Positions 1 through 64,000 of a stretch of 64,000 nucleotides of DNA are shown here, one piece after another. The stretch spans positions 3,224,001-3,288,000 of the forward strand of contig NC_089445.1 in assembly GCF_026210795.1 (NCBI RefSeq), in the 5' to 3' direction. The translations under genes and the position numbers were made by a program. The stretch's first letter is position 1. Each line of letters begins with the position of its first letter. Below the pieces are notes generated by a model. It had not been told where the DNA came from and ran no database searches. It was given only the letters and a program-made list of their open reading frames with translations. This stretch comes from Rhizophagus irregularis (Eukaryota; Glomeromycota; Glomeromycetes; Glomerales; Glomeraceae).

Positions 1-148
1 TAATGTCACGGGATAATTTTTTTATAGATATATATTTATTTTTTTTATTTTCATCTATTTTTATCTCTTATTTTTATTTGTTAATTTTTAGTATAGTTAT
101 TTTTAGTTATTTTAGGTATTTAGTGATCCGGAAGCTTAGCGGTGAGAA

Positions 149-427
149 AGGACCTGGAAAACTTCTAATAGGGGTTACCGCCAAACATGATTCGAGGCTA
201 TAATTAATTTTCAAAAAGGTCACCGCCAAATTAATTAGTAAAAGTCACGTGTTGGTTCGCAACAATAAGAATTTTTTTGTGAAAATCTTTCCTTTCTTGG
301 CCCTATTACTATATTTGAAATAGAAACATGTGAGTAAACAGCAAAACAACCAATCATATTATGGTTCGCACTCCTATTTTTTTTTGATTTTTTGGCGGTA
401 ACCTTTATATATAGTTTTCCAGGTCCT
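149..427. mobile_element. Small MITE with terminal inverted repeats
   Basis: The ends are inverted copies: AGGACCTGGAAAAC at 149-162 and its complement at 414-427. A second inverted pair, GGTTACCGCCAAA at 173-185 and its complement at 391-403, lies just inside. The flanks GGTGAGAA (141-148) and GGTGGGAA (428-435) look like an 8-bp target duplication with one transition, which suggests a hAT-type non-autonomous element. A third copy of the inner motif (GGTCACCGCCAAA) occurs near 217-229. No coding capacity is seen in the 279 bp. Confidence 0.75.
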
Positions 428-435
428 GGTGGGAA

Positions 436-3400
436 GGTGGCTGAATACAAGTGGCTTTATAGACAAATGTGCCAGATCGCCACAATTGGCCGGGTGGCGA
501 TAATGGCCGGGTGGTCGAAAAGACAGATTTGCACCAAAATCTTAACGTTATAAAAAGGACCGTTGTTGGAGGTGCAGTTAATAGTTCAGTTAGAGTTAAA
601 CATAAATTAGTTTAGGTTGTATTTTCAACCGATAGATATACGGATATTACAGAGCGCTGAGAGAGGCAGTAATATCGTATTTTGTTTAATTGTTAATAAA
701 AAACCTGCCAATCTGTTTCCGCATAGCTCATATACGTTTTATCATTTTTTGACACACTGTTTATTTTTGTTTATTATCGTTTATTATTGTTCACTATCAT
801 TGTCATTTATTACCATTTGTTAATTTTTAGTTGTACATTGTTAATTATTCATATACACCGTATAACTAATCGTTTTTATACACACAACCATCCTCACTTA
901 TTATCGTCTACAATCATTTATTATCGTTTACGGTTTACCCGCATATACTTTGACCTTATCGTTAGTCATATATCGTTATATTACCCTGCTCTTTATTAAC
1001 TGATCCTTATATTTCTTTCTGTTACTACCTACCGAACGTCAGTAACACTAACACAAATATCTTTTTTGGAAATTTCCAATGGCTTTTTATTAAAAATTTA
1101 TCGATGTCGATATTAGACTGTAATTTTAGTCTATTGTCTATTTAATATTAATTATTATTATTTGTTGCCCATTATTTTTAAAATACTGTAATTTAACTAA
1201 TTCCTGCACATACACCTATACCAAAATTTTCACAATTAAGGAATAGTATGTGTGATATTATTCCATCTTTGATATTATTTCATTCGATCTTCAATAATTA
1301 ATCGCCTTTAATTCATTGGAATTTAGTTACCAAATTCTCGAACCATAAAATAGATTTTTAAGATAAAATCAAGCCGTTAGATCAAAAGATAAATTTCGTT
1401 TTAGATACGTGTCTGGAAAATTAAAAAGATCTTGAATTTCATTTAATTAATATAAAATAGAAAATTAAGTTAATTTCTACAAAAAAATATTTTTTTAATT
1501 GACCTTGCCAAAGTTCAAGGATATAAATATTTAAAGACGTAGTATTTATTAACTCTCAGAAAAAAAAATCGTCTCTTTACAAATCGATTTTCAATGTAGT
1601 TTGTACGACTTCAATATGATGATGACTTTTAATTTGGTTAATAGTAAAATTCTGAAAATATAGTTACCATTTAGAGGTAAACTAATAAATATTTCGAAAC
1701 ACGAAATTTGCATTCATTCTTTTTCCAAAGTATGAATTAAATTAGTTGAAATCGGAAATAAAATATTAGAAAAAAAAATAATAATTCTTAACTAAAAAAA
1801 AAATCAAACCTCATTTCTCGATAACGATGAAAGGAACATTTTCATCAAATAAGAGAAACCGGTTACATAAAAGATTCAGAATTTCTTAACATAAAGTCAT
1901 ATTTTAACCCTTTATATAATAGTTTATTATTAAGACTTGAGAATTTCTTAGTTGATCTAGAATTCTTTTTTTTAAAATTAATTTCTATATAATCTCTTAG
2001 GTGAATTTTTTATGATGTTTCTTTTTATTTAATAAAAAAGATTTATATATAAGATCTATATATACAATAGTTATACTGTAGTAAATTTCATATATTTTAA
2101 CATTGAACAATTAAGTTAATTTGAAAGATGTATAATATGATTTCGAATAATACACTATTTTAAAATTTAATGAAGTAAGAGATGGTGTTATAGTTACTAA
2201 CCTTAACGATTCATTTGAATGATGGTAATATTTTTGATAATTTCTTGGTTTTACTAATAAATATTTACAACATTTTAGTAATTTAATAATAAACTACTAT
2301 ATTTTTTATTTGAATAAATACTGGTTTCTTTGCCTCTGTGCTTTATCAAGTAAATACTCAATATTTGTTCAATTTTTTTTTCGACCTTCTGACATCACGA
2401 CATAGTCACTTTTGCGAAAAATAGACTTTCTTTACTCATATTGGTCATATAGATGGAGTTGTGGTATGTTATAATATTGAGTCATGACTAATCAATTTAA
2501 TCAATTTCTTGCAGCCGCGTTGGCGCGTCACGACGCATCAGGTATAATTAGTTAATCATCATTAAATACACCTCAAAAAAAAAACTATATAAATACCCTT
2601 ACTTTACCTTCATCCAAGTAAATTTTTTTTCACATCATAATTAATTTTCTACACAAGTACACAAGTAGAATTTTATTTATTTATTTTTTACAATATGAAA
2701 CTTAAACAATTTTTTATGAACAAATAACCTTACCTTTCACAAAAAGACAAATAACTAGATGTATGATTGGTAATCAAAGGTGAGAATTTTAAAAGTCCAT
2801 TTTCCTTTTTGGTGGAACTGAAAATGAAAAGATGTATCTTAAATTATTTGAAGTGGGCTCTCTCGCTAGCTCTTAAATAGCATTGGCTTCTTTGATTTAT
2901 GACATCTTTTTACTCTTAAATTCCACGCCTAAATATTACGTGAAAAATCCAGTCTCCACCAAGAGCGGTAGAATTGAGACTGGCTGCTCCTCTTTAGGGA
3001 AAGTGCCCGCTATAAATTGTGTATTTACCTTGCTTACTTATTTTTTTTATTTTAGAAATAATATTGACAATATAAGAAACATGTCCAACAAGAAGCTATT
3101 ACACTATTTAAATATATACTCAAAATTGAATTTATTTTGTGTCTAAATATTTTATTTGATATTTCTTGGTACGTTCAGTTTTATAATTAATTAATTATTT
3201 ATTTATATCATTGATTAAAAATAATCATATGATATTGATATTGGAATTATTATATGTATTACTATATTTAATAAAAATTGATTTTTTGAAACAATTTTTT
3301 CTATCAAACAATAAAAGGGTTGTTTTATTAAATTATTTCCCTCACTAACGTAAGCAGCAAATATTTAAAATTCCTTACATCGCATAAACATATATTTATG

Positions 3401-6400
3401 TCATTTTTATATTTCTATTCTTATTAACGTCCAAAATGTGTAAAATTATTATAATCCCAAGTCCCAATGTTGAAATTACTAAAATAAAATTATTGATATT
3501 GTTGACGGGACCAATATTAAAAAAGAATTTGAGAATCATTTTCTATTTCTTTTCAATAGATGATAGTAAGAATCCAAATATCCATGTAACGTCATTTAAA
3601 TCTCAATTTGCCGTATTAAGATATAATTCATTTGAGAGCCGGAAGCGTTTACGAATTATTACATACTGGGAAAACATTATAACACTGAAAAATTGGAATC
3701 AACTGGTGTAACTTTAAACTGAGCAAAATACGAATTATTTTAATTCTTTTTTTACAAGAAAAAAAAAATATGGAGCAGCTAGCTGATTTAGTCAAATGTG
3801 TTTGTATACTGTTTGTATTCTTCAGTATTAAAAAAAAGAATTTGAATGAAGATGATTACATTAAGAAATTGTGTTTAAAGAGTTTATTACTTTCAAATAT
3901 CAGTATTAGGATTAGATATTTGGAAGTTACGTACCGTTTTTTGCAATTATTATTGAGACTTTTTGGTCTTTAAATAATTTTTTAAATTATGAAAAATTTT
4001 TTAAAAGCTTAAAGTAAAGGATGAGAGGAATTACGGTTAACTGATAGTAGATTAGATTATATTATTTTACTTTAATGTTACTCGGTTAAACTATATTATT
4101 AAATAACTTCAACTTTTTATTTTATTTTTTTTTTAAAAAAAAACATTGTCATTACTTATTTTATTATTCACAATGAATTAAGAACAATAAAGAACAATTT
4201 TATTTCCAGGTACCATATCAGAATGGTCATTTTCTAAGGTAGTTTTAACGATTTGTATCACGATATTATTATCATCGAGCAAAAGTAGCTTTTGTAATAT
4301 TCTATCCCGTGATATCACTGACCGCGACACAAAAAAGGTAATTATTATCAGAAAATTTTAATAAAGAAAATAATATTGTTTTACAAATTTTTAATTCAAA
4401 GTACACTATCACTAACATCTGTCCATAAAAAAAATATATACTAATTAATTAATCAAATAAACTGGCAATTAGGAGCTGCGGAGCCGCCATTAATGGGACA
4501 CTTAGCAATTTTGCTGCAAAGGTTAAAATAAAATATAAACCATACCGTGTACTCGGGAGTATAATGATATAATATTTATAATATACAAATCGTTATAAAA
4601 GTCATCAATTTTATGCCATACAAATTTAGCAAAGATGATCCTTGGTTATGCACATGTTTCAAATCTCATTTTGTTTCTTACAATCTCAACATGATCACAT
4701 GATTGATAATGAGTCATTGAGTCATCTCTAAAAATTTTTATTTTGCTAAAATCTATTAATCATGACGCTGACTATAGAAAAAAAAAACTTTTGTATGTCA
4801 ATTTTTATATAACAAATTTATATAAAATACCTCTCCATCCGAAAAATTTTTTAAAAAAAATTCCATCCTTATTTCCAGTATAGTAACCCATAGAACCCAT
4901 AGTAACCTATCTTTTTCATAGTTTTCTTACCATTTTTGGCATTTCAAACACTACGCGGGGGATATTTTTCAAAAAGTTTCTTTTTTAAAAATTATTTTAT
5001 TTTTTATTTATTTTTTTTTTATTTACTCACACACTTTAGTGCGGTTAGTATAAGCTCTTGCTTTAAGTAAACTCGTTCTTAGTATGATGTAAAAGGCCTG
5101 TTCCTAACTGATAATATACATTATAATTTAATGGTTAAATTATACCGCAAAATCTTCTCTTACATGGCAGAACCATGATAAGGATCTCATACGCATACTT
5201 TATTGGAGGTTGGAGGAAAGTATGTTAAATGGAGTAGTTAGTATCTAATTGGCGGTCCCTAATAAGGGTGACGTTAAATTCCTTAATTCCTATTCGTTTT
5301 CTTGATAGATCTATTTATGAATTTCCTTTTGTTAATTAATTGTTACATACTCATACATTGGTGCTCTTTAAAGTATTTTTCTGGATCCTGAGTCATATGA
5401 TTGATAAGTCAATAATTTTATTATATTTTTAATTTTATCTATTGCTTCCGAAAGCACACACTTTCAGCATTTTTAGTAAAAGATGTACAGTATATTATAA
5501 ATTTGCTAGAGAAAATTTGCTTTGTTCAAGATTCTAAATGAATGTATACAAAAATAATTTGATGAGTATACTTGGTATAAAATCACTCGAGTTTTTATAT
5601 AAATAAATTTAAAAATTGCATAGTCCAAATTATAAATAATTTCTACTATGTTATGAATATAACTCAAAATCAAATCAACTTAATAAAATGTAAAATTAAA
5701 ACATTAAATCAAAAAATATTTTGTACAGTTAAAATTATATTTGGTCATATCATTTCCTACACGAATACATTATCCCTCAAGTACTTTCTGATTCAATAAC
5801 GAAATACAATGTACACATCCCCGTCAAGTCGATCATTCTAATAAATATGAAAGAACTCTTTTTTTTGCATTGAAACCAAAAAAAAAGTATGAATATTTCT
5901 CTTTTTTTTTAATACGGTAAAAACGGGGTCTTTTTCGTAATACATGGTATGTAAAAAAATAAAAATGTTTCACTAATTTTCTAATTTTTCACACGTCTTA
6001 TAAAATAAATTTATTTTTATTATTAGATGTATAATGACTAACACAATCAAAGTTTCCTAGGGATACAGATATTTGAAACTTTATAGTTAATATAGGCAAT
6101 ATAGGCATATGAGTCTAGAGAGCTGCTCAATACTTTATATGTGTCTTTTTAACAAAGTATTTAATAAATAAATTAATAAATATATCATACATAATATGCA
6201 ATGATCTCTTAACAGTCATAGGGTGTTCAGGATGGGTTGTCATAATGACTCTAAAATCATGCGTGATTTTCACAATTTTTTCGCAAATTCAAAATTAACG
6301 TAATTTTGGCCTAATTTCTAAAAGCCATAATTTTAGCCAGCCAGAATTTCAGCAAAATCATAATCACATGGTTATCCAGCCATCCAATCAAATTTAAAGA

Positions 6401-7425
6401 TCGTGAAAAATCATGAAATTTTATCAAAAATCGCAACCACCCAAAAAGTCGCAAAAAATTAGCCAAAATTGTGATAAAATCGGGCTGATGAAAAAGATTT
6501 TATCATTGAGAACGGAAATCTTTATTTTTAATTTAATAATGTTAATTTTATTTTTATTTCCATTTTTATTTTACATTAATTAACAGTTAAGTATTAAGCT
6601 TAGTTTCCCAGGTCCAACTCCAATTGGAATTGTAGTTGTATACAGTAAATTAAATAAAAGAGTAAGTATACTTCTAACATACAAATAAAATATCTTAAAA
6701 TATTTTTATCAAAACTACTTTTTACACCAGATTTGCTTGCCATAAACAAGTTTTTTTGAAGGCTGTTATAAGGAAAGGTTGAATCGCTTGGATGGCTCGT
6801 TCAGCGTATGATTACATAACATTCAGAATAATCAATAGACCTTATATCGAGTTCAACAAAAAAGGCTTGAAGTAAACAAGAAATACTGTTAAAATAACTA
6901 TAATACATTTCTAACTACTGGGCTCGGAGATGTATTCGCGTAAACTTTATTGATACTCTTTCGAGTAATTTTCAGGAATACGATCCTTATCTCCAAATAA
7001 AATAAATAAAAACTTTTTCTATAACAATATAATTTAAAAATTAAAAAAATACTTAGCTTTGAATGATATTTTCTTTTTAAACAAATATACAGGTTTCATA
7101 GAAGAGAGTTTTCATAAGAGAGAGAAGAAAAATTTTTAACAAGAGCAAACTAAGGAAGTTTGAGAATTATATATGATTTATAAGATTTATACGTTTTGTG
7201 GGTCATATGGACGTGTATTAATCACGTAGAAAATGACCCTGTTAATCTTATAGCTACAAATTTTGGCCTGCTAACCAAATAGTATTATGAGTATTATAAG
7301 AAATGATTACTAAATTTATACGTAAACAAATGTAGTAATAAGTTAATACTCTTTTACTTTGTAATGTATTATTATAAATATTCAATACATTTTAATTTTT
7401 ATTTTTTTTATATTAATATTTATAT
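436..7425. other. AT-rich non-coding stretch
   Basis: I see no supportable gene here. Open frames are short, low in complexity and lack family motifs or a plausible intron series. The stretch at 6220-6490 has a different texture, with repeated CCAGCCA, AAATCATG and CGCAAAA words on both strands, and may be an old MITE, but I could not define its ends. No tRNA-like cloverleaf or rRNA sequence was noticed by eye. Confidence 0.5.
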
Positions 7426-8906
7426 ATCATGAGTAGTGCTCCGTACGGGTCGGATCAGACCCGGGTGATCAACCCGACTCGAATTTTGAATCAAATCGGG
7501 ATTAATCATTTTGATGACTTGTAACCCGCATGACCTGACCCATCAGGTTAGGGTCGTACTGTTACTTTGACCCAGATCAACCTGGGTAACTTGGATGACG
7601 CGTTTTTTTCCATCACTAAGCCATGAAATGTGAGAGTTTTTTTTTATTGCTATTGTTTGTAAAGAACTTTATCAATAAATAAGAAATAATGTCTGAGACT
7701 ATTGATATTGCTGAACCAATAACTCAACTTGGAAAATGAAAAGCTTTACGTAGTGAGCTTTTTATTAAAAATCTCTTTGAGGAGAAAGAACTCCCACCAA
7801 AAAATAAAGACGCAAATACACACCGTGTAGTCAGGTGTCTTAACTGTCCGTAAGTAAAATGTTTAAAGTATAGTACTTAGAGTTTTAAAAAGAATTATGA
7901 AATAATATTAAATGTATATTTAAATTAGAGTTAATAAGACTTGGCTACGAAAAATTGGTGACTCCAATACATCCAATCTTTGGCGTCATTTGGAGAAATA
8001 CCATCCAGATAAAGATCCAAAATTAAAAAAAGCAAAAATCTTAATAGCAGAAGGCCAAAGTACATTAGATGAATTTGTGGGTCAAGCAGAAATTCCATCT
8101 AAAGTGAGTAGAATTTATCAATTAAATTTTTATTTGAAAAGCTAGTAAGCTTCAATATTTATAATATTTATAATATTTATTAATTATTTTTACTTCTATT
8201 AATTATTCTCAAGTGTAGTTTACACAAGCAGAATTTCGTACTTCTATTACTAAATGGATAGTTGCTGACGATCAGCCATTCACAACACCTGAAAATCAGC
8301 AATTTTGGCACATGGTGAAAGTATTAAATCCAAATGCAGTGGTTCCAAAAGCAGACACAATAAAAAAGGATATTATGGAAAATTTTGTTAAAGAGCAAGA
8401 AATAAGAAAAAGTTTGTTTCAAGTAAGTTTTTAAATATGCACGAAAATAATTTTTGTTCTTAAAACTTATATATATATTTGCAATGAATTTTAATAGAGT
8501 ATTCCAGGGAAAATTTCATTTGCTCTAGATACATGGACATCCACAAATGGTTATGGATTTTTAGCCATTACAATGCATTGGATTACAAAAGATTGGGTAC
8601 TTCAAGACAGTTTACTTGATTTTATAGATCTTTCTGGTCCTCATTCTGGTGAAAACCTTTGTAATGCTTTCGTAAAAAGCTGCCAAGAATTTGGAGTTTT
8701 AAAAAAGGTAAATTTCCTATTATCCTAATATGATTTTTTTTGCTTAAAATGAGCATGATATTAATAAAATTGTTTACTATTTTCAGGTTTTTGTGATTAC
8801 AAGCGACAATGCTTCAAATAATGATACTTTTATGAAACATTTGGAAAATGTTTGTCAAAATGAAAGTATTTCTTTTGATGCTATTGATTCCCATTGTCGT
8901 TGTATT

Positions 8907-9778
8907 TAAAGCTCTGAACGGGTCAGTTCGGTTCGGTTTTTTTGCGGTTCGGGTAGAACCGAAAACCAAAATGGAACCGAACCGAAACTGTCCGGTTCAG
9001 TTCGGTTCTATCCGAAATTAAGAAAAATGCGAAAAAATGAATACACGACCATCCAGTAATCGTACAAGGACGAGCCATAGCTCGTTGGAATCCTCTCATC
9101 GAGACGCGTCGAATGGTGGTAAAATCAAGTCTCTAGCATCGATAGATCACGAGATAGAACATGGTGAGTGTTTCTTAAAAAATTTGTATTAGAAAATGAT
9201 CCATTGATGCTAGAGACATGAATTTACCACCATTCGACTCGTCTCAGTGAGACGAACCTAATGAGCTATAATTCGTCTTTGTGTGATCAATAGATGGCGT
9301 TTAATCGCTTGTATCGGAATTTTAATTTTTGATGTTTGAAAATTTAAAAAAAAATGCGAAAAAACGAATACACGACCATCCAGTGATTGTAAAAGGACGA
9401 ATTATAGCTCATTAGATTCGTATCGTCGAGATGCGTCGAATGGTGGTAAATTCATGTCTCTAGCATCAACGGATCGTTTTCTAATGCAAATTTTTTAAGA
9501 AACACTCACCATGTTCTATCTCGTGATCTATCGATGCTAGAGACTTGATTTTACCACCATTCGACGCGTCTCGATGAGAGGATTCCAACGAGCTATGGCT
9601 CGTCCTTGTACGATCACTGGATAGTCGTATATTCGTTTTTTCGCATTTTTTCTTAATTTCAGATAGAACCGAACCGAACTGGACGGTTCTAAGTCCAAAA
9701 CCGAACCGAGAACCGAACCGAATTTTTTGCCGGTTCCGGATCGGTTCTCGGTTCAAACCGGAACCGTTCAGAGCTTTA
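8907..9778. mobile_element. Foldback hAT-type MITE inside the hAT transposase
   Basis: An 872-bp insertion flanked by the exact 8-bp duplication GTTGTATT (8899-8906 and 9779-9786). Termini are TAAAGCTCTGAACGG and its complement. The left arm (8907 to about 9192) and right arm (about 9487 to 9778) are long inverted copies, so the whole element can fold back. Near the ends it is packed with CGGTTCGGTT-type words. Removing the insert and one duplication makes the transposase frame continuous. The interior holds four copies of a hairpin-bearing repeat, described separately. Confidence 0.93.
9048..9632. repeat. Four copies of a hairpin-core repeat, two in each orientation
   Basis: Copies lie near 9070-9121 (+), 9217-9280 (-), 9390-9450 (+) and 9553-9606 (-). 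The shared core reads GCTCGTTGGAATC, then a small palindrome of the form CGTCTCATCGAGACG, then TCGAATGGTGGTAA, followed by TCTCTAGCATC. The same core occurs in an unrelated MITE at 16977-17040 and 25012-25226. Confidence 0.8.
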
Positions 9779-11620
9779 GTTGTATTGCTCATATTATGAA
9801 TATAGTTGTACAAGATATTTTAAAACAAATCAAAGCAGGTGAAGCCCAGACTGAAGATTTTATATTGGATAATATAGATGAAACTATACCTGCTGGGGAA
9901 ATAATTCCAAAGGTAAATTTATTATTTAAAATAGGTGGTTTATAATGAATTGTATTATATATTGATTTTTATTCTATTATTCAACATTTAGCTTCGTAAG
10001 CTTATTGTTAAAATTCGGTCATCACCACAGTATAAGGAAAGATTTGCGCGACAAGCTGAAGCGGCTGATCTTAAGGGGCTCAACCTTATTCTTGATATAA
10101 GAACCTGGTGGAATTCTACACATGATATGCTAGAACGAGCATTAGAAATGCGTGAAGTTAGTATATACAAATATTATTAATATTAATTATTTTTGTTTTA
10201 TTATATTTTAATATTTATTATAATGCTATTTATACAGGCACTGGATGCAACTGCAAGTTCAGATAAAGATCTTCGAATTTTTGAACTCAATGAAAATGAA
10301 TGGAATACAATTAAAGAAATCATGTCTGTTTTAAAAGTAAGAAATAATAATTTCCTAGTAATTTACTAAAATTATTTGAAAGTTAACATTCAGAACTTTA
10401 TTATAGGTATTTATACGAGCCACCAAGGTAGTTTCTTCTGCAAAGTATCCCATACTTTCTACTACTATACCAATATACAATTTTTTAATTGATAAACTTG
10501 AAAGTTATTGTGATAAGTCAAATTATAGTGATATAGCAAATGCTGTTAAAGTAGGCATCAATAAATTAGATACATATTATACTAAAACAGATGATACAAA
10601 TATGTATACTGTTGCTACTGGTGAGTTAGGCATTAAAATTATGATTCATTTTTTAACTGAATTGTATTATAAATTTATAATGTCAATAATTAAATTTTAT
10701 AGTACTTGATCCACGGTTGAAGCTAAATTACTATGAAGACAATAAATGGAAGCATAGTTTTATACGTTATGCTAAAGAAACTGTTCTTAGCATATACAAT
10801 GCAAATTATGCACCTTCCGCCACTGATGGGCACTTAGAAGATATTAATGATGATGAAAATGATGAATTTCTTGATCAACTTTTTGGTAAGCAAAAAAAAA
10901 ATCAGGAAAATGAAGTGGAATTATATCTAAAAACTCCTCGAACATTACGAAAAGAAGATATTCTTCTTTGGTGGAAGGTGTGTATTTAATAATAAATTGT
11001 ATAATTTTTTAAATTATTAGTTCAATTAACGTGTATAGTATTATTATTAGACACATAAAGCGACATTTCCAAACTTAGCCAAAATGGGAAGGGATTATCT
11101 GGCTATTACAGGTAAATAAGCTTATTGTATGCAATTATTGATAATATTATTTATCATTTAACTAATAATCTAATTTCATTAAAGCTACGAGTGTTCCAGT
11201 AGAATGAATTTTTTCTGGTGGAGCTGATCTACTGGCAACAAAAAGATGCAGCCTTAAAACACAAACTATTCATGCATGTATGTGTTTAAAATCTTGGTGG
11301 GCGTGAAAAATCAAAGAAATTAAACTGAATTTTATATTAATTGAATAAATAAACATTGTTATAATAAAAATTACAAAAATTGTTAAATTTTTCATAAATT
11401 AATTTGTATAATTTGACAATTAATTTTTATGATCATAAATTAATATAAATTCGAGTTTGACCTGGGTTATCCGGGTTAAACTATAGTCAGGTCAAATTAA
11501 GTTTGGATTACACAGTTGATCAATCCGAATTTTCAAGTCAAATTACATGAATATTTGAATCGAATTCAAATATCTCTCAAACCCGACCTAACCCGACCCA
11601 TTAGGAGCACTAATCATGAG

Positions 11621-12030
11621 TTTTGTTTTTTATCGCACCTACGTTATCTCGCACCCTATAATATGTTGCATATAAAAGTCAAAAATGACATTCTAAATCC
11701 TTTTTGATATATTAAGAAAACTTGTAGAGCAGTCAAAAATATGCATAGTTATATAAGGTTTCTTACAATACATAGTAAGTGCATAAGGTCTCATGAGGTA
11801 AGACGAATAGTAATATAGTATGGGTTGTCTATTGAGTATTGTATGACGTAATAACTGATGTTGAGTATAATGAATGAAATTTACATTTAAAACATGTATT
11901 ATATTAATTAATTTAAAGAGTAATTAGTATAAAATGCAGATTTCATTTTTATTTAATTAATGCAAATTTTTACTTTTATAATTTACTATTGATAAAGCTA
12001 TTCTAATTTCAATGAAACTATTCTAAACTT
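11621..12030. other. Non-coding spacer
   Basis: AT-rich sequence between the hAT element and the next pseudogene. I see no gene, repeat or RNA here. Confidence 0.5.
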
Positions 12031-12558
12031 CTAATGTAACTTTAACTCCTGCTCCTTCTCAAGGTTGGACAGTTCCATTACACAAACTTTTGCTTCATGT
12101 TCTCTTAATAAAATTTCACGTTCTTTTAAAGCTAGTTCCCTCTCGATATTTAAGCTCATTGAAATTTAAGTTTAAATTTTCTTTATTATTATTATCATCA
12201 CAATTATCATCGGAATCAGAAATTGTGACAGTTGTTTTAGTTTTCTTGTTAGAATTTACGCGTCTACATTTCACAGTTGATTTTGTAACGTTCGATTTTT
12301 AACCTGTGTATTAGCTAATTTATAAAAAAAATTAATAAAATAAATCATAATTAAATAAAGTCATAATTTTTAATTACCTTTACATTTGTTAGACTGAACA
12401 TTGCGAGTTATGGGTCCTTTGTCACGCCCTCTATTGGGTATATATATTGTATGTTTTATGAATTTTAATGGCATTAAATCTTTCTTTATCCAATCTTTGT
12501 CCTCTACAACCAATAAATGGAAACTTTATTTATATTCATTAATAAAATTGTTATCCAT
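12031..12558 (-). pseudogene. Charged coiled-coil protein remnant
   Basis: On the minus strand an ATG at 12558 opens a short frame with MDNNFINEYK, an early TAA, and then a lysine-rich stretch. A GT...AG intron is possible near 12320-12376. The second part contains SDSDDNCDDNNNKENL and ends with a heptad-like charged tail, KEREILLREHEAK, stopping at 12031-12033. At least one stop and one frameshift (near the NELKYRE segment, about 12150) are needed to join the parts. It resembles the acidic plus coiled-coil tails of small DNA-binding proteins that accompany fungal transposons, but no DNA-binding domain is recognisable. Function unknown. Confidence 0.45.
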
Positions 12559-12854
12559 AATTTGAAATTGAAAAAGAAAGTAAAGGTTCAATATGAAAAA
12601 ATTTTTTGATTATCAATATTATTTATAGTTGTATTACACGGATATACTATTAATAATTGCAACATACTAATATATGCCGGTCTCACGCCAGGATTTTTTT
12701 AATAATGGAAAATTCTTAACGAAGTCATGTGATCAAAATGATCGACATAATTCATAATTAATATAGGATGCGATATATCAGATATCAACATATCGTAGGC
12801 AATATTCCATTTTAATTAATATCAACACTTATTGTGGTATTACTTAAAATCCTC

Positions 12855-13113
12855 TTACCAAAAATTTTACAATTTTGCAAGATATAACATCTTTGGACTT
12901 AAAAACATACATGATGCAAATATTATTCACAAAGATTATCATAGTGGAAATATTTTAATCCATAATTTTTATCTATAATTTCTATCCATCAATAACAGCA
13001 GCAATTGAATCATTAGATGATAATAATGAGATTTATGGCGGTCCTTAGAGGATGAAAATATACTAAAGCTTCAGTAATATATAGTTTTGGTATGATTATG
13101 TGGGAACTAATTA
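12855..13113 (+). pseudogene. Protein kinase fragment, upstream part of a split pseudogene
   Basis: The sequence encodes a degenerate kinase catalytic loop, IHKDYHSGNIL, near 12935-12970, and the segment IYSFGMIMWEL near 13077-13109, which is the helix F region of kinases (usually SDIYSFGMIMWE). Between them are stops and the activation segment is not recognisable. The continuation (subdomain X-XI) lies 44.4 kb away at 57532, because a transposon inserted at the TTA at 13111-13113. The HKD-type catalytic loop and this exact wording are common in the expanded tyrosine-kinase-like families of Glomeromycotina; that link is from general knowledge. Confidence 0.75.
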
Positions 13114-13297
13114 GGGGAGGGGGAGGGCGCAGGATGATGTTACACAAGATCTTTATTTCCATTTTAGGAAAGATGACAATACGATAGATTGGTGATACAA
13201 TTTCATCTGCTTCATATGCTTCGGCGTATATATTAAGAGGTTTTATCTTAAAAAATTTACATCCAAAAAATCAAAAATGTAATTTTTCGTAGGCGGT

Positions 13298-15026
13298 ATG
13301 AAGCAAACGTATTTTAAAGAATTAATATATTCTAAAAACTACCTTATTCAAAAACCTGGAAATCTTTATGAACAATACGTGAATGCTTTTGCATTCTCAG
13401 AAATGGTAAAAAGTCATAATAAAGCACCAAACAAAAGAGAGTTGCAACTACAAGCTCAAGATAACTGGTGTAAAATTAAGATAAAAGATAAAGATACCAT
13501 TCAAAACATTATTTTTGAATTATTCCATACTCCTATTCAACCCTCACCCTAGTACCCTTTTATTTCGCAAAAAAAAACTGTAGAACCTCCAAGACCACTT
13601 TTGACGAGACCACCTTTGACGCCTATAAATAATCTTCCCAAACCTTCTAATAATATACAACTTAAATCAAATGCAACGGCACAAAATCATCTACTTGAAA
13701 ATCTTCAAAAAGTCAAGAACGATCTATGCGAATACAATAATCTGCTACAAGCAGCATCTACACTGAAACTTCGTTCAAGTTTTACTTTAAAAATTAAAAA
13801 ATTGGAAGAGACTGTAACGGTAAAAGAAAAGAAGCTCAAGCGATTAAGGGATAATGCAGCAGCTCAGCAACGAACATGAAAAAAAAGCAGAAGGCGGCAT
13901 TGGAAGAAAATGTTGTGGAAATATATGATGCTTCTAGTCACCCATCATTTTTCGTTAAAGATCCTAATCTTTTGGAAAAGATGCATGATTGTGTTGAATT
14001 TGGAGCAGCTGATTATAAACAATGAAAAGAAACAATCAAAGTACGAACAGTTAAGCATCTTCGTGAAAAAATGGAAGAAAACTATAATATATACCTTGCA
14101 AGAACTATGTTGCAAAATTACATGCAGCCCAGACATCCAGCAACAAAAGAGATACAACGTCATCATCACCCTTCACAGATTTGTTTTGCAGCCGTCAGGA
14201 GAAATGAAATGAACAGTCATGTTGATGAACATTATTATTGCCTGGCATCAGTTAAAGAAGTGAAAATGTTTGCATTAGCTTTTCCTCAAGACGTTGTTTT
14301 GATTTCGCAAGATGATAAAGCAAAGGTACTCTTGTTTACCTTTTTTTTCTTCTATTGTAATTTGAGCTTGAGTTGTACTTTCGAGTTTTACAGGTTCCTC
14401 TTGGAATAACTGCTGTTGGACGAACATTCAAGACTATACAAACAACACGATTACGATTTTCTAAAAGCTACAAAGCACAAGTTGATACCTTTCGTCTATT
14501 TGTTGATAAATCCTTCTGATAGTAATGATTCATTATGTTCTGGTAAAGTACGAATTTTTATTCATCTGGAACATTTTTTAGGTACATCTTGCAAAACACA
14601 CATGGTAGATCTTATGTCGATTGCAAAGGAGAAGCCATTCCATGAATTTACGCATAATGAAGATTTTGTAAAGCCATTTTGGTGTTTGTTAACAGATGGT
14701 GGACCAGATGAAAACCTCGGTTCCTTGCTAATATATTGAAATACTTATTACTTTTTAAAAAACTTGATCTCGATTACCTTACCATTCAGACACATGCGCC
14801 AGGACAATCAGCTTACAATCCAGTAGAACGAAGTATGGCGTCACTTTCTGGTAAATTAGCAGGCATCGAGTTGGATGCATTTGCACATAGTAAACATCTT
14901 GGAAGTATCAATGGAAAAGTTACTATCGTGGATGAAGATCTTGGACGTTGTAATTTTAGGCATGCAGGTGAACGTTTATGTGAGCTTTGGGAATGTGATA
15001 AGATTAATGGTCATTCTGTTATTACT
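13298..15026 (+). pseudogene. DDE transposase, 5' part (interrupted)
   Basis: The frame starts at ATG 13298 and runs with damage through 15026, where a 41-kb element interrupts it. An N-terminal region (WCKIKIKDKDTIQ) is followed by a proline-rich linker and a coiled coil (about 13680-13870). An RNase H-like catalytic core follows: SQDDKAK (first Asp, about 14308), LLTDGGPDEN (second Asp, about 14690) and QSAYNPVERSMASLSGKLAG (Glu, about 14805). One GT...AG intron lies at about 14324-14394. Damage includes an in-frame TAG at 13550-13552, a frameshift near 13880, a TGA near 14023 and further frame changes around 14510-14740. The 3' part resumes at 56246. This DDE family is one I recognise by motif but cannot name. 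Confidence 0.8.
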
Positions 15027-15031
15027 ACATA

Positions 15032-15498
15032 GTCGTCGGGCTGGATGTGGATCTTGCTACCGCTCCACCCACCTCGGCCTCACGGCCTCGCAGTACCTAT
15101 ATGGCCCCTACGGGGCTCAGGAATCCCCATATATCTGTCACCATCTGTCATAAACATCTGTCATATAATAATATACTAAAAAACGATAAAATAAGGGAAA
15201 AGAGAGGAAAATAAGAGGGAATCAGAGGGGTATGACAGATATGACAGATATGACAGATGTTTCAGAAATATCGGGAGAGGATAATTTCCAGAAAAAAGTT
15301 TTGATTTTACCCCAGATCTGTCATACTGTTATAAATCTGTCATATGATCAGGATTCAGTCTATTCATCTGTCAGAAGCAGTGAGACAGCAAACCAGGTAG
15401 GTTAGCAGGTAAGCCCCTAGAAGGTCTGTAGAACCAGTAAGACTAACCCTGTCCTGTCCCCGTCAGAAAAAATAAGTAATTGAACAATGGGTATACCA
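15032..15498 (+). repeat. Left terminal inverted repeat of the Polinton-like element
   Basis: It matches the complement of 55772-56240. Counting by eye there are about 16 transitions, one transversion and one 2-bp indel, roughly 4 percent divergence. The inner 150 bp are almost identical. It contains three direct copies of the octamer-like word ATGACAGAT and further CTGTCAT words, which may be binding sites for an element protein. Confidence 0.95.
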
Positions 15499-15538
15499 AG
15501 ACGATTCAGATGATAAAGAATACTTTTAGAAGGCAGTA

Positions 15539-15859
15539 CTAATCCGTCTTCCTCTTTTTTGCCTCTTTAAGACATTTATCAATACACTGCTTGCAAGTGT
15601 CATCAGCATCTAAAATTTTCTGTCCGAGTTTTTTGCATTGCTGATTGTAAGCCGTCTGATGTCTCTTAGCAGCGGTTTCTTTCCTTTTCTCCTTAGTCTT
15701 CTTTTTGATCACCCAGTCTATTCCAGTAAAAGTATTCTTATGCATACCACAAATTGTGCAGTCACCATGCAGCTGGTAGCACCCATTTGTAGTCATATCT
15801 TGTATTTCACTAGCCGTCTCAGTTTCCTTCTTGCACTTTAGGCAGTAAAAACGTGTCAT
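15539..15859 (-). CDS. Small zinc-ribbon protein (DUF5679-like)
   Basis: A 106-residue product opens with MTRFYCLKCKKET, and a second pair CTICGM follows at residues 34-39, giving a CxxC...CxxC zinc ribbon separated by a short beta-hairpin-like stretch. This spacing and the YCxxCkk start resemble DUF5679, a small zinc-ribbon family frequent in nucleocytoplasmic large DNA viruses and their relatives. The C-terminal half is lysine-rich with another CKQCIDKC motif. It is the first gene inside the left inverted repeat and is divergently arranged with the integrase, whose frame opens only about 9 bp away, so they probably share a promoter. The frame is intact with an ATG at 15859. Likely a DNA- or RNA-binding accessory or late regulator; the role is inferred. 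Confidence 0.72.
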   Translation of the reverse strand: MTRFYCLKCKKETETASEIQDMTTNGCYQLHGDCTICGMHKNTFTGIDWVIKKKTKEKRKETAAKRHQTAYNQQCKKLGQKILDADDTCKQCIDKCLKEAKKRKTD

Positions 15860-15867
15860 CTTAAGAT

Positions 15868-16760
15868 TTGAAGTCTAAAACCATTCCTTTAATTTGTCGT
15901 AATATATCACACTTAGAGAATTACTATAAGTACTACAATCTCTCTGGAATATCAGTACAAATTCTAAAAAATGAAGAGTACTACAATCTATACAAAAAGC
16001 CCCTAAATGAAAAGTCAACAGAACGCCCAAAGGTAATTGTATGGAAACCAAATGCAACACATCAGGCAGATCTTGCAGAGATGCCAGTTGACCCCAAAGG
16101 ATTCCACTATTTTCTCGTAGTGGTGGAAGTTGCAGGAAAGAAAGTCGATGCAGAACCCCTAAAGGATAAGACTGCAAATAGGGTTCTCAATGGATTTGTT
16201 AAAATCTACAGAAAAAATCGTATTAAGCTATCAACACATCGACTAGAGACAGACTCTGGATCAGAATTCACTAACGACTAGGTACGTGATTTTTTCCTGA
16301 ACAGCCTAGGGGTAATGATGAGGTTCAGAGAGCCAGGTAGACATAAACAGCAATCATATGCTGAAAGAGCTATCCAAGCCATCCAAGAACCCCTTCTCAA
16401 ACGAATGGTGGCACAGGAGTTGAAAACTGGGGTGACATCCGTGGAATGGTCAGAAGATTTCCATAATATAGTGAGTAAAGTAAATGAACTCTGGCAGAGA
16501 AATCCCTCAGATATTCCGATAGGGTCACCCAAAGTATCAAAAAAGACAGACCTCCTCTCTGAAGGAATACGTGTCAAAGTCAAGTTAGATGAACCTATTT
16601 CTGTACTTGGTAACAAACTTCACGGAAAATTTCGTACAGGAGACATAAGATGGAACCCAAATATTCGTGTTATCAAAAAAATGATACTTTCACCCGAACA
16701 GCCTCCTACATATCTCCTTAACGGACCACATGGTCGATTACGTGTATCCAGATGTGCATA
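15868..16760 (+). pseudogene. RVE-type integrase, catalytic part (5' portion)
   Basis: The frame holds the retroviral-like integrase core used by Polintons to insert DNA. Catalytic residues are the Asp in HQADLAEM (residue 68), the Asp in ETDSGSEF (residue 129) and the Glu in QQSYAERAIQ (residue 166), a DD36E spacing. An SH3-like C-terminal domain follows (LHGKFRTGDIRWNPNIRV, LSPEQPPTYLL). One in-frame TAG at 16279-16281 breaks it; a CAG to TAG change would explain it. No ATG precedes the core: the open frame begins at GAT 15865 and TTG 15868, so the start codon is mutated or lies elsewhere. The frame is cut at 16760 by a pogo-type MITE and resumes at 25420 with a chromodomain. Confidence 0.9.
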
Positions 16761-16976
16761 CAGTCAACTCCCTCTATAGTCACTCCCGTTATAGTCACAT
16801 TCTACTATATAGTCACACCAGTTGAATGTTCAAAACACTTTATTATTAAAAACTATCCTATATAGTCACAATCTATCTATAGTCACTATCACACCTATCT
16901 TCAAAAATCTTATATTAAAAAGAACCGTTTATAATCACAGTTATATAAAGAATATATTAAATAACTTGGCATCTAA

Positions 16977-17040
16977 TAATCGTACAAAGATGTATCATAG
17001 CTTATTAGAATCGTCTCACTGAGACGAATCGAATGGTGGT
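16977..17040 (+). repeat. Hairpin-core repeat copy, left of the LINE
   Basis: Contains TCGTCTCACTGAGACGAATC and GAATGGTGGTA, matching the core repeats in the MITE at 8907-9778. The LINE inserted immediately downstream of this copy. Confidence 0.8.
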
Positions 17041-17308
17041 AGTTTTATCCTTTTCCTGTGCAAACAGTCTTATGACTTTATCTTTTATTTATACTTTGGA
17101 TTTCGAAAAGTAATCGAACAATATTACAAAAATAAGAAAATAAACTAATAAAAAATAAAAGAGTAGCTTCACGATTCATACAAGTAAAGAAATCTAAACT
17201 AAAATAAAATTAAAGCAAAGAAAAACTGAACTATTACAGAATCGCATACCCCAACTTTACCCGAAGGCCAGTGTGAGTCAACTATCCAACATCCAAAAAT
17301 CCAGTCCG

Positions 17309-20300
17309 TTACCAGAAAGAAATCCTAAGAGGTTGAACTGTTAAGCGGCGCAGAAAATCCAAGTGCGAGATCCAAGATCCACCCCGAATTATAGAAGAGG
17401 ATATCCAAGAAATCCAGGAATCCTGAGAAACTGACGCCAAAGAAGAGTTGTGTTGTTGTGGAGAAGTAGTATTAGGGAAAGAATTTGTAGATGGGCCACG
17501 TAATTTGGAAGCAGCCGAGATACCCTGCGACTCCTCCCAAGCATGGAAAAGAACATTCCGACACAGCCAAATTTCACCATATAATTCGACTTGGAAGTCA
17601 TTAAGAAGGGGAGAAATAATCTTGTATATAACAGAGAGAGGAAAGTATTGATTCAAAAATGCCGTTAAATGTGCAGGCAACAATCCTCGAGTAAGCCAAA
17701 GACAGGATGAAGAAGGAGCTTCATAGTTCCAGCAATCCAAAGCAAAGAACTCAGTATGAAAGGAATTATCCAAAGATTTCAAGGATAGGAAAGAAGATAA
17801 ACAAGAATCTCTAAATTTAATGACTTCAGACCGGTGTGTTAAACAGGGATTTAAATCTGGTAAAATATAAGGACAAGTCCAAAGATGATTCAAATCTTCA
17901 GGAGCAGAATTACACTGCGGACAGAGCCAGTCAGGAGAATATAAGTAAGGTTTACGTTGTTGAAGAGTAGTTAAGGTAGGCAACATATCCAAAAGAAGTT
18001 TAATACGGAAGATCCAAAACTCAGGACGACCATTCTTATGTGAAACGAAACCTTTAATTTGTGAAAGGCAAAAATATATACCAGCCCAATCAAAAAGTGA
18101 AGGAGAACCAAGAGCAGTAAAACGCGCTAGTGAACAAAAAGATAAAAGAGCACGAGCATCTGCAATAGAGCGGAGAAAATGTCGAATATTCTTGTCAATA
18201 GGCAAGGAGTTAAAAGTCAACAAGCATGGAGCATGACAAAATGTTGAAAGTGGAATATTGGGTTGTAAAGACGAATGAGCAGCTTTTGCCAAAGAATCCG
18301 CTTGTATATTGTAGATGTCATCGCCATGGGCAGGGACTTTAATCAAATCGACATTAAGATTACGGTCCATGATAAGTTGTCGAATAGAAAGCCAAAGAAG
18401 ATGATTAGGTTCTCGGAGCAACTTCGGTGAGAAAGGAGCATCAACAAACCGTGTCCATAGTGAAATTAACTGACTACAATCAGTATGAATAGAGATTGAC
18501 GAGTCACGGGAAAGGGCGTTCAATCCTAATAGAACAGCAGAAATTTCGGAACGCAAAGTGGAAGGAAAGTAAGAAGGGAGATGCATGGAAGAAGATTCCA
18601 GAACAAGTCCAACATCATCAAGAGCAATCCAAGCAGAAGTCATGGAAGAAGGCGAAGAATCATTGGCAGGATGGAACGAACCATCTGTGTACAGAGATTG
18701 CACCGAAAGTGGTAAAATAGTGTCTTCAATTCTATCGATTCTATCCTTAAAGAGAGGAGAAAGAGCGGGAGACGCGTTCAAAAAATGAACAAGAGCCAAG
18801 GAAGTCGCATAACTCCATGAAGTAGATAGAGTAATGAGAAGATAAGCTGCGAAAACTTTGGCATTTCTGGTAGGATAGCCCACAGTATCCGATAGAATTA
18901 CATTAAAAAAGCATTTCTCGCTATTACAGCGTTGTCTGATGGCAGATTTCATGGATAAGGCGGGAATGTTAAGAGCACAACCGGGACAAGGGTCATAGGA
19001 TCGTTCATCAGCCGAGGTAGATACAGGAAGCCAATGGGACATAATAGCCGAGTTTTGTTTCTTATAAGTGATACACACACGACCAACAGATAAAGTTTGA
19101 GTAGCAGAGTCAAGAGTAATAGCCCATTGAGGATAAAAAGAATAATCTTTAACAGTATGATCTAATAAACAAGGAGAAGCTAAAGTAAAAGAAGAATTAA
19201 TAAAGTATGAAGATAAAAGTAAAGTAGAAGAAGAAGAAGAGAGAAAATTTTTATTAATAAAAGTAAACCAATTAGGGATCCGTCCTTTGCGACCAACAAT
19301 GCCAAAATAACGAAGGTCAGGCCAATTCATAAGATGACGTCCACAAGGAGAAACCAACTGAGCAAGCGCAAATATATTCAGGTTTTTCCAAAGTTTCCAA
19401 CTCGATTGAAAAATGGAATGAGGTAGAATAGATCGGAGTGGCAGAGCAGGTTGTAGATCATGCCTCAGAGGCCGGAAGGAAAGAGACCACGTGATGTTCA
19501 AGCGCGAAGAAAACAATAACGAATTAAACAAAGTGTGCGTTCGCAAAGAAACGATCTGTGACCATGGTTCTAAGTTAATAGTAGTCGGGCAACTTTCAGC
19601 ACCCAAATATCCTTGAAGATAGGAGATAGCATAAAGAGCAAAATCTTTGAAATCAGGATGAGTGAAAATTTTTTGCCAAGATGCCATATGGGAAGAAAGA
19701 AAGCGATAGAAAGCATTTTGAATCGAAAAGGGAAGTTTGAGAAATAACAAGGGCAACGGAGTAGTCGTAGCAAGACCAGCTTTTCTTCGAAGTACTGAAA
19801 ACAGGGGCTTGACAATTGATTGAATAGTACTTTCAGAGAGAAGGGTAGTTTGAAGATGAAATTCCAATCGCGGAAGAAGGACAGCATTATAGAGATAGGC
19901 CACATGTTGTGCTAATAATTTCTTCGGTCCCAGGAGAGCTGCCATATCTTTAACCATGGAACGCGCTTATTTGAGAACAAAATCAGAAGAGGCGGATAAG
20001 GAAAACCAAACGCCTAAAAAGCGAAAGGAAGCATGCAAAGATAAAGAAAAAAGGGAAAGAGACAAATCAGAGACTAAAAAAGAAGGTGTAAGATCAAAAA
20101 TAATCTTTGAAGAAGGGGAAGAAGATGAAAGGAGAACATATTTAGCTGAATTAGCTTGAACATTATTTAAAGTATAAAATTCAGCAGTAATAGAAAGACG
20201 GTCTTCTATTCCAGATTTTGAAGAAGCAATAAGTGTAGAATCATCCATAAACGTTAAATGTGAAATTGGTAAAGAATGTTGTTCAAATTCAAGTGGAGAG

Positions 20301-22693
20301 TAATTTAAAAGAGCTGAAGATTTTAAATTAAAAGGATCTCGTGCTTCTTGATTCAAAACAGTGAGTAAGGGATCCAAATAAATAACCCAAAGAAGAGGGG
20401 AAATAATTTCTCCTTGATCGATACCAACACATACTCTATAAGCAGCTGTATCGCCATGACATGTAATTATCTTATTATTTCGTCGTGTAAAAAGATTTAA
20501 AATAAAATGCACTAAAAGTGCAGGGATATGTAACCTATCTAAAGCTAATTTAAGCATATTTAAATCCATAGAATCAAAAGCTTTAGAGATATCTTGAGAA
20601 ACGATCCATAGTTCCTGATCATCAGTAGAGTCATGTTTATGTTGATGAATAATCGCATCCAGCATTTTGATAGGGACATCAGTAGAACCACCAGGTAAAC
20701 CAGCAAAATTACCACCTTGAAGAATTTTATTATCAGCAAGGATGTTGGAAAGACGATTCGTGACGACCTTAACTACACATTTTCGAACTGTTTCCAGAAG
20801 GGTAATAGGTCGAGTGTTCTTAAGTTGAGCATCAAAGTCATGAGGTTTAGGAATAGGATAAACCACGGCTTCACGCCAGTCAGCAGGAATATCACCACGA
20901 GAAAGGCAAGTATTGGCAAGTAAAAGAGAAAATTCCAAGGCTTCACCGGACAAGTGTTTAATCATCTCATAAGAAATTTTTGAAGGGCCGGAAGCTTTAT
21001 TATTTGGCATGGAGGAAATCACAGTAGACCATTCCTGTAGGGAAATAGGCGCCAAAACAGGATCATATAATGAAGCAGACACATTTGCAAGAGGAGTGTA
21101 AGCTTGTTGCCATCGGGCGGGAAATGAAGTGATGGAAGAATAGCGGACCAACGGAGGAGAAACAATCGATTGAAAATGAGAAATAGCAGCTTGTTTAATG
21201 TCCGAAGGATCCGTTAATAAAGTAGGAGTTGAGTCCAGTACGACCAGGACACGATCAAGAACAATCGAGCGTTTTTCTACTGATAGGGCAGAATCTATAA
21301 AGGTGCCAAGCGAGTTCGAAAAGTGTTCGTCACGTAGTGCAGTATAATATTCCACTGAGTCCGTAAGGTGTTGGGCGAATTTAGTAGATAAAAAGGCAGA
21401 AACTAAATTCTTCTGTGATCGTAAAAACGATTTAAATACAGATACAGGGGTTGTAGAATAGGTAGGAACTGAGTAATCAGGGAGTAAGGATGCAAGATTT
21501 TCAAGGTGGGAGGGCAAAGCGGCAGTCATTTGCGCAATCTGAGTAGGCCGATTAGAACGACGAGTAGTAAGGCGATATAAAAATCGATCTAAAAACTTGT
21601 TAATAGCAATAAGTTTAGTTAATTCAGGAGAGTACGAATGTCAGTGTGTATTGGAGACTTTTTGAAAGGGTAAAGTTTCAATTGCAGCACTAATTATGGC
21701 AGCTTTCAATGCATGCCACATACGATCAAGAGAAAGAGAGGAGAAATCAAAATTAGGGTGATATTGTCTATCTAAATAAACTCCAAGAGAATCATCTACT
21801 TCAGTGGTAAAATTATTCCATTGTTCAACTGAAGTGGAAGCGTAAGAGAAAATAGTACGCAATTCTTTTTTTTGTTTAAGACGAGATTTAGCCAAAATAG
21901 CTAGGCAAGAACTGAAGTCAAAAACAGTTGAAAGAACTTTGTGATCTGTAAAAGGACGATCAAGGAGATCCGGGCAAGTAACCACTTGCGAAAAAAGACC
22001 AGGGGCAGGAAAACCAGGTGAGGACCAAATATAATCCAGTCTTGAAGATCCATTATCATGAAAAAAGGTGGGATCAGGACCATTTGTAGAGGAGTGAGCT
22101 TGATGATCGGTAAAAAACCAAGAAGAAAGCAAGCGAAGAAGCTTAAAATGATTAGGTGAATAATTAGAATGAGCGATTACATCAGCATTGAAGTCGCCAA
22201 GAATAACTACAAAATAATTATTAGCTCGGGCATAATCGAGCCAAGAAAGAAGTTTGGCAATAAGATCATTGCAAATAGATTGATGAACAGAACCAGAAGG
22301 GGGATAATATATAGAAATAATAGAAATTTTAGTTTGATGAAAGAACAAGTCTAATTTAAGAAGTCGACCGTTCCAAGGATCAATTGTTTGAACATGTTTG
22401 TGAAGGGAATTTCGTAACAAAATACCAACACCATCATGAGGGCGAAAAGAAGATGAACAAGCCCAATAGGATTTAAAGTGATGTTGGGAGTGTTCGTTTT
22501 TGAAAATAAATTTTGCATTTGAAGGGGAAAGACGCGTATCATTAATAGATAAAGCACCAAAAGAGGAGTGGAGAAAAAAATTAAGTAAATGTTGTTGTCG
22601 AACTGGGGAACATAAACCATTAACATTTAATTGACCAAATTTAATAAGGGGAGAGGGGTGGGGGGAAAAATTATGTTTATTGTTGTCCATCAT
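17309..22693 (-). pseudogene. LINE ORF2: endonuclease, reverse transcriptase, RNase H
   Basis: One frame from ATG 22693 to 17309 (1,795 codons) broken by two stops: a TGA at 21641-21643 and a TAA at 19967-19969. The N-terminal part is an APE-type endonuclease (FGQLNVNGL, VVILGDFNADV, SRLDYIWSS, FTDHKVLST). The middle is the reverse transcriptase (NKASGPSKISYEM, QDISKAFDSM, GIDQGEIISPLLW and catalytic FMDD in place of YADD). The last part has an RNase H domain (LYTDGSFHPA, RSEISAVLLGL, IHTDCSQL, QADSLAKAAH) and a zf-RVT knuckle (CPQCNSAPEDLNHLWTC). All three segments share one frame, so the stops are point mutations, not fusions of separate genes. Both fit a C to T change. Confidence 0.92.
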
Positions 22694-22742
22694 TATTACA
22701 CACTGATAAATCGGTAATAAAGAAGGGGAAAAAAGGGAACAA

Positions 22743-24763
22743 TTATTGATTAGCTTGGCCTTGTTGCCGAGCTAAGATGAGGTTGTTTTGTTGGATTCCT
22801 TCTTTAATCGAGCCAGCCAAAGAGGCAACAGTATCGGAAAGAGAGGAGAGACGCTGTTCCATATCAATAGGGGAGGAAGGAGCGATGTTGGAAGGTGGAA
22901 TGGGAGCAAAATGAGGAATCGGGGAAAAACCACTTGTTGATTGCAAAGGGGAGAATTAACATCAACGAGGATATTATTATCAGTTCGATTCACTGTATCA
23001 TCCCATCCTTGCATAGAGGAAGGGATGTAGGAAGGAGGTTTAGCGACAAAAGGTCCAGGAATAGGAGTACGAGCAGCCATAGCAGATTCCAAATTAGTGA
23101 TGCGGCTGTTCATAGAAGCAAATTGTGTGGTAAGAAGGGCTAATTCTTCAACTACTTTTTCAAGAGCAGCACCAATAGATTTCCAATCAGTAAGCACAGT
23201 AGGAGGAGCAGGGTATGCAACATCCATGCCATCAGCATAGTGATCAAGTTCATTTGCATCAGGAATACGACGACGTTGATTATTATTGTTGTTGTTAAGA
23301 TTGTCGCGATTCCATGGTCGATGTTGAGAACGAGAACGAGATTGTTGTCGGTTATTAGGTCTGGATTTAGAGCGATGGCGAGAAGCATTGGTACGGCTTT
23401 GTCCATCATTATTGTTATCAGGGCGGGCAAAACGGTTATGTCGTTTAGCAGGATGAGAAGGAGGTAGATGCTTATTATATAAAGCACGTAATTTATCATT
23501 AGATTGCCAAGGGCGAGAAGGGCGATTAGGTCTAGATGAAGAACCACATCGATCAGGGTTACAATTAGGGCGACCACATCGATGACAAAGAGAAGTGACT
23601 TCATCCGGAGAATGCCAGGTAAGGCCAACTTTCTTGAGGGCACATGAAATAGATTTAGCATTTTCCATAGCCGTTTCAGAGGCAAAATGGCAATAGGCGT
23701 AAGGTTTGGGATTGTAAGAATTCATAGAGAAGGGAACATTGATAGATTTAGCGGAAATTTCATCGGCAATTTTAGCAAGATCGACCGCTATAGTGCCACG
23801 CGGGAGACCGGCAAGTAAAGCAACATAAGCGCGTCTTTCAGCGCGTTGTTCAGGTGAGAAAGTAGCGGGGCAGATACGCAAACAATGTCCTCCACAAAGG
23901 ACGCCCCAGGTAGAGTCAAGGTTCTGTAAAGCACCAGTAGATTCAAAGGTAATGTATGCAGTACGATAAAGTTTAGATAAACGGGTATGGCAACGAGTAA
24001 TATTGCCATAACGAGAAAAGGTACCACGCAAAAGAGCGTCAGTAAGAAAAAGGGGGATATCGGTAACCACCAGGGTACGCGCGTGTTCATCAGCCTTAAT
24101 AGCCTGGGGGTCATATGCATGGAAATGCAAGCCAAATAAAGAATCCATAGGGGAGGCTGTGACGTTGTCAAGATCTTCTTTTTTTCGGAAGTGGACGATG
24201 ATCCTCTTCAAATCGTTGGATCCACTACACGTGGCATGACTACCATAAGAGGAGAACAAGGAAAGTTGTCGATCAACTGCGTCGCACGCATCGCGGTTCG
24301 AAGCGAAGTGATTCCAAAAGCCATCAACGTCATTAGGAGCGGCCGAGGCGTAGAAAAGTGTAGGTTGAGATTGTACTGCAGCTTGAGACGCGTCCGGAGA
24401 GGCAGCACGTTCAGGGAAGGAGACTGCGGGAGTAATTTCAGGGCTTTTGCCTTTATCGTTGTTGTTAGCAGGGGCGTGTTGCGAAGCATCGAGAGAGAAG
24501 GTATCGGGTTGAGAAGGTATCTCAGCGGAAGTTGTCTCAACAGGGCCAGGAGGTGTGAGAGGTTTATCAACATCCATGACAGAGTCTTCAGCACTGACTC
24601 TGGTACGTTTATTAGTAGAGGTGGTCAAAGGTGGAGTGTTCGAAGGGCCAGACATAGAGGAACCTTGACCAGAAACGTTGCCAGTTGGAGAGCTAGAGGC
24701 AGGACGTTTAGATGTAGTATCTTTGTTAGACTGGTTATTTTTCTTTTTGTTATCTTTACCCAT
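22743..24763 (-). pseudogene. LINE ORF1: RRM and zinc-knuckle RNA-binding protein
   Basis: Starts at ATG 24763 (MGKDNKKKNNQSNKD). A Ser/Thr/Pro-rich N-terminus is followed by an RRM-like fold around residues 230-305 (RTLVVTDIPLFLTDALLRG, then a TAYITFES strand), a CCHC-like knuckle (CHRCGRPNCNPDRC, about residue 395) and an Arg/Ser/Asn-rich basic stretch (RSKSRPNNRQQSRSRS). The open frame ends at 22772, but the natural C-terminus, a helical segment with MEQRLSSLSDTVASLAGSI, lies in another frame at 22743-22946. A single-base indel near 22946-22960 explains this. ORF1 proteins bind LINE RNA and chaperone target-primed reverse transcription. Confidence 0.85.
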
Positions 24764-24989
24764 TTGTAAAGTGTCGTAGTTATCTAAAATAAAGAAAATA
24801 TAAAGAAAAAGTAATAAAAAACTTCGAAAAAATTTTTTATTTTTTTCGTAAATATTGTCAAGTGAGCAGAACGGGAGAGAGTTAGTTTTATCCTTTTCCG
24901 ATAACTGGCTGACGAGTTATTCAACAAAATGTTAAACATCGGCATTATAATATTTCTTGATTTACGTTTACTGCGCCATTTAACATTTT

Positions 24990-25250
24990 GCTAGATTTTT
25001 CGGTACCTAGTGATTGTAAAAAGACGATTTATAGCTCGTTGGAATCGCCTCATCGAGACGAATCGAATGGTGGTAAGCTCATCTCTCTGTGATCAATATT
25101 GACGGAGTTATTACTTAAAAACCATTAATATTTTTTTAATTTCGGAAATTGATCTAGTGATTGGATTTCGACTTATTTTATACAATTAGAACCGTCTCAT
25201 CAAGACGAATCGAATGGCGGTAAGATCATTTCTCTACGATTAATATTGGC
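24990..25250 (+). repeat. Two hairpin-core repeat copies, right of the LINE
   Basis: Copies at about 25012-25073 (GCCTCATCGAGACGAATCG, GAATGGTGGTAAG) and 25188-25226 (CGTCTCATCAAGACGAATCG). Both are followed by TCTCT and a CGATCAATATTGACGGAGTT-like segment. They belong to the pogo-type MITE and match the repeats in the hAT-type MITE at 8907-9778. Confidence 0.78.
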
Positions 25251-25419
25251 GAAGTTACGATACAATAAAGTTTTAAGTATAATTCTAGCCAAAATTATGT
25301 TAATTTTTGGCCGGAATTATGATATACAAATATAAGAAATTTTTTATATAGTCACATCTCTTTATAATCACCAAATATGGACTGTCCCAAATGTGTGACT
25401 ATAAAGAGAGTTGACTGTA

Positions 25420-25654
25420 TACCCAAAAGAAATTGCAAGTAGTTCCTATTAATGAAAAGCCTCCACCTGACTCTGTGATAAGAGGACAACCTGAAAGATT
25501 TGTTCCTGAGCAGATACTTCGGCATCGCATTAGGAAAGGTCAACATCAGTACTTGGTCAAGTGGGAGCGCTATCCAGACACTGAGGCTACTTGGGAACCT
25601 GCTGACCGGTTAGAGGAGAATGTTCCTGACTTAATTCGCAAATTTTGGGAATAA
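25420..25654 (+). pseudogene. Integrase C-terminal chromodomain (3' portion)
   Basis: This is the continuation of the integrase at 15868-16760. It encodes a linker (QVVPINEKPPPDSVIRG) and a chromodomain with the aromatic-cage and core motifs QYLVKWERYPDTEATWEPAD, ending at TAA 25652-25654. Chromodomains on integrases guide insertion toward methylated histone tails. The stop lies 24 bp from the stop of the convergent protease frame, a tight tail-to-tail arrangement that argues both belong to the same element. The frame is intact in this portion. Confidence 0.9.
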
Positions 25655-25678
25655 AAAAAATAGAAGAATTAAAGGGTC

Positions 25679-26446
25679 TTATTTTTTGTCTCCTTGATTA
25701 ACATCAGGAACTATTGGGATAAAAACATTCTTCCCATCACAGGTAAGGGCTATATGTTCACATGATTCATGGACATCATAATTGTAACGTTTCAGACACG
25801 TTTGGCTTAACCCAATCTCCCTATGCTTGTATCCATCTAAAACTGCAAGGTCCTCAGTGATAATACATTCAGGAGTGAATTTGATTGAAACTCCTTTTAC
25901 CATGCCGAATGTCCTACCTGTTCCTGGAGCACCAGATATGTTGTGTGTAATACTCTTGTCGATATTCAACTCTAATTCCTTAGCAGCTTCTCTCTGAATA
26001 AAAGACGCATTAGCACAAGTGTCTGCTAAACACTGAATTGCTGTCCCATTAACCTCCCCATCCAGTGCTAAAAGATCTTTAGTATTCTCCAAACGAGCTA
26101 TATCAATATTCATAGGATCGTCTTCCCTAATATCCTCTTCTTATTCCTCCTCAGCTAGATCCTGAACCTCTGAAATCTCTGTGACTTTTCTAGCAGACAT
26201 CATCTCCTCCTGAAGAATCTCACAGAGTAATTTCCTAAAGTCTGCAGACCTTAACAGGTTTAATAAGTCATTCTTAGTAACAGCTTTTGCAGGTATAGAC
26301 TTACTACCAGTAACTTTTACAGGAATCTTAACAGGGGTTGCTTTGCCCCTTAAGGGCACACTAGGAGAGCTAACTGCTGTCTTATTCGGCGATGACTTAA
26401 GAAGTTTTGAGATACTCGAACCTACTTTTTTTTTAACCCAACACAA
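25679..26446 (-). pseudogene. Retropepsin-like aspartic protease, end of the Gag-Pro polyprotein
   Basis: The 144-codon stretch below 26113 has the retropepsin pattern: LDGEVNGTAIQCLADTCANA with the catalytic Asp at residue 31 (DTC in place of DTG or DTA), a flap-like glycine region (SGAPGTGRTFG) and a second hydrophobic half (ITEDLAVLDGYKHREIGLS). Upstream in the same frame is a Lys/Pro/Ser-rich linker (26141-26446), separated by one TAA at about 26138-26140. The linker joins the Gag part through a T-rich homopolymer at 26429-26437, where a frameshift is needed. In Ty3-type elements such a protease cleaves Gag; here the expected partner is the Gag-like protein just upstream. Protease class is firm, the altered active-site triplet may reflect decay. 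Confidence 0.82.
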
Positions 26447-26997
26447 ACCATATAGATATCACCATCTTTTTCTCTCAATTCTACCTTTTCACCAAAACTC
26501 ACAGTATCAATGTCCATAGCATCATCATTAAGATCGAGGTTTCTCATTGCTTGGGCCAAATCCAGATCATCACGTCTATCTTTAGCTTTCTGAAGTTAAT
26601 TTGTAAGTATTTTAGACGTCCCACGTTTATATCCCATAATAAGATCAATAGCATTTTGATGATCATACAAAGTCATAACAGGAGCATCAGGGTCATCACC
26701 AACATCAGGTTCTACATAACCATCATCCCAATCAGGATCCTGATGATCCTGAATAATACGTCTCTGTGGTTTTGGTCAAACAGGTTTAATCTGCTGTCTA
26801 TAGACTGGTAGATTACGAACTGGTCGAGCCTGTAATTGTTTAAATTGCACCTGAAAATTCTTGGTAAGTTCCTCAGCTTAAGCCTTAAGTAACTCTTGTA
26901 ATTGTTCTTGAGTAACCCCAGATGACTTTGATGTCAGTACGACAGGTTCCTGTTTTCCTAACGGAGGTTGAGTTACATCACTGTAATCTGCTCGAAG

Positions 26998-27852
26998 TCA
27001 TCGATTTCTATTTTGTAATCCCAAGCGCATTTCAGCCCTTCTCCGTTCTAAATTTCTCAGATGTTTAACCAAATCATCAGGATTAAGATTACTAAACCTT
27101 TCTGCTTCAAAAATATTATCAGCCGAAAGACCTCTAAAGAACTGGTCGATAATAAGATCATCAGTTAGTTTTAGTAATTTTCCAGCCCTCTTTACAGTTC
27201 TATAAAATGCATCAACTGGCTCATTTTCCTGATAAAGACTGTTAAAACGGATATGTTTCTTTTTATCTAAAATAGTTGGGAATTGTGTTCTAAGCCAATA
27301 AAGCACCTGGTTAGGTTTAATACCTGGAAAAACTATAGGCTGATTATTATTAGCAGCAACACCAGCATCTGCAGTAGCTGGAGCAGCAGTATCTGTCAGA
27401 CGAGCACCAGCTCTTCCCCAAGCTTTATCTCCACCTATTAAATCATGAGTAGGAATAAATGCTGCTCTAATAGTTGCTAATGCATTATTTATATCTCTTG
27501 AATAGATTTGTGCTTCAGACCCATTTACATAGGTACCTGCATTTGGTCCTCCTGCACCTTCTGGTATTACTAATGCTACAAAAGCAGCTAAATTAACTCC
27601 ACCTCTTGAAGTGATACCAGAAAGTTCCCAATTTTTTCCTGTAATTTCTCGATCAAACCATTCAGCCGCTTCACCAGCCATGCAGCTTCTAAGTATACCC
27701 ATAGCTCTTTTCCAAGACTCTGGTGGCCCTCCAGCAGCGTATGGATTAAGATTGATAGTATCAAGATAACCCATATAAAGCCTAACAAATGTATCAATAT
27801 CATCAGTAGCTTTACCCTCAAAAATCGGCAATCCTATCGCAGTGGTAGCCAT
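26998..27852 (-). pseudogene. Gag-like capsid protein (Ty3 Gag-type core)
   Basis: A 284-residue open frame from ATG 27852. The N-terminal half has the Gag signature PIFEGKATDDIDTFVRLY and an amphipathic stretch (ILRSCMAGEAAEWFDREI). The C-terminal half has the retrotransposon Gag motif: FNSLYQENEPVDAFYRTVKR, LTDDLIIDQFFRGLS, then RFSNLNPDDLVKHLRNLERR. This matches the two-lobed helical capsid domain of Ty3/Gypsy Gag. Beyond the stop at 26998 a Gln/Pro-rich tail with several in-frame stops leads into the protease. No reverse transcriptase, RNase H or LTR is found nearby, and the unit is transcribed opposite to the integrase, so a simple nested Gypsy element is unlikely. It may be the structural protein of this element. 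Confidence 0.75.
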
Positions 27853-27905
27853 ATCGTCTCTAGTGGATTGTTTAAAAGAGGTGGAGGAGGGTTCAATTGT
27901 CTAAT

Positions 27906-28631
27906 TCAAAACCATTGTACCTGAATTCTAAGAGCAGCTATCTGTTGGAAAAGTCTATTCCTAAGTCTCCCTAATGTCTGAATCCTAAAACACACCCTAT
28001 TATTAGCATGTGCTAGCTGTGCATTAACCTGTCCAAGTTGCGCATTAGCCAATACAAGTTGTCCTCCAGTCTGAGTAGCCCTCAGCCGCCAATGATTTAG
28101 AAGGATATTACCACGATTCACAGCATTTTGAGCCTCATTACGATCCCTTACTGCTTGAGTATAATCTGCTTGTAATACATTACGTTCATATCATACCTGA
28201 TTACGTTCACCTATAGCCTGTTGACGAAGCTCTATTATAGTATCATAATCTCTTTGCAGGTTATAGTTTTCTTCTATGAAATTATCATTGGCAGCACGTA
28301 TAATAACTAATTGACATTCTAAATTAGTAAACGTTTCATCAAATGCATTTATCTTACCCTGTGCAAAAACTAACAAATCTTTTGTAATACCAAGTTCTTC
28401 ATGTTTTACTTTACAGCGATACATTAATATATTAATAATATGTTTGATTTGATTATTTGCCTCCTGTATCTCTGAATCAACAGTTAAACGACCCCTGGTA
28501 GTCAATAAATTTGCATGAGCCTTAAGTATTCTAACTAATTCATCATCATTTTCTTCATTGGTCAAGTGTGCAGGAGGCGGTCTAATAGGTTCTGAAGGAG
28601 TATAAACTGGAATTGGTGTTGATGTCGACAT
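27906..28631 (-). pseudogene. N-terminal coiled-coil region of the Gag-like polyprotein
   Basis: Starts at ATG 28631 (MSTSTPIPVYTPSEP, proline-rich), 31 bp from the divergent ATPase start. A long helical, Gln/Asn-rich coiled coil follows (residues 30-145). A TGA at 28191-28193 breaks it, after which the same frame continues with a further coiled coil (ANAQLGQVNAQLAHANNRV) to a TGA at 27906. The Gag-like ATG at 27852 is in a different frame just downstream, after a proline-rich hinge. Either a frameshift joined these parts originally or they were two overlapping genes. N-terminal coiled coils are known in some Gag proteins as assembly domains, so one polyprotein is my preferred reading. Confidence 0.62.
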
Positions 28632-28662
28632 AGTATTTAAACTAAGTTAGAATAAAATTCAA
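28632..28662. promoter_or_regulatory. Compact divergent intergenic region
   Basis: Only 31 bp separate the start of the Gag-like gene (-) and the packaging ATPase gene (+). A shared, bidirectional promoter would have to overlap the coding starts. No TATA-like box with support from position is evident, so this is inferred from spacing alone. Confidence 0.35.
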
Positions 28663-29886
28663 ATGGATCTTTATGTATACAATTTGGACGAGTACACGAC
28701 CGACTCAAGACAAGGCAATGAGTTTGCCCCAACATGGCCCTTTCGATTAGCCATAGCAGGTAGCTCAGACTCAGGTAAGACAACTATGATGATTAACTTG
28801 TTAATGGGTGACAAGAAAGCAAAGGAGGATGGTAATCGGTATGTACTATGTGATGCAGTACTTTTAGTTGGCAGATATCTTGACGAGCCGAAGTGAACAG
28901 TTGTACATGATTTTTTCAAAGAGGAGAAGATCCCATTCACTGCAGTAACCCATAGTGAGATTCCAGAGATTGACTCCTTCGACCCTACTCAAGCTATTCT
29001 GGTAATTTTCGAGGATCTGATGGATGCACCTAAAAAAATCCAGGATCTCATCACTGGATACTTCACACATGGACGACACAAAAATATTTCATGTATTTAT
29101 GTAGCCCATAGATTCTTTGCCATTCCTAAGGCTATTCGAGAAAATGTTAACTACATCTCACTGCATGGAGGTCATGGGAGCCTTACAGATACTAAGAGAA
29201 TCATCCGCCTATATACAGAAGAATCAGAGTCATTAGCACCAGTAATTGATGATCTTACTCTGCAACGTAAATTTGTAGTGTTTGATCTTAGACGGTCCAA
29301 GAGTGATCCACTGTCCATTCGAGTAAAATGGGATACTAGTCTCAGTTCGATCACAGAGCAATCTCAGTTCGATCCTAGTTCAATCTCAGTTCAATCTCAG
29401 TTTGATTCAAGTTTGAACCCAGTTCGATCTGAGTCTGAACCCAATTCGATCATAGTTCAATCCAAGTTTAGTCCCTATGGTCAGAAAGCTGTATCTGAAG
29501 CAAAAAAAGGTGGACACTTGATTGAATTTGCTCGGGTATTTCCATCCCCTAAAGAATGTAAACATTTACTTGTACCTGGTGTCTTAGCCAAGAATACAGA
29601 TACCTGGATTAAATATGTCTTTCGAAAAGCTTATGGACTCTCTGGTAAAACCTTGGGAAGGGACTTTCAGGATTTCTTAGCAAAAGTACAGGGTAGAACT
29701 GCAAAGACTGAAACTTTGAAAGCTGAGAATGTGAAGAAGTTATTCTCCCGATATGAAGCCCTGAAGTCTAGTCGCCCTCTGGATAATAAAAAAATAATAG
29801 AAGGTATTGAAGTCCTTCTACAGATCTTTTCTAAGGGCCACATGGACCGTCGAGCATTACAAGTAGGGATTAATAGTATCTTGTGA
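28663..29886 (+). pseudogene. A32/FtsK-HerA-type genome packaging ATPase
   Basis: A 407-codon frame from ATG 28663. Walker A is AGSSDSGKT (residues 32-40). Walker B is ILVIFEDLM (about residues 112-120). The C-terminal core contains GRHKNISCIYVAHRFFAIPK, the conserved GRHxxIS sensor region of Polinton and virophage packaging ATPases, then FVVFDLRRS. A single TGA (codon 78, 28894-28896) breaks it; a TGG or CGA original fits. Downstream is a Ser/Gln/Phe-rich stretch with imperfect tandem repeats (about residues 226-268), then a helical tail (FRKAYGLSGKTLGRDFQDF). It would pump element DNA into a preformed shell. It is divergent from the Gag-like gene, and its last 17 bp overlap the next gene on the other strand. 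Confidence 0.9.
29340..29475 (+). repeat. Imperfect tandem repeat within the ATPase gene
   Basis: The words CAGTTCGATC, CAGTTCAATC and CAGTTTGATT recur about nine times between 29340 and 29475, encoding a Ser/Gln/Phe/Asp-rich linker between the ATPase core and its C-terminal tail. Confidence 0.7.
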
Positions 29887-30430
29887 GAATACCAAGTAAT
29901 TCATCTGCAGAAACTCTAAGAATCATAGCACTTTTTTTACGGCCCTCAAAGTCAATCCTTAACATCTTAGCCTTCAACCCTATTGCTCCTAAAGCACAAG
30001 AAGCAAAGTTCTTAGTCATTGGATTACTTACATGATTTACATAGTTCTCATAGAATGTAGTGAAAGGCTCGTCGATACCATCTGGATATGTATCCCTTAG
30101 AAATTGATATAAAGCAATTTCTCCACTGTCACAACCTATGGCTATAAGCTGTTCGAGAAGTCACTTCCTAATATCTTCATATGGCTCTCCATCCATAATT
30201 TTCATATCCAGTCTTTGTGCAAACAATTGTGTAAAGTCCACATTACTTGCCCGACGAATGATCTGAACTAACTTATCCCTAGCAAGTCCTAAAGCTTGTA
30301 GAGGATCATTCTCGTCACTAATCTTCTTTATAATCTGTCTGTATAATACACTGGATAATCCTCTATGTGCTGTTTTTGGAGTGATTACTCCACAGTTTTG
30401 GCACTGGTTTATTACGATTGATGTTAACAT
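29870..30430 (-). pseudogene. Unknown 186-codon protein with N-terminal CxxC
   Basis: ATG 30430 opens a frame with QCQNCGVITP near the N-terminus, then a mostly helical protein (SVLYRQIIKKISDENDPL, LGLARDKLVQIIRRASNV). A TGA at 30161-30163 breaks it; the same frame continues with IALYQFLRDTYPDGIDEP and FASCALGAIGLKAKMLRIDF to TAA 29870-29872. It overlaps the 3' end of the ATPase gene by 17 bp on the opposite strand. I do not recognise the family. Its place next to the packaging ATPase suggests a structural or DNA-handling role, which is inference only. Confidence 0.7.
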
Positions 30431-30475
30431 GGCTATCTTTCTTTATGTAAAAAAGAATTATTCAAAATTAAGTAA

Positions 30476-30841
30476 CTATTCAGAGCAGTTCTTGCACAAC
30501 TTGTCCGTTAAGTCACTTGGGCTTACAGGCATGAGACATTCCCTACACAACTCAATATTAAGCTCTGTAAGTCTCGGGGCATGGTCCTCCAAAGTTCATA
30601 GATGACCGGAAGGACCGATAGTTGTCATATCAGTCATATCCTGCTGTAAGATAAAATCATCATATTCATCTTGGTCAGCATGAATAACAGTCCTGATTTG
30701 TTGTGTATCATTGAAAGTTAACCGCTGCCCATCAAGATTTTCTTCATTATAGCGTGTTTCATTGATGATTTCCTCTATAAGCTCCTCTTCTTCATAATGG
30801 ACAAGGTAGTAGTCCTCAACTACCTCATAGTAGGACCCCGA
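30476..30841 (-). pseudogene. Acidic protein with C-terminal zinc ribbon
   Basis: The frame encodes a strongly acidic stretch (YYEVVEDYYLVHYEEEEL), a middle with DQDEYDDFILQQDMTDMTTI, one TGA (at about 30597-30599) and a C-terminal zinc ribbon ELCRECLMPVSPSDLTDKLC ending KNCSE before TAG 30476-30478. No in-frame ATG was found; an AG acceptor-like CTATTTCAG precedes the first codons, so an upstream exon or a lost start is possible. It lies 45 bp upstream of the 186-codon gene in the same orientation. Function unknown; acidic plus zinc-ribbon architecture hints at a transcription-related factor. Confidence 0.55.
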
Positions 30842-31044
30842 GCAATACTGAAATAGGTAACAAGAAATAACGCGTAGAATAGGCTAAAATAATCATGAAA
30901 ATCTTTCCTTTTTTAGATAAATTTTGATAACGTTGGTAAGAAATATATTACTTTATTTAGTAACTGACTGACATTATCATAATTCCGGCCCTGAAAAAAT
31001 GCGTAGAGCTAATAGTAAAATTTTGCCAATTTCCTATGACCTAT

Positions 31045-31296
31045 TTATATATTGTTCGAGGTCCTCTCATAGTCACTCTCAATCAGTCTATGATATGTTC
31101 TAGTACCACGTCAAAGATAACGTCCTGTATCTGTATTAAAATATACAGGTTGCTCCTCGGGTGGAGGTGCAGTTTGTCTACAGACAAGCCTTCCATCAAT
31201 ATAATCATGGGATTCCATAACTATTCGATTAAAGGTATCTCTACCGATAATAATTGGACATCCAGTTATAGGGTTAGCTATATAAGAGTAAGACAT
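31045..31296 (-). pseudogene. Small protein with two 2-cysteine-adaptor-like repeats
   Basis: An 83-codon frame from ATG 31296. The first unit has NPITGCPIIIGRDTFNRIV, and a second unit has FNTDTGRYL followed, after a TGA at 31111-31113, by RGTRTYHRLI. The pattern NPxTGRxIxxGTxTYxRL is that of the viral 2-cysteine adaptor domain, known from large DNA viruses where it is attached to kinases, proteases and other proteins. A single CGT follows the first unit (LVCRQTAPPPEEQP linker). The ends are at ATG 31296 and TAA 31045-31047. Domain assignment is by motif and is moderately sure. Confidence 0.6.
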
Positions 31297-31360
31297 GTCT
31301 TTTTTCTGTATGTGTCTACATACCTAATAGTTTTCTTCAATTTATAATAACCAAGTGACA

Positions 31361-31600
31361 TGGTCATCAGTCCTTATCAAAAAATACAAGAATACCTGAT
31401 GATAAGGTTACATGGTCATCAGTCCTTGTCGAAAAATGCAAGGATATCTGATGATAAGGTTACATGGTCATCAGTCCTTATTAAAAAATGCAAGGATACC
31501 TGATGATAAGGTTACATGGTCATCAATCCTTGTCGAAAAATGCAAGGATACCTGATGATAAGGTTACATTGTCATCAGCCCTTGTTGTTGAAAAATACAA
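31361..31600 (+). repeat. 52-bp minisatellite, about 4.5 copies
   Basis: Units start at 31361, 31413, 31465, 31517 and 31569 with TGGTCATCAGTCCTT. Each ends with CTGATGATAAGGTTACA, so every unit can form a hairpin (CATCAG...CTGATG and CCTT...AAGG). It lies between two minus-strand genes of the Polinton-like element. Confidence 0.93.
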
Positions 31601-31632
31601 AAAAAAAATATAAATCTGCAAGTACAAAATGC

Positions 31633-32049
31633 TTACTCCTGTTGAGTCCATTCATTCCACTCCCAGTCCAGTCCTCAAGGATCGCCTCCCCATCTATGTT
31701 CACTTAATGCATACTCTATGGTTTCCCTTTCCTGGAGGTTCACGACCATCCCATTCCTAAGCATTTTCTCCATAATATAAAGCTGATTCTCGGTAAGGCG
31801 GTTTATCCATCTTTTATAGAAGTCGTTTACATCTTCAAACGTTATTCAATCAATATTCCTTTTTTCAAATGGCTTTCCAAGAGCTTGGATATGCCCAATT
31901 GTAGTAGCGTAATTTTTCCATCTCTTATATGCTTCTTGACGAACCTCCTGCCACCACACACTATCTACTTTACTTGCTGCAATAAGGTCAGTATCTAGGA
32001 TCTTTGCGACAATGCGTTTGACTATTTTTACTGGTAATTGGTCCAACAT
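31633..32049 (-). pseudogene. F-box-like small protein
   Basis: ATG 32049 opens a 138-codon frame. The first 45 residues resemble an F-box: LDQLPVKIVKRIVAKI, then DLIAASKVDSVWWQEV. The rest is helical and tryptophan-rich (DVNDFYKRWINRL, HRWGGDP, LDWEWNEW). Two TGA stops (31846-31848 and about 31675-31677) interrupt it; TAA at 31633-31635 ends it. F-box proteins recruit targets to SCF ubiquitin ligases and are found in some large DNA viruses, but similarity here is short. An alternative is an unrelated helical element protein. Confidence 0.5.
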
Positions 32050-32142
32050 GATGTTATGTTACTTATACTATAGCTATCTTTAATTACTGTATGCCCATTA
32101 CACATGAATAAAAAATATAAACTAAATTCATACAGGAGCCGC

Positions 32143-32580
32143 TTATGCAAGAAGTTCTGCTAAGGTTTTCTCAGCCTCATTCATAGTGACAGCTCGCTTT
32201 GAGGGACCTGTTGATGTGTCCTTAGTCACATTATAATACAACTTGAAGAGGGCCTCAAGTTTGTCTAGAAGAGCTTGTTTATTCTTGTATGATTCACGAA
32301 TCTTTGCTATCTTAGCAGTATATGCTGCATTATCTGGGAAGAGTTTTCTGGCCACGAACTTCACATATGATACAGGAGACTTTGCTGTCTGGATTCTCTT
32401 GATATACTTCACATAATCCTGGACAAGGTAGCTGGTTTTGCTAAACCCAGATACTAATGCGACTACTATAGTGTCTTTCAATACACGGATAATCTTGAGG
32501 ACAGTTTCATCAGAGACAATGGTGAACTGATTGCGTGATGCATCATAAATAACTTCATCACTAATGCTATATGTTGACAT
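32143..32580 (-). CDS. Unknown 145-residue helical protein, intact
   Basis: A complete frame from ATG 32580 to TAA-type stop at 32143, with no internal damage, one of the few intact genes of the element. It is predicted to be mostly helical and basic (YVKYIKRIQTAKSPVSYVKF, LLDKLEALFKLYYN). A Thr/Ser patch (TKDTSTGPSKRAVT) precedes a short helix at the C-terminus. No family recognised. It sits just downstream of the polymerase gene in the same orientation. A virion or DNA-binding role is possible but not supported by motif. Confidence 0.6.
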   Translation of the reverse strand: MSTYSISDEVIYDASRNQFTIVSDETVLKIIRVLKDTIVVALVSGFSKTSYLVQDYVKYIKRIQTAKSPVSYVKFVARKLFPDNAAYTAKIAKIRESYKNKQALLDKLEALFKLYYNVTKDTSTGPSKRAVTMNEAEKTLAELLA

Positions 32581-33439
32581 GATTCCTTATACTTTTTTGT
32601 ACTTTGTAATAAATAGGAATCTTCAAATTGACTTTACATTCAAGGAAGAAAAAATATATATACCTACTGTAAACCCAACCGCATTCTTGGCAATCATGTC
32701 CAGATAACCTTGTTTGCATTTTTCATATGGCAGTATCCTGCGGTTTCAAACTTGAGAGCTTTCAATGCTTTGGATGCATTTTCTGGACAAGTGATAAGTG
32801 TAGGACTACTCGGCTGTTCCTCTAGAATAAATCCATCTGTATGGATGCGTCGTACTTTATCCTTATATGTAAGGTTGCTTGCTGAAACCCATTTGGCCCA
32901 ACGCGAAATGCCGAAACTCGTATATAGTAGCGAAACTGCTGAAATGCCGAAATGCCGAAATCGGCCGAAACTGCGAAACTGCCAAAACTTGCGAAACTGC
33001 CAAAACTTGCGAAACTGCAAAACCTCATTTATCCATAGTTTCGGCATAATACATAATAATATTTTATATGAGTTTCGCATAGTTTCGGCATTCTTTATTT
33101 TTTTTTACTTACACTTCAATAAAAACATCAACATATTCTATTTTATTGTTTTATTGTATTTTTTATTTTATTGTAATAACAATAAATTTCTTATAAATCA
33201 ATGATATGCCTTTAAGTTCATGTCCTAAAAGTAAAAAAATATATATTTCTTTACGCAATTAAGTATAACTCCCCATCATCCAAAAATCCGACAACCTAAA
33301 AAAATAAAACAAAGAAAGAAACATTAATATGTTTCTTTAAAATATTAAGAAATATTTCCCCTTTTCCTCTAACTTACATTCAAGGCCAACAGCTCATCTT
33401 AGAATTCCGGCAACCTAAAGTAGAAGAAAATGTTAGAAT

Positions 33440-33616
33440 TATACATGCTGCCCAAATTATTTTGGGATGTCATAATTATAATTTGGGATGCCGTAATTCA
33501 TTCAGTTTATATATAATTTACTATATAAAGTACCAAAATAATTTGGGATGCCATAATTGAATTTGGGATTTTACTTATAATTACGGCAGCCCAAAATAAT
33601 TTGGGTGGCATGTATA
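33440..33616. mobile_element. 177-bp hAT-type MITE nested in the previous MITE
   Basis: The exact 8-bp duplication GTTAGAAT (33432-33439 and 33617-33624) flanks ends TATACATGCTGCCC and GGGTGGCATGTATA. Inverted CCAAATTATTTTGGG words fill most of the element, so it is nearly a complete palindrome. Confidence 0.93.
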
Positions 33617-34107
33617 GTTAGAATGGTTCTTGATATTAAAAACACACAACTACACACCACTCAAACACCTACCCGCATATCCCACTTCAAGAGAAAGCCA
33701 GAAATCTAAAAAATAAAAAAATAATGTTGTTAATGTTGTTTATAACGCCATTTCATATTATACACCCACCCAAACTTCACTTACCGCATATTCTACAGCC
33801 GAAAATCTAAAAAAAGATAAAAAAAGAATGTCGTCAGTATTGTTTTATAATGTCATTTCATATTATACATCCATCCAAACTACTTACCACATACTTCACT
33901 CTAAGGAAGGACCAAAAACTGCCCTTACTTCGTTCCAATAGAATCCACATTCGTCCAAAGAGTCCGGTAACCTAAAAAAGATAGAGAAAGAAACGTTACT
34001 AACGTTTCTTTAATATTAAAAATATACCCGCCATTTTTACAACTTACATTCTAAATCCAGTTCGTCCAAGGAGTCCAGTAACCTAAAAAATAAAACCAAA
34101 AAAAAAA

Positions 34108-34390
34108 AATCGGTTTAGAAAACCGAAAAAGAAATATATAAAAAATTAAAAAATTTCAGTTTTAGAAAAGCCGAAAAAAAATATATAAAAAAAATTTTTT
34201 TTAAGAAAATTTCGGTTTTAGAAAACCGAAAAAGAAATATATAAAAAAAAAATTTTTTTAAAAAAAATTTCGGTTTAGAAAGCCGGAAAAGAAATATAAA
34301 AAAAAAATTTTGGTTTAAAAAACTGAAAAAAAAATAATTAAAAATAATTTTTTTAATTATTTTTTTATTAAAAAAAATTTTGGCCGATAA
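34108..34390 (+). repeat. Tandem array of AAACCGAAAAAGAAATATAT units
   Basis: About five degenerate copies of a unit of roughly 50 bp containing TTTCGGTTTTAGAAAACCG, a short palindrome, followed by AAAAAGAAATATATAAAAAA. It lies inside the 1.7-kb MITE. Confidence 0.8.
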
Positions 34391-36359
34391 AAAAAAATAG
34401 ATTGATTGGCCAGTTTTTATCAATAGATTATCAAAATGCCGAAACTATAGTATGTCATATGATATACTATGCTGAAACGCCGAAACAGTTTCAGCAGTTT
34501 TGGCATTTCAGGTGATTTTGCAAAACTAGTTTCGGCAGTTTCGCATACGCCGTTCTGCCGAAACCCTAGTTTTGGCAAGCAACCTTACTTATATGGTTCT
34601 AATAACTCTGAAATCATCTTCCGTTCATGTGCTAATAAGAATGGAGCGATCCTAGGATACTCACCCTTGAAGGGACTACCTGGGTTTGTTAACTGGAATC
34701 GCCACTGGTCAGATTCTACTGGTATGATGGAGTCAAGTGTGTGGCCTTCTGGAAACTTGAATGGATCTGTTTGATTTGTGGTGAGTGTCTTGTAATTGCG
34801 TTTCCTCTGGCAGAGTGCTCCCCATAATGTATTGAGAACTCTCTTTGCAACATGACCGGCCACGCCACCCTGGTTCTTTATATTGAAGAGAAAGTGAACA
34901 TACTCACCAAATATTACAGTCCCAGGAATTCTTGCTTCTCTGTCATATATCAAGGCATTTGGCTTTCCATCCTGGATTAACTGTATATCGAGACCAAGTT
35001 TCTTTGCTCGTTGTAAGTCAATGAATGTATAGACTCCCCTCTTATTCTGTCAGAAGAGAATGTCATTACCACTTACCTTAGCACGAAATAATCCATACAA
35101 GGCATAACCTCTGTAGTCTACAAAGTCTTTGAGTATTTGAAACTTACCTTGTCGGATTGGAAAGTTTACATTCAATTGCTGGATACTTGGATACAAACTT
35201 GTCACGTCATATTGCCTTCCATAACCCTTCCATTCATTGTCTGCCCAGATAAGACCTCCTATCATAGCATCATTTATTCACTCTGCTTCTATAGGGTCAA
35301 GAGGATCATTGGCTGGAACCCCTACACTAAACCGTTCAAAAAGCCAGAGAGCAGTTCTCTTGTACGACCAGTTGTGGTAAGATAAGTCGATTCCTAGACT
35401 GAACTTCTTTGTAGCCTGTAGGAAGGAATCCCGCTCTTCATGGATCCTCTGGTATGTTTCCTCAAGTGTTTCATATATTCCAGTTTTACGATTCTTCTCA
35501 ATAGGAATGAAGGAGTAACTATCAGAGTTCTTACCATTCTGAAACTGTCCAACTGTAAGAGACTTAACTGTCTTACCATTGTATATTGTTACTACATTAT
35601 TAACCCCATCTTCACGATAAACAAAGGGAGACTTTTGTTTTCTATCTAATTTACTAGGGTGGAGTCTTCCGGGATTCAGTGCAAGAGAGTAGTGGCCTTC
35701 AGACAGGATAAGGGTTGCGCGTCTGTTAGACTTGCTCTTGGAAATTCGAGTAGAATCCCCTACAATATTAAGTGTAAGGCTTCCTGCAAGTTGTTCAACC
35801 TTATCCATATTTGAGACTGGAACTGAAGCATCACGATTAAGACCTAATGCCTTTTTGATATACTCAGGCTTTTTTATAGTCTCGGGTATTTTAGAGAATA
35901 TACTATAGATATGCTTCAGGCATTCATACAGGCAATCATTTAGCTCCCCATTGCATCCTCCTGCAACCGGTGGAGCACCTCTCACATAAATTATGAATCG
36001 TTCAAAGTAATCAGGATCTGCATTATCTGGTAGTTGTGCTACATCATAATGGTCTAATAGTGAAAAGAGGCTGGCTGGTTGGTTTCCTGATGTCCATCTA
36101 CCAGGTTTCCAGTTTTCATAGGGGAGCAGGATCTGAAATTTATAAGTTGGATACCGGGATTAGAATTGCTGTCCAAGTCTGGCAATAGCTCATCTAGAAA
36201 ATCTTGCGCCTGAATACTGTAGTTCTTTGATATCTGGTCTTGTAGGTAAAGCACGTGCAATTTTTGAATAGGCCATTTGATATAACTATGAATTGTATTC
36301 AATTGTAATATAGGTTTTTTATATAAAAAATATAAAATAACTAAGAGGCGCTTATCTTA

Positions 36360-38232
36360 TTAAAAGGAGTCAATCATATCACAGGCATCATCAATATCTA
36401 ACTCGTCTACAAATCCATCATTAGCAGCCTCCCACTGGCGTTCCATTTCGGTCTTTGGACGCTCCTCTGGAATTTCTCGTGCCTTACCTTTATTCATCTT
36501 CATAGTTTCATAACCGGAGGGGGTAGGGATAATCTCAGCATCATGATCTTCCTTATATGCTCTTATTATATTTGCAAGTTCTTTACAACTGGGTGTTTTA
36601 GGTAAGTTCCCATTATATTCGATCCAGTCCTTGAAACGGTTTACTACTTCCCTAAGGTAGTACTGGTACTTGTCCTCAACACGTGTTATGGGACATTCCT
36701 CTACTTCAAACACAAGCATGTCCCAATCATATTCGTCTGATGTGTCTTGGTACTTAGCCCATAATTCCTTACCTGTATTATAGAGATCATTGAAGACCTG
36801 GTCCTTTGAATTCTTAACCCATGGCTTACGATCCCATCAGTGTCTTTCTTGCCAAGCCCAGTGTGCTTGAGTACCTTCCCTTGGTTCAGGATTCCGGTCG
36901 ACTTCTAGTTCTGTGTTGAGTTCTGGGATAGGTTGCTCAGAAGCCGGTTTTACTACAGGTTCTGGGTCAGGCTTAGTGACAGATGCAGAATCTTCTGCAG
37001 CAGACTCGGGTTGTTGTTCATGAGCTGGGTTTGTGGTTATAGGATCTGAGTCAGATAACAAGTCACCTAAGACATCGTAGTCATCATCTGCTTCAGGTAC
37101 AGGTTCTTCAGCAGACGGCTCATCTTCTTGGTCAGGTTCCTCATCAGATAGATAACAGTCTGAGAAACTATCTATAAATTCATCCTGTTTTTCGACAGGA
37201 GCTGGAGGTTCTTCAAGAACGGAATCCTCCTTGATGACAGATGCGGGTTTTACCTTCAAGCAATCAGGTTTGGGTGGTACTGGTGGAGAAGCCTTTTTGG
37301 CAACTGATTGCTCTTTGATAACAGGTGCAGGTTTTTCCTCAGCGGGTTTCTCAACAACTAACTCCACTTTCTCTTGATCTACTTGTGATTTACTAGCTGG
37401 ATTATATATATTTGCCAAGAACTTCTCCAAGGCATTTGGATCAGATGCGAGCTTCTCAGGAGTATCTATATCAATTCCTTCTATATCGATTTCATCTGTT
37501 TCATGTATCCAGTTTTTGCCAAGAAACTTCTTGTATAGATCCTCCTGGATATACTATATACTCGGGTTAACTTTTTATTTATATAAGTCCGATTACTATT
37601 TATACTCAACTCATTTGATAGGATTCTAGAAGCGTTTATCTTTGATAAGGGTGAAATGCAATGAGTTTCACAGTATGAAGTATATACTCTATAAAATTCT
37701 TGAACAGGTAGATCGGTCATATGATTTTTTACTATGAGGTATGTATCCTTTATGAATTGAAAGAGGGGTGGGAGAGTCGATATGATGTGATCCTGCTTAG
37801 ATGTTGTCATAGGTGGTGGATTCCCATTGAAGTCTGGATAAGCGTCTGCAATGGCTCTCAAGTAAGCATAGAATGCCTCACTGGCACCTGGGTATTTCAT
37901 AGTGTCACCAAGTTTCTTAAAGTAGTTGAGATCTCCCTTGCAGGATGGTGACACATCCAATAACACTGTGCGCCTATCGTCATTCTCCACTCTGAGAGCA
38001 TTTTCATTGGTGAGTACAATGGTGGATATAAAGTTTTTGTAATGTGTTGGCGTCTTATATTTTTCATGGATTTCCATTATGTCATCTGTTACCTTATCCT
38101 TCAACGATCAATACAGATTATTCCACTGGCTTTTTTCTGTGGGCATTTCCTCGAAAAGAAGAAGAACTTTACCCTGTAATTGCCCATTGAAACTTCCAAG
38201 AATCGTTTGAGGATCGCTGGTCTTATAAACAA
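36360..38232 (-). pseudogene. SF3/D5-like helicase, 3' portion with acidic extension
   Basis: This continues the frame interrupted at 44483. It has a Walker B-like strand (GKVLLLFEEMPT, near 38150), motif C (TIVLTNEN, near 38020-38000) and an arginine-finger region (DDRRTVLLDVSP, near 37981). A domain with FYRVYTSYCETHCISPLSK follows. After a frameshift around 37545-37560 (an extra AT in a TATAGTATATCC context) the frame enters a long Pro/Glu/Asp-rich linker (37430-36837) and a C-terminal domain (CPITRVEDKYQYYLREVVNR, near 36690). Stops are a TGA at 38105-38110 and a TGA at 36837-36839. The end is a stop at 36360. The acidic tail plus extra domain is not usual for D5-like helicases and may be a fused accessory protein. 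Confidence 0.82.
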
Positions 38233-38526
38233 CATCAGTAAGTTTTTTAGTATTAGGATCCTCAAAGAATCCTAAAATCCATAACATAAGAAGGATCCTC
38301 AAAGAATCATCCCCTCCGCTGAGGGTTCCTTATTGAAAAAAAAATTAAGAAATCCCTAAAGGTTAAAAAGAATCCTTAGAAATATTATTTAAAAAAACCT
38401 TTAAGGGTATTGTTTAAAAGAAACTTTAGGGACATTATTTAAGTAAACCTTAAGGATATTATTTAATTATTTAATTTTCTATTAATTATTTATTATTTCG
38501 AAATTTATACAATTTTTACTCCTAAT

Positions 38527-40236
38527 TTAACTATCTAATTCTTGATTACTATCATGATTATAATTATTTTCTAATTCTTGATTATCCCCCAATTCTTGAT
38601 TATCCCCCAATTCTTGATTATCCTCCAATTCTTGATCATAATTACTCTCACTATCACCGCTATTGTTGCTACTAGTATCACTATCATTTTCTTTACATAG
38701 TTCCATAAGTCTAATTTGTTTAGTAGTATTTGCGGTTATCTCCTTTGAATTAGAAAGACAATCCTAAAAAAATTTATTAGTAAATATTTTTTAACTAATT
38801 AAATAATTAATATAATACATATTGCATACCAAATAAATATTATATCTATTTCGCAAAGAATTATCACCAATAGATATTTTCGGATGTTTCGGATTTAACA
38901 CAGTTTCACATACAGCTAGGGTAAAAGCCGTATCCTTTTCACTTGTTTTCTTTTTACCCCATGCCTTATTCTTTATTGCTTGAATATATAAAAGGTTTCC
39001 CTCTTCATCAGTTTTAAATAAGCATTCAAATGCTTTTTTGGTTTTACGTAATTGTTTAAATGAACAAATATCATCAGCTGATGCAGTAGTATTTATACGA
39101 ACTAGCCAATCTTCACCAAATATGTCAAACATGGCGGCACGGATATCTTTGGCTTTATCACAACGCCGACTTTTAATTATATCATTACACTAAAAATAGA
39201 AATTTTATATTAATAGTTATTATTTAGTATTACTATTAATAAAACAAACAAATCCATAATTACCAAAGGTTTAATTCGTCCTTCATAAATATGCATCCAT
39301 TGAGGTCCATGCTTCTCAATGTATCCAGGTTTTTCTTGTTCAAGCATAGCCTCAAATGCTTTTTGAAATGCAATACCGTCTGAATAAATCCCAAGAATGG
39401 GTAATTGAATTTTACAAGTTTTTGACGCTAAATTCTAAATACATAAAAATAAGTGGTCGATAAATTTAGTAAAAAAGCAATTACAAATTATACACCTTCC
39501 AATAAGAGTTTTCAGGAATCATTAATTGGTCAACTTTTTCCAATAGTTCATTTAATTGTTCACGAGTTTTCTTATAAAATTCCTTTTGCTCGTTTTTAAC
39601 ATCATAAATTACTTGAAATATTTCTTTATTTTGAGTTAAACAGTTTTTTAAACCTTCCATAAGATGATAATAAGATGTGTTTATCATAAATCAAAATTAA
39701 AATGTATATTTTGATTACGCTTAAATAACCCATGATAATGACAAATAACACATCTTACCATTAGTCTTGTTTGATATTCGTCCTACATTAATATCTGCAA
39801 CTTCACAATCCATTTCAACTTGCATTGCAGTATTACATTGTTCTGTTTGATCTGCATCAACGATAACAATAGGTTCAAGCGTAATGGGATTTTTTTTCTT
39901 TCGCTTTGTGACTTTTTTTTTATAATAAATAAATATAAAATTTGTTAGTTTTCACTTCTTACACTATATTATGAACTTATTATTGTCGTTTAATAAAATA
40001 ATTCTATTATTAAAGATATTACCTTTAGAATTAGAGCCCAACTTCAAAGCAATTTTGTCTGCTTCGCTAACTTTTCTCCTGGAATTATCAGTAGTTACGT
40101 TAGATATCTTCTGAGTTTCTTTTAAGACTTTTCGGGTAGGTGCTACAATAATAAATAGAAATATAAAAATTTAATTTCTAATATATTCAAATTATTTTAT
40201 TGTTGAACGTATTACTTGCCTTTTTTCTTAGTCATA
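38527..40236 (-). CDS. Accessory gene of the Plavaka-type element
   Basis: A multi-exon minus-strand gene. ATG 40236 starts a short exon (MTKKKGK), followed through AT-rich introns by exons around 40143-40025 (basic, RRKVSEADKIALKLG), 39916-39765, 39720-39487 (coiled coil, LLEKVDQLMIPENSYW), 39433-39268, 39192-38830 (CFKTDEEGNLLYI-like, RNRYNIYL) and 38764-38527 (acidic, with three NQELGD repeats). No stop was met in the pieces I followed, but splice sites are by eye. The element has two genes, so this is likely the TnpA-like DNA-binding partner of the transposase. I cannot name a domain in it. Confidence 0.55.
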
Positions 40237-40895
40237 ATGATGTCTTATATCACCGAAGAGCGAAATATTGAAAAGTTTTATTTTGTCTTTTTGAGATTTA
40301 GTGAATTGACACGAAAATAATTTACACGTTAAAGAAGTAAAAAAACCTTACTTGCCGTGATATATATAAAAAAATATTCGAGAAAGAAATAGGATTAAAG
40401 TAAAAAAAAAAAAAGTTTAAATAAGTTATTTTCTATCTCCGCAAAATCAATGTAAATTAGACTATTATCCCTGAATACTTACTAATCAATTACATAGTAA
40501 CAAACATAATGATTAATTAAAATCAGTAAGAAAATGATGATAACTGAAACTGACTAATTCATTTATCTTCGTTTATTGTAAATTTAACTTCTTTCTACAT
40601 TTCCCTTATATATTTCATCCAAAAATATTTCTTGAAAGACAATATACGCCAGTGTCAAATATTTATGGTTTAGAAATTATTATCGTTATATATTTGGATA
40701 ATATCGGAGAAAATATAAGATTAGGTAATTATTTCTAAAAAGTATTAATGGTGGTTTGGTAGTGCAACTGAACTAATATTTTTTGGATGATATAAGGTTC
40801 TCGGCAAACTAGTAAAGCAATAATTCCAGTTACTAATTAATAGGAAGGAGTAAGGAAAAGTGAATAAGAAAATTAAAGAAAGACAAAATACAAAA

Positions 40896-43800
40896 ATGTA
40901 TAAATGTAATTTCTGTGAGAGAGGTTTTTCACGAAGAGAGAGTCTTACACAACATTTTAATCGACTCCATCCGTACTTCCAACAGTCACGAACACTAAAT
41001 TGGGTACAAGATCAACGATATGAGTACCAAAAACCACCTCGATCTTCAGACAATCTTGCTGAGGCTGAGGCAGATAATTTATTACCAATAGATGATCAAA
41101 ATCCGTTACCATCGCAAATTTCAAGTTTTGGAAATGATGAAAGGATTGAAATCGATGATGATGATGATGAAAGGATCGAAGATGTTGATGGTGATGATGG
41201 TGAAAGGATCGAAGACGATGATGATGAAAGGATCGAAGATGGTGATGGCGATGATGGTGAAAGGATCGAAGACGATGATGATGAAAAGATCGAAGACGAT
41301 GATGATGAAAAGATCGAAGATGGTGATGGCGATGATGGTGAAAGGATCGAAGACGATGATGATGAAAGGATCGAAGATGTTGATGGCGATGATGGTGAAA
41401 GGATCGATGAGGATGAAAGTATCGATGATGATGATAATGAATTATCAAATAATAGTGATGAAAGTGAAAATTCTTCTGGTGATATTGACGATTTTCACGA
41501 TGGAAGTTATATTGCTGCACTTGATGATTTAAATGGCAATAATAAACAAGAAACCGTTACATGGCCAAGTCAGACATATAAAGAATTTATGACAGCAATA
41601 ACACAGTATCGTATTTCAGATGCAGCAGGTGATGCAATGTTACAAATAATAAAAAAGAATTGTACTGAACTACTACCTGCTTCTACACGAAAGGGACGAT
41701 TGTATATGGATACAATGAATATTAAAGGTCTTCATCTAAAAACACAAGATCTCGTTGAATTTGAAGGAATAACTTATAAATTACATTATCGTCCTATCAT
41801 TGATGCAATAAAAAGTCTTACATCTAATCAAGAATTATGTAAAGAATTTTTTCTTGATTATAAGGAATAGTGGGAATCTCGTGATGTATGTATAGAATTT
41901 TAACAATGACTAGTATTTTTATAATAAATAACTAATAATTGATATTTTATTTAATAAGAATGGAACTTTGATGCGAGTATATTCAGAACAAAATACTGCA
42001 GAATGGTAGCGTGAAAGAGAGTCACCTTTTAGTAAAATTCTTGCAGTAATGTTATACATTGATGGTACTACACTTGATACATATGGGCGACATTCTGAAT
42101 ACCCAGTATTTTTAACGCTTACTAATATTCCTAATTGGCGCCAGAATTTCCCTGATGCAAAGGTTTTTGTTTGCTTTTTACCACAATTGAGTACTAGAGA
42201 CGGTAAACTTCGAGAATCTAAGAAATTTAAACAATACAAGCGAAATTTGGAACAACGTGCTCTGAAATATTTGCTAAGCCCACTTCTTCGGAAAGAAGAC
42301 ATCTACTTGGCAATAAATGGAAAAGTAGAACATTTTATTCCACATATATCTACTATATTAGCTGATATGTCAGAGGCACAAAGTATTTGCTGTACTTACA
42401 AATCATATTGTACAACATGTCCTTGCTACAAATGTCTTATACCGGGAGATCAATTAAATAATATGCACGCATGTTAATGTAAATTCTATCATTTTACGAA
42501 TCCACGAAAATATGAGTGCAGTTGTTTTATCACATGATGCCGCAAAATATTCCATTCATGAACATGAAAACTTTTTCTGGAAATTTAGGTAAAATATTAA
42601 ATAATTAATTTATATTTGATTTAAAAAATAATCCTATTTAAATTAATATAATTTATTTACTTTAGAATGATGAATATTTATGATGTAGTGGCATTAGACC
42701 GTATGCACCTGCAAGAAATTGGTTTGTTTCCATATATGCTTGACTTTACAAGAGAAATGATTATGTATCAATCTGGTAATCAAATTATTACCAAAATGGA
42801 TGTTCAGTTAGCCACTATTACGCCATTTAGTGGATTAAGAATATTGCGTAATGGATATCAACAAGGGGCAAAATTTACTGGAGCAGAAATGCGTGATGTT
42901 ATGAAAATAATTATATTTGTACTAGATGAGCTTTATACAAATAATGATATAATCAGACATCGAAATGATACAGAAAATACGTCATATGAGTTCGTTGATT
43001 GTAAAAAATTAATTCAATGTTTTATAAAATTTGTTAAAATGTATATAACATCTAGAAAAGAAAAATTTAATGAAGATGAATTAAATGAGTTTGAGGTAAT
43101 TCTTTAATTATCATTAAGTTGTAATTTAATTTATTTAATTTATTTAATCTCAGTTTCTCTTATATTGATATAGCAAGAAATTATTAGATGGTCAGATGAT
43201 TTTGTCAAATTATTTAAGACATTTTCACGAAGTGAACTTCGCCTACCAAAACTTCACATGTGGCGATATCATACTATTCAAACTATTAAACGTTATGGTG
43301 CAATTAATGGACTAACGACTGAGACCTACGAAACATTACATAAGAATTGGGTTAAAACCCCATATAGAATATCTAATAAAAAGAATGTTCTTAATCAAAT
43401 CATTAAAACTGTAAGTTATAATAATTATTTTATATATTTTTATTTATTGTTTTTAATGTCAAAAAATAAAATGGTTTTTATATTTAGATTTGTCGGCAAA
43501 TAATTACAACTAATGAATTAAAAAAACCAACTATGTTAAAGTTAGATTGTATGCGATCTTTATTATAGAAACTATCTATCAGTGAATTGGATAATCTTGA
43601 ACAAAAATTAAAGCATGAAAAAGATATAGATAGTTTATGTATTGAAGGAATACAAAATTTAATTTATTGTCTAGATGCATTTTTAGATGAGAAATCAAAT
43701 ATTTCAGAAAATGATGATATTAACTTAAAAATTTATGCATCTGGAATATTAACAAATGGCGAAATAGTATATGCAACTAGTAGATTTTATGGACGACCTA

Positions 43801-44203
43801 AATTTAGTGATATTGCAATTGCAATGGATGATGCTGATTATTTAACAGACAATGGAATATGTTATGAAAAAGTAAGTTATATTAAAATTTATATTTTTTT
43901 AATTTTATATTTTTACTTTTAACTGAAGTTTACTAATTACTATGATATTTGTCATTATAATTATTATAAATTTAGATTTTAATGTTAGCTGAAATTATAT
44001 TATCTTCTTCAACTTTACCAATTGCACTAATACATTGGTATGATTATTATTCTAAACGATATCCTAAAAAGTATGAGTGTCCACACTTAAAATTTGTAAA
44101 TAGTTATGATGTAGTTCCCTTTAATTCAATTGTAGGATTAGTACATATAGTAAAACGTTTTTATTATCAAAATGAATTTTTTGTAAATAAATTCTACTTT
44201 TAA
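40896..44203 (+). pseudogene. Plavaka-type transposase
   Basis: Six exons are traceable: 40896-41885, 41959-42588, 42666-43095, 43174-43410, 43488-43871 and 43976-44203. The N-terminus has a C2H2 finger (YKCNFCERGFSRRESLTQHF), then an acidic minisatellite-coded repeat (about 41150-41420), then the RNase H-like core: MLYIDGTTLDTYG (first Asp), HSEYPVFLTLTNIPNWRQNF, a CxxC pair, ALDRMHLQEIG (second acidic site) and TTETYETLHKNWVKTPYR (Glu). The tail has SSTLPIALIHWYDYY, typical of Plavaka transposases of fungi. Damage: TAG at 41868-41870, TAG at 42007-42009, a frameshift near 42475 and a TAG at 43567-43569. All three stops fit CAG to TAG. Confidence 0.82.
41150..41425 (+). repeat. Acidic coding minisatellite
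   Basis: Tandem units of GATGATGATGATGAAAGGAT and GGTGATGATGGTGAAAGGAT encode alternating DDDDERIED and DGDDGERIED blocks, about eight in all. This kind of repeat is prone to slippage and gives an Asp/Glu-rich linker between the C2H2 finger and the catalytic core. Confidence 0.9.
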
Positions 44204-44482
44204 TAAATATTACTTTATTAATTACTATAAGTAAAATATATAGATTTATTTAATAAAAGTTTTTTAAAAATCCTTAAGGATTCTTAAAAATAATATTTCT
44301 AAAAATCCTTAAGGATAAAACATTTAAAAATCCTTAAGGAATCTATTATTTTATAGAATCCCTAAAGATCTTTTAAAATTATTAAAGAATCCTTAAAGAT
44401 TTTTAAAATTTAAAAATCTTTAAGGATTCTTTAATAATTTTAGGAATCTCTAAGGATCCTAATACTAAAAAACTTACTGATG

Positions 44483-45160
44483 AAGTTGAGTACCTAAGAC
44501 ACTACGTTGAATGAAATCTGTTATAATACTCTTACCCCAATCTTGTCCGAATTTCAGGTAGAGAATCGAATACATTTTCCTTCCAGCAGACACACCGGCC
44601 AACCACTTGATGATATACTCAGTAAGATTCCAATCGCCTGAACACCAGATATCCTGAATGTGGGAGAAGATAAATTTAACCGCGAGGTGGGTTGTAGATT
44701 CAAAAGTGAATATCGGACGCAGGATATGGAGGAATCCTGGGAAGATATTGAGATAAAGTTGGCCACCTAGTTTAAAGATACAGGATTTTTGAGGGTCACA
44801 GGTAGCTACACATACAGTACTATATTCGATCATAAACCATTTGTTGATATTGAATTCAACCTTTTGTGAAGGACTTTGTTCGGATTGTGTGTAAAAGACT
44901 TTGGTAATTGGACGGATAAGTTTATTAATATTTTTATCAGAGATGTGCTCGAGGTTTTTGATTTCTGACCGCCACATGAAGACTTCATGCAGGTTGGAGC
45001 AGGGGATAAAGTAACTGCAAAGATAACCTTTAGCTTGATTGAGATCTCTCATATTCTTTGCAGCGTTAATGAGCTGTTTAAGCTCATCAATACTAAAAGC
45101 CTTCTTCTGTTCACCGAACTTGGGGATAACTTGAGCTTAAATGCTAGTTTGGGCAGTCAT
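44483..45160 (-). pseudogene. SF3/D5-like primase-helicase, 5' portion
   Basis: ATG 45160 starts the frame; a TAA at codon 8 is an early break, after which the frame is open to 44485. The segment contains FSHIQDIWCSGDWNLTEYII and a Walker A-like LKFGQDWGKSIITDF (44548-44505), resembling the SGQGxGKS loop of D5-like helicases with Gly replaced by Asp (GGT to GAT fits). It ends where the Plavaka element inserted; the 3' part is at 38232-36360. The upstream part of the protein (N-terminal, about 200 residues) is too short for a full archaeo-eukaryotic primase domain. SF3 helicases unwind element or virus DNA during replication. Confidence 0.85.
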
Positions 45161-45396
45161 TTTTTGTTCTATTAAATCGAGTACTAATTTATAGTTACCT
45201 AATCTTCAATTGCCGAATATATTTTTTTCAAAGATCCGCACTCCTACCCAGTTATCCTCCTGTAGTCCTGTGGTCCTGTGGTTCTGCGGTCCTTTGGTCA
45301 TACCTGGTTATCTTTTAGGGGTAAAAAAAAACTATAAACCACAAACCATTACGACTGCTCTAAATCTTTCCTTCCCCTTTTTCAATCCACATATAT
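45161..45396. other. Short intergenic gap, no gene seen
   Basis: 236 bp between the helicase start and the end of the last gene. It holds TCCTGTGGTCCTGTGGTTCT-like repeats near 45257-45300, but no coding signal. Confidence 0.4.
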
Positions 45397-45840
45397 CTAG
45401 TGAAATCCATACCGCTCGACAGCCCACCTTACCATACAATGCTCTTTTCTAGCTTCTGATAACTCTTTACAAGCCTTTTGATATGCCTTCCATTTAAGCT
45501 CATGAAGTTCACGATTTCCAATACCTTCCTCCTCAAATGATTGACCAAGATCATCCCCCGCTTTTTCCTTCTTTTCTACTGCCCTGTCGTATGCCTCCTC
45601 GGCTTTCTCATGTCGCTTCCACAACTCGGCTTTACAACAGTTGTACCAGAGTCTGTTTATCTTAAGATGCTTTCTGAATTCTTTGACTAGAAGGTTTCTG
45701 ACCATCTCTCTTACTATGTCGGGATCGTTGAGGGGTGAAACCTGCATTTGGATCCATTTATGAATTCCATAGATGTCTACAAGATCGAGACCAAGGTCTT
45801 CGGCAAGAGAAGTGGCTGCGTGTAAGTTCATCATATGCAT
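45397..45840 (-). CDS. Unknown 147-residue charged helical protein, last gene of the element
   Basis: A complete frame from ATG 45840 with a start MHMMNLHAATSLAEDLGLDL. The rest is strongly charged and helical (WKRHEKAEEAYDRAVEKKEK, ELKWKAYQKACKELSEARKE). No family recognised. The CACTA element inserted exactly at the start codon: the CAT duplication at 45838-45840 is the complement of that ATG. Before insertion the gene started about 30 bp from the inner edge of the right inverted repeat. It is one of the few undamaged genes of the Polinton-like element, but its promoter is now separated by 9.9 kb. Coiled-coil structural proteins are an option, but no evidence is direct. Confidence 0.6.
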   Translation of the reverse strand: MHMMNLHAATSLAEDLGLDLVDIYGIHKWIQMQVSPLNDPDIVREMVRNLLVKEFRKHLKINRLWYNCCKAELWKRHEKAEEAYDRAVEKKEKAGDDLGQSFEEEGIGNRELHELKWKAYQKACKELSEARKEHCMVRWAVERYGFH

Positions 45841-45984
45841 CACAGGTCAAATGATTAAAAATCGGCATGTGATCGGATATCAATCAGTTAATAATCGGAC
45901 TATCCGATTAATGCCGATCATTTACTGATTAATGCTGATTATTCAAATTACTTTGAATCGGCGTGATTACCGATTGCTGTAAAT

Positions 45985-46165
45985 TTATGGCGGAAATCGG
46001 CACAATTTCGTCATTAATCGGACACTTTTTAACCGGCACAATTTCGTCATTAATCGGACACTTTTTAACCGGCAAGATTTCGTCATTAATCGGGCACTTT
46101 TTTTTAACCGGCAAGATTTCGTCATTAATCGGGCACTTTTTTAACCGGCACAATTTAGTCAATAT
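45985..46165 (+). repeat. Tandem repeat of TTTCGTCATTAATCGG units
   Basis: Four copies of a 36-42-bp unit: TTTCGTCATTAATCGG, ACACTTTTTAACCGGCA or GGCACTTTTTTTTAACCGGC. They make up the left subterminal array of the CACTA element. Confidence 0.9.
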
Positions 46166-46359
46166 TCGAGCAATTTAATTGAAAATAGGAAATAAACAGA
46201 ACTCAATAATCAACAGCATAAATCGGTTATTATTAATACATTGATATATGAATTGATATTTAATTAATCTAAATGATACTGATTTTTATTTATTTTAATT
46301 TTAACAATCAATATGAGCTATAATCTAACTTTTCTAATTTAACAAATCACATTAAGAAA

Positions 46360-47535
46360 TTAAATTTCATTGTCATTTAATTCGTTCGGTCTTGATGGTA
46401 ATTCGTTGCCAAACTGACGGCCGCAGGCATCGTTAATGTGTGTTTTTAATATACCTTTATATTTGGTACAAGTCCATTTAGGAGCATTGCAGGGTTTCTC
46501 TTCTTCCTTGTCATAAAAATTTTCGTTATCATAAACATATTTTCTCTTCTTAGGAACCTTCGACTTTTCAGAAATCTTCTGATCTATGTAATTTCGTAAA
46601 AACATACGACACTTAGCATAAGAAGAAAAAAAATGGTTAGTATTTATGCTAATTGTTATTAATTTCAAGACATTACTTACAGTTGACGACCGCCATTTGA
46701 AATCTCTTATCACTATTTTTCTTTTTCCGGATGGATTCTCTTCATCCGTTTCAGAAATTTCGGGGGAGTGATATGCACTATGATTAATGACTGGCTGCAG
46801 GTATTCGTTATTGAATTTCCGAATTAGTGGATCGCCTACCCTTCGTAAGTGATTAATCATTTTTGCCCTATTTTTTTGTTTCTGTAAAAAAAAGTGTATA
46901 TAAAACAAACTAAATTACTACAGAATAAGACAGAAATTAATAATATTTACTGAATTTCTTCGGCTATTGGAGTGTCGTCTTCGATTTTGCTTGTCTATGA
47001 ATTCTGGTGATCTTTTTTTAAGTTTGTATTCTTCTCGTCGGTGTCGGTGTAATGAATGTATCATGCTGTATACAACTTTATTGGCGACTGGAAATATCGT
47101 TTTATTTAATGATTCCATAATTGCCGGTACAATAATTTCATTCACGTGGTCCGATTGTTGTTCAAACGTTTCATTAAGGTTAAGCTTATCTTCATCCGGG
47201 AACCGGCTTAATAGCCATTTCACTTCCAGCTAAATTGCGAATAACAACATTAATTAACAATTTCAATAATAAATTAAACTTTCACTTACTCTCAAGGCCT
47301 CCCGAAGATCGTGTGGCATTTTGTCTTTTGAAAAATAATATTTTGGAATAAAATTGGAATCGGAATCACTATCGTCAGAGATCGAATCGGGATCGTCAGA
47401 AGTCGATTCGCTATCAGCATTACCAGATTCGTCATCAGAGGTCTCAGAATTACCAGATTTGTCACCGGAAGCCGATTCCGAATCACTTGTTACATGGTAA
47501 GAAGTTCCCGCAACTTCATGTTCGTAATTTTCCAA
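46360..47535 (-). CDS. Accessory (TnpA-like) gene of the CACTA element
   Basis: Three open minus-strand blocks separated by AT-rich introns: 47535 to about 47290 (acidic, EHEVAGTSYHVTSDSES then Asp/Ser-rich), about 47232-46950 (EVKWLLSRFPDEDKLNLNET, basic tail with HSNSRRNSVN) and 46882-46360 (Lys/Arg-rich, ending RPNELNDNEI with a WRSSTVSNVLKL segment and CxxTK...CGRQF near the end). An additional basic exon (RRRAHERRKNEYYHPSS) probably lies upstream near 47755-47645. The first ATG is uncertain. It is divergent from the transposase, as in CACTA elements that carry a DNA-binding partner protein. No domain named. Confidence 0.5.
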
Positions 47536-48194
47536 TTAAGTCAGCATCAACGTATTACATGTATACGAGTTAGGAGTGTAAAGTAGTGTAAAGTGATACA
47601 AAGTAAAAAGGTCAAAAGACTTCTAATTAAACATTAACCTGCTTGTCGGTTCTCTCTCCTACGTATTGATAATTGTTCTTCTGAGTCCGACGGACAAGAA
47701 GATGGGTGATAATATTCATTTTTACGTCTCTCGTGTGCGCGTCTTCTTTTTATTAATAAATTTGTATTCAAATAAATATTCAAATAAATATTCAAATAAA
47801 TATTCGAACGAAATAACGAAATATTCGCAAAACAATAATTAAGAATATATTATTAATATTACGATTCTTCCGTGCTATATTTTTTGGACTTTGGTTGGCG
47901 GTTTTTGTCTGCACATGGATGACGTCCCTGAGTTATCATAGCTCTTTCTTTTTTGTTGTGGTCTTTCCTAACCTTGTCGCCCATTTCGGCGGAAAAGACT
48001 TCAAAAGGTGGAGAGTGGAGAAGTGGAGACCAGCTAAAGTGAAAAAAAATTTCTTTTTATTTACGTGTTTATATTTATCGGTAGGGAGAGAGTATGTGAC
48101 ATCATTTAATTTATTCTAAATAGGTTATGCCGCGTATACCATCGTATTGGGTAAACGCGCATTTTTTAATTTTTCAGTCACATTATATTTAAAG

Positions 48195-51100
48195 ATGCGA
48201 GAACAAACAACAGTTGGTCAATCTAAAAAAAACCAATTATCTATACCGGTAGCTTCAAAAACTACGAAAGTAAGACCACAAGTGCCATGCAACTGCAAAA
48301 AATGCAATGGTAAGTGGACTGAGTCGAGAACGAGAGAAAAACACTATGCAAAGGAGGAAAAGTTGCGGCTGGCAATGGAAGAACCTGATAAAAAGAAAAG
48401 GAAAGTTTCAGGATCGAATCCTGCAACTATTAAAAATCGTGATGGCAGGCATGCCAGGCTTCAATTTATTAATTCGGCAGAAGCTTGCCAACAATATAGT
48501 GATGAAGATTTTCTGCCAATTGATGATGAAACGCTTAAAAATCGTGATGCTAGGCATGCCAGGCATCAATTTATTAACCCGGCAGAAGTTGATCAACAAT
48601 ATAGTGATGAAGATTTTCGGCCAATTGATGATGAAACGCTATCAGATGATGATGAAGCATTAACTATGAAGCAATTTTCTGCTCCCGATTTTGATGATAC
48701 TGTCGAAACTTCTAATACACGCGTGAACTTTAGTGATACATGGATTTTACTTTGGATTTTTAAGTATCAAACAAGATTCCAGCTATCCGATTCGGCAATC
48801 GACGCGTTAATTAAATTTTTCAAGTTGGTTTTATTGGAAATCAATAAGAATAGATTTGAAAATTTTCCTTCATCTGCCTATATGGCAAAAAAACTAATGG
48901 GATTTATTAAAAAATCAAATACTTATGCAGTATGTCCCCAATGTAATAAATTATTCAATCCAACAGAAGTCATTTCCAAAAGCTCAGCCGACTCCAGCAC
49001 AAGATGCAACAATGTCGAGTTCCCAAATCATCCGATAAAGAGTCAACGAAAATCTTGCAATACAGTCTTATTAAAAAAGGTACCAATATCTAAAGGATAT
49101 ATTTGGCGGCCGATAATGATTTACCCTCTACCATGCTTAAAGACACAGCTAGTTGCATTGTATCAACGAGCAGGTTTTGAAGAGCTTTTACGAAAATGGA
49201 CAAATCGGAGTGTTAATCAAGGGTTAATGTTTGATATTTATGACGGCGATATTTGGAAAACTTTTCCCTCACAACATGATATCCCAGATCCTTCGCCATT
49301 TTTTGCCCCAGAAACAGCAGATACTCATCTGGGAATAATGTTAAACCTGGACTGGTTCCAGCCATTTGATTCGAGAACTTATAGTTGTGGTGTGATTTAT
49401 GGCGTTATCTGTAATCTTCCTCGTGATATTAGATTCAAGAAGGAATACATGCTCACACTTGGTCTACTACCGGGACCCACAGAAGTTAAATTACACCATA
49501 TAAACCATTACCTTGCCCCGATAATTGATGTATTGCTAGAATTTTGGCATGGTTTTGACTTACCAGTGTCATCAAAACATCCAACAGGAAAGAGAATCAG
49601 ATTAGCCGTCATTTGCTGTTCAAACGATATCCCCGCGGTGCGAAAATTGTGTGGCCACATATCGGCATTAGTTGGCTGCCATAGATGCTATAAACGCGCT
49701 GAAAGAAATGGTGATAACAAAAGGCCAAACTTCGGGGGATTTGATAATATAGGAGAATGGTTTAGAGAGCGAAGTGTAGATGAACATCGACGTAATGCTG
49801 AAGGTTGGCTGAGCTGCATATCCAATGAAGAAAGAAAACAACATGTTTCTGATACACATGTACGCTGGTCAGAAATGTTGAGGCTTCCTTATTTCAATCC
49901 GATTAGGCACCTAATTGTGGATCCGATGCACTGTCTTTTTCTCGGGATTACTCGTTGGATTGTGAAGCGACTATGGATTGAAAACGGAAAATTAACAAAA
50001 TCTGACCTCGAATTAATCGAAAAACGGGCAAAAAGAATCAAAATACCCGCCGATTTAGGGAGAGTTCCTGATAATATAGCAACTGGAGATGGATTTTCCG
50101 CATTTACAGCCGATCAATGGAGATCCTTCATCATGATTTATGCTACACCGATTCTTTGGGATCTTTTAGATGAATCTGATAGAAAAATTTTAGCAAATTT
50201 CGTTAGAGCGTGCTTTTTATTAGTATCACGCATTATTGATAGAAATTCATTAAATGAAGCACATAGCCGGTTGTTAACTGTTGCTAAATTAATCGAAGAA
50301 CATTACGGATCAGAATACATCACTCCGAACATTCACCTTTCCCTTCATCTTACTGAATGCTGCCATGATTATGGTCCCTTGTATTCGTTCTGGTGTTTTT
50401 CGTTCGAAAGAATGAACGGTATTTTAGGTGAGTTTCTGAGGCTGATAAATTTTTTTTTACGACCATATTATTAAATGATAATGTTTGGTATTTAGGTTCG
50501 TATCCTAATTCACATCGTCAAATTGAGTCAGAGCTCCTACGTATCATAATGCAAAATCAGAAACTTGATGATTTATTATCTGATCAATCGGATAATCTGA
50601 GACTCCAAGAAGGATTAAAGTTGTTACGCCCTCGGCCATCTGTCGGCAGCTTATCTGCATACGATGAATTTAATTTTGATGAAATGCACCGATTCATGAG
50701 AAGCTTTCGTCTTGATGTTGATGAAACAATTACTGGCAAGGAACCATTCCCCGGCGAAATGATGAAACTGACAAGATTAAAGGTTAATCTTCCTGAAGAA
50801 ATTTGCGATCACTTGGTACAATATTACAAAGATGCGTATAATTTGGATTTTATATCATTTAACAAATATGTCTCAAGCAGACAAATAAAGCTGAGAAATT
50901 CAAACCAGCAGATTATTGTTCATCCTCGAGCTAATCAGTTTGGTCGCGTCCGAATTGGTTCTGAAATTTTCGGATCAGTAATTTCACCTCAATATAAAAA
51001 GAATTCATATATATTAGCTAATTTTATACAAGAAAATGAAATAGTTGAAGCGTTCCCTGGTCAAGTTCAGTTCTTCTTTGAGCATACAGTTGAACTTCCA

Positions 51101-51370
51101 GATGGCTACCATACGCATCGGTTAGCGTTCGTTAAGTGGTATTTACCGGCAGAAGATCAACAAAAAAGATTTCAATGTCGGGTCAATAATGACAATAATA
51201 GTTGTAATATTGAGATATGGAAATATGATTTTTACAATATAGGTAGAGACAGTATTATACCGGTTCATAACATTTATGCCCGATTTATAACTAGTGATTT
51301 TACAATAGGTAAAAGGAACCCTATTAAATATATGGCGGTTATTCCAGTAAACAGACACTTTCATATTTAA
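48195..51370 (+). CDS. Tnp2-like CACTA transposase, apparently intact
   Basis: Two exons, 48195-50427 and 50496-51370, joined by a GT...AG intron, give about 1,035 residues with no stop. The first 75 residues include a Cys-rich CNCKKCNGKW motif. Two near-identical 30-residue repeats (HARLQFINSAEACQQYSDED and HARHQFINPAEVDQQYSDED) follow at about residues 80-150. The catalytic region has YNCPQC-like CPQCNKLFNP, PFDSRTYSCGVIYGVICNLP, HISALVGCHRCYK and YFNPIRHLIVDPMHCLFLGI, the conserved core of Tnp2-type proteins; RPSVGSLSAYDEFNFDEMHR and a C-terminal domain (about residues 745-1035) follow. The frame is open throughout, unlike all neighbours, so this is the youngest and perhaps still functional element here. 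Confidence 0.88.
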
Positions 51371-51771
51371 TTGCTACTACAAAAAGAAAACACTTTTGTC
51401 ATATAACATTACAATAAAACTAATAATAAAGTAGAATTTAATAAAATTTTATTAAATGCAATGCAATCCGATTGATTTTATATTGTCAATTTTATTAATT
51501 TTTAATAAATGCAGGAATTAATCTAATTTATATTTTAGTAAATTAAATTTAAGAACTTATAATTTTATATTATTACGGTATATTTATTATTTTATTACAT
51601 TATATACAGTATATAAAAAGAAAAGTCACCACACCACCCGGTGTCCAGGTGAACTTTTTCCAAATTTATCACTGCCACCGGCAACCCATGATAAATTTTT
51701 AAAAGAAAAAAAAAAGATTTAAAAAATTATAAAAGAAAAAAAATTATTTAAAAAATTATAAAAGAAAAAAA

Positions 51772-52245
51772 TTATTTATAAAATAAATTGTTTATGATTT
51801 CTTCCAGGGATAAAAAATCTTCATTATACGGTGGTACCTTTGAATCCCTACTACAATTACCACTTAAGTGCCCTGGTTCCCAACAATGTATACAACGATC
51901 TACTCCTCGAAATTCAGGTTTAAGATTAGGGCAATTTTTCAAAGAATGTCCATAATAATGACACACCCGGCAGCCTTCTTTGAAAGGATAATACGGAATC
52001 AACCAATTATTGTTTGTTTTTGAAATTTTAACATTTTTTGAAGAGTATAATGTTATTGGGTTTGTTGGTGATGATGATGTTGACGTTGACGTTGATGGAA
52101 GAGACGATATAACTTTCGACATGTTGCTTAATGTCAACATGGACATGCTATGGAGCCTTTTTAGTTCGCCGTAAGACATTCCTTCTTTACCAACGTTTAT
52201 AATTTCAATCTCTTCCGTGGTATTTTCATTATTACCGTCGTTCAT
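51772..52245 (-). CDS. CCHC zinc-knuckle protein, intact
   Basis: 157 residues from ATG 52245. Two zinc knuckles of the CX2CX4HX4C type lie near the C-terminus: CRVCHYYGHSLKNC and CIHCWEPGHLSGNC. A Ser/Thr-rich linker (SLPSTSTSTSSSPTNP) precedes them, and an acidic N-terminus (NENTTEEIEIINVG) starts the protein. It lies inside the CACTA element, downstream and opposite to the transposase. It could be a third gene of the element or a captured nucleic-acid-binding gene; no Gag or ORF1 core is attached. Confidence 0.62.
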   Translation of the reverse strand: MNDGNNENTTEEIEIINVGKEGMSYGELKRLHSMSMLTLSNMSKVISSLPSTSTSTSSSPTNPITLYSSKNVKISKTNNNWLIPYYPFKEGCRVCHYYGHSLKNCPNLKPEFRGVDRCIHCWEPGHLSGNCSRDSKVPPYNEDFLSLEEIINNLFYK

Positions 52246-53155
52246 CGTTATTAAAAATGAGAAATAAAGTGCGAGACATTTCTTACATCCTTACATCCTT
52301 TATATATAAAATGAAGTGTGAAATAAAGTGTGAGAAATAAAGTGTATCAAAAAAAAAAAAAAAAAAAGTGTGAGAAATTTTATCAAAAAAAAAAAAAAAA
52401 GTGTGAGAAATTTCTTACATCTTATATATATGATGCAATGCTACCCAGTATAGAAGTATACATTTTTGCTAATATGCTGGATATGGTACAATAACATGAT
52501 AGATAAGCCAGTAGATAAGCCTATATCGGTCATATCGGTCACAAGATGTGCTCAAATTATTGGTTATATCGGAATCTAATAGGAATTTGTGAAACAGATC
52601 TCATTTCGCCACCAAAATGTGCTATTTGCTCAAAAATAGATTCAATTATAGTGAAATTTTTTAAATTGGTAATTTGTGTATCGAAATTCATAAAAGACGT
52701 AAACCTTGAGCTAAATAAATATTTATTATTCTATTAAAATTAAATCAATAAACGTGTTTTTTAAGCAGTTCAAGGAAAATTCTCGCGAATTTTTCTTAAC
52801 AATCCTGATTCAATTTATTAATCGGTCTTTAAACTTTATTTCAATTATGCAAATAACTTATTTTATATATTTAACACATATAATTAATTATTTTCTTAAC
52901 ATAAAAGTGATAATCGCTAAATATATTTTGTATCAAGCGAAAATTATTTAAAAAATTACTTGTTTACTACCAAGTTTACTACTACAAAAAAGCCAGAAAA
53001 TAATGACAAAAATCGGTAATCGGAAGAAAAAAGCTATATCTAATCGAAAAAGAAAACTGATAAAATATTGCTGCAACCGATCAAATCAAAATTTATAATC
53101 GTAATTAGTCTGTAATGTAGACAGCATATCATATAAGAGGAATTCTTGCGCATAG
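52246..53155. other. Non-coding part of the CACTA element
   Basis: Holds a microsatellite-like block (AAAGTGTGAGAAAT with long A runs, 52305-52420) and AT-rich sequence. No gene is supported. Confidence 0.5.
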
Positions 53156-53168
53156 ATTTCAATCGGTA

Positions 53169-54968
53169 AGGAACAAAGATAACGAGATCATATATAGTAT
53201 TAGAAGTAAAAAGTCACGTCATAGGAAATACGATGAAATTGGAAAACATTTGATCGAATAAAGAACTACAAGATAGTAATAATGATTATAATTCACCTTA
53301 TTTAATTGATTGTAAAGGATGTGCGTTCAATATTAGAAGGAAGACAAATAAAGAAAAATGTATGATTTATATTGAGAAAGAAACAGCTTTATTGATTAAG
53401 GGGAGGGTAGTGAAAGATAAGAATGATATAACATTAATGAAACCATACATGACGAGGGAAAATATATATGAGAAAAATGAAATGGTAGTTAAAGAAAATA
53501 TTGGTGAATTTACAAGAAAAAAATTATAATAATATGAAAGTTTATAGTAATATAGAAGAATGTGTTAATAAAATATGGGTCAAGAAGAAATAGAAGGTTC
53601 TGTGAAAATTAAAGAATTTGTAACAGGGAAAATGAGACAAAGAGGTGATTTTACAGGTTGAAGGTATAATTCAGAAAGGATCTGATCTGTGTCTAAACGG
53701 GTTTTTTGGAATAGAAGTGATTCCAAAGAATAATGAAGTCAATAAATTTAATTTTGAAGGAAAAATTAAATCATTAAAAATGAGAATAGTTGCATTAATA
53801 ATGTTACCATGTAATATTATATTAGATTTAAGAACGGATATTAGGATAGTAGAGTGGTTATATAAATATAGTGAAACAGGTAGTATGAGAAGAGAATTAG
53901 ATGACGGGCTATTTAAATTTTGTTAACACAATATTGGAGCTCAAAAATATGGATTTGACGATGCAAGACTTGAAATTACCAGCCTTGAAAAAGGAATTAA
54001 TTAAGTGTAAAGAAGTTATACCTGAAGTGAAAATAAATTTGAACAATTTGATAATTGATGAATATAGTCTACGTTGGAATCATATACCGATCGAAGGAGG
54101 GTATAGATACTGGTTTAAAGAGCTTAGTAATAATATAACAAAAATAGATGTAATATTATTAGACTATGTCAAAGATTGTTTTATTGAAGTAAATGGAGCG
54201 AACATTTTCATCGATTGGAAAGAAACTTTTAAATTGATAAATAATGAAATCATGACGTCAAAAATACAACGAATAGAAAGACGCATCAATTAGATGCTGG
54301 CGCATTAAAAATTTTCTAAAAATATTACCGACGTATGAAACACTTTGGAAAGAGAAGTATGGGGAATTCTAAACATGAAGTGTCCAAGATGCAAGATCGA
54401 AAAAGAAACGTGGGATCATGTTTGGTCGTGTTCCAAAAATGATACTAATACAGAATTTTATTTATTAAAAGAAAGTACCAGTGAAGTATTAACAAAGATA
54501 AGATTAGGAGTGGTTTCATTGACAAAATTTTAGAAGTGGCATCGACGAGGTCAAATATTATGGTTACGGAAGGTGTTATTAGAGAATTGACTAGAGGACT
54601 TATAAATGAGAAGTGGATGAATTGTTGTGCTAATAATATTAATGCGAGAAATTTGTGACGAATATTTGATAAGATTACAAAAACAAATATGGACTGAAAG
54701 ATGTAATGAGACGATTGAATTGGAAAAACAAATGGGAATCTTCAAGGATTTGAAAAGGAAAAAGAAAAGATCTAAAAATGGGACAGACACAAGCGAGGTA
54801 GAATTAGAAAAATTAGAAAACAAAAAAAATAATAAAAAAATCAAAGATTTAATAAAAATAGATTTAGAAGAATTTTACGTGATTACTTTAAATTGAGTTT
54901 TAAAGTTTTGGTATGGAGAGATTTAATAAAATTAATAAAATACGTTTACCAAAAAAAAAAAAAAAAAA
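53169..54968 (+). mobile_element. 5'-truncated LINE with poly(A) tail and 13-bp target duplication
   Basis: The direct repeat ATTTCAATCGGTA at 53156-53168 and 54969-54981 flanks a plus-strand insertion that ends in an A-run (54951-54968). The truncated 5' end, A-tail and 13-bp duplication are the classical marks of LINE retrotransposition. It differs in sequence from the LINE at 17057-24882, so a second family is present. Confidence 0.9.
53280..54896 (+). pseudogene. LINE ORF2 C-terminal remnant
   Basis: Broken frames encode the end of a LINE polyprotein. The clearest part is a zf-RVT-type knuckle, MKCPRCKIEKETWDHVWSC, at about 54376-54430, preceded by IFIDWKETFKLINNEIMTSK. Upstream are LINE-like stretches (LIDCKGCAFNIRRKT near 53320, LPCNIILDLRTDIRIVEWL near 53808). 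The frame is cut by several frameshifts and stops, for example at 53918-53934 and 54290-54350. The polymerase and endonuclease parts are missing because the copy is 5'-truncated. Confidence 0.7.
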
Positions 54969-55194
54969 ATTTCAATCGGTAGTGAAATTTATAATAATTT
55001 ATATAATTCAGCCAAACCTGTTCAGTTGTACAAGTAAAGTTGATCGACTATACACAAACCGGCACATTGAGAAAAAAATTGTCCTGAGTAATAATTTCAG
55101 ATAACAAGAGGCAACAGACCACGGCTTTTAGTATTCTATTCTTCCGGCTACCAATTAGTCACCAACCGGCATATGCATGATAGGTGGTGATTGA

Positions 55195-55736
55195 CCTTAA
55201 TTTTATAATGTATTAAAACGAACGCCGATTGATGACATTTTTATATCCTGCCATCAATCGGTCACATGCTGGCTGATGACTGATTGACAAAACAGTCATT
55301 AATCGGTCATTTGGTTAAATAAATATGCCGAAACTATTAGTTCTGGCGTTTTTTAAATGTAAAATTACAAAAAAAAATGCCGAAACTAATAGTTCCGGTG
55401 TTTTTATATGCAAAATCGCTGAAAACTGATGGTTCCGGTGCTTTATATGTAAAATTACGTAGTTTGAAAAAAAATTAAAGAAAAATCCAACTGAACAGAA
55501 TTGAACAGGCCTAATAAATTCGACCTGTAGGTGATGACCCAATGATGCCTGATTGGTTGATGATTGACAATTAGTCATCAGTCGGCTACTAATCGTCATA
55601 TAACTGATTGGTAACCGATTGGAATTAACACCTGATTGATGACTGATTGGTAACTGATTAAAAGAATCAGTAACTAATCAGTTACCAATCAGTTATATGA
55701 CCGATTGGTGGCCGATTTATTATATTTTGACCTGTG
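55195..55736 (-). repeat. Right subterminal repeat array of the CACTA element
   Basis: Many copies of CCGATTGG, AATCGGTCA and TGATTGGTAACTGATT words in both orientations, ending in TTTGACCTGTG, the inverted partner of the left end. Two GCCGAAACTAATAGTTCC-type words at 55328 and 55379 resemble the subterminal words of the MITE at 32869-34588. Confidence 0.8.
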
Positions 55737-55771
55737 CATGTTTTGTGTTAGGTATTCTTATATATTACTTA

Positions 55772-56240
55772 TGGTATACCCATTGTTCAATTACTTATTT
55801 TTTATGACGGGGACAGGACAGGGTTAGTCTTACTGGTTCTACAGACCTTCTAGGGGCTTACCTGCTAACCTACCTGGTTTGCTGTCTCACTGCTTCTGAC
55901 AGATGAATAGACTGAATCTTGATCATATGACAGATTTATGACAGTATGACAGATCTGGGGGGTAAAATCAAAACTTTTTTCTAGGGATTATCCTCTCCCG
56001 ATATTTCTGAAACATCTGTCATATCTGTCATATCTGTCATACCCCTCTGATTCCCTCTTATTTTCCTTTCTTTTCCCTTATTTTATCATTTTTTAGTATA
56101 TTATTATATGACAGATGTTTATAACAGATGGTGACAAATATATGGGAATTCCTGAGCCCCGTAGGGGCCATATAGATACTGCAAGGCCGTGAGGCTGAGG
56201 TGGGTGGAGCGGTAGCAAGACCCACATCCAGCCCGATGAC
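55772..56240 (-). repeat. Right terminal inverted repeat of the Polinton-like element
   Basis: Complement of 15032-15498. It ends at 56240 with GCCCGATGAC and is followed by the ACATA duplication. See the left copy for divergence. Confidence 0.95.
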
Positions 56241-56245
56241 ACATA

Positions 56246-56861
56246 TGTTAAGGAGCATGATCAGTCTGATTTTTTAGATATTGAGGAGGAGTCATGGGAT
56301 TGGATCGATCGGCATGCACAAATTTGCAAGTATTTACTTGACATAAGGAAGTGCGAGGATTGAAATTGTTGTAGTCAACCACATGCACCTGAAATTTATA
56401 ATATTTTATCTGCAAATAATGGGTTTTTGCCACCAATTACAAAAGGTTGCGACAGACATTTTCTAAATCTCGTTCATACCTTGGAATATTTCAGAGAAAA
56501 GTTACCAGGATACAATGAACATTGTCCCAGTATTTTCCAAGATCAATATCCTAGTTTCGTATGTCAAAAATGTTTTAGATATTATCCAACAAAAATGTTT
56601 CTAAAGTTGCATATTAAAACGACTCACTCAAATGAAAAAGCACCAAAAAGTGGAGTAACAAATGAGGAAACTGAGTCTTTACCGCGGGATTATGGATGTA
56701 ACGTTGAAAATACTAAAGATAACGAAATTTCAAATCATGAAATAAGGAATGTTCAAGTATTCCAAGGAGAAAAACCAGTAAAGAAGGGTAAAAGTAGGCC
56801 GTGTCAGCAAAATTTGACAGCAAAGCAATGGGAACAAGATCATCTTACGTTTAAGATATAA
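56246..56861 (+). pseudogene. DDE transposase, 3' part
   Basis: This continues the transposase at 13298-15026 after the Polinton-like element. The frame reads KEHDQSDFLDIEEESWDW at the start and, after a TGA near 56361, continues with HAPEIYNILSANNGF, FLNLVHTLEYFREKLPGYNE and a C2H2-like finger (FVCQKCFRYYPTKMFLKLHI, ending HIKTTH), then a Lys-rich tail ending at TAA 56859-56861. The finger could help DNA recognition. The TGA fits a TGG to TGA change. Joined to the 5' part, the protein has DDE core plus C-terminal finger. Confidence 0.8.
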
Positions 56862-57027
56862 CATTTAAACATCTTTTTTTCTTAGTATTAATATAATATA
56901 ATAAAACATTAAATTTTTTTCTTAGTATTAAATATAGTTTAATGAATTTTGTAATCATTTAATATCGATGACAAAAAAATTTTAATAAATTCTTAAAACA
57001 ATCACATGTTATATGATTTCTAAATTT

Positions 57028-57449
57028 GGGGCCCGTTAAAGCGGGTAGAATCACGTGATTTAAAATTATTATGATTTGATAAATTTTTTATAAACTAAAA
57101 TTAAAGTGAACTTGAAAATCATTAAATAAGTGTATTTCGGCCTGCTCCACAAGTTTACTTAGGGAGAAAAGGTGGATTTTGAACAATGTTTTTGACTTTA
57201 CATATGAGCAACCAAATTTTGCTGATCATACCCAAAAAAGGATAGATCAATTTTAACGAAATTGAAAAAGTTGAATAAATCGAAAATGGTGTTCTAAACC
57301 TCATTTTGTGCTCTAAGTAAACTTGCAGAACAGGTCAAAATGCGCTTAGTATATATTTATTTGGAAGGTTTTATATATAATAAAGAGTTTTATTTAAAAA
57401 AAAGAAAAATTTCAAAAGTCACGTGATTCTACCCTGCTTTAACGGTCCC
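57028..57449. mobile_element. 422-bp hAT-type MITE in the tail of the DDE transposon
   Basis: The exact 8-bp duplication CTAAATTT (57020-57027 and 57450-57457) flanks ends GGGGCCCGTTAAAGCGGGTA and, inverted, GGGACCGTTAAAGCAGGGTA. Both ends continue with GAATCACGTGA. It lies between the transposase stop and the right end of the TTA-type transposon, and carries no gene. Confidence 0.92.
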
Positions 57450-57531
57450 CTAAATTTGGAAATGATGACAAGGGGGGGAGGGGGTCAATTTTCCAAAACC
57501 CTAAATTACGTCATTTCTGGCCCTCCCCTTA

Positions 57532-58170
57532 CAGGTAGAAAACCTTTTTGGGATAAAAGTCATGATACAGATCTTATTATTAAAATATGTGATGGAGTTC
57601 GTCCCCCAATTGTAGAAATGCATCTAAAGTATATTGAATTAATGAAAGAATGTGGCATTCTGATCTGAATAAGAGACCAATAGCAACTGAATTAGAAATA
57701 AAATTTCGAGTATTTGGCACGAATTTCTTAATTTGTATTTCTAAATCTCTAATTAAGAAATACTGAATAAGTTTTATGCCATGAAAACCCAATGCCCGAA
57801 GAGTTTTCTGACTGTTTAGTAAATAAATCTTATTTTACCCAAAAAGATTATTAATGATGAGCCGTTTTATTTATATGGTTCATATTAAGGAAGTATCAAT
57901 CCAAATGGAAATATAAATTCAGCAGATATTGGGCCTATAATAATAAATAACCCAGGTGCTACTATATATATATAAAAGCAGACCTCTGAGCGTTATGATA
58001 AAATATGCAGAATCTACCAGAAGTTTAAAAACTCAAAGTAAGAAATATTCTTTATATCCCATCTCAATTAGTTAATCATAATTTTAAAAAATTTGCCTCC
58101 TTTAGATTGTTTGACAAATAAACTTGGGAAAAATGATGCGCCACTGCAAATCCTATATAAAAATCCGTAG
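57532..58170 (+). pseudogene. Protein kinase fragment, downstream part of the split pseudogene
   Basis: Immediately after the transposon end the frame resumes with RKPFWDKSHDTDLIIKICDG and continues as VRPPIVEM, YIELMKEC and, after a one-base loss near 57650, WHSDLNKRPIATELEI. These are kinase subdomains X and XI, with the invariant Arg in NKRP. Further down, SRPLSVMIKYAESTRSLKTQ (about 57976-58038), a possible GT...AG intron and DCLTNKLGKND resemble the C-terminal tails of the expanded mycorrhizal-fungus kinases. The upstream part is at 12855-13113. Confidence 0.78.
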
Positions 58171-59395
58171 CACAAGCACAGACATCCAATTTAAATATTC
58201 AGGGTACACCGTCGCACACCGATTTTTTTATGCAAGAAATGAAAGCATACAAGCAATACTAGTTTTTATGAATAATTTGCAGTTTTAATTTTTAAACATT
58301 TAAGTTTTACGCACGATGTAAAGTAATATCTCATCATAATTTTAAAATAAAGAATTTGACACTATATACAGATCGCACTATATAGTAAACGATATCAGGT
58401 GATCTTCATTTTAATAGTGATATTTCTTGTGATTGGTTACTTTGCTAATTGGCTATCCTGGAAAGGAAGGAGAAATTCACTAATTTGGTTAGCTCTTATG
58501 CGCTAAGTATTTTTATATATTGAAATTGATATTGAATTGATATTGAGTTGATATTGATATCAATATTATGAACAATGGTTGTTTATATATAAAAAAAACT
58601 TTTGATCATGATCTGCGGTATGATCCGAACAAAAATCTGAAAGCTAACCATATATTAGTATCAAGTAAATATTTATTATTTATATACATTATTCAGGAGG
58701 CTAATTGTTGTGATTAATTATAATAGGAATTGAAGGAAGTTAAATATATAAAAGCAGTTGAAATAACGAATCTATATTATATAATTAAAAAATACATGTT
58801 GATCTTCTAACATTTAGATTATCCTGTATAAATAATTTTTGAATTGTGTACCGCATGATTCAGTGCCTGATTTAAGCTTAAAAATTAAGGCCATTTATTT
58901 GATCGGCAAACATATAGGTTTGTATGTCAAATCTATATAATTATAAATCCGTAACAGAGTAAAGTAAGCTAATAACCTAACTATAAAATCGGGTAGGTAG
59001 CAAGTAAGTAACGGAAATTGGCTAAGTAAGTAACGTAAAATTACTATTTTAGGTCAATTTACGTTACTCCCTTATATAAGGCACAGATCATCTGGGTTTT
59101 TTTTTCAATATGTCACATGATGTACAATATATAAAGTAAATTTATTAATCGACTGATGGCTGATTTTTTTCTTAGCTAATTTTTGATCGGTTAAAATTTT
59201 ATTGCAAAGATATTTTTTAAATTTTTTTTTGCAAATATATTTATTCAAAATAATCTTATTTAATGAAATTTTATTTGCAAATATTAAAATTTAAGTCCCA
59301 CATTTTCGATTTTAAAGAAAAAAAATCACTGTATTTATTTTTAATGAAGTGATACAAATAAAAAACAATAACAATAAATAAAAAAGATCATTAAA
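58171..59395. other. Non-coding AT-rich stretch
   Basis: No gene supported. Around 58985-59080 AAGTAACG/CGTTACT words occur in both orientations and may be a small old MITE. Confidence 0.45.
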
Positions 59396-59805
59396 TTGCA
59401 ATGATCAAGGAGAAAGATGCTAATAAAAAAAATGAGATAACAATGGAGTAATGGAAAGTAATAGAAGAAGTAATGAGAAGTGATAGGAAACAAAAAGGAA
59501 AAATAGGACATGATGGATGATGAAAAAGAGTGATGAGAGACGAAAAGAAGTGATGGGAAGACGAAGAGGGGTGGTGAGAGACGAAAAGGAGTGATGGAAA
59601 ACGAAGAGGAGTGGTGAGAGACGAATAGGAGTGATGGGAGTGATGGGAAATGAAAAGAAGTGATGAGAGGCAAAAAGAAGCGATGAGAGACAAAAAGAAG
59701 TAAACAGGAGAGAAAAAGAAATAATGGAAAATGAAAAGATGTAATAGAAAATAATAGGAGACGAATAATGAGAAGTAATATGAGGTGAAAAATGATGAGA
59801 CTTTA
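59396..59805 (+). repeat. Purine-rich degenerate tandem repeat
   Basis: About 400 bp in which the plus strand is nearly all A and G, with recurring AGTGATGAGAGACGAAAAGA-like units of about 26-32 bp. The strand asymmetry is extreme. The complementary frame (F/S/L-rich) is an artefact of this composition. Confidence 0.85.
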
Positions 59806-59807
59806 CT

Positions 59808-60059
59808 TTGAATCAATGTTATTTTCCAGTATGTGTTGCATTCTCAATAACAATTAATAAATCACAAGGGCAAGCTCTGAGCAGGGTTGGTGTTTACCTA
59901 CCTGAACCTGTCTTTACACATGAGCAATTATATGTTGCCTTCTCAAGAGTAACTGTATATCAACATATTAAGGTTTTTATAGATAATGGTGAGAACTGCA
60001 AGACAAGAAACATTGAATACTGTGAAATATTTCATTCTATAAATAGAATTCACATTTAA
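59808..60059 (+). pseudogene. PIF1-type helicase C-terminus (Helitron remnant)
   Basis: The frame encodes the last helicase motifs of PIF1/Helitron helicases: VAFSITINKSQGQALSRVG (motif V) and THEQLYVAFSRVTVYQHIKV (motif VI with the SRV signature), then a short tail ending at TAA 60057-60059. The upstream nuclease and helicase parts are absent; a purine-rich repeat sits directly before it. PIF1 helicases with this C-terminus are carried by Helitrons, and a matching Helitron 3' end follows about 110 bp downstream. Confidence 0.8.
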
Positions 60060-60163
60060 TAAATTTATTAGATTATTTTCTTCTAACCTTATCATACTGT
60101 AAATAATATTATTAAAATACTAAGCCTATTTCTCCATATCATTGTTACTTTTCTGGGCAAGTT

Positions 60164-60197
60164 TTATTCCCGGCGCAGCGCGACAGGTTACACCTAG
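60164..60197 (+). mobile_element. Candidate Helitron 3' terminus
   Basis: The sequence CCCGGCGCAGCGCGACAGG, a GC-rich short hairpin in an AT-rich setting, is followed after a few bases by CTAG (60194-60197) and T. Helitrons end with a GC-rich hairpin about 10-12 bp before CTRR, and insert 5' of a T. The location just downstream of the PIF1 helicase fragment in the same orientation supports this. The 5' end (TC) was not located. Confidence 0.55.
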
Positions 60198-62022
60198 TTT
60201 TATTAAAAAAAAATATATACCTGAATTTTATTAAAATATATATATCCGAATTTTATTAAAAAATATATATTTTTTCCAAATTTTATTTTATTACAGTAAA
60301 AATATATATATACCCGAATTTATTAAATTTATTTATTGAAAAAATATATAATCGGGATTAAAAAACATCATACAAACTTAATTATTAAAAAACATTATAT
60401 GAATTTAATCATTAAAAAAAATTATATGAATTTACATTTTATTAAAAAAATAAAGGACAGAATTCTTTTTATATAAAAATATTAATTGTGTAGACATAGG
60501 ATCGTCCAAATTTTGATTTGAAATATCCATATCGTGTGAAGTAAATTTTATTGAATAATTTTATTTTGGTTAGAAATGAAAAAATTTTTTAAAAAAAAAT
60601 TTTTATAAATCTCAAAAAAATTCTTCTTTTAAGGCCAATTACAAGATTATTAAATCGAAACGTAAAAAAAATAATTAAATTATTTTAGATGAAAAAATAA
60701 TAAATTAAATTATTTATTTATTTTAAACGAAATTAAATTATATTCTTACCAATACTTTTGTTTCTGCAAATAAATGTTAAAATTTATAGTATATATCATA
60801 CTCTTAGTAAGGCCCTAGGGTATGACTCTAGTTTACTATATTAAAAATGCGTGTTTCATTCCAATGGTGCTACAAACTTATCATAATAAAAAAGGATGTA
60901 TTTTAAACACTATGTATTTGAAACGTATTTCTATTTTTAAAAATATCTTTGTTACATAAATTGTTATTGCAAATGCAATAATAAATATATTTTATATAAG
61001 ACCTTTGTTGATGATCGTAGTCGCATGGTAGTTTCTAAGCTTTAAAAGTAGATGATCGACATTTTTGGATTTTGTTACGATTCTCAATAAGGACGAACCT
61101 AATTTTATTAATTCTATGTAAAAAATTAAACGAAATCCAATCTGGTTGAATTTTCACTCGTTCGCATGATTCATTACTATTATTTTCCTTTTTTTTTGCG
61201 TTTTTGAAAGATTTTAAATTATTAAATTATGCATTTGGTATACTTAGGAGATATCACTAAAAATCCTTTTCTTATTTGATAAAATGCACATATAATTATC
61301 GAAATATGTTAATTTATCTCTATTTTAAAGAGGACGCAATTATCACTAGTCATCAACTTGTAAATGATGCTCCTTTATATAAAAAAAATCGATTTCATGT
61401 TTAATTTTGGAAAATGAAAAAGACTCGGAGATTGAAGTACACCAACAATTATGAAATTCAAATAAAGTGGATGAACAATATCTTTTTTTTAAAAACTTTG
61501 TAACACTTGAAACAAAAGGACTTGTTGACATTCAAAAAAAAAGATCAATAAACATGTTTTATACAGAATGCAGTTTTATTTGTCTATTCATATGCAACAA
61601 TCATTGATTAATGACGGTGATGTTTAACTGACACCGATCATGTGAGTGGCAAGATCGCGTTGTTTATATTTATCTGGTTTTTTAAGTGGTCCACAGCTTA
61701 TTTGACTCTATTTGTCACAACTCGGAGAAATTTGGAGGGACACCGTGATTGCCTTGTATTACTTATTGTTTACAAAGAAGTGATACGAACAATTAATAAA
61801 ACATCTTTGTTAAAAATTATATATAATGGTCATAAATTTGCCAATGTTAAAATCTTGTGTTTGATAAAAAATCTCTACATAATACATAATCTTTAAAATC
61901 TTGTATTTGATAAAAAAAATCTCTACATAATACATAACCTGCTAAAAATTCTAAACTCATAAAAGAAATTATAGATAAATTTTATAAATTTATAATCAAC
62001 CAAAACATTGAATTAGTATTAA
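60198..62022. other. Non-coding AT-rich stretch
   Basis: 60200-60470 holds degenerate repeats of the type CCGAATTTTATTAAAAAATATAT. The rest contains no supported gene; short frames at 61346-61531 (-) and 61642-61896 (+) lack motifs. Confidence 0.5.
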
Positions 62023-63504
62023 ATGGTAACAAGAAGAGAAGATGATACGCTTCAGGGCATTCTTCAAATTTTTTATAAGAAACTTCAAATTACTGAAAAA
62101 ATACTTCTTTACGCATATTTAATTGACATGACTCTATACACATTTTTATTTACTATTTATTTATTAGTATCTGGAAAATTTGTTACTAATATTGCATCTC
62201 TTGCACTGATACTCTTTCCTATTATTTCTGGAATAACAATGGTAGGTTTTATTTATTTATAAATTTGCTTATCATAAATATCAATTTTTTTGACATTCTA
62301 CTTCATTTATAGTTTTACAGCAAAACAATCTTACATGGAATTTCATTCCTTGTAGTACATTCCTTTCCTCTTATCGTAGGCGTGTTCCTTTTTTACACGC
62401 AAAGAAACACTTGTTCGGATTTACCATCAGAATTTTGCTTCTTTCCGACAAATGTAACATTTTATACATCAGGCGTACTCTTACTTATATTTTTAATTAT
62501 ATCCACGATATTTTATTGCACAATGATATATCATCTTTGGTCAAAAAAGTAATTTACGACAATACTTCATATTTATATTTTAAATATGTAATAAGTAGTA
62601 AAAAACTTACAAAAATTTGTATAATTAATTAGGATATGGCCTATAAGACATAAATATCCATACATAAATGATAAAGATATAATAAGTAAGTGAATAACAA
62701 TTGGTTCTCATAATAATAAATGCAGCGCTAATTTTTTTAAAGAATAAAATAACAATTGTTTCTTTTATCCACAAAATTCTAATATTTTTTTTTATTTATT
62801 ATTTAGGCATGGATGCTATATACCAAATACAATTCCCAATTTTCCATGCGAAAATCATGATTATAGGATTGTATACAATTTTATATATATATACGGTTTG
62901 GATTATAAGCATATTAGAGAAAAACCTACGTGGAATGAGAATTATTAATTTTTTTGTCCCATTAAATATCGTAATTATATATTATGCATATTTGATGTTG
63001 AAAGGTGTAAGTATCAAAAATATATTATTAACTATAAAATTTATCATAAACTTTCTTAATAACATTTTTTTTTTACTATTAGGTAAGAGATGAGAAAAAA
63101 TGGATGATGTACATCGTATATTTTGGGAACATTTTTCAAGCCATCTTTTTATATTATGCAACAAAAGATATTTGTTATAGTTCTCATAAACCATTTTCTT
63201 TTACATATTGTTTTAAATATGGCGCTTTTTTCGATGTGTTTTGTAGTTTAACAGTAATATCCTGGATAATATTGATTTTATCCACATGGAATTCGATTAG
63301 ATGTCAAAGAAATTTCGGGTTGCATCTTGGACAATTTCGTAAGTAAATTTAATCTATTGAAAATCGATAGAATAGCTATTTATTTTACTAATATATCATA
63401 TATTATTTTAAATTTATTTTTTAATATTAACAGTAAAGTATGAACCGATCCCTGATGTATTTAAATCAGGTACAAAATTAGAAAGTATAGAACATATTTT
63501 GTAA
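62023..63504 (+). CDS. Six-exon multi-pass membrane protein (host gene)
   Basis: Exons 62023-62241, 62313-62548, 62633-62685, 62807-63006, 63083-63338 and 63434-63504 join in frame through GT...AG introns of 64-121 bp to give a 344-residue protein. All phases agree (0, 2, 1, 0, 1) and no stop is met. It starts MVTRREDDTLQGILQIFYKK and has about seven to eight hydrophobic helices, for example LIDMTLYTFLFTIYLLVSG, HGISFLVVHSFPLIVGVFLF, GVLLLIFLIISTIFYCTMIY, IMIIGLYTILYIYTVWII and VFCSLTVISWIILILS. A short Cys-containing loop (RNTCSDLPSEFCFFP) lies between helices three and four. The C-terminus is soluble (KYEPIPDVFKSGTKLES). No family recognised; a receptor-like or transporter-like role is open. 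It is the only intact host-type gene in the window. Confidence 0.8.
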
Positions 63505-64000
63505 TAACAATTCTATAAATAATGGTAAAGAAAACTGGTTATAAATTGTAAAAAAACCTTAACGTTTAAATAGTAAATTAATTTATAAACATGAACATAA
63601 TACAAGTCACATTAGAAACCTTTTTTTTAATTTTATAAATGATAGTACCATGCATTTATTTTACAAGCAAATTAAAGAACATATAATAATTACACCCAAC
63701 ACTAGAACACAAAAAATTCCTTGTATAATTATCCACCCCTTTCATAAACCTATTATTTCCTTCAATAGATTGGAATAATTATTATAAATTGTTTATTTTA
63801 TCAAATTTAATACGAAGAACATAAATCGTTTTCTTCCAATATTCACTGGTCGAATTTACACTAGAGAAATTTTATATACACGTCACATTTCATATTGATT
63901 TACCAGAAATTTCAATTAAATCCAATTAAAATGTACATTGCAGAAATTTGTACTAGTAACTTGTCCAATTTCCATGAAATGTATAGTAATTTATAAGTTT
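63505..64000. other. Non-coding flank
   Basis: AT-rich, presumably 3' flank of the membrane-protein gene. Nothing supported by sequence. Confidence 0.5.

What the first reader, a model, noticed from the sequence alone, without database searches (positions are those of the whole stretch)
25679..28631. Gag-like protein and retropepsin inside a Polinton-like element
Seen: a Ty3-type Gag core (LYQENEPVDAFYR, IIDQFFRGL), an N-terminal coiled coil and an aspartic protease, in one minus-strand unit. It lies tail-to-tail with the element's integrase (24 bp between stops) and 31 bp from the divergent packaging ATPase. No reverse transcriptase, RNase H or LTR is present. Known: Polintons normally carry jelly-roll capsid proteins and a Ulp1-like cysteine protease. 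Inference: this lineage may have swapped the capsid module for a Gag-protease module, or uses Gag as its shell or nucleoprotein. This is the strongest candidate for an undescribed system.
Basis: partly seen in the sequence, partly recalled or inferred. Interest (0 to 1): 0.92.

Follow-up and report, generated by a model that had tools for sequence, protein, structure and literature searches.

The report
Polinton-like transposons carrying retrovirus-like Gag-protease genes
A family of virus-like DNA transposons in a fungal genome carries, in the place where such elements usually have their own type of virus coat gene, a coat-type (Gag) gene and protease of the kind found in retroviruses, next to a DNA-packaging enzyme.

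Summary
The gag-like and retropepsin pieces at 25679-28646 (minus strand) lie inside a Polinton-like element spanning 15032-56240: inverted terminal repeats, 5-bp target duplication, integrase with chromodomain, A32-type packaging ATPase, family B DNA polymerase, D5-type helicase. The window copy is old and dead (repeats differ at 22 of 481 columns, many stops, nested transposons); copies of 14.4 kb with open genes exist. Gag-retropepsin is no chance insertion: 102 of 112 A/B-type gag loci have the ATPase divergently placed within 3 kb, and 104 of 111 ATPase loci have gag within 5 kb. dN/dS in open copies is well below 1. Two further lineages (C, D) with other polymerases carry related Gag, protease and integrase; many C loci also have the ATPase. 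In the A element no reverse transcriptase, LTR, jelly-roll capsid or adenovirus-type protease was found. Best reading: a self-synthesising DNA transposon whose capsid module is replaced by Gag plus retropepsin; that Gag packages element DNA is inferred. Nine paper searches listed no such description; one paper says early Polintons of this fungus had no detectable capsid gene.

The parts
15027..15031 (.). left copy of 5-bp target-site duplication ACATA
   Evidence: same five bases at 56241-56245
15032..15500 (+). left terminal inverted repeat (about 470 bp)
   Evidence: aligned to the right end, 22 differences in 481 columns
15542..15874 (-). small zinc-ribbon ORF (DUF5679)
   Evidence: 56.4 bits, cut-off 27; similar stretch seen in L005
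15865..16760 (+). integrase core (rve), with 3 TAG inside; cut off from its C-terminus by a nested insert
   Evidence: G000:C17:3239865-3240794, 91% to L001 integrase, 3 TAG; open relative L001:1355-2482 = rve + Chromo
16761..25417 (.). nested insert: TIR element (31-bp arms) holding a LINE
25418..25654 (+). C-terminal chromodomain piece of the integrase
   Evidence: Chromo in L001 copy 62.3 bits
25679..26140 (-). retropepsin (Pro) piece, active-site motif DTCA
26141..26458 (-). upstream part of the Pro frame, ended by TAA at 26141
   Evidence: Pro frames of 255-260 aa in other copies
26422..26439 (-). gag/pro boundary: run of nine A followed by G and the gag stop; Pro lies in the -1 frame
   Evidence: run of 9 A in 16 of 18 copies compared
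26459..27900 (-). Gag frame; open capsid-like piece 27001-27900, then stops at 26998, 26878, 26776, 26596
27906..28646 (-). coiled-coil ORF (ATG at 28631), stops at 28191 and 27906; 239-270 aa in most open copies, overlapping the Gag frame
28651..29886 (+). A32-type packaging ATPase, stop at 28894; 400-411 aa in open copies
29870..30442 (-). ORF190 (unknown), in two pieces
30476..31323 (-). ORF202 region (2-cysteine adaptor motif 18.9 bits, under cut-off 22, in L001), broken; small insert 30832-31065; borders placed by offset from L001
32143..32586 (-). ORF158 (unknown), open
32870..34587 (.). nested insert in the polymerase gene (8-bp overlap of the flanking matches)
34585..36356 (-). family B DNA polymerase (DNA_pol_B_2) pieces; the far end of the gene lies at about 32697-32869; in the window the match is under cut-off (22.8 against 25.8 bits), in L003 over it
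36360..38229 (-). D5/DUF5906 helicase and C-terminal pieces (under cut-off in the window, over it in L003)
38230..44484 (.). nested Plavaka-type transposon
44477..45136 (-). N-terminal helicase piece
45397..45846 (-). small ORF near the right end, no Pfam family over cut-off; region conserved in L003 (45206-45621)
45842..55746 (.). nested insert(s) with tnp2 (Transposase_21) ORF 48120-50471; borders approximate
55770..56240 (-). right terminal inverted repeat
56241..56245 (.). right copy of target-site duplication ACATA

Best explanation
A dead copy of a Polinton-like, self-synthesising DNA transposon (probably of Rhizophagus irregularis; species inferred) whose particle-building genes are a retrovirus-type Gag and retropepsin in place of the double-jelly-roll capsid and adenovirus-type protease. 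Shown: the gene set, its fixed order in about a hundred copies, termini and 5-bp duplications, constraint on the genes in open copies, related Gag-protease-integrase sets in two further lineages with other polymerases. Inferred: Gag is translated, with protease made as a minor product through a -1 frame change at the run of nine A; Gag assembles a shell, the A32 ATPase loads element DNA made by the element's own polymerase, the protease matures the shell, and the chromodomain integrase inserts the DNA with a 5-bp duplication. A single old capture of gag-pro from a Ty3/Gypsy-type retroelement, before lineages A-D split, followed by exchange of modules, is the likeliest origin.
For: Linkage: 53 of 59 A-type and 49 of 53 B-type gag loci have a divergent ATPase within 3 kb, 32 A loci at exactly 1000 bp between matches; 104 of 111 ATPase loci have gag within 5 kb; 103 of 111 integrase matches have an A/B gag within 6 kb and 100 of 113 gag loci an integrase. 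Mobility as a unit: 5-bp TSDs identical at both ends in 3 of 3 copies read, TIR of 583 bp with 1 difference in the C24 copy, spans 14,404 and 14,392 bp in two copies. Constraint: dN/dS 0.28-0.40 gag, 0.16-0.31 protease, 0.09-0.16 ATPase. A-run at the gag stop shared by lineages A and B. Gag identity; of 4 PDB profile matches the two best are PEG10 and Arc capsid domains, E 0.55 and 0.9. Lineage C: 25 of 34 polymerase loci have gag or protease within 12 kb; 28 of 51 gag loci have an A32 ATPase within 8 kb, about 0.3 expected by chance. Lineage D: L041 with integrase, Gag (34% to C, 32% to A), protease, polymerase. In pieces covering the A element every ORF above 300 aa is assigned.
Against: No particle, protein or packaged DNA is shown. 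Retrotrans_gag is under its cut-off, or absent, in every element Gag scanned. The PDB matches are not significant. Single-sequence fold models were uninformative (mean pLDDT 34.6 and 29.9). By whole-sequence score L007 Gag does not beat all its shuffles. The A/B protease has DTCA where retropepsins have D-T/S-G, so activity is uncertain; C and D protease matches are under cut-off. No zinc knuckle listed for the A Gags scanned. 20 of 51 C-type gag loci have no listed ATPase within 15 kb, 35 of 51 no matched polymerase within 12 kb; no ATPase was seen in the D slice; C2 slices showed no protease, integrase or polymerase match in the ORFs scanned. No relative of Gag, ATPase or polymerase came out of viral contigs by pattern search. 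A highly diverged small capsid among the unknown ORFs cannot be excluded.
Confidence: 0.62

Rival explanations
1. A Gypsy retrotransposon fragment inserted once into one Polinton-like copy, and the composite was amplified with gag-pro as passive cargo.
For: Ordinary Gypsy gag-pol elements are abundant in this genome (150 scored matches; three of the four fetched had RT in the ORFs scanned); the window is full of nested transposons.
Against: Gag and protease have dN/dS of 0.16-0.40 in open copies and share the overlap and A-run; related Gag-protease-integrase sets occur in lineages C and D whose polymerases differ; no LTR or reverse transcriptase found in the A element; BLAST of an A Gag to one host Gypsy ORF finds nothing significant.
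Confidence: 0.1
2. The Gag-protease pair is used inside the cell, for example in transfer of element DNA or RNA between nuclei or in protection of replication intermediates, as in non-infectious Ty particles, and does not package DNA through the ATPase.
For: Ty3-type Gags make intracellular particles (recalled); no relative found in viral contigs.
Against: The A32 packaging ATPase has the lowest dN/dS of the four genes measured (0.09-0.16) and sits beside gag in lineages A, B and part of C.
Confidence: 0.22
3. The capsid is a still unrecognised jelly-roll protein among the small ORFs, and Gag-protease serves an accessory or host-interaction role.
For: ORF190, ORF202 and ORF158 have no Pfam family above cut-off, nor has the small ORF near the right end.
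Against: They are 128-202 aa, well below usual double-jelly-roll sizes (size recalled), and every ORF above 300 aa in the inventory is assigned.
Confidence: 0.06

Closest known systems
Polintons/Mavericks and Polinton-like viruses
   Same: rve integrase with chromodomain, A32-type ATPase, family B DNA polymerase, long TIRs, short TSD
   Different: no double-jelly-roll major capsid, penton or adenovirus-type cysteine protease found; Gag and retropepsin instead; D5-type helicase present; 5-bp TSD (6 bp is usual for Polintons, recalled)
Ty3/Gypsy LTR retrotransposons (chromoviruses)
   Same: Gag, retropepsin, integrase with chromodomain, 5-bp TSD (recalled for Ty3/Gypsy), overlapping gag and pro frames (recalled)
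   Different: no LTRs, no reverse transcriptase or RNase H found; DNA polymerase and packaging ATPase instead
Caulimoviridae (recalled, no call)
   Same: Gag-derived shell and retropepsin around double-stranded DNA
   Different: they copy through RNA with reverse transcriptase and have no A32 ATPase, integrase or family B polymerase
Ginger DNA transposons (recalled; named in a PMC6431247 figure legend)
   Same: retroelement-type integrase in a DNA transposon
   Different: no Gag, polymerase or ATPase (recalled)

Membership tests
Polinton/Maverick (polintovirus) | retrovirus-type integrase | tested here: met
   rve 36.6 bits and Chromo 62.3 bits in L001; broken in the window
Polinton/Maverick (polintovirus) | family B DNA polymerase, protein-primed | tested here: inconclusive
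   DNA_pol_B_2 32.1 bits, cut-off 25.8, in L003; 22.8 bits in the window piece; protein priming not tested
Polinton/Maverick (polintovirus) | A32-type packaging ATPase | tested here: met
   Pox_A32 37 bits in L001, 25.2 in the larger window piece, cut-off 22.8
Polinton/Maverick (polintovirus) | long TIRs and short TSD | tested here: met
   TIR 583 bp with 1 difference in the C24 copy; TSD 5 bp in 3 of 3 copies
Polinton/Maverick (polintovirus) | double-jelly-roll major capsid and penton | tested here: not met
   no Pfam match in the ORFs scanned and no unassigned ORF above 300 aa in pieces covering the 14.4-kb element; remote cases could be missed
Polinton/Maverick (polintovirus) | adenovirus-type cysteine protease | tested here: not met
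   no Pfam match in the ORFs scanned
Ty3/Gypsy LTR retrotransposon | Gag with retroviral capsid fold | tested here: inconclusive
   profile comparison E 5.8e-7 and shuffles; Pfam under cut-off; fold model unusable
Ty3/Gypsy LTR retrotransposon | retropepsin | tested here: met
   two Pfam families over cut-off; but motif DTCA in the A/B copies where the scan found it
Ty3/Gypsy LTR retrotransposon | reverse transcriptase and RNase H | tested here: not met
   the RT in the interval, 19970-21640, belongs to the nested LINE; none among the ORFs of other A copies scanned
Ty3/Gypsy LTR retrotransposon | long terminal direct repeats | tested here: not met
   termini are inverted repeats

The most novel reading that the evidence does not exclude
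A whole group of fungal Polinton-like DNA elements (at least lineages A/B, C and D here) has swapped the jelly-roll capsid for a retroviral-type Gag shell that is loaded by an A32 packaging ATPase: DNA viruses or virus-like transposons with a Gag capsid and no reverse transcription.
Probability: 0.5. Interest if true: 0.95.

Novelty: new variant of a known kind. Interest (0 to 1): 0.88.

Why it matters
Polintons are placed at the root of many eukaryotic DNA viruses because of their jelly-roll capsid (recalled; the start of the PMC7805220 abstract, also calls them ancestors of most such viruses). Those of Rhizophagus have been cited as lacking a capsid gene, and this was read as loss of the viral lifestyle (PMC7805220, one passage). 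Here the supposed capsid-less elements keep the packaging ATPase and carry gag and retropepsin under constraint. If Gag is the shell, capsid type can be swapped between two great groups of eukaryotic integrating elements, and a Gag shell can be loaded with DNA by an ATPase. It turns a question about lost virions into one that can be checked by looking for particles in an arbuscular mycorrhizal fungus.

Tried and rejected
Chance insertion of a Gypsy fragment: rejected as main reading by the spacing counts. Distant gag matches (31-32%) as ordinary Gypsy elements: rejected when L006, L007 and L014 showed polymerase and integrase and no RT in the ORFs scanned. A host-domesticated solo gag: not seen among the matches scored; of 59 A-type loci the 6 without ATPase within 3 kb are a broken piece, or stand beside protease and integrase matches, or have the ATPase at 4-7 kb; of 53 B-type loci the 4 without it stand beside protease or integrase matches or have the ATPase at 4.5 or 8.7 kb (read by eye). 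Relatives in viral contigs: none for Gag, polymerase or ATPase by pattern search. Single-sequence structure models: unusable for Gag and protease, so no fold search was run. PF03175 was over cut-off for the L040 and L041 polymerase ORFs but was not listed when the same ORFs were scanned; I rely and flag the difference. An inverted-repeat check of the lineage C ends (L035 against L036 and others) returned nothing, so those ends are not placed. One protein alignment failed on a wrong frame and was redone with right coordinates.

Limits of counts: genome searches score only part of the candidates, so counts are lower bounds. Merging of matches into loci was mine (same strand, gap up to 4 kb; 3 to 8 kb; I merged gag by eye to 113 loci, against 112 A/B loci). 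In one search the ATPase list was the rows (a capped list) that did not fall in A/B copies, picked by eye. In one search the weak protease rows were those printed, a capped list. For dN/dS, 17 copies were at hand (10 A, 7 B); for gag my text test caught only 4 A and 5 B open copies (6, 10 and 20 pairs); pairs are not independent, and only open copies were used, which lowers the ratio; no neutral control was run. Not every small ORF of the inventory was scanned with Pfam.

On checking I mended: repeat length and spans (583 bp, 14,404 and 14,392 bp, in place of values that took in flank bases), the shuffle result, the frame count, the PDB names and what was seen of PMC4409740.
Full report
What is at the place. 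On the minus strand, the interval 25679-28646 holds three frames in a row: a coiled-coil ORF (ATG at 28631), a gag-like frame and a retropepsin frame. The retropepsin piece passes two Pfam cut-offs; its 3 PDB matches are two DDI1 domains and a 'UBA domain-containing protein' (best E 0.062, so not significant). The gag piece has a sub-threshold Retrotrans_gag match, 16.0 bits against a cut-off of 24.1. That the gag identity is real rests on three tests. Profile against four host Gypsy gags: 92%, E 5.8e-7, with an unrelated profile as negative control (0.1%). Shuffles against a host Gypsy-gag model: 6 of 6 element Gags exceed their own 1000 shuffles by best-domain score, 5 of 6 by whole-sequence score, L007 being the exception. 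PDB profile search: of 4 matches among 177,635 sequences the two best are the PEG10 and Arc capsid domains, in the order expected, neither significant (E 0.55 and 0.9). The model of the fold was too poor to use.

The element around it. Comparison with other copies and direct reading of the ends place the window element at 15032-56240, flanked by ACATA on both sides. Its inverted repeats differ at 22 of 481 aligned columns (19 transitions; K2P 0.048). About two thirds of the 41.2 kb are later inserts: a TIR element with a LINE inside it (16761-25417), a small insert (30832-31065), 32870-34587, a Plavaka-type element (38230-44484) and a stretch with a tnp2 transposase (about 45842-55746). Two other copies span 14,404 and 14,392 bp. 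The C24 copy has 583-bp repeats with 1 difference and so is young. The C13 copy sits inside another copy. In all 3 copies whose two flanks were read, the duplication is 5 bp and perfect.

Genes of the element, read from separate pieces of several copies: DUF5679 zinc ribbon (window), integrase with chromodomain (376 aa), Gag (492 aa) and protease (257 aa) frames, coiled coil (270 aa), A32 ATPase (411 aa), ORF190, ORF202 with a 2-cysteine adaptor motif below cut-off, an F-box-like ORF of 137 aa (sub-threshold), ORF158, DNA_pol_B_2 polymerase (630 aa), D5/DUF5906 helicase (824 aa) and a small unknown ORF near the right end. No ORF above 300 aa is left without assignment. No reverse transcriptase, jelly-roll capsid or adenovirus-type protease match appeared in the Pfam scans of these genes, apart from the RT of the nested LINE.

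How broken the window copy is. Integrase: 3 TAG in the first 310 residues, and the chromodomain is cut off by the nested insert. Coiled coil: stops at 28191 and 27906. Gag frame: stops at 26998, 26878, 26776 and 26596. Protease frame: stop at 26141. ATPase: stop at 28894. ORF190 in two pieces; polymerase and helicase split by inserts. Against L001 the copy is 95.4% alike over 5406 sites; 202 of 248 differences are transitions; at 40 sites L001 has CpG where the window has TpG or CpA, and at 10 the reverse. Against L016 the figures are 29 and 11. Pairs of other copies give 7 and 6 (L016, L001) and 8 and 5 (L019, L001). Decay through methylated CpG is a fair inference.

Fixed association. The gag piece has 135 matches in the 146.7-Mb genome, the ATPase piece 126, the protease piece 152, the integrase 111. 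After merging, 53 of 59 A-type (60% identity or more) and 49 of 53 B-type (38-59%) gag loci have a divergent ATPase within 3 kb. The A-type distance is 1000 bp in 32 of those 53. 104 of 111 ATPase loci have gag within 5 kb; 7 do not. 103 of 111 integrase matches have an A/B gag within 6 kb, and 100 of 113 gag loci an integrase. None of the 5 C-type loci has an A/B-type ATPase within 10 kb, but lineage C has its own (below). Of 42 full-length A-type gag matches, 32 hold no stop.

Frames. Of 15 fetched copies in which both frames could be read, Pro lies in the -1 frame of Gag and overlaps its end in 13; in L001 the two share one frame, and L025 is shifted the other way. The overlap holds a run of nine A, then G and the gag stop, in 16 of 18 copies of lineages A and B, the window included; L001 and L025 differ in run length. 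This resembles a -1 frameshift site of retroelements (recalled); use is not shown. The coiled-coil frame also overlaps the start of the Gag frame in most copies.

Constraint. Pairwise dN/dS (ratio of means) is 0.35, 0.28 and 0.40 for gag (A-A, B-B, A-B), 0.31, 0.25, 0.16 for protease, 0.31, 0.38, 0.56 for the coiled coil, and 0.15, 0.16, 0.09 for the ATPase. Only open copies entered, and for gag only 4 A and 5 B, so the ratios lean low. Gag and coiled coil differ far more between A and B (54% identity) than protease (85%) or ATPase (87%), as if the shell genes evolve fast or were exchanged. The protease motif DTCA, not the usual DT/SG, was found in the A/B copies where the motif scan hit, the window included, and DSGA in L006 and L007 of lineage C; so it is a trait of the lineage, not window damage.

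Further lineages. Lineage C (L006, L007, L014): integrase, Gag with an N-terminal coiled coil and a CX2CX4HX4C knuckle in L006 (16.4 bits, cut-off 20.8), protease (Asp_protease, under cut-off), and a DNA_pol_B polymerase, with exonuclease domain in L007. Of 34 C-type polymerase loci 25 have C-gag or a weak protease match within 12 kb, while only 16 of 51 C-gag loci have that polymerase. An A32 ATPase 43-44% identical to that of lineage A lies beside C elements (L036, L037) and C2 elements (L038, L039); the Pfam match is over cut-off in L036 and L038, under it in L037 and L039. 28 of 51 C-gag loci have one within 8 kb, about 0.3 expected by chance, and 20 have none within 15 kb. In the C2 slices no protease, integrase or polymerase match was seen in the ORFs scanned. 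Lineage D (L041): a PF03175 polymerase, integrase, Gag with sub-threshold zinc knuckle and Retrotrans_gag, protease under cut-off, no ATPase seen in the slice; its Gag is 34% identical to C (E 7e-31) and 32% to A (E 1e-22), its protease 33% to C. A-type Gag shows no significant pairwise similarity to the one host Gypsy ORF compared. The element Gags thus look like one family that left Gypsy long ago.

Mechanism. Gag as shell, retropepsin as maturation protease, A32 ATPase as DNA loader, polymerase and helicase for copying, and chromodomain integrase for insertion is the simplest working of the gene set. Shown are the genes, their linkage, constraint and the insertion marks; assembly, loading and maturation are inferred. 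The usual Polinton has jelly-roll capsid proteins and its own protease in these roles (PMC4028283, title and two passages). The same paper says that nine elements without the capsid gene also lacked both protease and ATPase; here the ATPase stays and has the lowest dN/dS of the four genes measured, as expected if packaging goes on with another shell.

Literature. PMC7805220 (one passage; [quoted passage not shown] PMC8647823 (passages) reports Maverick among the recently expanded elements of R. irregularis, with numerous copies of low methylation. PMC11075540 (one passage) names Maverick among newly curated families. PMC6431247 (passages) mentions Gag only for Gypsy-like elements; PMC4046053 has no Gag in its main text; PMC4028283 has none either. 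PMC4409740 (passages) lists Rhizophagus in a figure legend and was not searched for Gag. Nine full-text searches listed, by title and start of abstract, no paper on Gag-retropepsin in Polinton-like elements; the only paper that holds the words Polinton, retropepsin and Gag together (PMC12910113) is on Drosophila virilis and was not opened. Subscription papers and repeat libraries were not searched, so print elsewhere is possible.

Host use. No sign of a domesticated solo gag was seen among the matches scored: loci without ATPase are broken, or stand with protease or integrase matches. No expression data were at hand.

Noticed in passing
16761-25417: A TIR element with 31-bp arms (TA at both sides) that holds a LINE with RRM-bearing ORF1, RT and RNase H ORFs, itself nested in the integrase gene.
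   Followed up: partly
31358-31585: A 52-bp tandem array, 4.4 copies, inside the element between ORF202 and the F-box region; overlapping matches suggest fewer units in L001 and L003.
   Followed up: no
L009, L011 (C13:1638893-1653284): A full-length copy inserted into another copy of the same element at the place that matches window 36772-36776, with a 5-bp duplication.
   Followed up: yes
L040:4444-8571 (C16): PolB-like ORF of 1376 aa (PF03175) with endonuclease VII motif and sub-threshold C2H2 finger, beside a small ORF like one in L036 of lineage C; capsid type not determined.
   Followed up: partly
L038, L039: Gag about 60% identical to lineage C Gag over most of its length, with an A32 ATPase nearby but no polymerase identified in the slices; suggests exchange of modules.
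   Followed up: partly
window 25679-28646 and L005: Gag and coiled coil diverge much faster between lineages A and B than protease or ATPase do.
   Followed up: partly
A/B protease copies, window 25682-26140: Active-site motif DTCA instead of DT/SG, constant across the copies where the scan found it.
   Followed up: partly
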